This document shows, piece by piece, positions 1 to 45,865 of a DNA stretch of 45,865 bases (the first letter of the stretch is position 1; the number at the start of each line of letters is the position of its first letter). Both the position numbers and the translations under genes were made by a program. The stretch is from positions 1 through 45,865 of IMG/VR virus record IMGVR_UViG_3300021365_000031, one strand, 5' to 3'. The notes under the pieces were generated by a model that ran no database searches, was not told the origin of the DNA, and worked only from the letters and a program-made list of their open reading frames with translations. This stretch comes from a virus.

Positions 1-17
1 CTAATTTCGTGTTGCAT
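1..17 (-). CDS. 5' end of a gene leaving the window
   Basis: Only five codons are visible: an ATG at 17 preceded by AGGAG with a 5-nt gap, after an early-type promoter at 48-76. The arrangement (promoter, CAGTTAG leader, AGGAG, ATG) matches the genes at 95-400 and 39881-40219, so this is probably another small early gene. Nothing can be said about its product. Confidence 0.5.
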
Positions 18-47
18 ACTAGCTCCTATTTCCTAACTGTTATATAT

Positions 48-76
48 AGTATAACCGATATTTACAAAAAGGTCAA
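48..76 (-). promoter_or_regulatory. Early sigma70-type promoter
   Basis: On the minus strand TTGACC and TATACT are separated by 17 nt, followed by the leader CAGTTAGGAAATAGGAG. It is a variant of the module at 419-457 and 39823-39861. The palindrome over the start region is degenerate here (ACTATATATAACAGT). Confidence 0.7.
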
Positions 77-94
77 CCTCTAAATGCAACTTTT

Positions 95-400
95 TTAAGA
101 AATTTTTCCAGTAATCATGCTGTTATGGATCTTAGTGCGAGTTGCGCCAAATGGAGTTGCACCTGCGTTAACAACTTCAACAGTTTTGCGGTTCATTTTT
201 GTAATGATACCTTGCTTAACAATGCCGCCATATTCCCAAGTGATTGTGTCGCCTTTAGCCAGTCCTGAACTTGCTTGACGCCCAATAAAAGTCATCTGCT
301 GTTTCCATACATCAGCAAGTACATTGAGATCTGCTTGGGTTTTAATAGCACGAATTGTATCAATTGCGGCTTGAAGTTCTGGTGTATCTGCGTAGCGCAT
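95..400 (-). CDS. Small conserved-type early protein, unknown function
   Basis: A 101-aa protein I do not recognise with certainty. The N-terminal half looks helical. Residues 50-76 (GDTITW, then QGIITKMNRKTVEV) resemble the beta strands of a KOW/SH3-like barrel, a fold often used for nucleic-acid or ribosome/RNA-polymerase contacts; that is only an inference. The ATG has AGGAG 5 nt upstream and lies about 25 nt downstream of a strong promoter, so it is probably a single-gene early transcript. No signal peptide or membrane segment is visible. Confidence 0.75.
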   Translation of the reverse strand: MRYADTPELQAAIDTIRAIKTQADLNVLADVWKQQMTFIGRQASSGLAKGDTITWEYGGIVKQGIITKMNRKTVEVVNAGATPFGATRTKIHNSMITGKIS

Positions 401-418
401 GTCTGCTCCTTTTTTCTA

Positions 419-457
419 ACTGTACATACAGTATAACACATATAGATAAAAGGTCAA
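419..457 (-). promoter_or_regulatory. Early promoter with palindromic operator-like site
   Basis: Minus strand: TTGACC, 16 nt, TATACT. The perfect inverted repeat ACTGTA-TG-TACAGT (419-432) overlaps the last bases of the -10 box and the expected start. The downstream leader reads CAGTTAG, then AAAAAAGGAG before the ATG of the gene at 95-400. The same layout recurs at 39823-39861. Confidence 0.8.
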
Positions 458-479
458 CCTTTTTTTACAGTTTGGCCAC

Positions 480-506
480 AAAAAAAGCACAGATAAACTG
501 TGCTTT
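480..506 (-). terminator. Rho-independent terminator
   Basis: Reading the minus strand, AAGCACAG-TTTAT-CTGTGCTT forms an 8-bp stem with a 5-nt loop (arms 486-493 and 499-506), followed by a run of eight T. It closes the 527-1000 gene. The tail continues as GTGGCCAAA, shared with the terminator at 30222-30251. Confidence 0.85.
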
Positions 507-526
507 TAGAGATATCCTAGCGAATA

Positions 527-1000
527 TTATTCAGTATACTGTTGTCCTTCAACTGTAACAACGCAAGTAAGTGTCTCGCCTGCTGCAAGAGTCCATGCCC
601 AGCCTGCCCAGTCAGGATCAGCTTCCGTGCCGCCTGGTAATACATCATTGCCTGTTGGCCATTCTGGTGCTACACCATCAATTAGAATGTTTTTACGCTC
701 GTCAACGGTATCGTAGCTGTCATCGCCGTTTTGATCAACCACTGTGATTGAACCAATGTTCACACTTCCGCTAACAACTGAAATACTGATACTGTGATCT
801 TCAGTTGGAAGCGCACCGCCTTGTGTTTGAACCTCAACGTCCACTGTCCAAGTATCCAATGTTCCACTGTTTTCGCCGTTGCCGCTGGTTACTGCTTTTG
901 ATAATGGGCCACTAAATTTTGATACACCATCACATAATAGTGTAAGATTGCTGTCCGCAATTAGGTTTTCGCCCTGTAGGGTAAGAGTTTTTGTTGCCAT
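527..1000 (-). CDS. Beta-rich probable virion protein, unknown
   Basis: A 157-aa protein rich in Thr, Ser, Gly and Val with alternating beta-strand patterns, no cysteine cluster, no signal peptide and no membrane segment. It begins MATKTLTLQGENL, a style common in phage decoration or fibre-associated proteins. An AAGGAAA-type ribosome site precedes the ATG. It is transcribed from a late-type promoter at 1128-1136 through a leader of about 120 nt and ends at a strong terminator, so it is a monocistronic late gene. High expression and a structural role are inferred from this; the specific function is unknown. Confidence 0.75.
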   Translation of the reverse strand: MATKTLTLQGENLIADSNLTLLCDGVSKFSGPLSKAVTSGNGENSGTLDTWTVDVEVQTQGGALPTEDHSISISVVSGSVNIGSITVVDQNGDDSYDTVDERKNILIDGVAPEWPTGNDVLPGGTEADPDWAGWAWTLAAGETLTCVVTVEGQQYTE

Positions 1001-1035
1001 AAAATTATTTCCTTTATGTCTTTTTGTTTTTAGTA

Positions 1036-1136
1036 CCGCAGTATTAGGCTAGCCGCTGATTGCGTAGCGCACACCCGGAAATAATTAACGTAGTGTGTAA
1101 CTGCGGCCACACAATACTATTATAAATGTATTTATC
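1036..1136 (-). promoter_or_regulatory. Late promoter and structured leader
   Basis: GATAAATAC (minus strand, 1128-1136) matches the T4-type late -10 box and overlaps the stop codon of the upstream glycosyltransferase. The leader of about 120 nt contains a long-range perfect inverted repeat CCGCAGT/ACTGCGG (1036-1042 with 1100-1106), an alternative pairing AGTATT/AATACT (1040-1045 with 1113-1118), and a small inner TGCG-CTA-CGCA hairpin. Confidence 0.6.
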
Positions 1137-1887
1137 GCCAGTGTTGGGATATTATAGTATCTTCAACGTCTAGTGGCTTGGGATTGCCATGAAATATCAG
1201 TATGCTTGCATCACTGGGTAGCACCGAAGGGCCTCCAGGGTCTAAATGCTTTCTATAGCGAAAATCGTACCCACCTTCAGCAACTTCCCAGCGGTAGCTC
1301 AATATTTGATCTGTGCTATAATAAGCAACATCATCTTTAATCTTACTATAGATATAATCTTGATCACCATGCCAGGGACAACGTGGATTGTTTACTATTT
1401 GTTTTAAATCAAATTCGCGGTAAACATATTGATATTTCATAGGATCAAACCACATCACACTGCTATTGATACACCAACGTGAGCTCTTCATAAGGTATTT
1501 GAAATCTCGTGCAGCCCAAAATCTAACATCAGGTTGTTGCCACAACCAGTCTATGTTGCTTACAATTACAGTATCAAGATCAAAGTAAAGCATCTTGGTA
1601 TATCCTGTATCCCAATGCTGAGGATTAAACAGTTGTACTTTATACCACCATGAACGTTTTGGACCGCGAACACCGTCCCACTCTTCAAGGTCATGACGGA
1701 TATAAGGATTTGGCACATGACGAGTGCTTTCTGTAAACACATGCATTCGAACAGTGGGTGTAAGGTTACGACACAAACTGCGATACAGTCTGTCAACGTA
1801 TGTCCAATCATAGAGTGTGTCGTGAATCAAACACGCACAGTCAATAACGTCATCTACTCCAGTGAGTCGCTTAATCTTTTTAGCCAT
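1132..1887 (-). CDS. Glycosyltransferase, GT8-like fold with DxD
   Basis: About 251 aa from the ATG at 1887, which has AGGG about 5 nt upstream; an in-frame start at 1944 would overlap the preceding gene more deeply. The motif MLYFDLDTVIV gives an Asp-x-Asp (about residues 103-105) typical of metal- and nucleotide-sugar-binding in GT-A glycosyltransferases. Later residues (WCINSSVMWFDP, HGDQDYIY) fit the acceptor side of GT8-like enzymes. It overlaps the gene at 1854-2720 by 34 nt. Probable role: transfer of a sugar to a surface or virion glycan; donor and acceptor are unknown. Confidence 0.8.
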   Translation of the reverse strand: MAKKIKRLTGVDDVIDCACLIHDTLYDWTYVDRLYRSLCRNLTPTVRMHVFTESTRHVPNPYIRHDLEEWDGVRGPKRSWWYKVQLFNPQHWDTGYTKMLYFDLDTVIVSNIDWLWQQPDVRFWAARDFKYLMKSSRWCINSSVMWFDPMKYQYVYREFDLKQIVNNPRCPWHGDQDYIYSKIKDDVAYYSTDQILSYRWEVAEGGYDFRYRKHLDPGGPSVLPSDASILIFHGNPKPLDVEDTIISQHWR

Positions 1888-2720
1888 AGGCCCTGTTCTA
1901 TTTCTTCCACAGTGTATTCTGTGTGGCATATTTCCACAAACCACTGTTCTCTATCTTGAAGTGGAGGATTTTCAATGTATTCTAATCGTGTGCCAACAGG
2001 ATATGCAAGGCTAGTCCTGTCCACTAACACACTTGCACCGTCAATGGCTGCTTTGATGCCCGGTCCGCTGCAATGATTAATCACAGCATGATATTCATAG
2101 TCAATGTCATATTGATCATATGTGTCATTGATCCTCATTGGTTCTTCCAAACTGCAATTGTCTAGATTTGCCATACCAAATTTATGTCTAGGAATGAACA
2201 CTGGACTGCGTGGATGTGGTCGAATAACAATGTGTCGGTCTGTGTACTGTCTGATTTTGTTCACAGTGTGTTTGACCCATTCAACTGGTTCTGGCATATT
2301 ATGCCACTGTAGACTTTTTCTGTGTTGCATTGCTAACAGTATGTCTTCGCGTTTGCTGTGCATATCATGCAATTGCAAATCAAGATGTGCAGGCCTATCC
2401 CAGTCTAAATTTTGTTGATGTCCGTAGTATCCGTCACTGTTGATATTGTTAACAGATATTTTCCAAGTGATTTCGCGTTTGAGTGTGCCAACATCAATCA
2501 CAATAACTGGTTTGCCCTGACTGCGATAGTGTTCGTACACTGCTTTGTTGGCTTGCATACGACCATTCCATAGCACACTCCAAATAACTACAGCATCACA
2601 TTCCATACTGTTTTCCACTGGAGTAACACCAACAACTCTAAGGCTGTGTAGAAATGCTTGTAAAACTGCAGGGCTGTTCTTAGCACACTGCTCTGGATAA
2701 TATGCACAGTTAATGATCAC
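1854..2720 (-). CDS. Capsule-type glycosyltransferase-like protein
   Basis: A 288-aa protein starting at GTG. Residues near the middle read IVIRPHPRSPVF, followed by a C-terminal HCSGPGIKAAIDGASVLVD segment. This resembles the nucleotide-sugar-binding half of KpsC/KpsS-type polysaccharide transferases, where a conserved HP motif is followed by a Gly/Ser-rich loop. It is related in layout to the gene at 4534-5490 and to the C-terminal half of the 564-aa protein at 5487-7181. It diverges from the gene at 2737 with almost no spacer. Function as a GT-B enzyme is inferred; substrate unknown. Confidence 0.7.
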   Translation of the reverse strand: MIINCAYYPEQCAKNSPAVLQAFLHSLRVVGVTPVENSMECDAVVIWSVLWNGRMQANKAVYEHYRSQGKPVIVIDVGTLKREITWKISVNNINSDGYYGHQQNLDWDRPAHLDLQLHDMHSKREDILLAMQHRKSLQWHNMPEPVEWVKHTVNKIRQYTDRHIVIRPHPRSPVFIPRHKFGMANLDNCSLEEPMRINDTYDQYDIDYEYHAVINHCSGPGIKAAIDGASVLVDRTSLAYPVGTRLEYIENPPLQDREQWFVEICHTEYTVEEIEQGLWLKRLSDSLE

Positions 2721-2723
2721 GGC

Positions 2724-2731
2724 TATAAATA
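2724..2731 (+). promoter_or_regulatory. Late promoter predicting a leaderless mRNA
   Basis: TATAAATA lies exactly 5 nt before the ATG at 2737 and no Shine-Dalgarno sequence is present. In T4 late promoters the start is about 6 nt after this box, which would be the A of the ATG. Confidence 0.65.
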
Positions 2732-2736
2732 CTCGT

Positions 2737-3567
2737 ATGAAACGTTATACTGTAGTTACCACATTCCATCAGGAAGGCTTGAAAATGTATGGCCAGCGGA
2801 TGATCAACACATTTGAACAGCATTGGCCAGAAGAAGTTGACTTGATTGTCTATACTGAAAATTGTACACCAGTTGTTACCAAACCCAATGTTCGTTGCAT
2901 TGACTTAATGAAAGCCAGTAAGCAGTGCAGGAGATTTGTAAAGCGCCACAGGGACAATCCAGAAGCGCATGGTCACAGAGGCCCACACAACGAACGCAGT
3001 TGGCGTCCCAAAAAAGAATTTAAATGGGATGCTGTGAGATTTTGTTACAAGGTTTTTGCAGTGCATCATGCAGTAAGTACCATCGATAGCGATTGGATTA
3101 TTTGGCTTGATGCTGACAGTCATACACACAGCCCAGTTAACATGAAGTTCTTAGACTCAGTCTCGCCAGATCAGTACATTGCAACACATCTTGGGCGCGG
3201 AGAAAGATATCATTCAGAATGTGGCTGGGTAGGCTACAACATGAAACATCCGGAAGGTATCAATTTTGTAAACGACTTTGCTGGTATGTACATCAATGAT
3301 ACCATGTTTGAATACGGAGAGTGGCACGACAGTTTCTTATTTGACGTTCAACGCAGACTCTATCGAGATAACAAAAATGTAGAATTTTACAATCTTAACC
3401 CCCATCCTGACACCAAAGGTCTTGCAGGACATCCATTTATCAACAGTGAACTAGGTCTATTCATTGACCATATGAAAGGCAACAGAAAAAATCGTGGACA
3501 TTCAAATGCTAGAGAAGTTCAACTTCATACTGATCATCCTTATTGGCGTAACATTGGCAGGATGTAG
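2737..3567 (+). CDS. Glycosyltransferase-like protein with DAD motif
   Basis: About 276 aa from the ATG at 2737; the in-frame ATG at 2713 overlaps the divergent gene and lies upstream of the promoter, so I prefer 2737. WIIWLDADSHTH (Asp125 and Asp127) is the DxD-type metal site of a GT-A glycosyltransferase. The segments GRGERYHSECGWVGYN and GEWHDSFLF are similar to acceptor-binding regions in phage glycosyltransferases. It is the first gene of a three-gene plus-strand unit with the lipoprotein and the FkbM methyltransferase. Substrate unknown. Confidence 0.8.
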   Translation: MKRYTVVTTFHQEGLKMYGQRMINTFEQHWPEEVDLIVYTENCTPVVTKPNVRCIDLMKASKQCRRFVKRHRDNPEAHGHRGPHNERSWRPKKEFKWDAVRFCYKVFAVHHAVSTIDSDWIIWLDADSHTHSPVNMKFLDSVSPDQYIATHLGRGERYHSECGWVGYNMKHPEGINFVNDFAGMYINDTMFEYGEWHDSFLFDVQRRLYRDNKNVEFYNLNPHPDTKGLAGHPFINSELGLFIDHMKGNRKNRGHSNAREVQLHTDHPYWRNIGRM

Positions 3568-3895
3568 TACACATGCCAGTAACTGGAAAGAGTGGAATAC
3601 AGAAAAACGCACTGTGTTTGTTGCTAGCAATGTTGCCCTTGCAGCTGACTGGAGTACTACAATAAACATAACTAAACGCTATGACGAAAACTACCATGAG
3701 ACAAACCCTATACTTGGGCGTCATCCCAGTAGAGGCGATGTCAACAAGTACTTTGTTGCCAGGACAATGCTAAACTACCAAATGGCACGATACCTACCAG
3801 ATCCTTGGGATAAATGGAGTTTGTCCTTTACCACTGTTGTACACAGCAAAGCAGCCAGTGACAATATAGGCCTTGGATTGGAGTTTGATTTTTGA
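3506..3895 (+). CDS. Predicted lipoprotein with EtNPILG-type motif
   Basis: A 129-aa protein beginning MLEKFNF and continuing with a hydrophobic stretch to the lipobox LAGC (Cys20), so export and lipid anchoring at Cys20 are predicted. The mature part contains DWSTT and HETNPILGRHPSR, a pattern seen in small membrane-associated bacterial proteins of unknown function, and ends in a beta-strand-like GLGLEFDF. It overlaps the upstream glycosyltransferase by about 60 nt and touches the FkbM gene (TGATG). A role in altering the host envelope or blocking superinfection is speculation based on location. Confidence 0.75.
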   Translation: MLEKFNFILIILIGVTLAGCSTHASNWKEWNTEKRTVFVASNVALAADWSTTINITKRYDENYHETNPILGRHPSRGDVNKYFVARTMLNYQMARYLPDPWDKWSLSFTTVVHSKAASDNIGLGLEFDF

Positions 3896-4545
3896 TGTAT
3901 GAAAAACATGGTTGGTGGTTTCCTGATCAGGATACACACTTTGCAGCAATGCTGACAAAAAATATTGAAAAAGGTGGCGGTCCTGTGTATCAGGAGCCAG
4001 TGCGTACAAAAAGTTTGCAATTTGTAAAACAAAAAGGTGTTGCATTAGATATTGGTGCAAACATTGGATTGTGGAGCAAGGATCTTGCAGATCAATTTGA
4101 ACAGGTCATTGCGTTTGAACCTGTAGCCGACTTTCGCAACTGCTTGATTAAAAATGTTAATGCTAGTAATATTGACATACGTCCGTATGCACTAGGATCC
4201 ACCGACACAACCATTGATATGATTGTTACCGAAGGTAATACTGGACACAGTCACGTTGACAACAGCACCATTGGCACAGGCAACATTGAAATGTGGTGTT
4301 TAGACAGTTTGGAATTTGAGTGTATTGACTACATCAAGATTGACTGTGAAGGCTATGAATTGTCAATACTAGAAGGTGCCCAGGAAACTATCAAGCATCA
4401 CAAACCTGTAATTGTAGTTGAACAAAAATTGCACAAAGACACAGGTATTACCAAAGCTACGCAATATGGTTGCGTTGATTTGTTAAAAAGTTGGGGTGCC
4501 AGTGAACTTGCGCAAGTGCGCGATGATTGTATACTAGGTTGGTAG
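3895..4545 (+). CDS. FkbM-family SAM-dependent methyltransferase
   Basis: A 216-aa protein starting at the ATG within TGATG. VALDIGANIGLWS (about 49-61) is the SAM-binding motif I, VIAFEPVADF is motif II, and YIKIDCEGYEL followed by ILEGAQ is the signature of the FkbM family, which O-methylates sugars and polyketide-linked sugars. Length is normal for the family. As the last gene of the plus-strand glycan unit it probably methylates a sugar hydroxyl made by the neighbouring transferases. It runs convergently into the gene at 4534 with a 12-nt overlap. Confidence 0.88.
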   Translation: MYEKHGWWFPDQDTHFAAMLTKNIEKGGGPVYQEPVRTKSLQFVKQKGVALDIGANIGLWSKDLADQFEQVIAFEPVADFRNCLIKNVNASNIDIRPYALGSTDTTIDMIVTEGNTGHSHVDNSTIGTGNIEMWCLDSLEFECIDYIKIDCEGYELSILEGAQETIKHHKPVIVVEQKLHKDTGITKATQYGCVDLLKSWGASELAQVRDDCILGW

Positions 4546-5490
4546 ATACTGTGCAAAGTGGCGATATATATCACCATTTTGACTTTGCTCTACTGTCCAA
4601 TGCGCTTGTGCTAAATCATTGAACCATTGCGTTCTGTCAGGCATAATAGGATCCAGTATATTTTTTATATTGCGATTTGCTACATCCCAGGATACAGCAC
4701 TTTCCTCACTTACAAAAGTAGGTATGCCTTCAAGTACACTTAACACACTGCTTGAACTGTTATAGTATATTGCACATCTGGCAGTACTCACACTTTCATG
4801 CAGGCTGGTGTTAATGCTGTCAACCAAGGTAACATTTGGCATACTGTTTACCCAACTCCAGTCATGTTTTGTCTTGGTTCTGTCGCGATTGAGGTCGCCG
4901 GGGTGCGCTCTAATTTTTATTGGCTCGTCAGTTAATGCTCTAATCTTTTTAATTGCTTTCTTTAACCACCGCTCTTGGTCAAATCCTTTTGCATTCCATC
5001 CGTTGTCACGCTGTAAACATATCAATAGTTCATCGCCTTGATTACGCCATGGTTTTTCTTGCAAGTTTAAACTGGACTTTATCATGTTCCAGTGTGTAGT
5101 ATCACTATCGTGATTGGCATACTCGCCAGTATTCCAGAACACACTGTCTAAACTGTAGCGTAGCCACATGTTTTCATGTTGATGATGAAACTTAAAGCAA
5201 CTGCCGTCAATGCTCATTACTCTGCCACCAATTGCACGTTGATGATTGATTATAGCTTCACGGAAGTGAATGTGAGGGCCGCTATAATTCATGCCTACCC
5301 ATCCTAGTATAACTGCTAGTTTTGTATTACGAACCTGTCTGTTGCGAATATCATCATCTATTAACACACGAGCACCGGCTTTGATAGCACCTTGGCCAAA
5401 TGCTCGCATGATCTGGATTTTGATGTTGTGATTTTGTATCTTGGGCAGAGTAGCCAAGTACACAACAACATCGTAATCCCAATGAGTCAC
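4534..5490 (-). CDS. Capsule-type glycosyltransferase-like protein
   Basis: A 318-aa protein starting at a GTG that overlaps the upstream stop (GTGA). The centre reads IKIRAHPGDLNRD and the C-terminal part has YYNSSSSVLSVLEGIPTFV, the order expected for the donor-binding domain of KpsC/KpsS-like GT-B transferases (HP motif, then Ser-rich loop before a Glu-Gly). It resembles the C-terminal half of the adjacent 564-aa protein and the gene at 1854-2720, suggesting duplication. Last gene of a nine-gene minus-strand run; substrate unknown. Confidence 0.7.
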   Translation of the reverse strand: MTHWDYDVVVYLATLPKIQNHNIKIQIMRAFGQGAIKAGARVLIDDDIRNRQVRNTKLAVILGWVGMNYSGPHIHFREAIINHQRAIGGRVMSIDGSCFKFHHQHENMWLRYSLDSVFWNTGEYANHDSDTTHWNMIKSSLNLQEKPWRNQGDELLICLQRDNGWNAKGFDQERWLKKAIKKIRALTDEPIKIRAHPGDLNRDRTKTKHDWSWVNSMPNVTLVDSINTSLHESVSTARCAIYYNSSSSVLSVLEGIPTFVSEESAVSWDVANRNIKNILDPIMPDRTQWFNDLAQAHWTVEQSQNGDIYRHFAQYLPT

Positions 5491-7181
5491 TGTGCATACA
5501 CCTTCTGAAGAATTTTCCAGGCAGTGCCATCTTGCATTTCGTTAGTGGTAAATTGAGCGTATGCTAAATTCATACACAGCACTCTCACTTCATCAGGTGA
5601 TGGCATATATGGTTTTTCAATCTTGACAAGATCCTTATTTGCCAATGGTGTTGCTGCATTAGGACCCATTGTAAACACAGGCTTGCCAAATATCAAACTT
5701 TCAACTGCTGCAATACTGTTGTAGGTTACCATGCAATGCACATCGTTAGCAAGAGCCATTTCCATAGTGTCAACATTGACTCTGGTGTGACGATTTTGTT
5801 TTTCGCGCACCACAATTGGTCTGTCTGTGTGTTTTTTAATTTCTTCCTGTGTGTTGTGCAACCATTCTTGCAAGTTAACTCCCCAGTAAGACAGTGCCTT
5901 TTGGCTAGGAGGACATAGTAAAATATTTCTTCCGGTCCGATGTTTGCGTATTACTGTTTCAGTTTTATGAAATCTATCGTCAGATATCCTTTGATTAAGA
6001 GGGAGGCTAAATTGCAATGCATTTTTGGTAATTCTATGATATAGTTTGTGCTTGCCGTTACCAAAATAACCTGTGTCAATATAGTAAAAATCTCTCTTTG
6101 ATTCTAGACAACGCCACATCACTTTCTTTTTGGCAATGCCCCTTACCACTGCTGGAACATTCAGAGGAACTTGGTCAAGCTCTTTGCTGTTAGCAAATAC
6201 TCCTCTACTACCAAGTAGAAAACTTTCTAATATCACATCCAATTTTAACTCCTCCCGTGTTTTTTCTGGAAATTCAGGGCTAGGTGGTTCGCCTGCATCA
6301 ATGATGCCAAGTACACCCGATTCGTTGTATGATTTAGATAAACGCTCAACTGCGCCTGGTACGTCAAGGTCGTAGAAAATATTATGCGGATCATAGTATG
6401 CACGGATCAATTCTTGGATGCCAGCTTTTAGATCTTCTGGCAGTGTTAAGTCGCGCACATTATGTGTAGGATTGTGCTTGCTTTCTAGATATCCTTGGAG
6501 ATACATGTTCCAGGTTGCTGCATACCCACAATCTTTACAATTGTCAAACCAAGGGCCGCCTTCAGTGTAGTGCAACAAGTTCGGTTCACCGTCTCTGCCT
6601 TCTACATACCAGTCAACAAGCCAATTCCACTGTGGACCAAGCAAGCCAATGTCTTTGTCCTTGAGCCAACTGAATCGATGTAGATAAGCACCAGTAACTT
6701 CAGGATCGTTTACCAAGTCAAGTGTCACTTTCTTATTGGCTTTGTGGGCACAATTCCACACAACCATTGAGCTCCAATTCTTTCTGGGATATGCCAGTTG
6801 CTGTTGCCCATCCATCTTTATGCCAGGTGGCGGTGTGTAGTCATGTTGTACACAGGTTACAGCTTTTGCAGGATCAACTTCATCCAGCAGCTCAGCAATG
6901 TCATTTAGAAATATCATGTCACTGTCCATAAAGATAGCAGTGCCTTCAAAGTTGTTTAGCTCTGGTACTAAAAAGCGTGTGAACGTAAACTCTGTGCTAG
7001 CCAGTGCATCAATATCGCGACTGTAAAGCCCACGCATACGCAAGTCATCTTGCTTTAACATAACTATATCAACAGGAATACTTGCATGTTTAAGTATACT
7101 GTAACGGCACACATCTGCGGCAATAGGCTCACGACTATCCCAACCAATATAAACTGTTACTCGATCTTGTTTTAATCCCAT
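5487..7181 (-). CDS. Two-domain glycosyltransferase fusion
   Basis: A 564-aa protein that looks like two enzymes joined. Residues 1-235 form a GT8-like domain with YIGWDSREP near the start and FMDSDMIFLND (Asp86 and Asp88) as the metal site. About 235-320 is a linker. About 320-560 resembles a capsule-type transferase, with TDRPIVVREKQNRH in place of the HP motif and a VTYNSIAAVESLIFGKPVF loop. The HP motif seen in the two relatives is altered here, so donor binding may differ. It overlaps the upstream gene by 10 nt. A bifunctional transferase is inferred. Confidence 0.75.
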   Translation of the reverse strand: MGLKQDRVTVYIGWDSREPIAADVCRYSILKHASIPVDIVMLKQDDLRMRGLYSRDIDALASTEFTFTRFLVPELNNFEGTAIFMDSDMIFLNDIAELLDEVDPAKAVTCVQHDYTPPPGIKMDGQQQLAYPRKNWSSMVVWNCAHKANKKVTLDLVNDPEVTGAYLHRFSWLKDKDIGLLGPQWNWLVDWYVEGRDGEPNLLHYTEGGPWFDNCKDCGYAATWNMYLQGYLESKHNPTHNVRDLTLPEDLKAGIQELIRAYYDPHNIFYDLDVPGAVERLSKSYNESGVLGIIDAGEPPSPEFPEKTREELKLDVILESFLLGSRGVFANSKELDQVPLNVPAVVRGIAKKKVMWRCLESKRDFYYIDTGYFGNGKHKLYHRITKNALQFSLPLNQRISDDRFHKTETVIRKHRTGRNILLCPPSQKALSYWGVNLQEWLHNTQEEIKKHTDRPIVVREKQNRHTRVNVDTMEMALANDVHCMVTYNSIAAVESLIFGKPVFTMGPNAATPLANKDLVKIEKPYMPSPDEVRVLCMNLAYAQFTTNEMQDGTAWKILQKVYAQ

Positions 7182-8032
7182 CTTTCAATGTCACTTTCTG
7201 ATAGTAATTTACTAGGACCTTTCCACACTTCAACAATGTGTGCAGGCTCGTCGCTGTCATTGACACCCTGGTGCCAAATTCCCTTGGGAATGTCTACAGG
7301 ATTGGGCGGTGTTAGTGTTTGTCTTTTTGCGCCGTCATATGGTTCTGTAGCGTTTCTGCTTGTAAGCACATGTGCAACACCACTTACTAAATTCCAAGTT
7401 TCACTACGGTATTTGTGCCGTTGCATGCTCAACTTGCTGTGCGGAGCAATAACCAATTCCTTAACTTGAAAGCCATCACCATGGTACAGTTCTCTATAGT
7501 GTCCCCATTCGCGTTCTACTTTGGGTGCTTCCCATTCTTTGAGAATCCAACTGCTACTGTTCTTTTTGTTTTCGCCTCCAACACCAAACACAAACTTCAG
7601 TCTTGGATCTTGAATATCCATTTCAGGAATATTGTTATCGGTTCTATCTCCACCGTTGGCAAATACCACTTTGGCTGTTGGATAGTTGTCCAATGTTGAT
7701 TGTATAAACTTTTTTGCACTACCGTCAGCATCAAATTCGTCATCAAAGCCCACAACACCGCCTACCATGCCTAAATGACTGATAATATTAGCACGTTCAC
7801 TGATAGGCATAAAGCTACGACCTTTTTTGCGTTTAAGCCAACTATCTGAATTGACACCTACTAGCAGTATGTTGCCGTAACTTGCAGCGGCGTTGAAGTA
7901 TTCAATGTGTCCACTGTGTAGTGGATCAAATCCTCCAGTAACCAATACAATTGTGTAATCAATGTCTTTAAACTTAACTCCGGGAATAAAGTCCCCAGGT
8001 TCAGTAGCAGGAGTTCTTCTGTTATCAACCAT
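7172..8032 (-). CDS. HldE/TagD-type nucleotidyltransferase fused to cupin
   Basis: A 286-aa fusion. Residues 28-160 form a cytidylyltransferase-fold domain: GGFDPLHSGH (33-42) carries the HxGH signature and PISERANII fits the C-terminal helix. In bacteria this family activates heptose-1-phosphate, glycerol-3-phosphate or similar phosphates. Residues 175-275 form a cupin like the mannose-6-phosphate isomerase domain at the C terminus of ManC: SMQRHKYRSETWNLVSG holds a likely metal ligand His206 and GIWHQG a second one. The fusion suggests isomerisation and NDP activation of one sugar phosphate. Substrate unknown. Confidence 0.85.
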   Translation of the reverse strand: MVDNRRTPATEPGDFIPGVKFKDIDYTIVLVTGGFDPLHSGHIEYFNAAASYGNILLVGVNSDSWLKRKKGRSFMPISERANIISHLGMVGGVVGFDDEFDADGSAKKFIQSTLDNYPTAKVVFANGGDRTDNNIPEMDIQDPRLKFVFGVGGENKKNSSSWILKEWEAPKVEREWGHYRELYHGDGFQVKELVIAPHSKLSMQRHKYRSETWNLVSGVAHVLTSRNATEPYDGAKRQTLTPPNPVDIPKGIWHQGVNDSDEPAHIVEVWKGPSKLLSESDIERWD

Positions 8033-8198
8033 CTAGATTATCCTTTAATTCACGCACACGATGGCCTAACCAACCAATTGCTGTGCTAATATGTCCTGTA
8101 TCGTGTGGAAGTAATTGACTTTTTGCATAGGCAATTTCATCTTCTAGTGCAAAAATGCGTTCCAGCTTTGCTTGTTTTGTTGCAGTCATTTCAGTCAC
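8025..8198 (-). CDS. Small coiled-coil-like protein, 57 aa
   Basis: The best start is the GTG at 8198: it overlaps the upstream stop as GTGA and has GGAGG 9 nt before it; a longer reading frame from 8243 would overlap the upstream gene by 49 nt. The product is helical (AKLERIFALEDEIAYAKSQL) with a second helix near the C terminus. No domain recognised. It is embedded in the glycan operon with overlaps on both sides, so it is likely expressed; its role is unknown. Confidence 0.65.
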   Translation of the reverse strand: MTEMTATKQAKLERIFALEDEIAYAKSQLLPHDTGHISTAIGWLGHRVRELKDNLDG

Positions 8199-8545
8199 TG
8201 TGGATACCCTCCGTTGCGTTTCACGTTCCATGCAATAGCACACTGTAGTCCGTGTTCTTTGTTATCATTCACCACAATACGCTCGCCGTGTGCCAAATCA
8301 AATAGTGCATAGTCGTATCGTAAATTGTTATCGTCTAGTATCTTTAGTGTTGTTTCTTTGAACTCTAATGCTCTGGCTGTGGTAATAACAATAACGTCAT
8401 CTTCGGGTATACTTGCCCACAGTTCCTGCACTCCAGGCAACAACTCATCATTGTGGTAAGGAGTAGCATTTACCTTGACCACTGTGCCGTCCATGTCAAA
8501 AAACCAAGTATGGTTCAGGTTGTCGCTGAGTTCAAATGGTATCAT
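8195..8545 (-). CDS. HAD-family phosphatase
   Basis: A 116-aa protein with the HAD motif I WFFDMDGTVV (nucleophile Asp17, acid/base Asp19), motif II IVITTAR (Thr55/Thr56 region) and a late VNDNKEHG that supplies an Asp. It is short, like capless HAD enzymes of capsule biosynthesis. It overlaps the upstream nucleotidyltransferase-kinase gene by ATGA, implying translational coupling. Probable role: removing a phosphate from a sugar or polyol intermediate of the cluster; the exact substrate cannot be read from sequence. Confidence 0.85.
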   Translation of the reverse strand: MIPFELSDNLNHTWFFDMDGTVVKVNATPYHNDELLPGVQELWASIPEDDVIVITTARALEFKETTLKILDDNNLRYDYALFDLAHGERIVVNDNKEHGLQCAIAWNVKRNGGYPQ

Positions 8546-10065
8546 TTTATTCTTTTAATTCCTCTGTTTAACCAATACAGTCCGTAATAGTAACTGCCAA
8601 TTACACTATCGATATCGTCTTTGGCGTAGCCACTGAGTGCTAACCATATTAATCCGTGTAGCAATTCAATGTTGCCCATTTGCTCTGGTAACAATTCTTC
8701 AAATACCTGTTGTGCTACGTTGGCTGTCGATGGCGGCGCCATGATAATTTCACAGGTATCGTTGTCAATGTGCAGTTTAAACTTGCGTCTGTTAAAGCTA
8801 TCGTAGCCTCCGACTGCACTGTAGTATACTTTAGCAAAGTCATAAACTGGGTCACCATACACACCAGGCTTATCAAAATAGCCTCTTGGATCAATAAACC
8901 AGGCTTTGAGATTGTGATCAATTATGGTATTTGAAAATGTAGGATCACCGTGTATGGGCGTGAACCATTCAGGCTGCAATGCTTCTGCGATATCGTCCCA
9001 CACATAGGTGTATTGGCTGTGAAAGTAATTGATACACTTTACTCCATTGACTGTGAAACTTTGTTTTTCAAATCCTGGAATAATTCTACTGACACTGTTT
9101 ACTCTGCTTTGTGTTTTGTTGATATACACATTTTGCACTTGTTCTTCAATGCTGGGTTTTTTGTCTCTAGTATGTAAGTCTTGCAGTGTATAAATGATGT
9201 CAGCTAGTATACTGCGCTGTTCACGTTCCGATAGATTGTCAATATCCCACACATGCTTGCCATGTACGCGACTCATTGTAAGTTGCTCGGCATCTTTGTT
9301 TATTACAGGTATACGATTGAATCCAAGATCTCCAACAGTTTTATACCATTGCTTTTCTTGCGTTATTAAATGTGCATAGTCCAGATCAATTGCTTCTTTG
9401 ACCACAACTGACTCGCGTATGTCAACTCTGTTAAAAAATCTACAAAAACCCAGTTTGCTATTGTTGTCTTCAATTGTGCCAAAGTCGCCTAGTTCTTCTA
9501 GTGCATTTGCCGGAACTGTTCTAAAGTCTGTAACATTTTGACTAAACCATTTAACAAACTCGCCACTGTGCGGAGGTGTTGGAAATTGACTACGTTCAGC
9601 AAAATAAAATATACCCGGCACGCCGCCAGTTTCGCTTGGCACTTCTTCAAGTCCATTCTGTTGCACGCTCCACCGACAAGTAAATGCGTCAGTTATGTAT
9701 ACAATAGGTTTGTTGGTGTGTTCAGGAAATTCAGCAAGATCGTTAATAATCAAATCGCTCCAGGTAAGCAACACTGGTTCGTTTGCAGGTACCATAGCCA
9801 GTGCTGTGTCTATACCCGAGCAAGTGCCTTTTTGATCTGTATGTATCAATTCATACTTTGCTTCAGGAGGATCAACTTGTAAATAGTTTTGCAACTGCTC
9901 ATACAAGTAATCGCCAATGATCATAAAACGTGCATCTGGAAACTTGTCAAACAAATGATACAGCAAAGGTTTTCCATGCACACTGACCAAGCACTTAGGC
10001 TTGTTCCATGTGTGATGGCGTAGCCTACTGCCACGACCTCCTGCTTGTACTATAACGTTTAGCAT
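8542..10065 (-). CDS. Sugar/choline-phosphate nucleotidyltransferase fused to APH-type kinase
   Basis: A 507-aa bifunctional protein. Residues 1-230 form a nucleotidyltransferase: VQAGGRGSRLRHHTWNKPK (7-24) is the NTP-binding signature and TWSDLI supplies the catalytic Asp. Residues 250-507 form an aminoglycoside/choline-kinase-like domain: IHGDPTFSNTI (Asp374, Asn379) is the catalytic loop and WFIDPRG the metal-binding Asp. The pairing resembles choline kinase LicA plus cytidylyltransferase LicC, or the enzymes that make CDP-activated capsule substituents. It probably phosphorylates and then NDP-activates a small alcohol or sugar. Linked to the HAD gene by ATGA. Confidence 0.85.
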   Translation of the reverse strand: MLNVIVQAGGRGSRLRHHTWNKPKCLVSVHGKPLLYHLFDKFPDARFMIIGDYLYEQLQNYLQVDPPEAKYELIHTDQKGTCSGIDTALAMVPANEPVLLTWSDLIINDLAEFPEHTNKPIVYITDAFTCRWSVQQNGLEEVPSETGGVPGIFYFAERSQFPTPPHSGEFVKWFSQNVTDFRTVPANALEELGDFGTIEDNNSKLGFCRFFNRVDIRESVVVKEAIDLDYAHLITQEKQWYKTVGDLGFNRIPVINKDAEQLTMSRVHGKHVWDIDNLSEREQRSILADIIYTLQDLHTRDKKPSIEEQVQNVYINKTQSRVNSVSRIIPGFEKQSFTVNGVKCINYFHSQYTYVWDDIAEALQPEWFTPIHGDPTFSNTIIDHNLKAWFIDPRGYFDKPGVYGDPVYDFAKVYYSAVGGYDSFNRRKFKLHIDNDTCEIIMAPPSTANVAQQVFEELLPEQMGNIELLHGLIWLALSGYAKDDIDSVIGSYYYGLYWLNRGIKRIK

Positions 10066-10071
10066 ACTGTA

Positions 10072-10263
10072 TTAGTCATTGTTAGAATCTGCTATTAGAC
10101 TTTTGCGGCCTTCGATGCCTATTTGTGCATCCAAAATTGTTTTAACTTTCATAAGCATTGCACATGCCATCATCAGAACATCTTCTCGATCATCGCACAT
10201 CATAATTTGTTGATCAATTGGTCGGCAAAGTTCCGCCATTCTTTCTTTTACGGTTTTACTCAT
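10072..10263 (-). CDS. Small conserved-type phage protein, 63 aa
   Basis: Start chosen at the ATG giving MSKTVKERM, with GGGAG just upstream; the in-frame ATG 12 nt earlier overlaps the previous gene. The protein has MAELCRPIDQQIMMCDDRED and a Met-rich helix. I believe similar short proteins occur in marine T4-like phages, but no function is known to me. It sits between two glycan genes and may only share the transcript. Confidence 0.7.
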   Translation of the reverse strand: MSKTVKERMAELCRPIDQQIMMCDDREDVLMMACAMLMKVKTILDAQIGIEGRKSLIADSNND

Positions 10264-10275
10264 GTTTTCTCCCAT

Positions 10276-10992
10276 TTAGATACTGACAATTCTTTCTGGT
10301 AGTGGAATATCCCAAAGTTTTCCTTTGTTCCAGTAATATACTCCATTGGGCATTTCTGGATAGTTGTTGTACACATGCTGAAAGCACATGCCCGAAAACA
10401 CAAAGCTCTCAAGTTTCCAAGCGCCGCGCTCTCGCATGCAATGGAAAGCCGCGTCAATGTTGCGAGGAAACATAAAATCAGCCATTTCTGCACCCTTAAC
10501 CTGTGTAAGTTCTTGCCAGGGTAAATCACTGCGAAACAAGGCTACTCCAAAAGTCCAGCCTGTGTTGTGTGTGCTGTAAAAGTCTAAACTGAATCCGTCT
10601 AGCTTGTTTTCTGCAAGGTGACGTTCTGCACTGCGAAACTTTTCATCTAGTGCTGCCCATCTGTGTGTTAAGAACTGTGTGTCATCGGCATCAATCATCC
10701 AAAATGCATCAGTGCGCCCGCTTGCAATCTCAAAACCTGTTATGTTAGCACATGCCATATTGCGTTTTGCACCTTTAAGTTCCCGCAGGCTGGGCATTAT
10801 AGAGTCTCTAATGCTGGCGATTAATTTTGCATCTGGATAATCCAACATGCATGTTTTAAGCATGTCAGTTTCATCTCTGTCACATAATATATAAGTTTCG
10901 TGATTCTTAAACAGTTCAAGCCAGAATCGCAAACAATGAATACCGTGTGCATCCATCCTGTCAATTTTTAAAAATGCACTAACACTGCCCAT
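10276..10992 (-). CDS. Glycosyltransferase-like protein with DADD motif
   Basis: A 238-aa protein. AFWMIDADDTQFLTH (Asp101-Asp104) resembles the DxD metal site of GT-A glycosyltransferases, preceded by a segment (YILCDRDETDML) typical of the nucleotide-binding half. Unlike most GT2 enzymes it has no obvious N-terminal VSVIIP-type strand, so the fold assignment is tentative. Its start codon lies immediately after the stop of the methyltransferase gene (TAAATG), indicating coupling. Probable role in the glycan pathway; donor and acceptor unknown. Confidence 0.65.
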   Translation of the reverse strand: MGSVSAFLKIDRMDAHGIHCLRFWLELFKNHETYILCDRDETDMLKTCMLDYPDAKLIASIRDSIMPSLRELKGAKRNMACANITGFEIASGRTDAFWMIDADDTQFLTHRWAALDEKFRSAERHLAENKLDGFSLDFYSTHNTGWTFGVALFRSDLPWQELTQVKGAEMADFMFPRNIDAAFHCMRERGAWKLESFVFSGMCFQHVYNNYPEMPNGVYYWNKGKLWDIPLPERIVSI

Positions 10993-11751
10993 TTAATGTT
11001 GCTCCATAATCATGATATTTTTGTCCAACCACGGAAGTATTAGATCACGTTGTCTCAGCTTTCCGTATTTGGTAATACCATCCACTGCACATTGCGGTAA
11101 CAATTCAGTTTCTTCTATAAGATTATACAAGTTAACTTGTTGAGGATTCATTGGTTCGATGTTGCTCTTGTACACAATTGCATACAGCCACGGATCTCCA
11201 GGCGTTTTCTTAAAAAATCCATCACGACAATCCCAGCCACTAACAGCCAGCATATAGATTAACTGTGGCATTGTGTAATGATATTTGTGACCCAAGGCTA
11301 GGTTGTATTCTTGAATGTGATATTCTGTGTTAACAGTTTGCGGCACTGCCAGTACTAACATAGCATCCTTGTTTGCAATATGCCACCAATTCGACAATGC
11401 TTGGTATGGATTTAACAAATACTGCAATTGATCGTAGCAATATACTATATCAAATGATTTTTTTACACGGTTTAGAGATTCAATGTTGTGATTTTGGTAT
11501 GATATACTATTGTGACTACTATTAAGTCTTTTAAATGTATTAACACCAACGCATTTAATGCCTAACGGAGTTTTTGCTTCATCTCTTGTGGTAGCACTTG
11601 CCCACCACAGCATATCAGTTGCTTCAACATCGCAGCCAAGATCAATAACATGCCCAACACTGTCCATGAAATCGTCATACTCATACATATAACTTAGTAC
11701 GTTTTGAAAACTGTGTTCGTGTTTTTCTTGTGGACTACTGAATGAGCTCAA
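10993..11751 (-). CDS. Class I SAM-dependent methyltransferase
   Basis: A 252-aa protein starting at TTG (AAGGA 8 nt upstream; no closer ATG). HVIDLGCDVEATDML (about 34-48) is an altered motif I lacking the usual GxGxG. The segments FDIVYCYDQLQYLLNP and AMLVLAVP match the post-motif strands of the type-11 methyltransferase group. It is the first gene of the minus-strand glycan operon. The degenerate glycine motif means activity is not certain. Substrate unknown, presumably a glycan or its precursor. Confidence 0.7.
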   Translation of the reverse strand: MSSFSSPQEKHEHSFQNVLSYMYEYDDFMDSVGHVIDLGCDVEATDMLWWASATTRDEAKTPLGIKCVGVNTFKRLNSSHNSISYQNHNIESLNRVKKSFDIVYCYDQLQYLLNPYQALSNWWHIANKDAMLVLAVPQTVNTEYHIQEYNLALGHKYHYTMPQLIYMLAVSGWDCRDGFFKKTPGDPWLYAIVYKSNIEPMNPQQVNLYNLIEETELLPQCAVDGITKYGKLRQRDLILPWLDKNIMIMEQH

Positions 11752-11811
11752 CTTTGCTATCCTTATACACTTGCTTACTGTTATGTATGCCGTTTATAAA
11801 GAGAGAACAAA

Positions 11812-12264
11812 TTATACCTGGACGTCTTCCATGCCTGCTGTGCGCAACCGCACAATGTGACCCATTTGCCACTGCTTGGTGTCCAGACCTTTCATGATGC
11901 CAAGATACTTGTTGCGCAATAATGCAACTTCATTGATCAGCGTTTCAAAGTCGATAACTTCATCTTCGCCGTCAACATACTTTTCAGCATCGCGACTGTT
12001 TAACGCTCTAGCATATCCTTCCAAATACTTTTGAAAATGCTTGCGGCGTATCTTGCGCAACTGTATGTTCAAGAAGTTAAGTACTGCCTCAATCTCTTGC
12101 AGTTGATTAAAACGATGTTCAGTGAGTCCAGGTAACGCTTGAATGTTTTTTTCAATAAGTCCGCCAACACGACACTCGCGCTTTGCTTCTTCAAGTTCAG
12201 CTTCAAAGTGTGTAATAAAGCTAGGAATGTTGCCAAGATTACCTGTTACCTTGCTATACCACAT
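11812..12264 (-). CDS. Conserved T4-like marine phage protein
   Basis: A 150-aa protein starting at ATG (MWYSKVTGNL); a TTG 9 nt upstream overlaps the previous stop. It is largely helical, with ALNSRDAEKYVDGEDEV and NEVALLRNKYLGIMKGLD, patterns I recall from conserved proteins encoded near uvsX in marine T4-like phages. It lies in the same run as uvsX and gp32, so a recombination or replication accessory role (for example a UvsY-like mediator position) is possible, but no UvsY signature is clear. Function unknown. Confidence 0.75.
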   Translation of the reverse strand: MWYSKVTGNLGNIPSFITHFEAELEEAKRECRVGGLIEKNIQALPGLTEHRFNQLQEIEAVLNFLNIQLRKIRRKHFQKYLEGYARALNSRDAEKYVDGEDEVIDFETLINEVALLRNKYLGIMKGLDTKQWQMGHIVRLRTAGMEDVQV

Positions 12265-12269
12265 GTGTA

Positions 12270-12548
12270 TCAATACTCGTCATAATCAAACTCGCCATCG
12301 TCATTAAACTGATCAAGCAGTTCATCCTCTTCTTCCTCTTCAAGATCGTCTTCATCATGCTCTCCAACATAGGCACCAACTGCCATTTTTATAGCACCGT
12401 CCCATTTGAATGCTTCTCGTATTTCGTCAGCACTGTTTTGTTCCATTAGGGTTGCCACTACTGTATCGGCAGCTTCTCTAATGTCTCCATTTTCCAGTAT
12501 AAAAGTGCGGCAGTCTTTCCACACCATTGCAGCTATTTCTAATGACAC
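12270..12548 (-). CDS. Small acidic protein of the recombination block
   Basis: A 92-aa protein starting at GTG with AGGAGC upstream. The N-terminal 60 residues look helical; the C terminus is extremely acidic (about 65-92, mostly Asp and Glu). Acidic tails of this kind occur in proteins that contact ssDNA-binding proteins or mimic DNA, which fits the neighbouring uvsX and gp32, but this is inference only. It is followed closely by the 150-aa gene. No domain recognised. Confidence 0.7.
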   Translation of the reverse strand: MSLEIAAMVWKDCRTFILENGDIREAADTVVATLMEQNSADEIREAFKWDGAIKMAVGAYVGEHDEDDLEEEEEDELLDQFNDDGEFDYDEY

Positions 12549-12560
12549 GTTTTGTTGCTC

Positions 12561-13787
12561 CTATTCTACAAACAGTTCTGGGAAAATATTTTCCAGTTTT
12601 TTAATATTCTTGTCAGTTTCGTACCATTCAATGTACTCAAAGAAATCGTCGCGCAAGTCCTGATCAAACTTGCTATCATTGACTCCTACCAATAGGTCTT
12701 CATATGTGGTTTCGGTATTGTCAATGATGTTTCGATTAATTTCTATATCCTTTAACAAATCTTTCTTTATATGATCAGGCAGTGTTTTCATGCCTAGATA
12801 TACAGGATTGTTTACTATGTTAGTTCTCAACTTAATATTGTTATTTCTGCACCAGGTTGCAAGATCTCTAAATCCTAGCACTGTTGCTGTTTGGAACGTG
12901 TACAGTATTGACATATCTATTCGAGGGTTGCTTACAGCTTTGAGAACATGCTGTTCGACCTCTTGCCAATTACTTCCGTATCTAGCCCATTCTTGGACTT
13001 CTCCTATTCCTTCAAGACTAACACTGCATTGAACGTACTTGAAATCTCCAAGCGAATCGATAATCTCAGAAACATCTTTACTGGCATTGGTAACAAACAG
13101 CAAACTCAGTTTACTTTTAGTACTAGCGGGCAACTGGCGTAACTTATCTATCAAGAACTTATCTAAAAACGGCTCTCCGCCAAGAAACTTCAAAAACTTG
13201 ATATGCTTGTTGTTTTCCAAAATGTCATCCAAGTACTTGATATACTGTTTATTCTTGAATGTAAATGACTTGGCCCTTGTTAAGTATTCAGGATCCTCTT
13301 CTAGCACAGACTGTACAATAGGATGATCAAGATTAGCCATCCAGTTTGCATAAATCAACGAACTATCTTCAGGATGGCACATAACACAGGCATAGTTACA
13401 GGTATTGCCAACTTTGATATCTGCACTCAAAACCATATCACTGTTAAAGTCATCTTTGTTGTTAAAGTACACATCCATCCAATTTGCAGCGTTAATATCT
13501 TTTTGCAATGATATCAACTCATTGAGATCTTGTCTCAAACTGCGTATTCCGTTTTCTTCCTTGAGCCAACAGATTCGACAATGTTCTGATCTTACTCCGT
13601 TGGCCAAATCTTTTTTTAAATCTCGTATTGGCTGAGTATTTAGGTATTCCAATGAACTCATGTTTTGGCTAGGCATGTGTTCTGTTATTTCGGTAGATAT
13701 TGCACAACAAACTTCTTTACTCATGTCTTGCCCATTTTTAATCTGAAACCATGGAGCAACACAGAATGTGTTTTTGTTGTTATGCAT
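12561..13787 (-). CDS. Radical SAM protein with twitch-type C-terminal half
   Basis: A 408-aa protein whose ATG lies inside the last codons of uvsX (8-nt overlap); longer in-frame starts run deeper into uvsX. VGNTCNYACVMCHP gives the CxxxCxxC [4Fe-4S] motif (Cys130, 134, 137); LKFLGGEPFLD is the GGEP SAM-binding motif and CSVSLEGIG a later strand. Additional cysteines near the N terminus (CVAPW, VCCAI, CRICW) could bind a second cluster. Such proteins occur in marine phages. Reaction unknown; translational coupling to UvsX hints at co-expression. Confidence 0.85.
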   Translation of the reverse strand: MHNNKNTFCVAPWFQIKNGQDMSKEVCCAISTEITEHMPSQNMSSLEYLNTQPIRDLKKDLANGVRSEHCRICWLKEENGIRSLRQDLNELISLQKDINAANWMDVYFNNKDDFNSDMVLSADIKVGNTCNYACVMCHPEDSSLIYANWMANLDHPIVQSVLEEDPEYLTRAKSFTFKNKQYIKYLDDILENNKHIKFLKFLGGEPFLDKFLIDKLRQLPASTKSKLSLLFVTNASKDVSEIIDSLGDFKYVQCSVSLEGIGEVQEWARYGSNWQEVEQHVLKAVSNPRIDMSILYTFQTATVLGFRDLATWCRNNNIKLRTNIVNNPVYLGMKTLPDHIKKDLLKDIEINRNIIDNTETTYEDLLVGVNDSKFDQDLRDDFFEYIEWYETDKNIKKLENIFPELFVE

Positions 13788-14889
13788 TCTCGTGTAATAC
13801 CTCACCAGTTTCATCATCAATGATATCTTCATGCACATCAACAACTTCGTCTATACTTACCGTTTCGTCACCAATTTTAGCAAACTCCAGCATCAATTCG
13901 TCAAGGCAGCCATTTTCATTGCGTTCCCATGCTTTGCGGAACTGGATAATTTCGCTGCCATCAGATTTAATAAAGCTCAGTCTGTTGCCAGACTTTTTAA
14001 GCAAGTCTACACTTTCGGCAAGATCAACAAGCCCACTATATGGGTTCATGCCAGTTTCATAAGGAATCTTAACTTGTACACTTTCAAACGGTTTAGCATA
14101 GCGTGTTTTCATAACTTTACATGCTGCACGAATACCTTTTACTTGCGAAATCTTGTTGCCATCTTCATCCTCTTTGAGCTTGAGCTTGCGCATTGCAACC
14201 ACGATTGAACTTGCATAGATAAAGCCTTGTCCACCCGAGATCTTATCATCTGGATCAAACATATCTTGTGATGCATATGTGTGGTTGGTACACACCATAC
14301 CAACGTTGTAACTGCCAAACATGTTTACAGTATTACGCACCAATGCTGTTAGTGCTTTAGGCTTTCTGCCCAAATCACCTTTCATGTCACCTGATTCAAA
14401 CTGATTAACATCTGTTGGAGTAAGCATCATTCCTAAACTATCAATTACAAACAACACCTTAGGACGTTCGCCGTCGGCCATTGCTTTGTAGTCTTTCATG
14501 AATGTTGAAATTGTCTTTGCAACATCATCAATCATGCTCATTGCCAGTTTAAGCAATTTGCTATCGTCTGTGTCCACACCTAGTGCTTTTAGCCAGGCTT
14601 CATCAAGTGCGTTCTCAGTGTCAATAAGCACAACAAAGATGCCTTGTTCTTGTGCATGTTTAACAATGTTACCTGCGGCAAAATAACTTTTGCCTGCGCC
14701 AGATTCACCAGCAAACACTGTAACTTTACCCAGTGGACAACCTTTGTGGAAGTCTCCCGAAATAAGATAGTTTAGTGCATAGTTGCCTGTGCTAATCCAG
14801 TCTGTTGGATCGTTAAAGCCAATTGACAATCCGTCAATGCTTTTTGTGATGTCCTTGCGGAACTTGCTTACGTCAAATGGTTTTGCCAC
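13780..14889 (-). CDS. uvsX: UvsX RecA-like recombinase
   Basis: A 369-aa protein starting at GTG with AAGGAG 6 nt upstream. Walker A GESGAGKS (61-68) and Walker B KVLFVIDSLG (Asp150) match the RecA/UvsX ATPase core, and the DNA-binding loop region reads KISGGQGFIYASSIVV. The C terminus is acidic. UvsX forms filaments on ssDNA, assisted by gp32, for recombination-dependent replication and repair in T4. The gene has its own consensus sigma70 promoter inside the 3' end of the preceding gene, so it is expressed early or middle. Length is close to T4 UvsX (about 390 aa). Confidence 0.97.
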   Translation of the reverse strand: MAKPFDVSKFRKDITKSIDGLSIGFNDPTDWISTGNYALNYLISGDFHKGCPLGKVTVFAGESGAGKSYFAAGNIVKHAQEQGIFVVLIDTENALDEAWLKALGVDTDDSKLLKLAMSMIDDVAKTISTFMKDYKAMADGERPKVLFVIDSLGMMLTPTDVNQFESGDMKGDLGRKPKALTALVRNTVNMFGSYNVGMVCTNHTYASQDMFDPDDKISGGQGFIYASSIVVAMRKLKLKEDEDGNKISQVKGIRAACKVMKTRYAKPFESVQVKIPYETGMNPYSGLVDLAESVDLLKKSGNRLSFIKSDGSEIIQFRKAWERNENGCLDELMLEFAKIGDETVSIDEVVDVHEDIIDDETGEVLHENA

Positions 14890-14915
14890 TGTATTCTCCT
14901 TGCTGATATGTGTTT

Positions 14916-14944
14916 ATTATACTATGTTTCACTTGTATTGTCAA
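14916..14944 (-). promoter_or_regulatory. Consensus sigma70 promoter for uvsX
   Basis: Minus strand: TTGACA (14939-14944), 17-nt spacer, TATAAT (14916-14921), both perfect consensus hexamers. It lies within the last codons of the 14922-15875 gene and about 27 nt before the uvsX start. Confidence 0.85.
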
Positions 14945-15875
14945 GTTGTTGTAACTTTCTTAGGTAATCATTGCTGAAATAATGATTGTAATTGTATTCA
15001 ACTGTATCGGACTCTAACAAATACAAATCGTACCACTCGTAGGGTGTAAGTTTACTAAACTTACTGATCATAGTCATTAGCTCTATCAATCGTTCAACAG
15101 GATTAACAACTGTGTCAAACCTGTAATCAAACAACTTGGTATATAATTTAAACCCAAGATATTTTTCTATGTACTCATGCCATCCAGGTTGTGCATAAGC
15201 CAAAAACAAACCTCTAGTTACTATGCTATATAGTGCTTTTTCAGTAACAAACGGATAATAGCTAGTGGGCATTGTTTCGCTTACTATGTTTACAAAACTT
15301 TCAGTAAGTTTGTTTTCTAAATTGTATATGTTCTTGTCATGTTCATAGCGCACATGCCCAAAACTATATTGTTGTTGATTGAATAGATCTGTACAATCAA
15401 AAAACTTGTTGTAAAAGTTAATATTTTCTACATAATTTTCAATGTGCCCTTCAAGTTCAGTGCCAGTTTGCCCAAAGTTCTTGCTACAATACGATTGGTC
15501 AAAGTAACCAAATTTCTGCAATGCACTTGCTAATAGTTGTCTACCAACATGATTACTGCCATTGAAACTGCAAACAAAGTTACGATAATTCACAGCCGGA
15601 TGTACTCGGTATCCTGTGAGCTTATGAACATGATTGCCCGATGCCCAAAGTTCACAATTAAATTTTAAATCTAAATTGGCATAATTGTCACGAATTTGTT
15701 GATCAACAATATACTCTACATTAACTGTTATGTTGCGGTTGGTTTTTGCTAACTCAGTTAGATCCAAACTTTTACCAGTTAAGTCAAATCCGCCCAAGTG
15801 ATCAGGAAGACTAATCACTGATGGCAACTGATTGATATCATCGTTGCGCAAGTCAAATTTTGCGGGTATAGACAT
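14922..15875 (-). CDS. Putative transferase-like phage protein
   Basis: A 317-aa protein with AAGG about 9 nt before its ATG. The segment FVTEKALYSIVTRGLFLAY followed by a Gly-Phe pair and an aspartate-rich stretch resembles the conserved block of family-10-like (fucosyltransferase-type) phage proteins, in which a Glu-Lys pair contacts the nucleotide sugar. No N-terminal DxD is clear, so the assignment is weak. It lies between gp32 and uvsX, an odd place for a glycan enzyme. Otherwise an unknown protein. Confidence 0.6.
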   Translation of the reverse strand: MSIPAKFDLRNDDINQLPSVISLPDHLGGFDLTGKSLDLTELAKTNRNITVNVEYIVDQQIRDNYANLDLKFNCELWASGNHVHKLTGYRVHPAVNYRNFVCSFNGSNHVGRQLLASALQKFGYFDQSYCSKNFGQTGTELEGHIENYVENINFYNKFFDCTDLFNQQQYSFGHVRYEHDKNIYNLENKLTESFVNIVSETMPTSYYPFVTEKALYSIVTRGLFLAYAQPGWHEYIEKYLGFKLYTKLFDYRFDTVVNPVERLIELMTMISKFSKLTPYEWYDLYLLESDTVEYNYNHYFSNDYLRKLQQLDNTSET

Positions 15876-15901
15876 AGCGGTTTACCTTGAAAGGACGATG
15901 A

Positions 15902-15928
15902 GGGCAAGGAAAAAGGAAAACCTTGCCC
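15902..15928 (-). other. Stem-loop downstream of gp32
   Basis: Perfect 8-bp stem GGGCAAGG/CCTTGCCC (15902-15909 with 15921-15928) around an 11-nt pyrimidine-rich loop on the minus-strand transcript. It follows the gp32 stop closely and is not followed by a T run, so it looks more like an mRNA-stabilising or processing hairpin, or a partial attenuator, than a simple terminator. Confidence 0.6.
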
Positions 15929-15937
15929 CCTTTGCCG

Positions 15938-16924
15938 TTAAGATGCAGACTGTCTGCTACGAATCATAGCCAAGATGTCTTCAGCTTTATTGCCGCTATC
16001 TGCAGCTGGTGCAGGTGCTTCAACTGGAGCAGTTGGAGTTGCTGGTGCAACTTCAAATGGCACTGTTTCTGCTTCGGCAACTGGTGTTGCAGCCGGAGCA
16101 GGTGCTGCCTGCGGTGCTGGGGTAGCTGCGCCTTCGGGCTTCTGCATACCTGCTGGACGGAAGTAGTTGCCCCAACGCTCTGCGTCATAGCTTTGTCCAT
16201 CCACTGATGCTTCGAACATCTCTTTCATTACACGGAGATCTTCTTCGCTTGGACGCTTTGGCAAGAAATCACCCAAGTTGTACAACCCTTGTGATTCAAT
16301 TGCTTCTGCTTCCTGTGCAGTAAGTGCAGTCTCTTTGCGAGCCCACTTGCTTGTGGAATAGTCAGCGTATCCACCTTTTTGTGTTTTGCTTACGCGGAAG
16401 TCTAACCCACGCTCGTAATCAGTTGGAAGTTCTTCCAACTCCGGATCCATCAATGCAGACTTGATAGTTTGGAAAATTTGTGGTCCAATGATAAAACGAC
16501 GGATTGCTTTTTCGCTCTTGTCATCCGAGATTGGATTTTCTCTTACAAATCCTTGCATGATATATGAACGCTTCTTCCAATACTTGCGACCCATATCTTC
16601 AAGACTTTTGTCTTTGAACCATGTGCGTACTTCTGTAAGGATTGGGCAAGTCTCACCCCACATTTCAATACAAGGAATCTGCACCTGGACGCTTTTGCTA
16701 TCCATCTGCCCCTTGACACCATTGAATGGAAGTTTGATCATTGCACGTTCAATCCAAAAGAACGTGTTGTTGTTATCCAAATCAGGAAGGAAACGTAGCA
16801 CTGCGCTATCGCCTTCGTTCATATTCCAATGTGGGTAAATTGCGCCATCGCCACCGGATGACTGATTGCCTTGTCTATTGTCTGCCGCTGCAAGGCGTGC
16901 GCGGATTTCTGCTAATGAAGCCAT
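15938..16924 (-). CDS. 32: Single-stranded DNA-binding protein gp32
   Basis: A 328-aa protein. The N terminus (MASLAEIRARLAAAD) corresponds to the basic self-association region, and the core carries YPHWNMNEGDSAVLRFLPD and IPCIEMWGETCPI, typical of gp32 of marine T4-like phages. It coats ssDNA during replication, recombination and repair and works with UvsX. The C-terminal 75 residues are Ala/Pro-rich with only scattered acidic residues, unlike the strongly acidic T4 tail. TATAGGAG precedes the ATG. It has its own promoter and a leader with two hairpins, suggesting translational regulation. Confidence 0.95.
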   Translation of the reverse strand: MASLAEIRARLAAADNRQGNQSSGGDGAIYPHWNMNEGDSAVLRFLPDLDNNNTFFWIERAMIKLPFNGVKGQMDSKSVQVQIPCIEMWGETCPILTEVRTWFKDKSLEDMGRKYWKKRSYIMQGFVRENPISDDKSEKAIRRFIIGPQIFQTIKSALMDPELEELPTDYERGLDFRVSKTQKGGYADYSTSKWARKETALTAQEAEAIESQGLYNLGDFLPKRPSEEDLRVMKEMFEASVDGQSYDAERWGNYFRPAGMQKPEGAATPAPQAAPAPAATPVAEAETVPFEVAPATPTAPVEAPAPAADSGNKAEDILAMIRSRQSAS

Positions 16925-16947
16925 TTTCTATTCTCCTATATGCCTAC

Positions 16948-16997
16948 GAGTAGCAACTACTACTCTTTCATTTGCCTGTGATGCGCAACTACGCATC
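16948..16997 (-). promoter_or_regulatory. Twin hairpins with identical loops in gp32 leader
   Basis: In the minus-strand mRNA, GATGCG-UAGUUG-CGCAUC (16980-16997) and GAGUAG-UAGUUG-CUACUC (16948-16965) are two perfect 6-bp stems carrying the same hexaloop UAGUUG, separated by 14 nt. They lie between the promoter and the ribosome site of gp32. T4 gp32 represses its own translation by binding a leader pseudoknot; this may be an analogous element. Confidence 0.75.
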
Positions 16998-17024
16998 TGT
17001 GTATAGCCTAGCATACACTGTACT

Positions 17025-17053
17025 AGTATATGCAATTCTATTTAGTCCGTCAA
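17025..17053 (-). promoter_or_regulatory. Sigma70-type promoter for gp32
   Basis: Minus strand: TTGACG (17048-17053), 17-nt spacer, TATACT (17025-17030), giving a leader of about 94 nt that contains the twin hairpins. Within the spacer ACTAAATAG also resembles a late box, so a dual promoter is possible. Confidence 0.75.
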
Positions 17054-17092
17054 CCCCAAACGGTAAAGTTTCTTAGGCTGTTTGATATGGAT

Positions 17093-17098
17093 TAAATA
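17093..17098 (+). promoter_or_regulatory. Late promoter predicting a leaderless mRNA
   Basis: TAAATA lies exactly 5 nt before the ATG at 17104, with no Shine-Dalgarno sequence in between. Same geometry as at 2724, 20030, 27540 and 33655. Confidence 0.55.
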
Positions 17099-17103
17099 TA
17101 CAC

Positions 17104-17607
17104 ATGAATACATTTATTATAGCATCTAATTTGTGGATAGTCAAAGACTGCTTTGACCCAGACACAATAATTTGGTTAAAAGATATTAAAACCAACACGG
17201 ATAATAGTTTTTCAGCAACCCGTCCTCATTTGCGTATGCTGTTAGAAGATGGTGCTGATCATCAAAGATTACAACAACTGGGATTAGCCCTGTTGCCAGG
17301 CCTTAGCAAACTCACAGGCCAAAACTTGAACTTTATGCTTAGTAAATTTTGGTTAGACTTACCTGGCTTTGGTTGCCAAGTACATTCTGATGCTGCTGAT
17401 ATCGTTGTTACACTACAAGTATACCTTGACAATGACGGCGATACAGTTGGTGCAGAGTTCTTACATGTTGATCCAAGTGTACAAATACCAATCGAGCCAA
17501 ACTGCGGTTACTTGAATTTGAACACAGACCTCAAACCACATCAAGTTATCGCTAGCAATGGCACACGAACCAGTGTGGTATTTCAATACAACGTTACTGA
17601 TAGTTAA
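17104..17607 (+). CDS. 2OG-Fe(II) oxygenase-like protein
   Basis: A 167-aa protein. GCQVHSDAADIVVTLQVYL supplies an HxD-type pair, KPHQVI a distal His and NGTRTSVVFQY the 2-oxoglutarate-binding Arg, in the order expected for a double-stranded beta-helix dioxygenase. Such proteins are common in marine T4-like phages, where substrates are mostly unknown. It begins IIASNLWIVKDCF, closely paralleling IIPSQLWLIRDFF in the neighbouring gene at 17594-18157, so the two are likely paralogues. It is plus-strand, late-promoter driven, and convergent with that paralogue (14-nt overlap). Confidence 0.75.
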   Translation: MNTFIIASNLWIVKDCFDPDTIIWLKDIKTNTDNSFSATRPHLRMLLEDGADHQRLQQLGLALLPGLSKLTGQNLNFMLSKFWLDLPGFGCQVHSDAADIVVTLQVYLDNDGDTVGAEFLHVDPSVQIPIEPNCGYLNLNTDLKPHQVIASNGTRTSVVFQYNVTDS

Positions 17608-18157
17608 GCCACAGTGTTTCGCGAATGCTGTTTTCAGGTATTGAATTCATCATGCCATTGAAAATCCTTGGATTGTTCTGATATACAATAGCACTGCGAG
17701 GCTCGTGCGGCACATACACACATTCACTGCTTTCGATATCGCGAGCAGGGCTATGATCATTCTTACCAGTAGCAGTGTTAACTGCATCTTCAATACAAAA
17801 CGCATACTGATTGGTATCTACTGCAATAGTGCATAATGGTATTTGTACTTGCAGTTTGATATCACTGTGTATTCTATGCATCATGATTTTTGCATGCGAC
17901 AGTGTAATGTCAATGTAGCCTACTTGTGGCTTTAGCTCAATGCCAGCAAGTTCGCTAAAATACGGTGCCCACAGCGCACAGATGTCGTTGGGCTCTCGAG
18001 TCTCGCTCCAATCCGTTAGCAAACGGTTGTCGTAGAGCATTTTGAGTTTGGTGTTTTCTGCGTTGCGATATAGTTTGCGAACAAAACTGTATTGTTCTAA
18101 AGGAAAGAAATCCCTAATCAGCCACAACTGACTAGGGATAATTATTTCTGGAGTCAT
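17594..18157 (-). CDS. 2OG-oxygenase-like paralogue, distal His replaced
   Basis: A 187-aa protein with the same N-terminal pattern as its convergent neighbour. RIHSDIKLQVQIPL gives the HxD pair. The C-terminal strand reads FNGMMNSIPENSIRETLWL; in related phage oxygenases the residue after Gly-Met-x is usually the distal iron-binding His, here Asn, while the Arg is kept. It may be inactive as an oxygenase, use another ligand, or have a structural role. It follows the 621-aa gene by one base in the minus-strand run. Confidence 0.7.
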   Translation of the reverse strand: MTPEIIIPSQLWLIRDFFPLEQYSFVRKLYRNAENTKLKMLYDNRLLTDWSETREPNDICALWAPYFSELAGIELKPQVGYIDITLSHAKIMMHRIHSDIKLQVQIPLCTIAVDTNQYAFCIEDAVNTATGKNDHSPARDIESSECVYVPHEPRSAIVYQNNPRIFNGMMNSIPENSIRETLWLNYQ

Positions 18158-18158
18158 A

Positions 18159-20024
18159 CTATCCTCGAGCTAGTTGTAGTAGTCTGTCTAGCTCTGTTTC
18201 TAACATTGGATCACGTTCTGCTTTTAATGCTGTTTTTCCTGTGTCAATGTCTGTTATTTCAGTCATGTCTTCGTTGTCTAAGTCTTGTTTTTCACTGTTG
18301 CTAATTTTGTTTGCGTCATCAGTGCCATCTTGATCATCTGGGTTTACAAATGCATCCATTGATTCTTCAACATCATCACCGCCTGCTGTTTTTGGAACTG
18401 CGCTGTTGTCACCGCCCATGCTCATTCCCAAACTGCGAGCTTTGCCTGCGGCTGCATTTGCTTGTCCTGCTGCATAACCACTTGCTGGATCTTCCTGTGT
18501 TGGGTCTTCAGTGATGCTAATCTTGTCTAGTACCTCTTGATAGATATCATCAATTGCTGGATCTGGTACACCAAGTTTCTGTGCCATTCTAATAATTTCA
18601 TCGCCAGATTCTGGCTGCATGTCTACAATCTGATCTATAATATCCTGGTGACTGTGGCCTTCGTTAACTGATTCATCCATTTCACTGCGGATGTTAGCAA
18701 TGTCTTTATCACTTACGCCAGGATGCATCTTTTTGATTTCTTCGTTGCTGTCACCATCTGCAATCATTTCACCTATGTGTTGATGTAGATCGCTCATAGC
18801 ACCTTCGCTAACTGCTTCGTCAATCACAATGTCAAAGTCTGCGAGCCTTGCTTTTACAAGCTCTCTGCAATCTGCATTTGGATCACGGTCTGCAAGTACG
18901 CTGATGTCATCAAACAGTTCGTCATCACCAATTAGATCATATAACTGTTCTGTTGCATATTCGCCGTCGGGTCCACATATAAGTGGCTCGCTCATGAGCT
19001 TCTTAAGTCTGGACATTTGTTCGTCTGTGTCCGGTAACGCCCAAGTTCCTTCAGTGATACGGTCGGCCCACTGTTCAAAAATGTCTGCTTCTTTCATGTT
19101 CTCTTCCTGTATCTTTGCTAGGATAGGCAGAGCTTCTTCGATGCGACTGTCAACTGAGCTGTTAACAAATACTTCTCTTACCCGATCAACTGTTTCATCA
19201 AGATCAGTAACTTGCATAGGATCAAATGCTGCAAAGATATCTTTGTATCCTCTGCGACTGATCATTTTCTTTGCTTTACGCTTGATGTCACTGTAATGCT
19301 TTACTGCATCTTCCACAATGCCCAATGCACTTTCGTTTTGTGCAAATGCATTGCTTCTGCTTGCTCTTATAAATCTTGACAGTGTTCCCATCTCGTTGAT
19401 GGTATTACTGATATGCTGTCCAAATTCATCATATGGATTGCCGCCTTCGCTAACATGTCTTGCCATTGCCTTTGCGCCACTGATACTTTTAAACGGCATA
19501 CGGAATCTTTCGCCTGCGGAATTTTCAACAAACAAACTTTCAATGTTTCTAAAACGTGCTTCGCCTTCGCCTAGTGCTCTTGAGTGTTGTATTACCACTC
19601 GGGCATTGCCTGGTTGGCTACTAGAGCTTCTTGTTTTGCTGTGCCCTTTCCAACTTTCAGCCAACTGTGCCATGCTTTTCATTGAATATTTCAATTTGTT
19701 CATGTTGTTAAGACTGAATGTAAGTAGGTTCCGCTTTGCTATATTTCTAATAACAGCAAGGAAATCATACCAGTCGCCACGATCTTCGCGTTCCATACCG
19801 CGTCCAAGATTGTCACCGTAGAATATTTCAAGGTCGTTGTCACCATTTACCAGGATAACCACTGTACCGTAATCTTGATTAGACGTTTTAAAGTTAAACG
19901 AGAATAAATCAGCCGATCCAGGATTAACTGTTGGCTTTCCCATTGCATCCAAACTCTTTGGATCCAAGTCCCGTGTTACCAGTGTGTCGTATATTTGCTG
20001 TGCCGCGTTGTTGTCTGTTCCCAT
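18159..20024 (-). CDS. Large acidic probable virion protein, unknown
   Basis: A 621-aa protein downstream of gp17. The N-terminal 150 residues are mixed alpha/beta (VVILVNGDNDLEIFYGDNL), the middle (200-450) is helical, and the C-terminal 170 residues are acidic and low-complexity with Gly/Ala/Asp. Two short repeats of the type ADGDSNEEIKKMHPGVSDKDI and SHQDIIDQIVDMQPESGDEI suggest a duplicated helical unit around 430-500. No known enzyme motif is seen. Its late promoter predicts a leaderless message. A head or internal protein is likely; function unknown. Confidence 0.75.
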   Translation of the reverse strand: MGTDNNAAQQIYDTLVTRDLDPKSLDAMGKPTVNPGSADLFSFNFKTSNQDYGTVVILVNGDNDLEIFYGDNLGRGMEREDRGDWYDFLAVIRNIAKRNLLTFSLNNMNKLKYSMKSMAQLAESWKGHSKTRSSSSQPGNARVVIQHSRALGEGEARFRNIESLFVENSAGERFRMPFKSISGAKAMARHVSEGGNPYDEFGQHISNTINEMGTLSRFIRASRSNAFAQNESALGIVEDAVKHYSDIKRKAKKMISRRGYKDIFAAFDPMQVTDLDETVDRVREVFVNSSVDSRIEEALPILAKIQEENMKEADIFEQWADRITEGTWALPDTDEQMSRLKKLMSEPLICGPDGEYATEQLYDLIGDDELFDDISVLADRDPNADCRELVKARLADFDIVIDEAVSEGAMSDLHQHIGEMIADGDSNEEIKKMHPGVSDKDIANIRSEMDESVNEGHSHQDIIDQIVDMQPESGDEIIRMAQKLGVPDPAIDDIYQEVLDKISITEDPTQEDPASGYAAGQANAAAGKARSLGMSMGGDNSAVPKTAGGDDVEESMDAFVNPDDQDGTDDANKISNSEKQDLDNEDMTEITDIDTGKTALKAERDPMLETELDRLLQLARG

Positions 20025-20029
20025 AATAC

Positions 20030-20035
20030 TATTTA
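20030..20035 (-). promoter_or_regulatory. Late promoter predicting a leaderless mRNA
   Basis: On the minus strand AATAAATA is followed by exactly 5 nt (GTATT) and then the ATG of the 621-aa gene. No ribosome site precedes the ATG. The box overlaps the stop region of gp17. Confidence 0.6.
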
Positions 20036-21598
<1,563 letters not shown>

Positions 21599-21606
21599 AC
21601 AGTTAC

Positions 21607-21741
21607 TTATTGTGGTTTTGGGCCGTGGTTCTTAATTGTGTCTTCGGGGAATTGTTTAAGTTCTGCAGGAGTTGGCGCTACAAGTGGTGTTGTTTTTGTT
21701 GCGGGTTTGCCCAATCCTCCAAAGTTTATGCTTGCAATCAT
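21607..21741 (-). CDS. 44-aa protein just upstream of gp17
   Basis: An open frame starting MIASINFGGLGKPATKTT and ending at TAA, rich in Pro, Lys and Thr. Its ATG overlaps the stop of the sulfotransferase gene (ATGA), as with most genes in this operon, and it fills the otherwise empty gap before gp17. Likely translated; possibly an unstructured peptide that binds another packaging component. No family recognised. Confidence 0.6.
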   Translation of the reverse strand: MIASINFGGLGKPATKTTPLVAPTPAELKQFPEDTIKNHGPKPQ

Positions 21742-22361
21742 TGGTTAATATATCCTTGTTTAAAGTTCCACACAACTTGCTCGTAATTTTCAAAAATATC
21801 TTTCGCTTGAATTGGATTTTTCTTACTGCCAGTTGTGTGCGGTTGAAAGTTGGTTATACCAAACTGTTCACCAAGCAGATCTTGTGTTTCCTGTGAAAAT
21901 AAATCTTCGTAATACAAGTCAATATATTCAAGTTTGTTTTGGTCTAGCCAAGCTCTCCATTCATCATTTTGACGTTCTATCTTCATCATATTGGTCACTA
22001 AGTGATTGGAGTTTGCTTTGATCTTGGGTATTTTGTTAACGGGTAATTTATCAGGATGCCATACTGATACTATTTCATCTTCTATGTTTAAGTCCATAAG
22101 ATAGTCTACTACAGCAAAACTAAATGCATGTGCTAGCTTATCACGTCTTGATAAAAAAATAACTTTATCTATTTTTGTTTTGGGCAACCAATTACGACTA
22201 TGAGTAAGCAAAGCCGATTTACTGCTATTTGCAAATTTATCTTCGTCCCAGATACTGCTACCGTCCTGGTGTTCTTGCACTGCATAATATCCACTTGAGT
22301 TAAACAGCTCTAGTAGATAATTATTAGCGCATCTTCCCAAAGACGCTATCATTGCAATCAT
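21738..22361 (-). CDS. Sulfotransferase-like protein (Stf0 type)
   Basis: A 207-aa protein overlapping the SNase gene by ATGA. The N terminus (MIASLGRCANNYLLELF) resembles the PAPS-binding loop of sulfotransferases, followed by VIFLSRRDKLAHAFSFAV, which closely fits the Arg-Arg-x-Asp-x-x-x-Ala pattern of Stf0-like enzymes, and YIDLYYEDLF later. It would transfer sulfate from PAPS to a carbohydrate or other hydroxyl. Its place between packaging genes is unexpected; it may belong functionally with the glycan cluster. Confidence 0.7.
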   Translation of the reverse strand: MIAMIASLGRCANNYLLELFNSSGYYAVQEHQDGSSIWDEDKFANSSKSALLTHSRNWLPKTKIDKVIFLSRRDKLAHAFSFAVVDYLMDLNIEDEIVSVWHPDKLPVNKIPKIKANSNHLVTNMMKIERQNDEWRAWLDQNKLEYIDLYYEDLFSQETQDLLGEQFGITNFQPHTTGSKKNPIQAKDIFENYEQVVWNFKQGYINQ

Positions 22362-22804
22362 GCTTCAACTATGCCCTCGGCAATGAGTTTTGCTCTGTTA
22401 GCCATATGCTGTTCCAGTAACTCTTCTTTGCTGCCACCCATGTAAGGCACAGCATGTCCTTCTAGCATCATAATGTCAGTAACACTCATTGTTCTATCTT
22501 GTGGTGCGTAGTATACATCAAAGTCTCCCAGGATACGTCCGAACTTGCCTTTCATATCCTCGCCATCTTTTGCAATTTGTGTTTTAAGCACAATAGCAGG
22601 GCCATCAAGCAATTCTGTCATGCGTTGTTTGGCTGCTAATCCAAACTTTTTTTCTACTAAATCTCGTGTGCGGCTTTCTGGCGTGTCAATACCCATGATT
22701 CTCACACGCTCGTCTTTTATCCATACACCGAAGCCCAAGTCGATATCTACATCAACTGTGTCGCCGTCTACTATGTTTATTAGTTTTGCTCTGTACTCGT
22801 ACAT
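22358..22804 (-). CDS. Staphylococcal-nuclease-like thermonuclease
   Basis: A 148-aa SNase-domain protein. VDGDTVDVDIDLG supplies the calcium-binding Asp residues, ERVRIMGIDTPE supplies Arg35, Asp40, Thr41 and Glu43 in the same spacing as staphylococcal nuclease, and GKFGR the second active-site Arg. No signal peptide, so it acts in the host cytoplasm or is packaged. It would cleave DNA or RNA, perhaps host nucleic acids. It is preceded by a late promoter and a hairpin covering its ribosome site. Confidence 0.92.
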   Translation of the reverse strand: MYEYRAKLINIVDGDTVDVDIDLGFGVWIKDERVRIMGIDTPESRTRDLVEKKFGLAAKQRMTELLDGPAIVLKTQIAKDGEDMKGKFGRILGDFDVYYAPQDRTMSVTDIMMLEGHAVPYMGGSKEELLEQHMANRAKLIAEGIVEA

Positions 22805-22810
22805 GTTATG

Positions 22811-22834
22811 CTCCTGTTATAGGAGTATTTATTA
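22811..22834 (-). promoter_or_regulatory. Late promoter and ribosome-site hairpin of SNase gene
   Basis: TAATAAATA (22826-22834, minus strand) is followed by CTCCT-ATAAC-AGGAG (22811-22825). The 3' arm is the Shine-Dalgarno sequence. Transcripts starting about 6 nt after the box would lack the CTCCT arm, leaving AGGAG free, whereas read-through RNA could hide it. Confidence 0.6.
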
Positions 22835-23209
22835 ACGAGGATAGCCTTTGAATGCTACAACTGGGCTTTGTGTATTCACTGCATCTGGTTCGTGACTGCC
22901 TGTGTGCGAGCCGTCTTCCTTGCTGGCCATTCCAAGTGCCGCAAAGGCTTTTTTTGACATGTCACGTTCTTCGTCAGTGAATGCATTAACAAGACCGTCG
23001 CCGCCGATCCAACTTTCTGGATCCGGCATGTGTTCGTTGTTGCCGTCTGCATCCATGCCTGCCATTGCCATGGTAGCACGATACATATCATAATAGCCTT
23101 TGCTTCTTACATGACCAGGACTTGCGGCTTGGTGTACATGAGGTGCTTTGCCCTTTGTATGTTTAAAGCGCAGGCCTTTTTCTTCTTGTAAGAATTCGCT
23201 AGCTCTCAT
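22832..23209 (-). CDS. Probable internal head protein with capsid-targeting-like N terminus
   Basis: A 125-aa protein beginning MRASEFLQEE. This resembles the T4 capsid-targeting sequence (MKTYQEFIAE type), which ends in a Leu/Ile-x-Glu prohead protease site. The remainder is Gly/His/Met-rich and charged with no recognised domain. Its start touches the stop of the 96-aa gene (TAATG-like). It is probably packaged inside the prohead or part of the head shell; this rests on the N terminus and operon context. Confidence 0.65.
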   Translation of the reverse strand: MRASEFLQEEKGLRFKHTKGKAPHVHQAASPGHVRSKGYYDMYRATMAMAGMDADGNNEHMPDPESWIGGDGLVNAFTDEERDMSKKAFAALGMASKEDGSHTGSHEPDAVNTQSPVVAFKGYPR

Positions 23210-23499
23210 TAGCTTTGGTAAACCCCTGAGTCTGCACTTGATGCTGTTCCCATTTCGGTTGCTGTACCGTCACCGCCAACAATGGTAAGTTGGTTGCCAA
23301 CACCTACATAAATGTATTGCACACTGTTTGCCGGAATAACAATTGGGTTACTGTAAATAGTGTCCGTGCTTTCATTTGGCTTGCCAGCAAGTATTACTTG
23401 TGCTGTTACACTGGTCACGCCGGTTGAAATCATTGCTTTGTCTGTTGTCCAGGCTTGGGCTGATATTGCGCCTGCATATGTGTTTGTTTCACTAGCCAT
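23209..23499 (-). CDS. Small beta-rich structural-type protein
   Basis: A 96-aa protein rich in Thr, Ser, Ala and Val, with strand patterns (VTSVTAQVILAG, VQYIYVGVGNQLTIV) and no charged clusters. Such proteins are commonly head decoration or fibrous proteins of marine phages. AAGGAAA precedes the ATG. It sits in the head-protein operon between two genes with capsid-targeting-like N termini. No family recognised. Confidence 0.7.
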   Translation of the reverse strand: MASETNTYAGAISAQAWTTDKAMISTGVTSVTAQVILAGKPNESTDTIYSNPIVIPANSVQYIYVGVGNQLTIVGGDGTATEMGTASSADSGVYQS

Positions 23500-23511
23500 T
23501 TATTTTTTTCC

Positions 23512-24564
23512 TTATACTATCTTGCTAACTGGTTTGGAACTCCACATACGGCAACTCCAGTAACCAGCCTTTGTTCTATCTTTTTTGTCTGAACAGTTAT
23601 GTCTTGCTCTAAAGCTCTTGCGGGCTTTAGGGTTGTCTCTGCGGATTTCCATGTTTGGATCGCCAAAGTTAACTTTTTTAACATTGCCTGTCTTTGGATT
23701 TTTTACAAATACTTTGTACTTTTTAACATCGCCGCGGGTTGGCTTGCCAAGTTTAACTTTACGTCCTTGGTATTCGGCTTCGTTGGTTTTGCTACGTTCC
23801 AGTGAGCGGATTACATTGTTAACCATTGCACTAACATCACTGCTACCTAATTCATCACCATCTTCATGATCTTCAGCTTCATTATTGATAGCATCAACAA
23901 TACGCGAGATGCCATAATTTCTGACCATTTCACTGAATTCTTCCATGTTCATGATTCTACGCTTGATAGCATCTGCGGCATCGTCAGCATCTTCGCCTAA
24001 TGCACGGTTGATGTTTAAGCCCTTGCCAAAAATATCATCAACTTTTTTCTGATAGTAGTTGGATGCATCGTCATTGCCCATACGCTTGTGGAATGCTGCT
24101 TTGCGCTTGTAATCAGCCGCTTTGTCCATGTCGCCGTCATGTACATGACTGTCAGCTTCTGTCTTTTTTGCAGGCAGCTTTGCCATACCTTGGTCAGTTG
24201 GTGAGCCTCTCATAAGTGAGTATAACTCATGCTCTTCATCTTTTGATTCGTCTATAGCTTCGGCATGGTCTTTACAATCGCTACAAATACCCAAACCGTT
24301 TTCATAGTTCATTAGTGGAGCGTCGCAACAATGACTTCTAGGCGCATCTCTATCTTCGTCTAGTTCTTCGTCCATGCCGCAGCCGCAATGCTCAAGCACT
24401 GCTAAACTGTAGTCGTCTGCTTCAACGACCACACTGTCATCTGTGTGACTGATCACATCAAACTCCAGAGCAAGTTCTTCATTGACTCCAACCGTAAACA
24501 CATCGCCTTCAACCATAAAGGCTTGCGCTCTCTCACTCTCAGTGATGTATTTCTTTAGACTCAT
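23512..24564 (-). CDS. Head-associated protein with Cys motifs
   Basis: A 350-aa protein beginning MSLKKYITES, where ITE-S fits the T4 prohead protease site and the start resembles a capsid-targeting sequence. Residues 55-100 hold HCGCGMDEE and SHCCDAPL...CSDCKDH (paired cysteines that could bind a metal). The C-terminal domain (270-350) has KYKVFVKNPKTGNVKKVNFG and ends with CRMW, a basic module found in phage head and portal-neighbouring proteins. Overlaps the 585-aa gene by ATGA. A virion role is inferred; precise function unknown. Confidence 0.7.
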   Translation of the reverse strand: MSLKKYITESERAQAFMVEGDVFTVGVNEELALEFDVISHTDDSVVVEADDYSLAVLEHCGCGMDEELDEDRDAPRSHCCDAPLMNYENGLGICSDCKDHAEAIDESKDEEHELYSLMRGSPTDQGMAKLPAKKTEADSHVHDGDMDKAADYKRKAAFHKRMGNDDASNYYQKKVDDIFGKGLNINRALGEDADDAADAIKRRIMNMEEFSEMVRNYGISRIVDAINNEAEDHEDGDELGSSDVSAMVNNVIRSLERSKTNEAEYQGRKVKLGKPTRGDVKKYKVFVKNPKTGNVKKVNFGDPNMEIRRDNPKARKSFRARHNCSDKKDRTKAGYWSCRMWSSKPVSKIV

Positions 24565-26318
24565 TTTGCTTTGAATTCCTTGTAAAGTTCCATCAAGTGA
24601 CTTGCACTTGTTTCTTCTAGTTCTGATTCACCAAGGTTAACGGTGTTATTCTTCATGTGTTGCATTGCAAGTGGATTGTCGCCCATGTTATTTGGGTTCA
24701 CTTGCAACTTAGGACCGTTCAGTCCACCAGCAATACCATTAACCAGTGTGTCTGTGTCTGCTGTTGCTGTATCGTCTGCACCGTTTGCAAATTCTTGCTC
24801 TTCGGTCATTTCATTCTGCATGCCAAAGCTACCAAGACCTGCTAGTTTAAGCAGCGAGCCTAATTTCATTGCATCTTCATCGGTTGCGTTAACTGTTAGG
24901 CTTGGGCCGCTTTGGTCATTCATACTAATATTGATATTCATGCCTTCCATTAGCTTGCCTGCTGCACGAACAATTTCATTTGACTCATACACACTTGCAT
25001 TTTTGTACAGTGATTTGCCGCTGCCGCTTGCATCAGTTGCCATTGCACCACTTACTGTGGTTTCTGACACTGCATCCTCAGGCATGTTTTTAGCATCAGT
25101 AGCTTCTAATTCATCATGTGCAAAAGTTTCTTCTGAGCCGTCTGCAAACTTAACAGTACACTTGTCGCCTTCAACTTTAACACATCTACCTGGTGCTTGT
25201 CCTGGGCCTTCTTCTTTTGGAAGTACTGTGTCGCCTACTTTAAAACCTTCAGTCATTGCGTATTCTTCAAGTGACTCATTTTTCTTTTTGTCTTTGGCAG
25301 CTTTTTTCATATCTTCTTTTTTGTCGCCGTCGCCGTCGATGTCTGCAAAGTCTGGCTTGGCTGCTTCGTTTGCAACTGCCATATCCATGTCGCCATCGTT
25401 GTCAACATCAACCATAATCCAGTTGTCACCTTTTGGATCCATACTGTCACATTCACAATCTGTAGTTGGTCGACCAAGCATGTCACCACACTGTTCGCAT
25501 TTGAGTGTTTTCATACCCATGTGACCTTCGTCCATCTCAGCTTCAGATACTTTGTACTTCTTGCCGTCAACTTCAAAATCATCTTTGCCATCTTTTTTGG
25601 CTTGCATCATAGCACCTGAGAACGCATTGCCTTCTTCGACATCATCCTCATCAAGTGGATCTTCAGACATAATTCTTTGAGCAGCATCTTCTGGCGTTTC
25701 ACTTACTGCTTCTTCGATCTCAGCTAGCGGAACACCTGCTAGTTCTGCAAGACGACTCATCATGGCGTCTTTAAGCTCTGTTCTAATTGTGCTTGCTGTT
25801 TCTTCAACTTCTTTAAGTTTAGCAAGTTTGTCCATACTCAATGCTGTATCTGCAAAGATACCTTCATCTTCGTGCATTCCATCTTTGTCATGCTTTTCAT
25901 CATACTCGATATCTTTGGTTACGTCTTTGCCATCTTTACCAGCATGATCTTTGCCATCATACTTTGCATCACGCTTTACTTCGCGTCCTGCTTTTTCTGC
26001 ACGATCATCTCTTTCAACATCGGACTCTTTTTCAAACATCTTGTTGTCTTTTTTCTTCTCAGGTAACCCATCTGGACTTTGTTTGTCGCTAAACGGCGTA
26101 TAGTTTGCCTGCTTGTTCATTTTGCTTGCATCAACAGCCGCCATGTCATCAAACATTTTGTCCTTCTTAGCATCCCTTGGCAGACCAGTTTCATAGTCTT
26201 TGTCGCTTTTACCAAATGGCTTGTAATTTGCTTGCTTGTTCATTTTGCTTGCATCAACAGCCGCATTGTCTTCCATTACTGAATTAAGTTTTTCTAATAC
26301 TTTATAAATGTTGTCCAT
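24561..26318 (-). CDS. Large acidic scaffold-like protein with repeats
   Basis: A 585-aa, very acidic and Lys-rich, mostly low-complexity protein. It starts with two copies of a 41-residue repeat containing AAVDASKMNKQANY (about 19-100). It also has two EF-like acidic loops (DVDNDGDMDMA, DIDGDGDKKED), a paired-cysteine segment (CEQCGDM...CECDSM) and a KOW-like segment (FKVGDTVLPKEE...CTVKFADGS) around 365-410. No enzymatic motif. It lies upstream of the head-protein genes. A scaffolding or internal head role is inferred from charge, repeats and location. A 293-aa reading frame on the opposite strand is a shadow of this gene. Confidence 0.7.
   Translation of the reverse strand: MDNIYKVLEKLNSVMEDNAAVDASKMNKQANYKPFGKSDKDYETGLPRDAKKDKMFDDMAAVDASKMNKQANYTPFSDKQSPDGLPEKKKDNKMFEKESDVERDDRAEKAGREVKRDAKYDGKDHAGKDGKDVTKDIEYDEKHDKDGMHEDEGIFADTALSMDKLAKLKEVEETASTIRTELKDAMMSRLAELAGVPLAEIEEAVSETPEDAAQRIMSEDPLDEDDVEEGNAFSGAMMQAKKDGKDDFEVDGKKYKVSEAEMDEGHMGMKTLKCEQCGDMLGRPTTDCECDSMDPKGDNWIMVDVDNDGDMDMAVANEAAKPDFADIDGDGDKKEDMKKAAKDKKKNESLEEYAMTEGFKVGDTVLPKEEGPGQAPGRCVKVEGDKCTVKFADGSEETFAHDELEATDAKNMPEDAVSETTVSGAMATDASGSGKSLYKNASVYESNEIVRAAGKLMEGMNINISMNDQSGPSLTVNATDEDAMKLGSLLKLAGLGSFGMQNEMTEEQEFANGADDTATADTDTLVNGIAGGLNGPKLQVNPNNMGDNPLAMQHMKNNTVNLGESELEETSASHLMELYKEFKAK
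26111..26264 (-). repeat. 31-bp direct repeat in the 585-aa gene
   Basis: Two identical 31-bp copies (26111-26141 and 26234-26264), 123 bp apart (41 codons), encode the shared AVDASKMNKQ segment. Exact identity at third positions suggests a recent duplication or ongoing recombination. Confidence 0.85.
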
Positions 26319-26330
26319 GTTTCCGTTCCT

Positions 26331-26990
26331 TTAACTGTTCTTGCCTGGAGGGCCGTTTTTGCGATTCTCTGGCGCTGAATCACCAGCGGAACTGGTAACC
26401 TTTGGAATCTTGTTAGTACCCATAATTGGGCTATCTGTACTATTAGGGTAATCTGTTGTGTATAGCGGGCCTGATGGGAAAATATCTGGATCGGCACCGC
26501 CTGCAATTGTAAAATCACTGCTATATTCATTGCCAACTACTTTGCGCTTATAGGGATCTGCGCCGTAATATTCGCTGGCTTCTTGTGATTCGCTACTGTT
26601 TGGCTCATAATCTGAACCTAAAAGTGGATCTGCTTGTGCTTCGTATTTTGCACGTTCTTCATCAATGCTATCAGCATATTGTGTATCCTGTACGCACATT
26701 CTATTTGGATCTATGCCTAACAATCGCGCAATCTGTATCATCTGCGGCGGAGTTGTTGGATAGTTAAAAGTCACGTCAATGATTGACATACTTTCGTTTT
26801 CAACACCTGGAAAATCCGGAAGTGTTTTCTGGATTGGTGTTTTCTTTGGTTCTGACATTTTAATAACATCAAACTGCTGGAGTTTTGCTTCTAGCTCGTT
26901 GACCTGTTCGGCAGTTATATCGCCACAGATTTTGATTCGATAATCAAATGTTTGGCGTGTCTCTGTCAAGTATTGTGCGAATGATTTCAT
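26331..26990 (-). CDS. Probable internal head protein with capsid-targeting N terminus
   Basis: A 219-aa protein from the ATG giving MKSFAQYLTET, strikingly like the T4 internal-protein leader MKTYQEFIAE; a longer frame from 27038 would pass through the promoter. Residues 20-95 form a compact alpha/beta domain (FDYRIKICGDIT, SMSIIDVTFNYP), and the rest is a Pro/Ser/Asp-rich tail. I recall similar proteins in marine T4-like phages but no function. Late promoter at 27010-27018, GAGGG ribosome site. Probably packaged in the head. Confidence 0.7.
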   Translation of the reverse strand: MKSFAQYLTETRQTFDYRIKICGDITAEQVNELEAKLQQFDVIKMSEPKKTPIQKTLPDFPGVENESMSIIDVTFNYPTTPPQMIQIARLLGIDPNRMCVQDTQYADSIDEERAKYEAQADPLLGSDYEPNSSESQEASEYYGADPYKRKVVGNEYSSDFTIAGGADPDIFPSGPLYTTDYPNSTDSPIMGTNKIPKVTSSAGDSAPENRKNGPPGKNS

Positions 26991-27009
26991 CTTATTTTCC
27001 CTCTGTGCA

Positions 27010-27018
27010 GTATTTAGC
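27010..27018 (-). promoter_or_regulatory. Late promoter with leader
   Basis: GCTAAATAC on the minus strand, followed by a leader of about 15-20 nt with GAGGGAAAATAAG before the ATG at 26990. Confidence 0.6.
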
Positions 27019-27027
27019 AAAATCTGT

Positions 27028-27534
27028 CTACTTTTCATCTTTGTCTTTGTTTAACAGTCGATCTAAAAGTGCGTTTCTATCAAGCACAACACCGGTTCCT
27101 GTAGCAATTTCATTGTCGCTGTTGGCTGCTTGACGAGCATCCAGTGTGGCTTTTTTTAGTTGTAGATCAACCATCTTGAGCTTTTTGTTTAGTTTAGCAG
27201 TTTTGGCAGTAATAGCATGCCCAAGCATTGTACTTGCAACCCCAAAGATATCGCTTGCCCAGCGACTGTCAACATTCATTCCTAAATCCATTAAGTCATC
27301 AAAGCTCTTGCTTGCTTTGACAGCAAGATCATCCATTTCTTGATCGCTTGCTTCGAGCCCGCGGACCTGTGGCAATGCTGCTTGAACCTTGTCAAGCTCA
27401 CTGAGTGCATTTTGCATTACAGGATTGTTTTCAGGTGTAGGCTCAGGAACATTGTCTGGCGTCACTTCGTTTGCCAGGCCATCATCCACCGAATCTGTTG
27501 GTAATTCAAATAGTTCTTCTAGTTTTCGCGTCAT
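27028..27534 (-). CDS. Possible small terminase subunit gp16
   Basis: A 168-aa, mainly helical protein. The central region (EMDDLAVKASKSFDDLMDLG, then a helix ending KLKMVDLQLKKATLDA) resembles the oligomerising core of T4-type gp16, and the length matches T4 gp16 (164 aa). gp16 would bind DNA ends and stimulate gp17. The separation from gp17 by eight genes is unusual. Alternatively it is a conserved tail or head assembly protein. Its late promoter predicts a leaderless transcript. Confidence 0.55.
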   Translation of the reverse strand: MTRKLEELFELPTDSVDDGLANEVTPDNVPEPTPENNPVMQNALSELDKVQAALPQVRGLEASDQEMDDLAVKASKSFDDLMDLGMNVDSRWASDIFGVASTMLGHAITAKTAKLNKKLKMVDLQLKKATLDARQAANSDNEIATGTGVVLDRNALLDRLLNKDKDEK

Positions 27535-27539
27535 ACGAA

Positions 27540-27545
27540 TATTTA
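27540..27545 (-). promoter_or_regulatory. Late promoter predicting a leaderless mRNA
   Basis: GGTAAATA on the minus strand lies exactly 5 nt (TTCGT) before the ATG at 27534, with no ribosome site. The box is inside the last codons of the gp4 gene. Confidence 0.6.
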
Positions 27546-27983
27546 CCGGCGTTTGCCGCCTTGGCGGAAGATATCGTCTTCGGTAATTACTCTAAATTTC
27601 AAGCCATTTCTTGCACACCACTTGGTAGCAGCATCCCACTTGGCATAGTTAACTGCAACAATTGCTTTGTCTCTGTTAGACGCTTTGCTTTCCAGTATGC
27701 TTTGTTTCTTGGGCTTGATTTCAATTAGCTCAGTGATAACTTGATTGTGCCGATTCTTATACTGTATGAGAAAGTCTGGGATGTATCGTGTTGGCTTACC
27801 AGTAAGTGGATTACGATAAGGAATAACAAGACTTTCACTTGCCCAACTCACAATGTTATCGTTGCTGTCACAAAAGCGCATAAAAGCCAATTCCCATCCA
27901 CTGCGATATTTGGGTGCTTTTTTGCCTGCATACTTTGCTTGATTTAAAACTGTGTAGTAACCTTGCTGATAGTTATTAGCCAT
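27543..27983 (-). CDS. 4: Head completion protein gp4
   Basis: A 146-aa protein with YRSGWELAFMRFCD, IPYRNPLTGKPTRYIPDFLI and ELIEIKPKKQ. This is the restriction-endonuclease-like pattern (Glu, Pro-Asp, Glu-x-Lys) of T4 gp4-type head completion proteins, TnsA-like in fold. In T4 gp4 is needed to finish DNA-filled heads before tail joining. Length agrees with T4 gp4 (150 aa). AGGTGA precedes the ATG. Confidence 0.88.
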   Translation of the reverse strand: MANNYQQGYYTVLNQAKYAGKKAPKYRSGWELAFMRFCDSNDNIVSWASESLVIPYRNPLTGKPTRYIPDFLIQYKNRHNQVITELIEIKPKKQSILESKASNRDKAIVAVNYAKWDAATKWCARNGLKFRVITEDDIFRQGGKRR

Positions 27984-27990
27984 GGGTCAC

Positions 27991-28350
27991 CTATATAAAG
28001 ACGTTGCGGGCTGCGAATTGATTTGGAGTTGCTGTGGTCTTGATTCCTAGCAGTGTGCTATTGCTGCGTAGGTTGTTTAGGTAATACGCAAGGGTTGCTG
28101 TAATTTGCACTTGGTTTTGATTGCTTAGTTCATTTAGCAACGTTTCAACAGGTATACCTGAGTCTTCACTGATAGTAAAAACTGTAAGTGTAAAGTTTTT
28201 AGCAGCCAGTGTTTCAGCAAAGATACTATTAAAGAAACTTAGTACGTTATCATACACGTTTGAATCAATAATCAGTTCACGATTGTAAAACTCATCAAAC
28301 ACTCTAACAGTAGGATCAGTGTTAGGATTGGTGTAGTTCACTGTTGACAT
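27991..28350 (-). CDS. Conserved tail/neck-type structural protein
   Basis: A 119-aa protein with RVFDEFYNRELIIDSNVYD, a central VLSFFNSIFAE helix and YYLNNLRSNSTLLGI near the C terminus. I recall this pattern from conserved proteins encoded near baseplate and head completion genes of cyanophages, without an assigned role. It lies between the gp19-family gene and gp4. No enzymatic motif or membrane segment. Confidence 0.7.
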   Translation of the reverse strand: MSTVNYTNPNTDPTVRVFDEFYNRELIIDSNVYDNVLSFFNSIFAETLAAKNFTLTVFTISEDSGIPVETLLNELSNQNQVQITATLAYYLNNLRSNSTLLGIKTTATPNQFAARNVFI

Positions 28351-28352
28351 TG

Positions 28353-29549
28353 TTATTGTACCTTTGTTTGGCTAGGAACTGTAACAGGGCCGCTGCTTAC
28401 TGTAGCTGTTGCTGATTTTGGTGTTGCCGGAGCGTTTACGCCAACTGTTTGTTGCGTAGGCTGTTTTGGAAATAGCACACCTTTTGCTGCACCAGGTAAA
28501 TCTTGTCTGATAGTGCTTCGCAGTGCATCTCTTGTTTCTGTTCTTAAAATTGATTGCAAATCTCTTCCTTTAAACGTTTCAAATGCAGAACCACCTTTTT
28601 GTATTGCACCAACTACGCCGGCTAAATTGCCAGCACTTAAATCAGTTACAATGCCTGCGGCGGCATCTATCAAGCCGCCATTACCAAATATAGTGCCTGC
28701 ACTGCCTGGTCTTGACAACGGCGACTTCACTGTGTCATAACTGCCAGGATTAGCAAAGCTAGGTATGCCGCCATCTGGTTTCGATCCTGTTAACGCACCG
28801 TTATAATACTTAACTGTTTCATAATCAAAGGTAAAAGTATTTTGCATGATACCAGCACCTTCTGTGTAGTTGTAAGTATCATGTTCGAATGAACTGATAA
28901 TAGGATTGATCAGTGTGTATGCTGCCCATTTGTGATCATCAAATCCAAAAATTGTAATGTCACGGAAAAATGCTGGTTTGCCTGCCCTGGCGCCGTCTGT
29001 ATAACTTTCGCCAATATAACCCCAATCATTGATTTCTCTATCTTGCGTATAGATATCTCTGTAGTTATAAGGATATGCAGCGCCTGGATTAACACCTTGA
29101 GCATTTTGTCCTAAACTGCCATTGGTTACTGCCGCGTCCCAATACTTTTGACTAGCATCTTTGTAGTAATACGCATAGTAGTTGTACCACATTGCTCTTG
29201 ATTGATCACTGGCATCATCATGCATAATACAAGTAATGGGATCATATTCAATTTGTGTTTGTACTTTGCGTTTTCTGTTATACTGATTCATAGTATCAAC
29301 ACTGAACTTGTAACTAGGAAGTTTAACTTCTTTTACAAGCAAACTTAGATTGTCTAAGTCTTGTGTTTGAAATACATTACGCAATTGTGGAATTTGTTGT
29401 ACATTTAGATTGAATACAACATGGAAGAGAAATTTCCTACGCGGAGCAAGCGCACCGTTGTTACTACGGAACGTCTTGCTAGCATGCGTATAGTCTTTTA
29501 AGAAATCGCTGCCAAAAAATCCTTTAAGAAAGTCTTCACCAAAGGCCAT
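28353..29549 (-). CDS. gp19-family tail protein (tube-like, possible initiator)
   Basis: A 398-aa protein. RRKFLFHVVFNLNVQQIP, VKEVKLPSYKFSVDTMNQYN and EYDPITCIMHDDASD match the fold pattern of the T4 gp19 tail-tube family, but it is about twice the length of a tube subunit, with an extended C-terminal Gly/Ala/Thr-rich tail (280-398). This fits a baseplate tail-tube initiator or cap (gp54/gp48 type). It directly follows gp19. Which T4 counterpart it is cannot be settled by eye. Confidence 0.7.
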   Translation of the reverse strand: MAFGEDFLKGFFGSDFLKDYTHASKTFRSNNGALAPRRKFLFHVVFNLNVQQIPQLRNVFQTQDLDNLSLLVKEVKLPSYKFSVDTMNQYNRKRKVQTQIEYDPITCIMHDDASDQSRAMWYNYYAYYYKDASQKYWDAAVTNGSLGQNAQGVNPGAAYPYNYRDIYTQDREINDWGYIGESYTDGARAGKPAFFRDITIFGFDDHKWAAYTLINPIISSFEHDTYNYTEGAGIMQNTFTFDYETVKYYNGALTGSKPDGGIPSFANPGSYDTVKSPLSRPGSAGTIFGNGGLIDAAAGIVTDLSAGNLAGVVGAIQKGGSAFETFKGRDLQSILRTETRDALRSTIRQDLPGAAKGVLFPKQPTQQTVGVNAPATPKSATATVSSGPVTVPSQTKVQ

Positions 29550-29562
29550 AAGTTACTCCTTA

Positions 29563-30180
29563 TTAGCCAGTTACGACGTCGCCTAATGTTCTTCCTACTG
29601 TAGAGCCAATGCCTGTACCAAGTGGTGTTTGAACAGCATTATCATAGCGAACTGATATTTCAATAGTTGCTGGATCATTTGAACCATAATCAAGATCACC
29701 ATAGTTAGCACTTACCAAGAAGCAACCATATAGTTCCCAAGTTTCAAGTACAACTGGTGCGCTTGTGCCGTTGCCACCGTCAAGTACTTCACAACGTGTA
29801 GTGAACTTGTAATCAATACCAGAACTAGCTGAAGCCTGCTCCATGGTATCCATTTGCTTTTGTAATTGCTCTCCAATCAGTCTACTAACGTGTCCGCCGG
29901 CGTCATCTCTAAATGTTGCTGATACAGCATCCCATGTTTGACGTCCTGCTAGATACATACGACTGTTGTAGATTGGAATTTCGATCTCTTCAAAGTTAAT
30001 CGTTGGACGATTAAATGTCATTACCTGTTTGGTAAGCTCTGTTCTAGGTGTAGTTACACCAAGGTTTTCAAATACCACACGGTAGCGGTATTTTAGTTTT
30101 GGCATTAACAGACCTTGGGTCGGACTTGATTGGTCACTGGCCAAAGGCACTGTCATTCTTGTTAGCGATGATACGGCCAT
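29563..30180 (-). CDS. 19: Tail tube protein gp19
   Basis: A 205-aa protein with KYRYRVVFENLGV, MTFNRPTINFEEIEIPIYNSRMYLAG and a C-terminal NDPATIEISVRYDNA, the pattern of T4-type tail tube subunits, which stack as hexamers inside the sheath. Length is slightly above T4 gp19 (163 aa), with extra Gly/Thr-rich residues at the C terminus. It has its own late promoter (30203-30212) and AGGAG ribosome site, between it and the gp18 terminator, allowing high independent expression. Confidence 0.92.
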   Translation of the reverse strand: MAVSSLTRMTVPLASDQSSPTQGLLMPKLKYRYRVVFENLGVTTPRTELTKQVMTFNRPTINFEEIEIPIYNSRMYLAGRQTWDAVSATFRDDAGGHVSRLIGEQLQKQMDTMEQASASSGIDYKFTTRCEVLDGGNGTSAPVVLETWELYGCFLVSANYGDLDYGSNDPATIEISVRYDNAVQTPLGTGIGSTVGRTLGDVVTG

Positions 30181-30202
30181 GTTATAATTCTCCTATTACA
30201 AT

Positions 30203-30212
30203 ATTATTTATC
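30203..30212 (-). promoter_or_regulatory. Late promoter for gp19
   Basis: GATAAATAAT on the minus strand, followed by a short leader with AATAGGAGAATTATAAC before the ATG. It lies directly downstream of the gp18 terminator. Confidence 0.7.
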
Positions 30213-30221
30213 TAAATTTGG

Positions 30222-30251
30222 CCACAAAAAAATGAGGCCTAAACCTCATTT
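30222..30251 (-). terminator. Rho-independent terminator after gp18
   Basis: Minus strand: AAATGAGG-TTTAGG-CCTCATTT, an 8-bp stem (30230-30237 with 30244-30251), followed by TTTTT and GTGGCCAAA. Together with the gp19 promoter it isolates the sheath transcript. Confidence 0.85.
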
Positions 30252-30269
30252 CTCTGTATTTAAAGTATG

Positions 30270-33200
30270 TTAAACTGCGGCTGAGCTTGCTACATTACCA
30301 GCAGCAATTTCGCCTGTGTTCTTGATTCTAACTGGAATGTAGATGAACTCAACAGCTTTGACTGGCTCAATAGCAACGTCAACGTACAGTTCGTTTCTAT
30401 CAATTCTAGCCGGTGTGTTGTTTGATTCATCACAAACTACCAAGTAGTCATAAAGTCCGCGCTTGGCTACCAGATCAATCATCAAGCTCTCGATGCTGTT
30501 CTTGATTTCATCGCGTGTTGTTTGATCGTTTGGCTCAAACACAAAGTTCTTACCAATAACTTCAAGTCTGCCTCGAATGAATGCAACAAGTCTTGCAACG
30601 TTGATTCTATCCAGTGAGCTCTGTGTGTATGTTGTCTTGTTACCATAGTTGAGAATGCCGCTACCCGGAATGAATGTAATTGGGTTGATGCTGTTCTCAT
30701 ACAGTGTATCACGTAGACCTTGGCGGATTGCTGTTTGAACAAATTCGCCTGATTGTGCATCCACATAACCTAACTGACTTGCGTTGTCAACCGTTCCGCG
30801 GCGTGTACCTGCTGGTGCCAACCATGGATAAGCAACATCATCTGAACGTACAATTGTTCTCAATATCATATGTGATGGTGGAGCAACCACTGTAGCACCA
30901 CTTAGATCAGTTGTTTGACAACTTGGATAGAACACACCAAAGTATGGATCTGCTGTTGTTAAGCCGTCGCCGTTTGCGTTAGTTGCCCAGTTAGTAACGT
31001 CTGTGCCATTGTCTGCTAAACGCATTGGAGTATCACCAATAACAAACGCTGTATTGTTACGCTCGTTGTTCAGTGCTACCATGTTGTTTGCAAGTTCTTC
31101 GTAGTTTGGACATGCAATCAAGTTGTATATCTTCTGCTCTTCACGTAATTCCTGTGTGCCATCGATACTGGATTTCAATGCTGCAACAACAATTGATCTT
31201 ACAGCTTTGCGTCCTGCATACATAGCACCGTTGCTTTGTACTCCACTTGCTGTTACCCATGCATCTGTCACTGTAGGCAATGCACCATATGTAGAGAATG
31301 GGAAGTCTGTGGCGTTAAAGTAGTTTGTTTGGAAACTCTTTACGTTAAAGCCTGAACGTCTCATGTTCCAAACCAATGTACCTTCCGGATAAAGTGTAGG
31401 ATCCGGCTTGTCTAAGTCAACATAATCGCTAGTTAGCAAACTAACAATAGTTGGAATGTCGTCTGTGATTGGATCAGTTGTTCCGTTACCGGCCCAACGT
31501 ACATCAGCAAACAGTATACCATTTTGTGTTGTTTGATCTGAATTGTCAATTAACACCCATTGATCCACTGAATCAACACTCTGCCATCTGTAAAGTACAG
31601 GATAGTTGTCTAAGTCTGCTGTGCTTAACCAAAGATCGCCATACACCAATGCACTCTTAGCAGCGTCGTTCTGTGTTGTTGGGTTAGATGCGCTAACAAT
31701 TGGTCCTGTGGCATTTGTAGTGGTAAGATTAAATCCTCTAATGTCTGAAGTGACATTTTGGTAACCTTTCCATGTACCACCACTTTGTATCATGATATCC
31801 GCTTGATCGGTTGAACTGTAATACCAGTATGTACCGTCTGCTGGATCAATGCTAGGTGCTGTTGCATTTGCAGTGTAAACTGGTGTTGACCCAAATCCAA
31901 GTGGTATCCAGTTACTCAGGATCACATCGCTGTCATTGCCAGATCGTACTTGACCAGTTGCAACTGAAGTTGTAATACCAGCATCAGTGACTGGCGTGCC
32001 AGTTGTGTTTTTCAGTACAATAGTACCGCCTAGTGTGTGTTCAATTTGCACTGCACCAGATGATAGTACTCTTGCTGTGGTGTTGGCAACATTTGCTGCA
32101 GTAAATGCTGCAACAAAGTCTGCGGCAGTAGTTCCACCTAGTGTTGCTGTAACTGCTGTTGTTAACACTGTGCTGTTCTTTGCACTTGCTTGAATTGTGT
32201 ATTGATCTGAACCAGTAAATGTTGGAGTAAATGTTGCACCTGTTACCAATGTTGCACCAGTTGAGTATCTTTCAAATAGTTTGTAGGTATAAGTGTCGTT
32301 GCCGCTCACATCATTTTGTGCATAAAGTGCGCCGGTAGCAATGTTAGTTCCGCCGCCTGCTGGATCAAGATTTTTCAATGCTGTTTGATCGTTTGCATAA
32401 ACTGGTACGTTCTGTGTTACAAAAGTATCAGTTGTTGCATCATATTCTCTAACAACCAAGTTTGCACCTGAGTTTACATTGTTTGTCTTGGCCCACACAC
32501 TACCTGTTGGATGAGGCTCTGTGCCTGTTGCAGCCCAACTTGGGTTAGTATAGCTAGGTGACATCTGCAATACTGGAGCAAAATAAGGCTTGGTTGCACT
32601 TGCTGTAATTCCTAGCTCAGTGAGCAGTGTAGCATTGTTACCATTCTCAATCATCAAAATACCGTTACCGTTATCAGTTGATCCGTCGTTTGTACCAGCA
32701 CTGTCAACAAAGATGTTTAACTTACCATTAGAAACAGTAGCAACTACACCTGCGATAGAGGCACTATTAATATCGGAAGCCATAGCTGTTATTGTTGTTC
32801 CTGCCAAGGTCACTGTAACGTCGTTTAATAAGATACTGTTACCGTTAGTCAATGTTGGGTTACTAACTGTACTAATCACTGTTGGCCATGAATTTTTCCA
32901 TTCGTCACTGCCTACTAGTACCCAAGTGTTAGCTGTAACACTGGCTGCTGTATTTCCTGGTGACTTATAGTATACTGGGTTGTTTATGTTGGTTGTTACA
33001 ACTGCGTAATCACCAATGCTGCCAATTGACGTCTTAGGCACGCCGCCGTCAAGGTCGCTAGTGTTAGTGATGACAATAGGTGTTTTAGCTGTAAATGTTT
33101 CGGTTGTAGCACTCCACTCAAATGTGCCCCAAGCTGTTGTACCAGTGTCTAACCAGTATGTTCCATTAGCCGGATCGCCAGTTGGACGAGTCAATGATGC

Positions 33201-33560
33201 TGTTAGCTCACTGAGGTCGATATCAGCTCTTTGAACGTATGCTCTGTTGCTAATACCCAATACTGAGTATGCTGCAAGCAATCCGTATTCGTTAAGCTCG
33301 TAACCGTTAATGCTTGTACCAGCACTGGTGCTGTAGAAGAACGGTGTACCAAATGTTGCTGCTAAGTCTCTCTGTGATGTAATCAAGTAAGGCTTGTTTG
33401 CATTGGCTGCTGTTGTACCGGCTGCAACGCCGACACCTGCTCCACTTACCTTGTTTTGCGCTGTTGCAACAAGTATAAACGGAACTGAATTAGTTGGGGC
33501 TGGAAGATAGTTACTTTCGTCGATGATGGTAACTTCTACGCCTGGGGATGTTAGTGCCAT
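30270..33560 (-). CDS. 18: Contractile tail sheath protein gp18
   Basis: A 1096-aa sheath subunit. The N terminus (MALTSPGVEVTIIDESNY) and the C-terminal 380 residues (including GMLNYGNKTT-like GSGILNYGNKTTYTQSSLDR and PVKAVEFIYIPVRIKNTGEI) are the conserved sheath core that contracts on infection. Residues about 120-700 are a long Thr/Ser/Asn-rich insertion with several YWLDTGTTAWGTFEW-like units, making it far longer than T4 gp18 (659 aa). The insertion should project outward as decoration. AGGAAG ribosome site and late promoter at 33594. Confidence 0.93.
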   Translation of the reverse strand: MALTSPGVEVTIIDESNYLPAPTNSVPFILVATAQNKVSGAGVGVAAGTTAANANKPYLITSQRDLAATFGTPFFYSTSAGTSINGYELNEYGLLAAYSVLGISNRAYVQRADIDLSELTASLTRPTGDPANGTYWLDTGTTAWGTFEWSATTETFTAKTPIVITNTSDLDGGVPKTSIGSIGDYAVVTTNINNPVYYKSPGNTAASVTANTWVLVGSDEWKNSWPTVISTVSNPTLTNGNSILLNDVTVTLAGTTITAMASDINSASIAGVVATVSNGKLNIFVDSAGTNDGSTDNGNGILMIENGNNATLLTELGITASATKPYFAPVLQMSPSYTNPSWAATGTEPHPTGSVWAKTNNVNSGANLVVREYDATTDTFVTQNVPVYANDQTALKNLDPAGGGTNIATGALYAQNDVSGNDTYTYKLFERYSTGATLVTGATFTPTFTGSDQYTIQASAKNSTVLTTAVTATLGGTTAADFVAAFTAANVANTTARVLSSGAVQIEHTLGGTIVLKNTTGTPVTDAGITTSVATGQVRSGNDSDVILSNWIPLGFGSTPVYTANATAPSIDPADGTYWYYSSTDQADIMIQSGGTWKGYQNVTSDIRGFNLTTTNATGPIVSASNPTTQNDAAKSALVYGDLWLSTADLDNYPVLYRWQSVDSVDQWVLIDNSDQTTQNGILFADVRWAGNGTTDPITDDIPTIVSLLTSDYVDLDKPDPTLYPEGTLVWNMRRSGFNVKSFQTNYFNATDFPFSTYGALPTVTDAWVTASGVQSNGAMYAGRKAVRSIVVAALKSSIDGTQELREEQKIYNLIACPNYEELANNMVALNNERNNTAFVIGDTPMRLADNGTDVTNWATNANGDGLTTADPYFGVFYPSCQTTDLSGATVVAPPSHMILRTIVRSDDVAYPWLAPAGTRRGTVDNASQLGYVDAQSGEFVQTAIRQGLRDTLYENSINPITFIPGSGILNYGNKTTYTQSSLDRINVARLVAFIRGRLEVIGKNFVFEPNDQTTRDEIKNSIESLMIDLVAKRGLYDYLVVCDESNNTPARIDRNELYVDVAIEPVKAVEFIYIPVRIKNTGEIAAGNVASSAAV

Positions 33561-33593
33561 GTTTTTCTTCCTTTATGTAAAGTATTCTCTAAT

Positions 33594-33603
33594 GATATTT
33601 ATT
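33594..33603 (-). promoter_or_regulatory. Late promoter for gp18
   Basis: AATAAATATC on the minus strand, followed by a leader of about 30 nt with AAAGGAAG before the sheath ATG. Confidence 0.65.
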
Positions 33604-33654
33604 TAAATCTACTAAAACCGCTGGTTAGACCTGCCCTTTGCAAAGGTTTTGAGG

Positions 33655-33660
33655 TAAATA
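33655..33660 (+). promoter_or_regulatory. Late promoter predicting a leaderless mRNA
   Basis: GGTAAATA lies exactly 5 nt (TCACT) before the ATG at 33666. A GAGG at 33651-33654 is 11 nt from the ATG and would not be included in a transcript starting at the ATG. Confidence 0.6.
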
Positions 33661-33665
33661 TCACT

Positions 33666-34010
33666 ATGGATCGCCCATTATGCACCGCATGTAACAGGAA
33701 ATTTGCCGCTGTCAATTACAGAAAAGGCAATCGAACACACTATCGCAAACGTTGCGACAGTTGTGAACGAAAAAATAGAAAGATGCGAGCACCAAAACCA
33801 AGATGGCAACAGAGCGGATTTAAGAAAAAACTAGAATGCGACAGGTGTAGTTTTAGAGCAATAAGTGGCGCACAAATATTGGTATATCATTTAGACGGAA
33901 ATCTCAATAACAGCAACCTTGCCAATTTGAGAAATGTATGTTTGAACTGTACTGTGGAGATTACCAAATTGGATTTACCGTGGCAGGTTGGCGATCTCAG
34001 CGAGGACTAG
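33666..34010 (+). CDS. HNH-like zinc-motif protein
   Basis: A 114-aa protein with three zinc-type pairs: LCTACN, CDSCER and CDRCSF, then YHLDGNLNNSNLANLRNVCLNC, which fits an HNH-type fold (His, Asn, final CxxC). I recall similar proteins in cyanophages. It could be a DNA nuclease or a zinc-bound DNA-binding protein. There is no split gene or intron sequence around it, so a homing role is not indicated. It is convergent with gp1 (36-nt overlap). Confidence 0.75.
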   Translation: MDRPLCTACNRKFAAVNYRKGNRTHYRKRCDSCERKNRKMRAPKPRWQQSGFKKKLECDRCSFRAISGAQILVYHLDGNLNNSNLANLRNVCLNCTVEITKLDLPWQVGDLSED

Positions 34011-34598
34011 TTTTTCAAGATCTGCAATAGTGCCTTCGTTGTAAAACGTAGCAGAAAACTTGTTGTTCATGTCAATCCATTTGTATTCACTTGGATGCAC
34101 ATCATACTCTTCCATTAGGTTACTGCCAGTTGTATTGTCTAACATAGCACAGCCATACCACTCAGGAATGTCGCCTCGTTGTACACGCCAAATCTCTCCG
34201 CCTAGTTCACGGATCATGTTTTGCTCATTCCTAAAGCGCACATCGGGTATTACATAGTTTCCTGGATTGTCCAGTATGGTCTTTTTAAGGAGGCTTACCC
34301 AGACTCCGTCAGCAAAGCCATTACGCATGCAATCAGTGCCAAATAACTGAAGAACCAAACGAGGAGTGATTTCCATTTTCGTTTCATCAGTCCAAAAGTC
34401 GTCTCTTTGTTCTCGCCACTGTCTTGACTCATCTGTGTCTCCTTCTAGCAGTGCTCTATCCCAACCAAAGATTGTGCTTACGCCATCTTTTAGTTTGTCA
34501 GCGAAACTTACTTTTTTGTATCCCTGGTCAACCAACACGTCAGCAACAGTTCCTTTGCCGCTACTGATAAGACCGCAAATTCCTATAATCATAAGCAT
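33975..34598 (-). CDS. 1: Deoxynucleoside monophosphate kinase gp1
   Basis: A 207-aa protein. IIGICGLISSGKGTVADVL is the P-loop, VLQLFGTDCMRNGFADGVWV and NYVIPDVRFRNEQNMIRELG match T4 gp1 and its phage relatives. It phosphorylates dNMPs to dNDPs for phage DNA synthesis. It overlaps the upstream 236-aa gene by 10 nt, so expression is coupled to the DexA-methyltransferase unit. Length is slightly below T4 gp1 (241 aa). Confidence 0.92.
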   Translation of the reverse strand: MLMIIGICGLISSGKGTVADVLVDQGYKKVSFADKLKDGVSTIFGWDRALLEGDTDESRQWREQRDDFWTDETKMEITPRLVLQLFGTDCMRNGFADGVWVSLLKKTILDNPGNYVIPDVRFRNEQNMIRELGGEIWRVQRGDIPEWYGCAMLDNTTGSNLMEEYDVHPSEYKWIDMNNKFSATFYNEGTIADLEKLVLAEIANLPR

Positions 34599-35299
34599 TT
34601 CCTTATTTCATTATAGGGAACTTTTTGTTTTACTAGATCACAAATTGTTTCAATTTTGAGATTGCTTTTGTCCAGTATGTATTGATTTTTTTCTATCCAT
34701 TGGTCACGAATGTCATAATCGTACGCATAACCTAGTATATCACGGTATTCCAGCCCTATCCATTTGTCTAGTATGATTTTATTTGCGGATTTAAGTTGTT
34801 TGTTATTGTGCTTGTAGTGAGCTGATGCAATCAGGTATATCATGTAATTGTCGGCTTCCGCTTTATCTTTGTGTTCTAGTATTTTATAAATGTTGTCTGT
34901 GGCCCTGAAAAATTTTGAGGACCATTCGTAATTCTTGTAAAAATTTGCACTGGTTGTAAAACTCAATAGATTGTTTGTGCTAACAATATCAACCATGTGG
35001 TCGCTATATTTGTCTAGGAACGGCAGATAGTAATGAGTTTTTACAACGTGATCTTTATTGTCTGTGATTGTTTTTTCAATGTTCTCTTCTAGTAACGCAA
35101 GGTCTTTAGGATTTGATACTCTGTGTGACTGTGTTAAATCAAACAGGGCGTGTGCGTTGCCATGCTTTACAATTGACCGACCAGCGTCATCTATTTTTGT
35201 AGGATTGATATTACTCAGTAGATCAGGATTACTGGACAGTATTGAAGAAAGTATTGTATCGCCGCCGTAGCCGCCTTGCCAGCGAAGCATTTTAAGCAT
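34589..35299 (-). CDS. Unknown protein with sulfotransferase-like P-loop
   Basis: A 236-aa protein. The start LRWQGGYGGDTILSSILSSN resembles a Gly-rich nucleotide-binding loop followed by a helix, and DHVVKTHYYLPFLD recalls the KTH element of sulfotransferases; both are weak matches. The rest is helical and Tyr/Lys/Asn-rich with no motif. It overlaps genes on both sides (8 and 10 nt) in a unit running DexA, methyltransferase, this, gp1. Function unknown. Confidence 0.65.
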   Translation of the reverse strand: MLKMLRWQGGYGGDTILSSILSSNPDLLSNINPTKIDDAGRSIVKHGNAHALFDLTQSHRVSNPKDLALLEENIEKTITDNKDHVVKTHYYLPFLDKYSDHMVDIVSTNNLLSFTTSANFYKNYEWSSKFFRATDNIYKILEHKDKAEADNYMIYLIASAHYKHNNKQLKSANKIILDKWIGLEYRDILGYAYDYDIRDQWIEKNQYILDKSNLKIETICDLVKQKVPYNEIRKCL

Positions 35300-35891
35300 T
35301 TAATTTCAGTTCCACAGTTCTGTGTTTTTTGCTGTGTACAATTACATCAACAATTTGATAATCTGTGCCAATGCTGTTAACAGTGTCTTGACCTGTACGC
35401 AAATCAAAAATTAATCTTGTGTTTTTATTGCTGTGCTTGCGAATAAAGTCAGTGTAAGTGCTCATTGGATAGTGTGCTCCACAGCTTTTGAAACTGAAAA
35501 TTAAATCAAATACCCAATCGTCAAGAGTGTTACAGTTCTCAGGAGTGAAGTGTGTGCGTGTTAGGCCAAGTCTATCCCATTCTGCGTTGAGCTGTTGCTT
35601 GCTGTGATAGTAAGCAAAATTATCAGCCCGGTCAAACTTGGTGTCCCGCGATTGTAGGTCCTGATTGTCTTCACTAATACCTTCAATGAGGTAAACATCA
35701 GTGTTGTACGCTTGTTGAAACCATAAACTATCGTATGCTTGTCCGCAACCAATTTCGCAACTGTTATGGATAGAACAATTGAGATACTGATTAACTGCAT
35801 CCCATTGTAATTTTTTACTGTCGATATAGTCTTGGTCATCCCAGATTTCCATCCAGGTATTACCGTTACTGACTATTGGTATTTGTGTCAT
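35292..35891 (-). CDS. Methyltransferase-like protein
   Basis: A 199-aa protein starting in an ATGA overlap with dexA. SCEIGCGQAYDSLWF (about 44-58) is a SAM-binding motif I variant, VYLIEGIS provides the acidic residue after strand 2, and FDLIFSFKSCGAHYP matches the post-motif strand. It is a class I SAM methyltransferase by pattern; nearby genes do not reveal whether the target is a glycan, nucleic acid or protein. Confidence 0.7.
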   Translation of the reverse strand: MTQIPIVSNGNTWMEIWDDQDYIDSKKLQWDAVNQYLNCSIHNSCEIGCGQAYDSLWFQQAYNTDVYLIEGISEDNQDLQSRDTKFDRADNFAYYHSKQQLNAEWDRLGLTRTHFTPENCNTLDDWVFDLIFSFKSCGAHYPMSTYTDFIRKHSNKNTRLIFDLRTGQDTVNSIGTDYQIVDVIVHSKKHRTVELKLNA

Positions 35892-36412
35892 CGTAATTCT
35901 GTAACTCCAAGATGTTGCAACGTCTGTTGTAGTAGATCAATCTGTCGTTTGCAATCTTCTAGTGCATGATGACTGGCCTTGGGCTTAGGCAAGTCTGGAT
36001 ACAAACTATATACCGTTCTTGCATCACGCACACGCCAAAACTGCCACGGAACCGGAATGCCTTCTTGCTTGTAGGCATTTTCAAGTATAACCATATCAAA
36101 TGTTGTGCCGTTGGCCCAGATAAGATTGCAGTGAAAACACAGTTTGCCCAGTTCTTCCAGTGCTTGTTTAAGAGTAATACGACCTTCCTCCCCAAACGCT
36201 TCAGCTTGTGCTTCAGCAGGTTGTCCGGCCCACCACTCAATAGTAGAATCATCAACATCTCGATTGGGTTGACTGTTGATGTCAACACGGGCATAGTAGT
36301 CTTGTGAGAGGTACCCAGAGCCAGTTGGATCAAAAGTCTGAGCGGCGATGGTGAGAATACAAGCATTGGGCGTTGTACTCACTGTTTCCAAGTCAATCAT
36401 AATATCTGTCAT
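35888..36412 (-). CDS. dexA: DexA-type 3'-5' exonuclease
   Basis: A 174-aa DEDDh exonuclease. Asp7 and Glu9 (IMIDLET) form motif I, Asp106 (NGTTFDMVIL) motif II, and HHALEDCKRQ (His148/149, Asp153) motif III. Related to T4 DexA, which degrades DNA 3'-5' with preference for single strands. T4 DexA is longer (227 aa). A sigma70-type promoter lies 6 nt before the ATG, predicting a leaderless early transcript that continues through the methyltransferase to gp1. Confidence 0.88.
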   Translation of the reverse strand: MTDIMIDLETVSTTPNACILTIAAQTFDPTGSGYLSQDYYARVDINSQPNRDVDDSTIEWWAGQPAEAQAEAFGEEGRITLKQALEELGKLCFHCNLIWANGTTFDMVILENAYKQEGIPVPWQFWRVRDARTVYSLYPDLPKPKASHHALEDCKRQIDLLQQTLQHLGVTELR

Positions 36413-36418
36413 GCTCTT

Positions 36419-36446
36419 AGTTTAACACAACAACAATCAATGTCAA
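36419..36446 (-). promoter_or_regulatory. Sigma70-type promoter abutting dexA start
   Basis: Minus strand: TTGACA (36441-36446), 16 nt, TAAACT (36419-36424), then AAGAGC and the ATG. Normal start choice about 7 nt after the -10 box would be the A of the ATG. Confidence 0.7.
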
Positions 36447-37267
36447 CCTTTATTTGATTCTTTGTACAGCCAGTCAGCATACTGTTTGTTAATAGCAAAG
36501 CTGTTGTGGTGACCATCACGATTCACATAACAACTGTGAGATATGAATTGCCCAAATTGCTCAGTGAACATATCACTATGTGGATCTGCTCCGTTTTGAA
36601 AATCTTCCAAGGTAGGCCAATCAGGACCTTTTAGATTGTTGTAGTCTTGCTTGACAATGTGCTTTCTATCTATGTGTTGGTAGTCAGCAAAGTACATCTT
36701 GGTATCGAAAAAGTAAACGTTTTGATCATGTAAAAATATTCTTTCACTTTCAGTCCAGTTCCACATTGGTAATGCACATTCAATTGCATTGTTCAGTCGA
36801 TGTTGTAAGAAGTAAGAGAAATTTTCTTCGTCGCCATCTACATGTTGTGTAAACACACCGTCCTTTAGCCTGCGATGTAGGTAAGAATACATAACAAAGG
36901 TATTTTGTACATCAAATAATTCGCAAGCCCGACTATGTACCAAATGCAGTGTATCATTGCCAGCACCATCCATCCCTAAGTTTAGAGTTGGGATTGAAAA
37001 ATGCTCTGCTAACTGACTACACCAACTGTGTTCAACTGGCCCACCAAGGTTCACGGTAAAACTATCACCTACACAAATATTAACAGGCTGATCACGGTAC
37101 TGTTCGTACTCAGGTCCTCTAAAACCCCAACTGTTAAATTGATAATCAAAATCTTGAATTGGATAATCGTAGAAATCACGGCCATGATGTCGTGGGTTAT
37201 CCATACCGCTATACTGATTTACATAATTGGATTTGCGGGTGTAGTACTCTAAATCATTTATCAGCAT
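36443..37267 (-). CDS. SGNH/GDSL-hydrolase-like protein
   Basis: A 274-aa protein. PVNICVGDSFTVNLG gives the GDS block with nucleophile Ser69, LNLGMDGAGND the Gly/Asn block, and NRDGHHNSFA the C-terminal Asp-x-x-His pair. This order fits the SGNH hydrolase superfamily, which often removes acetyl groups from sugars. AAAGG precedes the ATG. It is last in a run with the gp13-like and basic proteins. Possible roles are glycan deacetylation on the host surface or in the virion. Confidence 0.75.
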   Translation of the reverse strand: MLINDLEYYTRKSNYVNQYSGMDNPRHHGRDFYDYPIQDFDYQFNSWGFRGPEYEQYRDQPVNICVGDSFTVNLGGPVEHSWCSQLAEHFSIPTLNLGMDGAGNDTLHLVHSRACELFDVQNTFVMYSYLHRRLKDGVFTQHVDGDEENFSYFLQHRLNNAIECALPMWNWTESERIFLHDQNVYFFDTKMYFADYQHIDRKHIVKQDYNNLKGPDWPTLEDFQNGADPHSDMFTEQFGQFISHSCYVNRDGHHNSFAINKQYADWLYKESNKG

Positions 37268-37288
37268 ATGATGCCTTTGAGTTAGTGG

Positions 37289-37666
37289 TTACTTTCGGGT
37301 CTTGACAGTTTTCCTTGGCTTAACTGTGCCTTTGAGACTGCTCTTTGGTTGCTTGTAGGCTTTCTTGACTTTGCCGCCACTGGTCACTGATGCTTTGCGC
37401 ATCTTGTTAAGCATGCCCAACAACTTGCTTGCTGGATTTACTCTTTTGGTCTTGGCTGATTTGCGAGCTGCTTGCTTGGCTTTGGTTTTGCGAGTCACTT
37501 TCATTTGCGCTCGCTTCTTTTGATCGATTGGCTTGTCGCAGTCCTTAGCATTGCCAACAACACGGCCGCTTCTTGCGCCAGTGGTGCAACGCCATTTTGT
37601 TTTTAGTTTGTTGCCTGCTCGACTAAACACCATTTCATGTTCAGTGATAAACTCTTCTGCTCGCAT
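37289..37666 (-). CDS. Highly basic probable internal head protein
   Basis: A 125-aa protein from the ATG in TAATG (MRAEEFITEH); an in-frame ATG 15 nt earlier lies inside the upstream gene. MRAEEFITE resembles a T4 capsid-targeting leader ending in Ile-x-Glu. The rest is exceptionally rich in Lys and Arg (KVTRKTKAKQAARKSAKTKR and a similar tail), with two cysteines in a WRCTTGARSGR...DCDKP module. It probably condenses packaged DNA or is injected, as T4 internal proteins do; this is inferred. Confidence 0.75.
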   Translation of the reverse strand: MRAEEFITEHEMVFSRAGNKLKTKWRCTTGARSGRVVGNAKDCDKPIDQKKRAQMKVTRKTKAKQAARKSAKTKRVNPASKLLGMLNKMRKASVTSGGKVKKAYKQPKSSLKGTVKPRKTVKTRK

Positions 37667-38439
37667 TAGCCAATCACCCAAGTAAGTGGCTGGCTTCCAT
37701 CTACATAGTTTTTCAGCTCTTCAATTTTAGCATCCATAATAGCGTTGCCTTCTGCTTTCATTTGCGCACCGTTCAGTGCAGTGCCGCCTTGTGGACCTGC
37801 AATAGTGGCAAATTTTTCACGAGCTTCACCAATAATCAGTTTACAGTTGCCGACCATGTAGTCTTTCATCCACTGTGATGTTGAAAAATCACTGAGCAGT
37901 TGTGCTTCTGGACGAAGATTGTAGCACCAAAGTAACACAATCTCACCTGATCCTTTGATGTCGCGCATCAGTGTAAGCTGTTTGCTTGCAGTGTTGTAAT
38001 TGTAGTTTAGGAATCCACCAAACATTTTTGCAGTTAGTTCAACATACTGTGAATAAAAATCATATGTTGCGAGGCCACCCATTTGGTTGCCGTTTAACAA
38101 GTATGTGTTGAGTGCGGCTGCGCTAAATGGTTCAAAGGCACTGCCTTCTCCGCCATTGTCCCATCCGATGGTGCGTCTAAATACCTGACGCACAGTTTGT
38201 ATTTCGTTGGGCAGTGTATAAACATTCACACCATCTTGCAATTTTAGAAAAGTATAACTTTCTTCAAATGCATTTTCTGCTCTTTGGCGATATGTGCCTA
38301 AAGCTCGTTGATATGCACCTTCGTAATGATCTGCATCCAATTCCAAGTCAATGATGCCCTCGCCAAGTTGTAACTTTACAAAATCGATAGCTTCTTGTTT
38401 GAGTGTTTCTAGGGTTTGATCAAGTGTTTCTGTTGCCAT
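37666..38439 (-). CDS. Neck protein, gp13-like
   Basis: A 257-aa protein. VYTLPNEIQTVRQVFRR, SAFEPFSAAALNTYLLN and AKMFGGFLNYNYNT match the pattern I recall for neck proteins of marine T4-like phages, usually labelled gp13. It would join the head portal to the tail. Slightly shorter than T4 gp13 (309 aa). Late promoter at 38458-38466 and AAGGA ribosome site in a small hairpin loop. The gp14-like gene lies on the opposite strand at 40870. Confidence 0.7.
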   Translation of the reverse strand: MATETLDQTLETLKQEAIDFVKLQLGEGIIDLELDADHYEGAYQRALGTYRQRAENAFEESYTFLKLQDGVNVYTLPNEIQTVRQVFRRTIGWDNGGEGSAFEPFSAAALNTYLLNGNQMGGLATYDFYSQYVELTAKMFGGFLNYNYNTASKQLTLMRDIKGSGEIVLLWCYNLRPEAQLLSDFSTSQWMKDYMVGNCKLIIGEAREKFATIAGPQGGTALNGAQMKAEGNAIMDAKIEELKNYVDGSQPLTWVIG

Positions 38440-38443
38440 TTAT

Positions 38444-38466
38444 ACTGTCCTTATACAGTATTTAGC
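38444..38466 (-). promoter_or_regulatory. Late promoter with overlapping inverted repeat
   Basis: GCTAAATAC (38458-38466, minus strand) is followed by ACTGT-ATAAGG-ACAGT (38444-38459), an inverted repeat holding the ribosome site in its loop. The first arm overlaps the promoter and would mostly be absent from promoter-initiated RNA. Confidence 0.6.
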
Positions 38467-38470
38467 ATGA

Positions 38471-39730
38471 TCACCAAGCCTTGAGCAATACCACATGTTC
38501 GTTCCCACGCCCGTTATACTTAACTTCGGTGGCTTTGATGTCTGCAAAGAACTTTCTATTGGCTTGCTTTCCACTGGCCATCAGTGCTTTCAGTTGCTCT
38601 GCTGGCTTGCGCAGTGTTTTCATAACGCTTTTGTTAGGATCAAAGCCAATCACACTGTTGCTTTTGACATTGTAAGCCTTGAGCATTTCATCAGCAATCA
38701 CATAGATCAGTTTGCGTGTCTTTGTATTATAAAGCCAAGCCTCACTGCCTTCAACTAGCTTTTCAGGTGATACACTGGTAAGTCCTAACTCTGCAAACTC
38801 TTTGAGATATTTAAACTTGCGAACCAACTGTGCTGGTGTCTTTGTTTTAACTGCACGTGGCTTGCGCTCTACTTTCTTAACTTGTACATAACTAGCACAA
38901 TCAGCAACTGCACGTTCAAGAAACTTTTGTAATGCACGAATTTGCAATTTGCCAAGATGTGCATACGCTTCGGCAAGTTGCGAAACCATGTCTTGTTCAT
39001 GCTCGGTCATTTTAGCAAGTTCTTTCTTGCTAGGTGAATTCATCAATTCAGTGATTTCGCTAAGATGATTCTTGAATGGCGTTGCAATTAAGTCAACTGT
39101 CTGCGGAGGACATCCTTCGTTGCGCAGTGTATTCATAATTGAAAACTTATCCGGATCCTTGTACCCACCGTTAACAAACTGGTCCATGACTTCGTCGCAC
39201 ATACCGCCAATCCACATGGTTTTGTCACGCATGTTTTCTTGGATTGTTCTGCGCACCGCTTCTGGCTTGTCATTGTCTACTGCTAGTACAACATCTGGTT
39301 CAGTTTTAGCAATAGCTTCAGCAATCTTGCGGCGTATCATATCACTTACAGGAAAGACTTCGCCACTTGTACCTTCAAGTGTTTGCCAGTATGCATTGTG
39401 ATCAGGATGTAAATCAGGCATGCCATTGCGCAAACAACGTGCATGAATACCAGCATAGATCATACCTGAATGCCCGTGCTTCTTAACCAGTGCAATATCA
39501 CCTTTGCTGTACTGTTCGTCTTTCATCCAGGCAAGAAGATCTGGCATAAGTTCGATGGCTTTTTTATCTCCGTAATAAAAGTCAATACATTTGCGCCTGT
39601 AAACATGATAGGCTTGACCACTCATCTTCAACGCATCAGCCCAACTAGGATCTGTGTTAGTGCGCTTGCGCCGTACTGCTGGTGCTTTTTTGCGGGCTAT
39701 CTTTTTACCACGAAGTGCTGTTAGTGCCAT
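38471..39730 (-). CDS. Conserved-type phage protein, unknown, early
   Basis: A 419-aa protein. The first 25 residues are strongly basic (RGKKIARKKAPAVRRKR), suggesting nucleic-acid or phosphate contact. The remainder is helical with a Lys-rich linker (about 270-300) and a C-terminal alpha/beta domain (YNTKTRKLIYVIADEML). I recall similar proteins of unknown function in cyanophages. It has a near-consensus sigma70 promoter and the AGTTAGAAAATTAGGAG leader, so it is expressed early, unlike the late gp13-like gene downstream. Confidence 0.75.
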   Translation of the reverse strand: MALTALRGKKIARKKAPAVRRKRTNTDPSWADALKMSGQAYHVYRRKCIDFYYGDKKAIELMPDLLAWMKDEQYSKGDIALVKKHGHSGMIYAGIHARCLRNGMPDLHPDHNAYWQTLEGTSGEVFPVSDMIRRKIAEAIAKTEPDVVLAVDNDKPEAVRRTIQENMRDKTMWIGGMCDEVMDQFVNGGYKDPDKFSIMNTLRNEGCPPQTVDLIATPFKNHLSEITELMNSPSKKELAKMTEHEQDMVSQLAEAYAHLGKLQIRALQKFLERAVADCASYVQVKKVERKPRAVKTKTPAQLVRKFKYLKEFAELGLTSVSPEKLVEGSEAWLYNTKTRKLIYVIADEMLKAYNVKSNSVIGFDPNKSVMKTLRKPAEQLKALMASGKQANRKFFADIKATEVKYNGRGNEHVVLLKAW

Positions 39731-39761
39731 TTGTTGCTCCTAATTTTCTAACTTATATACC

Positions 39762-39789
39762 ATTATAACACATCTACAGTGTATGTCAA
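39762..39789 (-). promoter_or_regulatory. Early sigma70 promoter
   Basis: Minus strand: TTGACA (39784-39789), 16 nt, TATAAT (39762-39767). The leader AAGTTAGAAAATTAGGAG resembles those of the other early genes, but the palindrome over the start region is absent; an ACTGTA half-site lies in the spacer. Confidence 0.8.
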
Positions 39790-39822
39790 CCAAATAATAT
39801 TTTCTCAAACACAATAAAAAGG

Positions 39823-39861
39823 TTGACCTTTTGATTATATATGCTATACTGTATGTACAGT
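39823..39861 (+). promoter_or_regulatory. Early promoter with palindromic operator-like site
   Basis: TTGACC (39823-39828), 16 nt, TATACT (39845-39850), with the perfect inverted repeat ACTGTA-TG-TACAGT (39848-39861) and leader CAGTTAGAAAAGAGGAG. Identical in arrangement to 419-457 on the other strand; it drives the four small genes at 39881-40841. Confidence 0.85.
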
Positions 39862-39880
39862 TAGAAAAGAGGAGTTGAAT

Positions 39881-40219
39881 ATGTCTTACTTAGGAAATCC
39901 AACAATGAGTCCTGAACTGGGCGAGTTTATCATGGCACGGCGTGCTGAAGCAGAAGAATTCAGCAAACAGCCCGGTTGCTATATGGGTATGATGCCTCAT
40001 CCAGATGAGTTTGTGTATTGGAACAGTCGTGTTCCTTCAGGTACACTTGCTGAATTCAAGCGTATTGAGCTTGAAGAAAGTGTTTACTACGCTGTAGCAG
40101 ATGCATACAGCAAGAGCTATGCTCGTAATTTGCGTCTCAGTGTTTGGACCGATGAAGAACTTGAGGCAGAGTTAGACGCCGCTTGCGCAATGATTGACAT
40201 GCAAGAGGAGGCAGCATAA
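39881..40219 (+). CDS. Small early protein, unknown
   Basis: A 112-aa protein from the ATG (GAGGAG 6 nt upstream); a TTG two codons earlier falls too close to the ribosome site. Mixed composition with MARRAEAEEF, several Met/Tyr residues (CYMGMMPHPDEFVYW) and an acidic helical C terminus. No recognised domain, no membrane segment. First gene of an early operon with very tight spacing (TAATG to the next). Small early proteins of T4-like phages often modify host functions, which is only a guess here. Confidence 0.75.
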   Translation: MSYLGNPTMSPELGEFIMARRAEAEEFSKQPGCYMGMMPHPDEFVYWNSRVPSGTLAEFKRIELEESVYYAVADAYSKSYARNLRLSVWTDEELEAELDAACAMIDMQEEAA

Positions 40220-40389
40220 TGTTAGTAGCAATAACAGCGTGTTGGTTATTTTTTGTTGGGTCTGTTGGCTTGTTTGTGCTTGGGTATGACCCCACACAGA
40301 GCTTTTTAGTAGCAGGTACTGTAATTGGCTTATTTGGATTTGCAGTATTGTGCTTCGAATTTGTGAGGACTTTGTTCAATGGTAGATAG
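40219..40389 (+). CDS. Small membrane protein, 56 aa
   Basis: An open frame starting at the ATG of TAATG, encoding two hydrophobic helices (about 3-23 and 29-50) joined by YDPTQS, ending FNGR. The GAGGAGG just upstream is a strong ribosome site. It is probably an inner-membrane protein. Holin or superinfection-exclusion roles are conceivable from size and topology, but early-type expression argues against a holin. No family recognised. Confidence 0.7.
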   Translation: MLVAITACWLFFVGSVGLFVLGYDPTQSFLVAGTVIGLFGFAVLCFEFVRTLFNGR

Positions 40390-40555
40390 TAAAACAATTC
40401 AGTTATATGAACAGCGCATTGCACGTTGCTTTGGTATGGCAGAAAAATTTACCCCGGACACCTGGGGGCATGAGTTTTGGACACGCACTGCAATGGTCTT
40501 GCTACATAAATTAAATCTCATGCTTTGCGATAGCGAGGATAAAGTTCATGGATAA
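40379..40555 (+). CDS. Small protein, 58 aa
   Basis: An open frame starting MVDSKTIQLYEQRIARC, overlapping the end of the membrane-protein gene by 11 nt and the start of the next gene by 8 nt. GAGG lies upstream of the ATG. Helical, mildly basic N terminus and an acidic end. No domain recognised. Continuity of overlaps supports that it is translated. Confidence 0.6.
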   Translation: MVDSKTIQLYEQRIARCFGMAEKFTPDTWGHEFWTRTAMVLLHKLNLMLCDSEDKVHG

Positions 40556-40841
40556 TGAAACTATGCTAGGACTCAGTTTCGAGCCATTCCTTGATGGAGT
40601 ACAACTTGTGCTAGACTTTGGCCAATACGAGTTGAGTATTGTGCAACACAGCAGAAGCTATGGCGGCACAAAAGGACTCTATGAAGTGTGCGTATTTGAA
40701 GGCAACAACCTAGTTGAGCTACCGGGTATTACCCTGCCGGGAGATACGATTAAGGGTTATTTAAAACTCAGTGAAGTAGTAGGTATTGTTAAAAAGATGC
40801 ACACAATCACCAAAGTAGAACCCAAGAAGGTATCAGCATAA
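40548..40841 (+). CDS. Small early protein, unknown
   Basis: A 97-aa protein with strand patterns (GVQLVLDFGQYELSIVQ, LYEVCVFEGNNLVEL) suggesting a beta-rich domain followed by a helix (LKLSEVVGIVKKMH) and a basic tail. GCGAGGA precedes the ATG. Last gene of the early operon, directly before a late promoter. No family recognised. Confidence 0.7.
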   Translation: MDNETMLGLSFEPFLDGVQLVLDFGQYELSIVQHSRSYGGTKGLYEVCVFEGNNLVELPGITLPGDTIKGYLKLSEVVGIVKKMHTITKVEPKKVSA

Positions 40842-40843
40842 GC

Positions 40844-40852
40844 GATAAATAC
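40844..40852 (+). promoter_or_regulatory. Late promoter for the gp14 unit
   Basis: GATAAATAC just after the stop of the early operon; a short leader carries GAGGA about 8 nt before the ATG at 40870. Confidence 0.75.
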
Positions 40853-40869
40853 ATGCAGAGGAATACTGT

Positions 40870-42195
40870 ATGCCACGCTTGAGTTTATATCGCCCCAATC
40901 GTCAAAACGATTACAAATTTATTGACCGCACTGTTATGGAAATGTATCAGGTTGGCGGTGTTGATATGTTTGTTCACAAATATCTTGGACCACAGCCACA
41001 CGGCGATGATAGTTCAAGCGTAAGTGGCGGTACTCAAGACGCAACACAACCTGCTTACAGCACAGAATCTCCGCTGTTTATTGAAGATTTGTTTTTGCTA
41101 GAAAACAGAGATCGCAAATATGATGACGACGTTTATCAAATGCGCGGTGTGTACAACTCGCAGGACATTGACTTTGATCTAAGTCAATTTGGATTGTTCC
41201 TAAACAACGATACATTGTTTATTACATTCCACTATAACTTTATGATTGACACACTTGGTCGCAAACTGATGAACGGAGACGTACTTGAGTTACCAAACCT
41301 CAAAGATTTTCATCCTCTCGACAGCGGCATTGCTCGTGCAATTCCAAAATATTATGTAATACAAGATGCTGCATTTGCTAGCGAGGGCTTCAGTCAAACT
41401 TGGTTACCGCATCTATGGCGTGTAAAAGCAACACCACTGGTAGGTGCTCAAGAATACAATGATATACTCAATAAGCCCTTTGAAGTTGAAAATATTTGGG
41501 ACAATGGAAACTATTATCCTCAAGGTAGTATTGTACTCAGCGGGGAAACCTACTATAAAGCAATAGATGATGTGGATCCTGGTGTAGAGATTACTGATAC
41601 AACCAAGTGGCAAGAGTTTGTACCCAAAGATGAGTTACACACTTTTGGTACAGTGGTTAAAGATACAGAAATCAACGATGCTATTCTCACACAGGCACAG
41701 TACGAAGTTCCACTTAGTGGTTACGACACTGTTAAATTTTATATTGTGCCAACAAACGAAGATGGTACACCTGCAGATCCAAACAGTTACACAGTTGACA
41801 ACACAGGCATCACAGTTGATACAACCAATGTTGATGTTGATGGTCAACCACAAAGCCCAAGAGCAAACGGTTATACACTAGGTTACTTAACAGGTGATGG
41901 TATTGCACCAAACGGGTTACCTGTTACACCAGGCACAAGTTTCCCAGGAGGCGCACAAGAAGGCGACTTTGCACTTAGATTAGACTATTATCCCAATAGA
42001 CTTTTCCGCTTCAACGGCGCACGTTGGGTTAAGTACGAAGACGATGTAAGAACAGACTTGACGCCTGGTATTCAGAATGAAACACTGCGTAGCGGTTTCG
42101 TTAACAATACAAACGAAACACCAACTGAGGATCGAGGCAATATTCCACAGCGGCAAGCACTTAGTAAACTACTCAAACCTGAGGCTGACAATTAA
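40870..42195 (+). CDS. Neck protein, gp14-like, with inserted modules
   Basis: A 441-aa protein. The N-terminal 200 residues (MEMYQVGGVDMFVHKYLGP, FLLENRDRKYDDDVY, SQTWLPHLWRVK) match what I recall as gp14-type neck proteins of cyanophages. Residues 209-250 (GNYYPQGSIVLSGETYYKA...KWQEF) resemble a CBM5/12-type carbohydrate-binding module, and 361-395 (GDFALRLDYYPNRLFRFNG) a second small module. T4 gp14 is only 256 aa. TAATG coupling to the next gene. Neck function is fairly likely; glycan binding by the insert is inferred. Confidence 0.75.
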   Translation: MPRLSLYRPNRQNDYKFIDRTVMEMYQVGGVDMFVHKYLGPQPHGDDSSSVSGGTQDATQPAYSTESPLFIEDLFLLENRDRKYDDDVYQMRGVYNSQDIDFDLSQFGLFLNNDTLFITFHYNFMIDTLGRKLMNGDVLELPNLKDFHPLDSGIARAIPKYYVIQDAAFASEGFSQTWLPHLWRVKATPLVGAQEYNDILNKPFEVENIWDNGNYYPQGSIVLSGETYYKAIDDVDPGVEITDTTKWQEFVPKDELHTFGTVVKDTEINDAILTQAQYEVPLSGYDTVKFYIVPTNEDGTPADPNSYTVDNTGITVDTTNVDVDGQPQSPRANGYTLGYLTGDGIAPNGLPVTPGTSFPGGAQEGDFALRLDYYPNRLFRFNGARWVKYEDDVRTDLTPGIQNETLRSGFVNNTNETPTEDRGNIPQRQALSKLLKPEADN

Positions 42196-43595
42196 TGGCA
42201 CTACAACAGTTCTTTTATGACGAACAAATACGTAGATTCTTACTGCAAGTAACCAGAGTGTTTTCAAACTTTCAGGTTGAGTATGGTCGCGATGCTGACA
42301 CCAATGCCAAGACACTGTATAGAATTCCTGTGCGCTACGGAGATGCAACTCGGCAGGCTGCTACTATTATGCAGCAAAACAGTGCAAATGCATTGCCAAG
42401 TACTCCGCTAATTACATTTCACGTTACAAACTTAAATTATGCGCGAGATAGAATACAAGAACCATACTTTGTAGAACAACAAAATGTAAGGCAACGTTAC
42501 TGGGATACCGATAGCGAGAGTTACGAAACCACACAAGGCACTGCATTCACAATTGAAAAGTTAATGCCGGTTCCTTACGATCTTGAAATAAACGTTGACC
42601 TTTGGACCAGTAACACCAATCAAAAACTGCAAGCTCTAGAACAAATACTAACACTGTTTAACCCAGGGTTGGAAATACAAAGCACAGACAACTTTATTGA
42701 CTGGACCAGTCTCAGTGTAATGTATCTTGAGCAAGTAACATGGAGTTCAAGATCAATACCAATGGGCACAGATGATCCAATTGATATTGCTACAATGCGT
42801 TTTGTGATGCCAATTTGGATATCGCCGCCAGCTAAAGTTAAAAAACTTGGAGTTGTACAAAAAATCATTGCCAGTGTATTTGATGCGAGCGGCGACTACG
42901 CTGATGCAATTTACGACAATGATTTGCTAATGGGAACGAGACAAAAGTTTACCCCGTTTAACTATCAAACACTTTTGCTGGGCAATCAGTTACAGGTGCT
43001 GGAGCCGAGTAAGGTTGTACTAAACAACGAAGGTGTTCAGGTGCCAAGTGCTCCACCTAGTAACTTGATGTGGCATACTGTTGTTGACTTGTACGGCAGT
43101 ATGAGAAATGGTATCAGTATGGTACAACTAGACAATCCATATGATGATAGTATTATTTCTGGAACTGTTGCTTATCACCCAACAGATGATAGATTCTTGC
43201 TGTTCACTGTAGATATAGACACCATTCCACAAAATACATTGGATGCTGTTAATGCTATTGTTGATCCGCAACGCAAAGGGCCAGGAACCACAGCCGGATT
43301 GCCTGCTGCTTCTGCAGGACAACGCTATTTGTTTATTACCAACTCAACAGGAAGTGCAACCGGAAATGCAGAAGCATGGAGAGGCACAGACGGATCGCCG
43401 CTTGTAGCCAATGCCAATGACATTGTTGAATATGACGGCACAAGATGGAACATAGCATTTGACAGTTCAAATATTAGCAGTGTACAATATATGGCCAATC
43501 TAACAACCAGTGTGCAATATCGCTGGGCAGGAGGTGAGTGGCTCAAGAGCTTTGAAGGACTATACCCCGAAGGTGAGTGGAGTTTGGTACTTTGA
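42195..43595 (+). CDS. Tail sheath stabiliser-like protein, gp15-type
   Basis: A 466-aa protein. The core (FFYDEQIRRFLLQVTRVFSN, RIPVRYGDATRQAATIM, FTIEKLMPVPYDLEINVDLW, MPIWISPPAKVKKLGVVQKI) is strongly conserved in marine T4-like phages, generally as the proximal tail completion protein gp15. The C-terminal 110 residues (about 355-460) are a Gly/Asn/Thr-rich addition (YLFITNSTGSATGN...YDGTRWNIAF) like modules seen in gp18 and the gp14-like protein. It is coupled to gp14 by TAATG and to the Nudix gene. Confidence 0.75.
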   Translation: MALQQFFYDEQIRRFLLQVTRVFSNFQVEYGRDADTNAKTLYRIPVRYGDATRQAATIMQQNSANALPSTPLITFHVTNLNYARDRIQEPYFVEQQNVRQRYWDTDSESYETTQGTAFTIEKLMPVPYDLEINVDLWTSNTNQKLQALEQILTLFNPGLEIQSTDNFIDWTSLSVMYLEQVTWSSRSIPMGTDDPIDIATMRFVMPIWISPPAKVKKLGVVQKIIASVFDASGDYADAIYDNDLLMGTRQKFTPFNYQTLLLGNQLQVLEPSKVVLNNEGVQVPSAPPSNLMWHTVVDLYGSMRNGISMVQLDNPYDDSIISGTVAYHPTDDRFLLFTVDIDTIPQNTLDAVNAIVDPQRKGPGTTAGLPAASAGQRYLFITNSTGSATGNAEAWRGTDGSPLVANANDIVEYDGTRWNIAFDSSNISSVQYMANLTTSVQYRWAGGEWLKSFEGLYPEGEWSLVL

Positions 43596-44035
43596 TTGAC
43601 GCTGTTGGCGTTTGGTTTTACAGTGTAAACACCAATAGATATCTATATCTACTACGCAATGATCCAAAAAATCCCGGATGCTGGGGATTGCCAGGTGGCA
43701 AAGTTGATCCTGGCGAAAACCTACAAGAAGCAATACAACGAGAATGTCAAGAAGAAATTGGCATGTGGCCCGAAGTTATCAAACTTGTGCCCATTGAAAA
43801 GTTTACCAGCACGGATGATTATTTTAGTTATAATACGTTTTTCTGTTTGGTTGGAACCGAGTTTACACCTGTGCTTAACAACGAACATCATGGGTATGCT
43901 TGGGTTGAATCTGGTGTGTGGCCAAAACCGTTACACCCGGGTCTGTGGACCACAATTAAATTTGAAGAAGTTTTAAATAAAATTAATACAGTTAAACAGT
44001 TTCATATATCACAGTTTGATACAAAACTGCCGTAA
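43592..44035 (+). CDS. Nudix hydrolase
   Basis: About 147 aa if the TTG at 43592 is used (GGAG 9 nt upstream and a TTGA overlap with the preceding stop); a GTG at 43577 is an alternative. GGKVDPGENLQEAIQRECQE plus EIG is a complete Nudix box (Gly-x5-Glu-x7-Arg-Glu-x2-Glu-Glu), and the AVGVWFY start is normal for the fold. It hydrolyses an NDP-linked substrate; candidates include oxidised nucleotides, ADP-ribose or NDP-sugars. It shares the late neck-gene transcript. Confidence 0.9.
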   Translation: MIDAVGVWFYSVNTNRYLYLLRNDPKNPGCWGLPGGKVDPGENLQEAIQRECQEEIGMWPEVIKLVPIEKFTSTDDYFSYNTFFCLVGTEFTPVLNNEHHGYAWVESGVWPKPLHPGLWTTIKFEEVLNKINTVKQFHISQFDTKLP

Positions 44036-44691
44036 GTACATTGGGAAAAATTTACATTCTCTTTCCACACATTAGGAGGCGAAATATTATCGCTCACGTG
44101 AACAAATTTCACACCAGGGTAGTTTGCGATCACACGGTTTAACTGATTCACTGAAGTTTCATCAACCTCGCCAGCTGCGTTTGTACCGTCAACCCCAATT
44201 AAATACACTTCTTTATGCCCATCAAAACATGCCATCCAAGTAGCTACAGCAACACTACGTCCTCTTTCGCCGTATGGAACAAGATAAAATTCTCCTGGTG
44301 TGTTGATACAGTTTCGTGCATTGCTATACACGCTGGTCTTCTCAGTATACTCAATCTCTACCAGTTTCTCCAACGTAGGAATATCAAACTCAACATAGAA
44401 GTCGCATTTCATTTCTTCCCACACTCCTTCGCTGCCATAACTTTGCAGACGTTTGCGAGCTAGGTGCCCGCCTTTGTGTTTTTCAATGTTGTTGCTGAGA
44501 TTGAATTTGCCGTGTAATTTTGTAGTGTAACGACTGGCACCGTGCCCAATTACAGCAGCCCGGCCCGAGATATGTTGATTTTGGATAGGGTTGTCAATCC
44601 ATTCACGCTCTTGATGTTTTTTGCCATCTTTGATTGTGTTACTGATAATAACAAACTCACCGTCGTAGTCTGCTCGATATCTTTCTGACAT
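44002..44691 (-). CDS. Unknown protein next to the tail fibre gene
   Basis: A 229-aa protein whose ATG overlaps the fibre stop (TAATG). FVIISNTIKDGKKH near the start and ACFDGHKEVYLIGVDGTNA (about 160-178) resemble the core of DUF115/Maf-like or sialyltransferase-like proteins, in which a Gly-x-Asp ends a central strand. This suggests a sugar or nucleotide-sugar enzyme acting on the fibre or host surface, but the match is weak. It is convergent with the Nudix gene (34-nt overlap). Confidence 0.65.
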   Translation of the reverse strand: MSERYRADYDGEFVIISNTIKDGKKHQEREWIDNPIQNQHISGRAAVIGHGASRYTTKLHGKFNLSNNIEKHKGGHLARKRLQSYGSEGVWEEMKCDFYVEFDIPTLEKLVEIEYTEKTSVYSNARNCINTPGEFYLVPYGERGRSVAVATWMACFDGHKEVYLIGVDGTNAAGEVDETSVNQLNRVIANYPGVKFVHVSDNISPPNVWKENVNFSQCTYGSFVSNCDI

Positions 44692-45865
44692 TACATTCGA
44701 CCTACTAGTACTTCAATAATGCCTGCACCAAGATCGGTTTTTGATTCAATCGCTTTTCCAATTGCACTACCTGCTGGTGGATTTGTAGCATTAGTCCAGG
44801 CACAAGCATGTCCGTGTGTATTACTGCTTATAAGTATATCACCTTTGTTAAAAACGCCAATAACCTTGCAAGGTACACGCCCTATTAGGGCAACATCAAC
44901 TACATGGTCTGCTTCGAGTTCATTATTCATTAAGTGTGCTGGATTCGTAGAAACTATACCAGCAATTCGACGACTGGTTATCCCAGTTGATTGAGTTACT
45001 TCTGCTTCGCCGCCTAGCTCGACCACAGTGCCTGGTTCATAGTCTGCATCTGAAGTGTATTTTTCAGCCAAGTCAGCGTAACGTGCTGCGGTTGCTGTAC
45101 CAGTAATAACACCAGCAGTGAAGTTGCCACTGCCATCTCTAGCAACAATGGTACTAGCTGTGTTAGCACTTGTGGCATTACTGGTAATTGTTACACTACC
45201 ACTTGCACCGCCGCCTGATAATCCTGTACCGCTTACACTAACATTCGTAATATCACCTGCGTTAGTAGTATAACCTGCACCGTTTGTAAGTTGATTGTTA
45301 TTAGTTACGTTAGTGGCGCCTGCGGCTATGCCATCTAACTTTGTGCCATCAGTGGCAACATCACGACCATCAACTGTACCCGATACGGTGATGCTGCCAG
45401 TTACGTCAATGCCTGTGGCTGTGGTGGCGAGTTTGGTACTACCATTAAAATTAAAATCACAAGCGTTACCGTTCAAAAATCTAGCCAATACAGTATTACT
45501 GGTATCAGCTATGATAACTCCAGCACCATTGCTGCGAAGATTTAAGTTGCCTGTACCCGCGTCATCAAGGTAGCTACTGCTACCATCGTGGTACACTTGC
45601 AAGTCAGAGCCAGCACCGAAGATAGCCTTGTCATTGTCACCAAAAGACACGTTACCAGTAACTGAACCGCCAGTAGTCATCAGCGCACCAGCGGCTGCAA
45701 CATTGGTTGCATCAGTTACATCTGCAGATGCTTCTATACCATCTAATTTTGTTCCATCTGTTGCAACATCACGACCATCAAATGTACTATTGGTTGTGAT
45801 AGCACCAGTCATTGCACCACCGGTCTTAGGTAAAGCAGCATCAGCAGTTGTGCCTTGAGCCGCTG
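44691..45865 (-). CDS. Tail fibre protein, C-terminal part (runs off edge)
   Basis: An open frame continuing through the right edge with no start needed; at least 390 residues are visible. It has repeating units with DGRDVATDGTKLDGI followed by Ala/Asn/Thr-rich beta spacers (NNQLTNGAGYTTNAGD), typical of trimeric fibre shafts, and ends with a compact domain from about YADLAEKYTSDADYEPG to IIEVLVGRM. That domain is common at the end of marine phage fibres, where it may help trimerise or be cleaved. Likely host-recognition fibre. Confidence 0.85.
   Translation of the reverse strand, partial: AAQGTTADAALPKTGGAMTGAITTNSTFDGRDVATDGTKLDGIEASADVTDATNVAAAGALMTTGGSVTGNVSFGDNDKAIFGAGSDLQVYHDGSSSYLDDAGTGNLNLRSNGAGVIIADTSNTVLARFLNGNACDFNFNGSTKLATTATGIDVTGSITVSGTVDGRDVATDGTKLDGIAAGATNVTNNNQLTNGAGYTTNAGDITNVSVSGTGLSGGGASGSVTITSNATSANTASTIVARDGSGNFTAGVITGTATAARYADLAEKYTSDADYEPGTVVELGGEAEVTQSTGITSRRIAGIVSTNPAHLMNNELEADHVVDVALIGRVPCKVIGVFNKGDILISSNTHGHACAWTNATNPPAGSAIGKAIESKTDLGAGIIEVLVGRM
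45327..45786 (-). repeat. 52-bp imperfect repeat in the fibre gene
   Basis: Two 52-bp copies (45327-45378 and 45735-45786) with about six mismatches encode the DGRDVATDGTKLDGI unit. More copies probably lie beyond the window. Confidence 0.8.

Follow-up and report, generated by a model that had tools for sequence, protein, structure and literature searches.

The genes at positions 1132 to 11751 of a large marine T4-like phage raise the questions of whether they form one functional unit, which sugar they activate, and to what acceptor the product is attached. The window, that is, the whole stretch of 45,865 nucleotides analysed here (positions 1 to 45,865 of IMG/VR virus record IMGVR_UViG_3300021365_000031), encodes UvsX, UvsY, a tail sheath protein and a T4-type terminase, and the gene cluster lies downstream of uvsX-uvsY.

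Gene Content and Conservation of the Island

The cluster comprises 14 open reading frames (ORFs) on both strands over about 10.6 kb, and every frame that the initial annotation had placed in a contiguous set of sugar genes is present at its position. At least five glycosyltransferase-like proteins had been claimed, and six were found, with seven glycosyltransferase (GT) domains; the remainder comprise an FkbM methyltransferase and one further methyltransferase-like protein, two bifunctional enzymes for nucleotide activation, a phosphatase of the HAD type, a lipoprotein regarded as accessory, and a pair of small ORFs.

1132–1887, minus strand: glycosyltransferase GT_1132; phrog_1962, E 6e-22; D122xD124 conserved
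1854–2720, minus strand: KpsC-like GT-B protein, paralogue of 4534–5490; alignment A4; in most relatives
2713–3567, plus strand: GT-A-like protein GT_2713; D133xD135 invariant in alignment A2 (29 sequences)
3494–3895, plus strand: predicted outer-membrane lipoprotein, accessory; LAGC lipobox with Ser at +2, by inspection
3892–4545, plus strand: FkbM-family methyltransferase; TIGR01444 90.1 bits (cut-off 37.7), PF05050 59 bits (cut-off 22.7)
4534–5490, minus strand: KpsC-like GT-B protein, paralogue of the P7 C-terminal domain; alignment A4
5487–7181, minus strand: P7, a GT8-like GT-A domain fused to a KpsC-like GT-B domain; motifs and Foldseek
7172–8032, minus strand: NT-cupin, an HldE/cytidylyltransferase-like domain fused to a ManC-type cupin; PF01467 and PF01050
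8025–8243, minus strand: small ORF between HAD and NT-cupin, function not assigned; in some relatives
8195–8545, minus strand: HAD phosphatase, directly after NTkin; D17, D19, D94 and K96 invariant
8542–10065, minus strand: NTkin, an N-terminal nucleotidyltransferase with a C-terminal APH-fold kinase; NTP_transf_3 and APH
10072–10275, minus strand: small conserved ORF, function not assigned; 81–99% identity in closest relatives
10276–10992, minus strand: GT-A glycosyltransferase GT_10276; invariant DADDT (alignment A3) and structural model
10993–11751, minus strand: methyltransferase-like protein MT; PF08241 21.7 bits, just above the cut-off of 21.2

The cluster is real, conserved, and intact-looking. 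Its gene content and order recur in dozens of viral contigs, three of them 300–328 kb long, and the order is kept in 46 viral loci, a set defined by at least six core genes that includes some near-identical contigs. The homologues are therefore not scattered, nor are catalytic residues missing, as alignments across relatives show the catalytic motifs of the island enzymes to be conserved; the main genes are under purifying selection (dN/dS about 0.06–0.26 against three relatives). On the shared gene order, the intact motifs and this selection, the initial reading withstands both objections. An origin by chance or artefact was also considered and is ruled out by the kept order and the purifying selection. 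These data support one conserved neighbourhood combining activation, transfer, and methylation functions. That the whole is a phage glycan-assembly island working by the route proposed below we hold at about even confidence.

The predicted lipoprotein, whose lipobox fits the original call, is present in the closest relatives only and contains the sole hydrophobic segment of the cluster, the assembly enzymes being soluble. In ORF 8025–8243 substitutions are too rare for selection to be assessed. Adjoining the island, ORF 527–1000 is conserved and fast-evolving (dN/dS 0.33–0.55), with no function assigned.

Glycosyltransferases and Methyltransferases

The start of GT_1132, whose ORF originally spanned 1132–1944, is better placed at the ATG at 1887 than at 1944, because its relatives begin at MAKKIKRL. 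P7 combines two domains that are encoded by separate adjoining genes in the phages Mosig and CcrBL9 and in several contigs. Its N-terminal domain carries the GT8 motifs, D86xD88 and H204-YTxGGPW, invariant in 14 sequences, although its score against Pfam GT8 (19.3 bits) falls below the curated cut-off of 24.3. Foldseek matched P7 to the GT8 enzymes 3tzt and LgtC and also to KpsC, the KpsC-type hits 8fux and 6mgb having E about 1e-5 with the aligned part of P7 not specified. In the KpsC-like GT-B alignment A4, Q160, R194, H196, P197, and S245 are invariant; its profile matches WbbB (5fa0) weakly (E 0.2), and PDB sequence searches with alignments A1 and A4 gave nothing firm. Family searches found no match for the proteins at 1854–2720, 2713–3567, 4534–5490, and 10276–10992, whose assignment as GTs is drawn from DxD motifs, homology to the P7 C-terminal domain, and folds. 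GT_10276, the second of the two GTs with a predicted fold, was modelled with a pLDDT of 93 and matches Mn/UDP- or GDP-dependent GT-A enzymes.

Two methyltransferases had been proposed. The FkbM protein scores well above both profile cut-offs, but MT is a doubtful enzyme, since a motif comparison shows that recognisable SAM motif I has been lost in the window's clade; its dN/dS is 0.09–0.12.

Nucleotide-Activation Enzymes and the HAD Phosphatase

Both bifunctional proteins and the phosphatase were correctly recognised at the outset. NT-cupin scores above cut-off for PF01467 (CTP_transf_like, 41.5 bits) and PF01050 (59.8 bits), and its HxGH motif and cupin residues H206, E211, and H254 are conserved in at least 95% of 69 sequences. 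The full fusion was absent from 398 sampled Pseudomonadota genomes in a search run without a positive control. NTkin is likewise above cut-off for NTP_transf_3 (35.9 bits) and APH (29.7 bits), with the motifs GRGSRL..PK, HGDPxFSN, and IDPRG conserved, and its relatives occur in viral contigs, Pseudomonadota contigs, and RB69-type phages. Among 399 genomes of Polynucleobacter's order it was found in the query genome only, and so appears to be a rare accessory gene.

The HAD gene adjoins NTkin in 53 loci, with a gap of at most 72 bp in 45 of these. Searches of the PDB with the HAD protein returned chance matches only. The adjacency is near-constant in phages and Pseudomonadota, sometimes with a second KdsD-type D-arabinose-5-phosphate isomerase nearby; against it stand two loci (L034 and L045) in which NTkin is present and no HAD homologue was found in the available flank.

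GT_10276 is the candidate transferase for the sugar handled by this pair. Queried alone, it was found in 56 loci, 48 of which contain NTkin, and most of the other eight are contigs cut near the GT or weak matches. Twelve related contigs that lack NTkin and HAD lack GT_10276 as well; one locus (L029) with NTkin and no GT_10276 counts against the pairing. In a near relative (L055) the NTkin, HAD, and GT_10276 set is replaced by other genes and the rest of the island is 67–95% identical; the small ORF 10072–10275 is retained even where NTkin and HAD have been swapped out. Replacement of sugar-donor genes along with one GT is expected if phages diversify their surface glycan by cassette exchange.

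Proposed Route and Identity of the Sugar

From the domain content and gene neighbourhood we infer the following order of reactions. The APH domain of NTkin would phosphorylate a sugar 5-phosphate at C1, the likeliest substrate being D-arabinose 5-phosphate (D-Ara5P) made by the host; the HAD enzyme would strip the 5-phosphate from the resulting arabinose 1,5-bisphosphate; and the nucleotidyltransferase domain would convert arabinose 1-phosphate to NDP-D-arabinose, which GT_10276 may transfer. Addition of further sugars, including the activated product of NT-cupin, would fall to the GT8-like and KpsC-like proteins and the remaining GT-A enzymes, and FkbM would O-methylate the chain to give a methyl-capped glycan.

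D-arabinose is our best guess for the activated sugar. The SIS-domain neighbours of NTkin are KpsF/GutQ/KdsD-like, and in all three genomes checked the isomerase is a second KdsD-type copy. KdsD makes D-Ara5P, but it also feeds Kdo synthesis, in which KdsC is a small HAD protein; this counts against arabinose, as does the indirectness of gene neighbourhood as evidence. Kdo synthesis itself is disfavoured, given the kinase domain of NTkin and the fact that KdsA, the condensing enzyme, was not noticed among the genes of the cluster. A different activated sugar, such as a heptose or another pentose, is less likely, although the chemistry would follow the same order as the GmhA-HddA-GmhB-HddC route to GDP-heptose, and HddC and 6-deoxy-heptose pathway enzymes are among the weak matches of the NTkin N-terminal domain. 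However, the four partner isomerases tested are not of the GmhA type (KdsD/GutQ 112–309 bits, GmhA about 25 bits or less), and the NTkin kinase is APH-fold by profile, unlike HddA, which is a GHMP kinase. The phage Thanatos, which carries a homologue (TH1_060) of RB69 ORF53_52c, bears on cytosine a pentose, perhaps xylose (PMC12838424), which again favours another sugar.

The island had also been described as a nearly self-contained route from a small precursor through NDP activation to a methylated glycan. Activation, transfer, and methylation functions are there, but self-containment is too strong a claim. Only a fragment of the phage in the window is available, and a SIS/SIS_2 search of five viral contigs related to it, of which three span 300–328 kb, found no isomerase, whereas S-SRM01, the positive control for SIS, was detected. 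The sugar phosphate is therefore probably supplied by the host. We tentatively propose, at somewhat less than even confidence, that isomerase, NTkin, and HAD form a general route from D-ribulose 5-phosphate through D-Ara5P, arabinose 1,5-bisphosphate, and arabinose 1-phosphate to NDP-D-arabinose, serving glycans in bacteria and marine phages and DNA arabinosylation in RB69-type phages, with marine jumbo phages lacking the isomerase and drawing D-Ara5P from the host Kdo pathway. A literature search found no direct precedent for D-arabinose activation in bacteria.

Possible Acceptor of the Glycan

Since the assembly enzymes are soluble, they would encounter the acceptor in the cytoplasm. We weakly favour the host LPS core or O-chain, which would change the surface against competing phages. 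The same enzymes could instead glycosylate virion proteins in the cytoplasm, for example those of the tail or fibres, and so alter adsorption or provide shielding. This is a doubtful alternative, although soluble enzymes, the lack in the cluster of any recognised gene for lipid-carrier initiation, a flippase, or a polymerase, and the fast-evolving ORF bordering the island would suit it, and in Caulobacter phage CcrBL9 a P7-type GT pair and FkbM lie between a tail protein gene and a lysozyme gene. However, LPS core GTs are likewise soluble, the predicted outer-membrane lipoprotein fits a role at the host envelope, and O-chain modification was argued for by the pelagimyophage authors (PMC7029224). 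None of the virion proteins in this system is known to be glycosylated, and a literature search on phage virion glycosylation found no direct precedent.

Hypermodification of phage DNA is disfavoured as the main role and very improbable. NTkin and HAD do have homologues in the RB69 arabinosyl-dC module, island and module both lie near uvsX, and phage DNA glycosyltransferases are among the fold matches of GT_10276. However, thymidylate-synthase family enzymes were found in none of the three 300–328 kb relatives and in all three controls (RB69, Acj9, and 4S), which, with the missing isomerase, makes RB69-style modification unlikely. A TAGT search gave no match, nor did a TET/JBP search, for which there was no matching control. 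NTkin groups with bacterial homologues, apart from the RB69 clade, and FkbM with several GTs fits a glycan better.

Comparison with Known Systems

Phage sugar-gene clusters as such are already known, and the premise that marine phages carry single glycosyltransferases is not supported. Pelagimyophages have several GTs and rfaE-type genes (PMC7029224), and cyanophage S-SCSM1 has 13 envelope-glycan genes (PMC9602691). Such LPS/O-chain clusters belong to T4-like marine phages and contain several GTs, among which GT8 is prominent, together with rfaE-type genes and FkbM. The island resembles them, with six GT-like proteins in 10.6 kb; it differs in adding sugar activation and in an order far more constant within its own lineage. 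The cultured Pelagibacter phage Mosig EXVC030M encodes six consecutive pieces, homologues of FkbM, GT_2713 (Mosig_00189), the P7 N- and C-terminal domains, 4534–5490, and GT_1132, but nothing matching NTkin/HAD or NT-cupin was found in the Mosig region examined.

More surprising is the NTkin and HAD pair, common to phages that place arabinose on DNA. Pseudomonadota SIS-NTkin-HAD loci (L112–L126) share it (NTkin 41–56% identical, HAD adjoining), some with a GT41 gene or flagellar-looking genes close by, but as patchy accessory genes, seen in 2 of 397 further Pseudomonadota genomes, with other GT partners. Synechococcus phage S-SRM01 has adjoining NTkin (37% identical) and HAD (46%) in a GT-rich cluster annotated with SIS, NDP-sugar synthase, '3 phosphatase', and fucosyltransferases; unlike the island, it encodes a KdsD-type isomerase itself and includes a branch to GDP-fucose. 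In RB69 and related phages isomerase, NTkin, and HAD are found together, within the DNA arabinosylation module of ORF055c, ORF53_52c, and ORF051c (PMC6024577, PMC8056088, PMC13390438). This module resembles the island in a full-length NTkin homologue (about 27% identity), an adjoining HAD, and proximity to uvsX, whereas the jumbo-phage relatives of the island have no detected isomerase or dCMP hydroxy(methyl)ase-like enzyme. At that identity, and on a far branch of the tree, the NTkin substrates may differ. A 2026 paper on arabinose-modified T4-like phages describes the full pathway as uncharacterised and the arabinose precursor as unclear (PMC13390438). The comparisons made here point to a definite group of enzymes, a substrate, and a sequence of reactions for arabinose supply. 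Bacteria share the group, as does an extensive marine phage lineage with kept gene order, and two proteins would suffice to address the question in vitro.

Gene Content and Conservation of the Island

The open reading frames of the glycan biosynthesis island at 1132-11751 agree with the initial annotation, and profile searches bear out FkbM, the NT-cupin and NTkin fusions, and one glycosyltransferase-related protein; several other island proteins have no family match in these searches. The genes discussed here are:

1132-1887, glycosyltransferase GT_1132
1854-2720 and 4534-5490, KpsC-like paralogues
2713-3567, glycosyltransferase GT_2713
5487-7181, P7
7172-8032, NT-cupin (nucleotidyltransferase joined to a cupin)
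8195-8545, HAD phosphatase
8542-10065, NTkin (nucleotidyltransferase and APH-fold kinase)
10276-10992, glycosyltransferase GT_10276

When each window protein was compared with the fetched loci by tblastn, dozens of contigs proved to carry the island block downstream of uvsX-uvsY, with gene order largely or wholly kept in the 46 loci carrying at least six core genes, where apparent breaks are partly cross-hits between KpsC-like paralogues. The dN/dS values of the main island genes (about 0.06-0.26 against L005, L006, and L055) are for several genes close to those of uvsX/uvsY (0.04-0.10); the exceptions are the small ORF at 8025-8243, where changes are too few, and the ORF at 527-1000 on the island's border (0.33-0.55). 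The latter, a fast-evolving ORF of 157 residues with 57% and 30% identity to relatives, possibly encodes a virion decoration protein. The NT-cupin fusion had no match in 398 genomes, searched without a positive control, which hints weakly that such fusions are phage-specific.

The Phage and Its Relatives

The window, a 45.9 kb virus record encoding UvsX, UvsY, tail sheath, and tail tube, is from a T4-like phage, and its large terminase is closest to those of PA5oct-like and other jumbo phages. Because its nearest long relatives are contigs of about 300-328 kb (L020, 299,910 bp; L055, 316,012 bp; L051, 328,292 bp), it is probably a piece of a jumbo phage. A twitch-domain radical SAM protein (12561-13844; NF033640, 233 bits versus a cut-off of 170) overlaps the uvsX end and is 85% identical in L055; elsewhere only distant matches occur near the relatives' uvsX/uvsY. 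The tail sheath (30270-33560) is very long (1096 residues), with extra sequence ahead of its conserved C-terminal part. A weak Stf0 sulphotransferase match, barely above cut-off, lies at 21738-22361; Pelagibacter phage Mosig has a putative sulfotransferase within a glycosyltransferase cluster.

Glycosyltransferases and Possible Cassette Exchange

The N-terminal part of P7 is a GT8-like domain with invariant D86xD88 and HYTxGGPW, and its C-terminal domain is homologous to 4534-5490 and 1854-2720. Separate adjoining genes encode these domains in Mosig, in Caulobacter phage CcrBL9, and in several contigs, which makes P7 a two-glycosyltransferase fusion; its model (pLDDT 80, pTM 0.54) matches GT8 enzymes, the bifunctional WbbM, and LARGE1, with KpsC ranking lower. 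The GT_10276 model (pLDDT 93) matches GT-A enzymes at low TM-scores (about 0.4-0.5), enough to assign the fold class and not the donor. DxD motifs are retained in GT_2713 and GT_1132.

Scanned separately, GT_10276 gave matches in 56 loci, 48 of them with NTkin; among the other eight, L143, L144, and L182 stop just past or within the gene, L175 and L179 start near it, and L185-L187 are weak matches. GT_10276 is also missing from twelve related contigs in which NTkin and HAD are absent, and L029 is an exception, with NTkin present and GT_10276 absent. The otherwise very close L055 carries cupin-, methyltransferase-, SGNH- (by inspection), and FkbM-like genes at 7396-9813 in place of NTkin, HAD, and GT_10276. 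This distribution fits donor synthesis and its transferase travelling together as a cassette. In L020, an insertion between HAD and NT-cupin (11947-14820) holds genes that, on reading, resemble a sugar aminotransferase, an NDP-sugar epimerase/dehydratase, and a UDP-sugar dehydrogenase.

Acceptor of the Glycan

The island's target is probably not DNA. The thymidylate-synthase family was found in none of three relatives of 300-328 kb, which are possibly incomplete, and in all three RB69-type controls, phages that arabinosylate their own DNA. TAGT was not found in the contigs searched, which may be incomplete, nor was TET/JBP, in a search of possibly incomplete contigs that gave no control match.

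Among the island proteins only the lipoprotein has a strongly hydrophobic segment, and the island has no recognised undecaprenyl-phosphate initiating transferase, flippase, or polymerase. LPS-core modification fits, and so does glycosylation of a virion protein. The island lipoprotein and the reasoning published for pelagimyophages (PMC7029224) incline us towards the host envelope, although the homologous genes of CcrBL9 lie near a tail gene, which speaks for a virion acceptor.

Proposed Route and Comparison with Known Systems

NTkin and HAD occur together in 53 loci, with a gap of at most 72 bp in 45; 15 of 15 Pseudomonadota loci are among the 53 (the L123 gap is 782 bp). In L113, L116, and L126 one neighbour is a KpsF/GutQ/KdsD-type isomerase above the TIGR00393 cut-off, and a further KdsD-type gene lies at a distance in each of the three genomes; only one KdsD-type gene is present in two genomes whose NTkin has no isomerase next to it. 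Synechococcus phage S-SRM01 has a shorter isomerase of this type, below the cut-off. Some neighbouring genes in L116 and L123 look flagellar, as judged by reading sequences, not by profiles.

AmgK, an APH-fold anomeric kinase, is paired with the uridylyltransferase MurU, a precedent for the two domains of NTkin. RB69, Acj9, and Serratia phage 4S hold isomerase, NTkin, and a HAD-like gene within one stretch. Thomas et al. (PMC6024577) tied the isomerase and NTkin of such phages to UDP-arabinose, and RB69p051, with a phosphatase domain, is listed as presumably involved (PMC8056088); pathway and precursor are still unclear according to PMC13390438. From this co-location, these papers, and the AmgK/MurU precedent, we propose that D-Ara5P would be converted to Ara-1,5-bisP by the NTkin kinase, to Ara-1-P by HAD, and to NDP-D-arabinose by the NTkin nucleotidyltransferase; the phosphatase may instead precede the kinase.

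The family phrog_1238, labelled phosphoheptose isomerase, matches the window HAD, and the label looks wrong; RB69p051 bears the same name, though its domain is given as a phosphatase. The HADs of Acj9, 4S, and PM2 are only about 21% identical to that of the window, but the catalytic DxD, TAR, and D/K motifs are common to all. In the NTkin tree, where many inner forks are weak and only the broad split is relied on, the marine phage sequences are interleaved with Pseudomonadota and distant from the RB69 clade.
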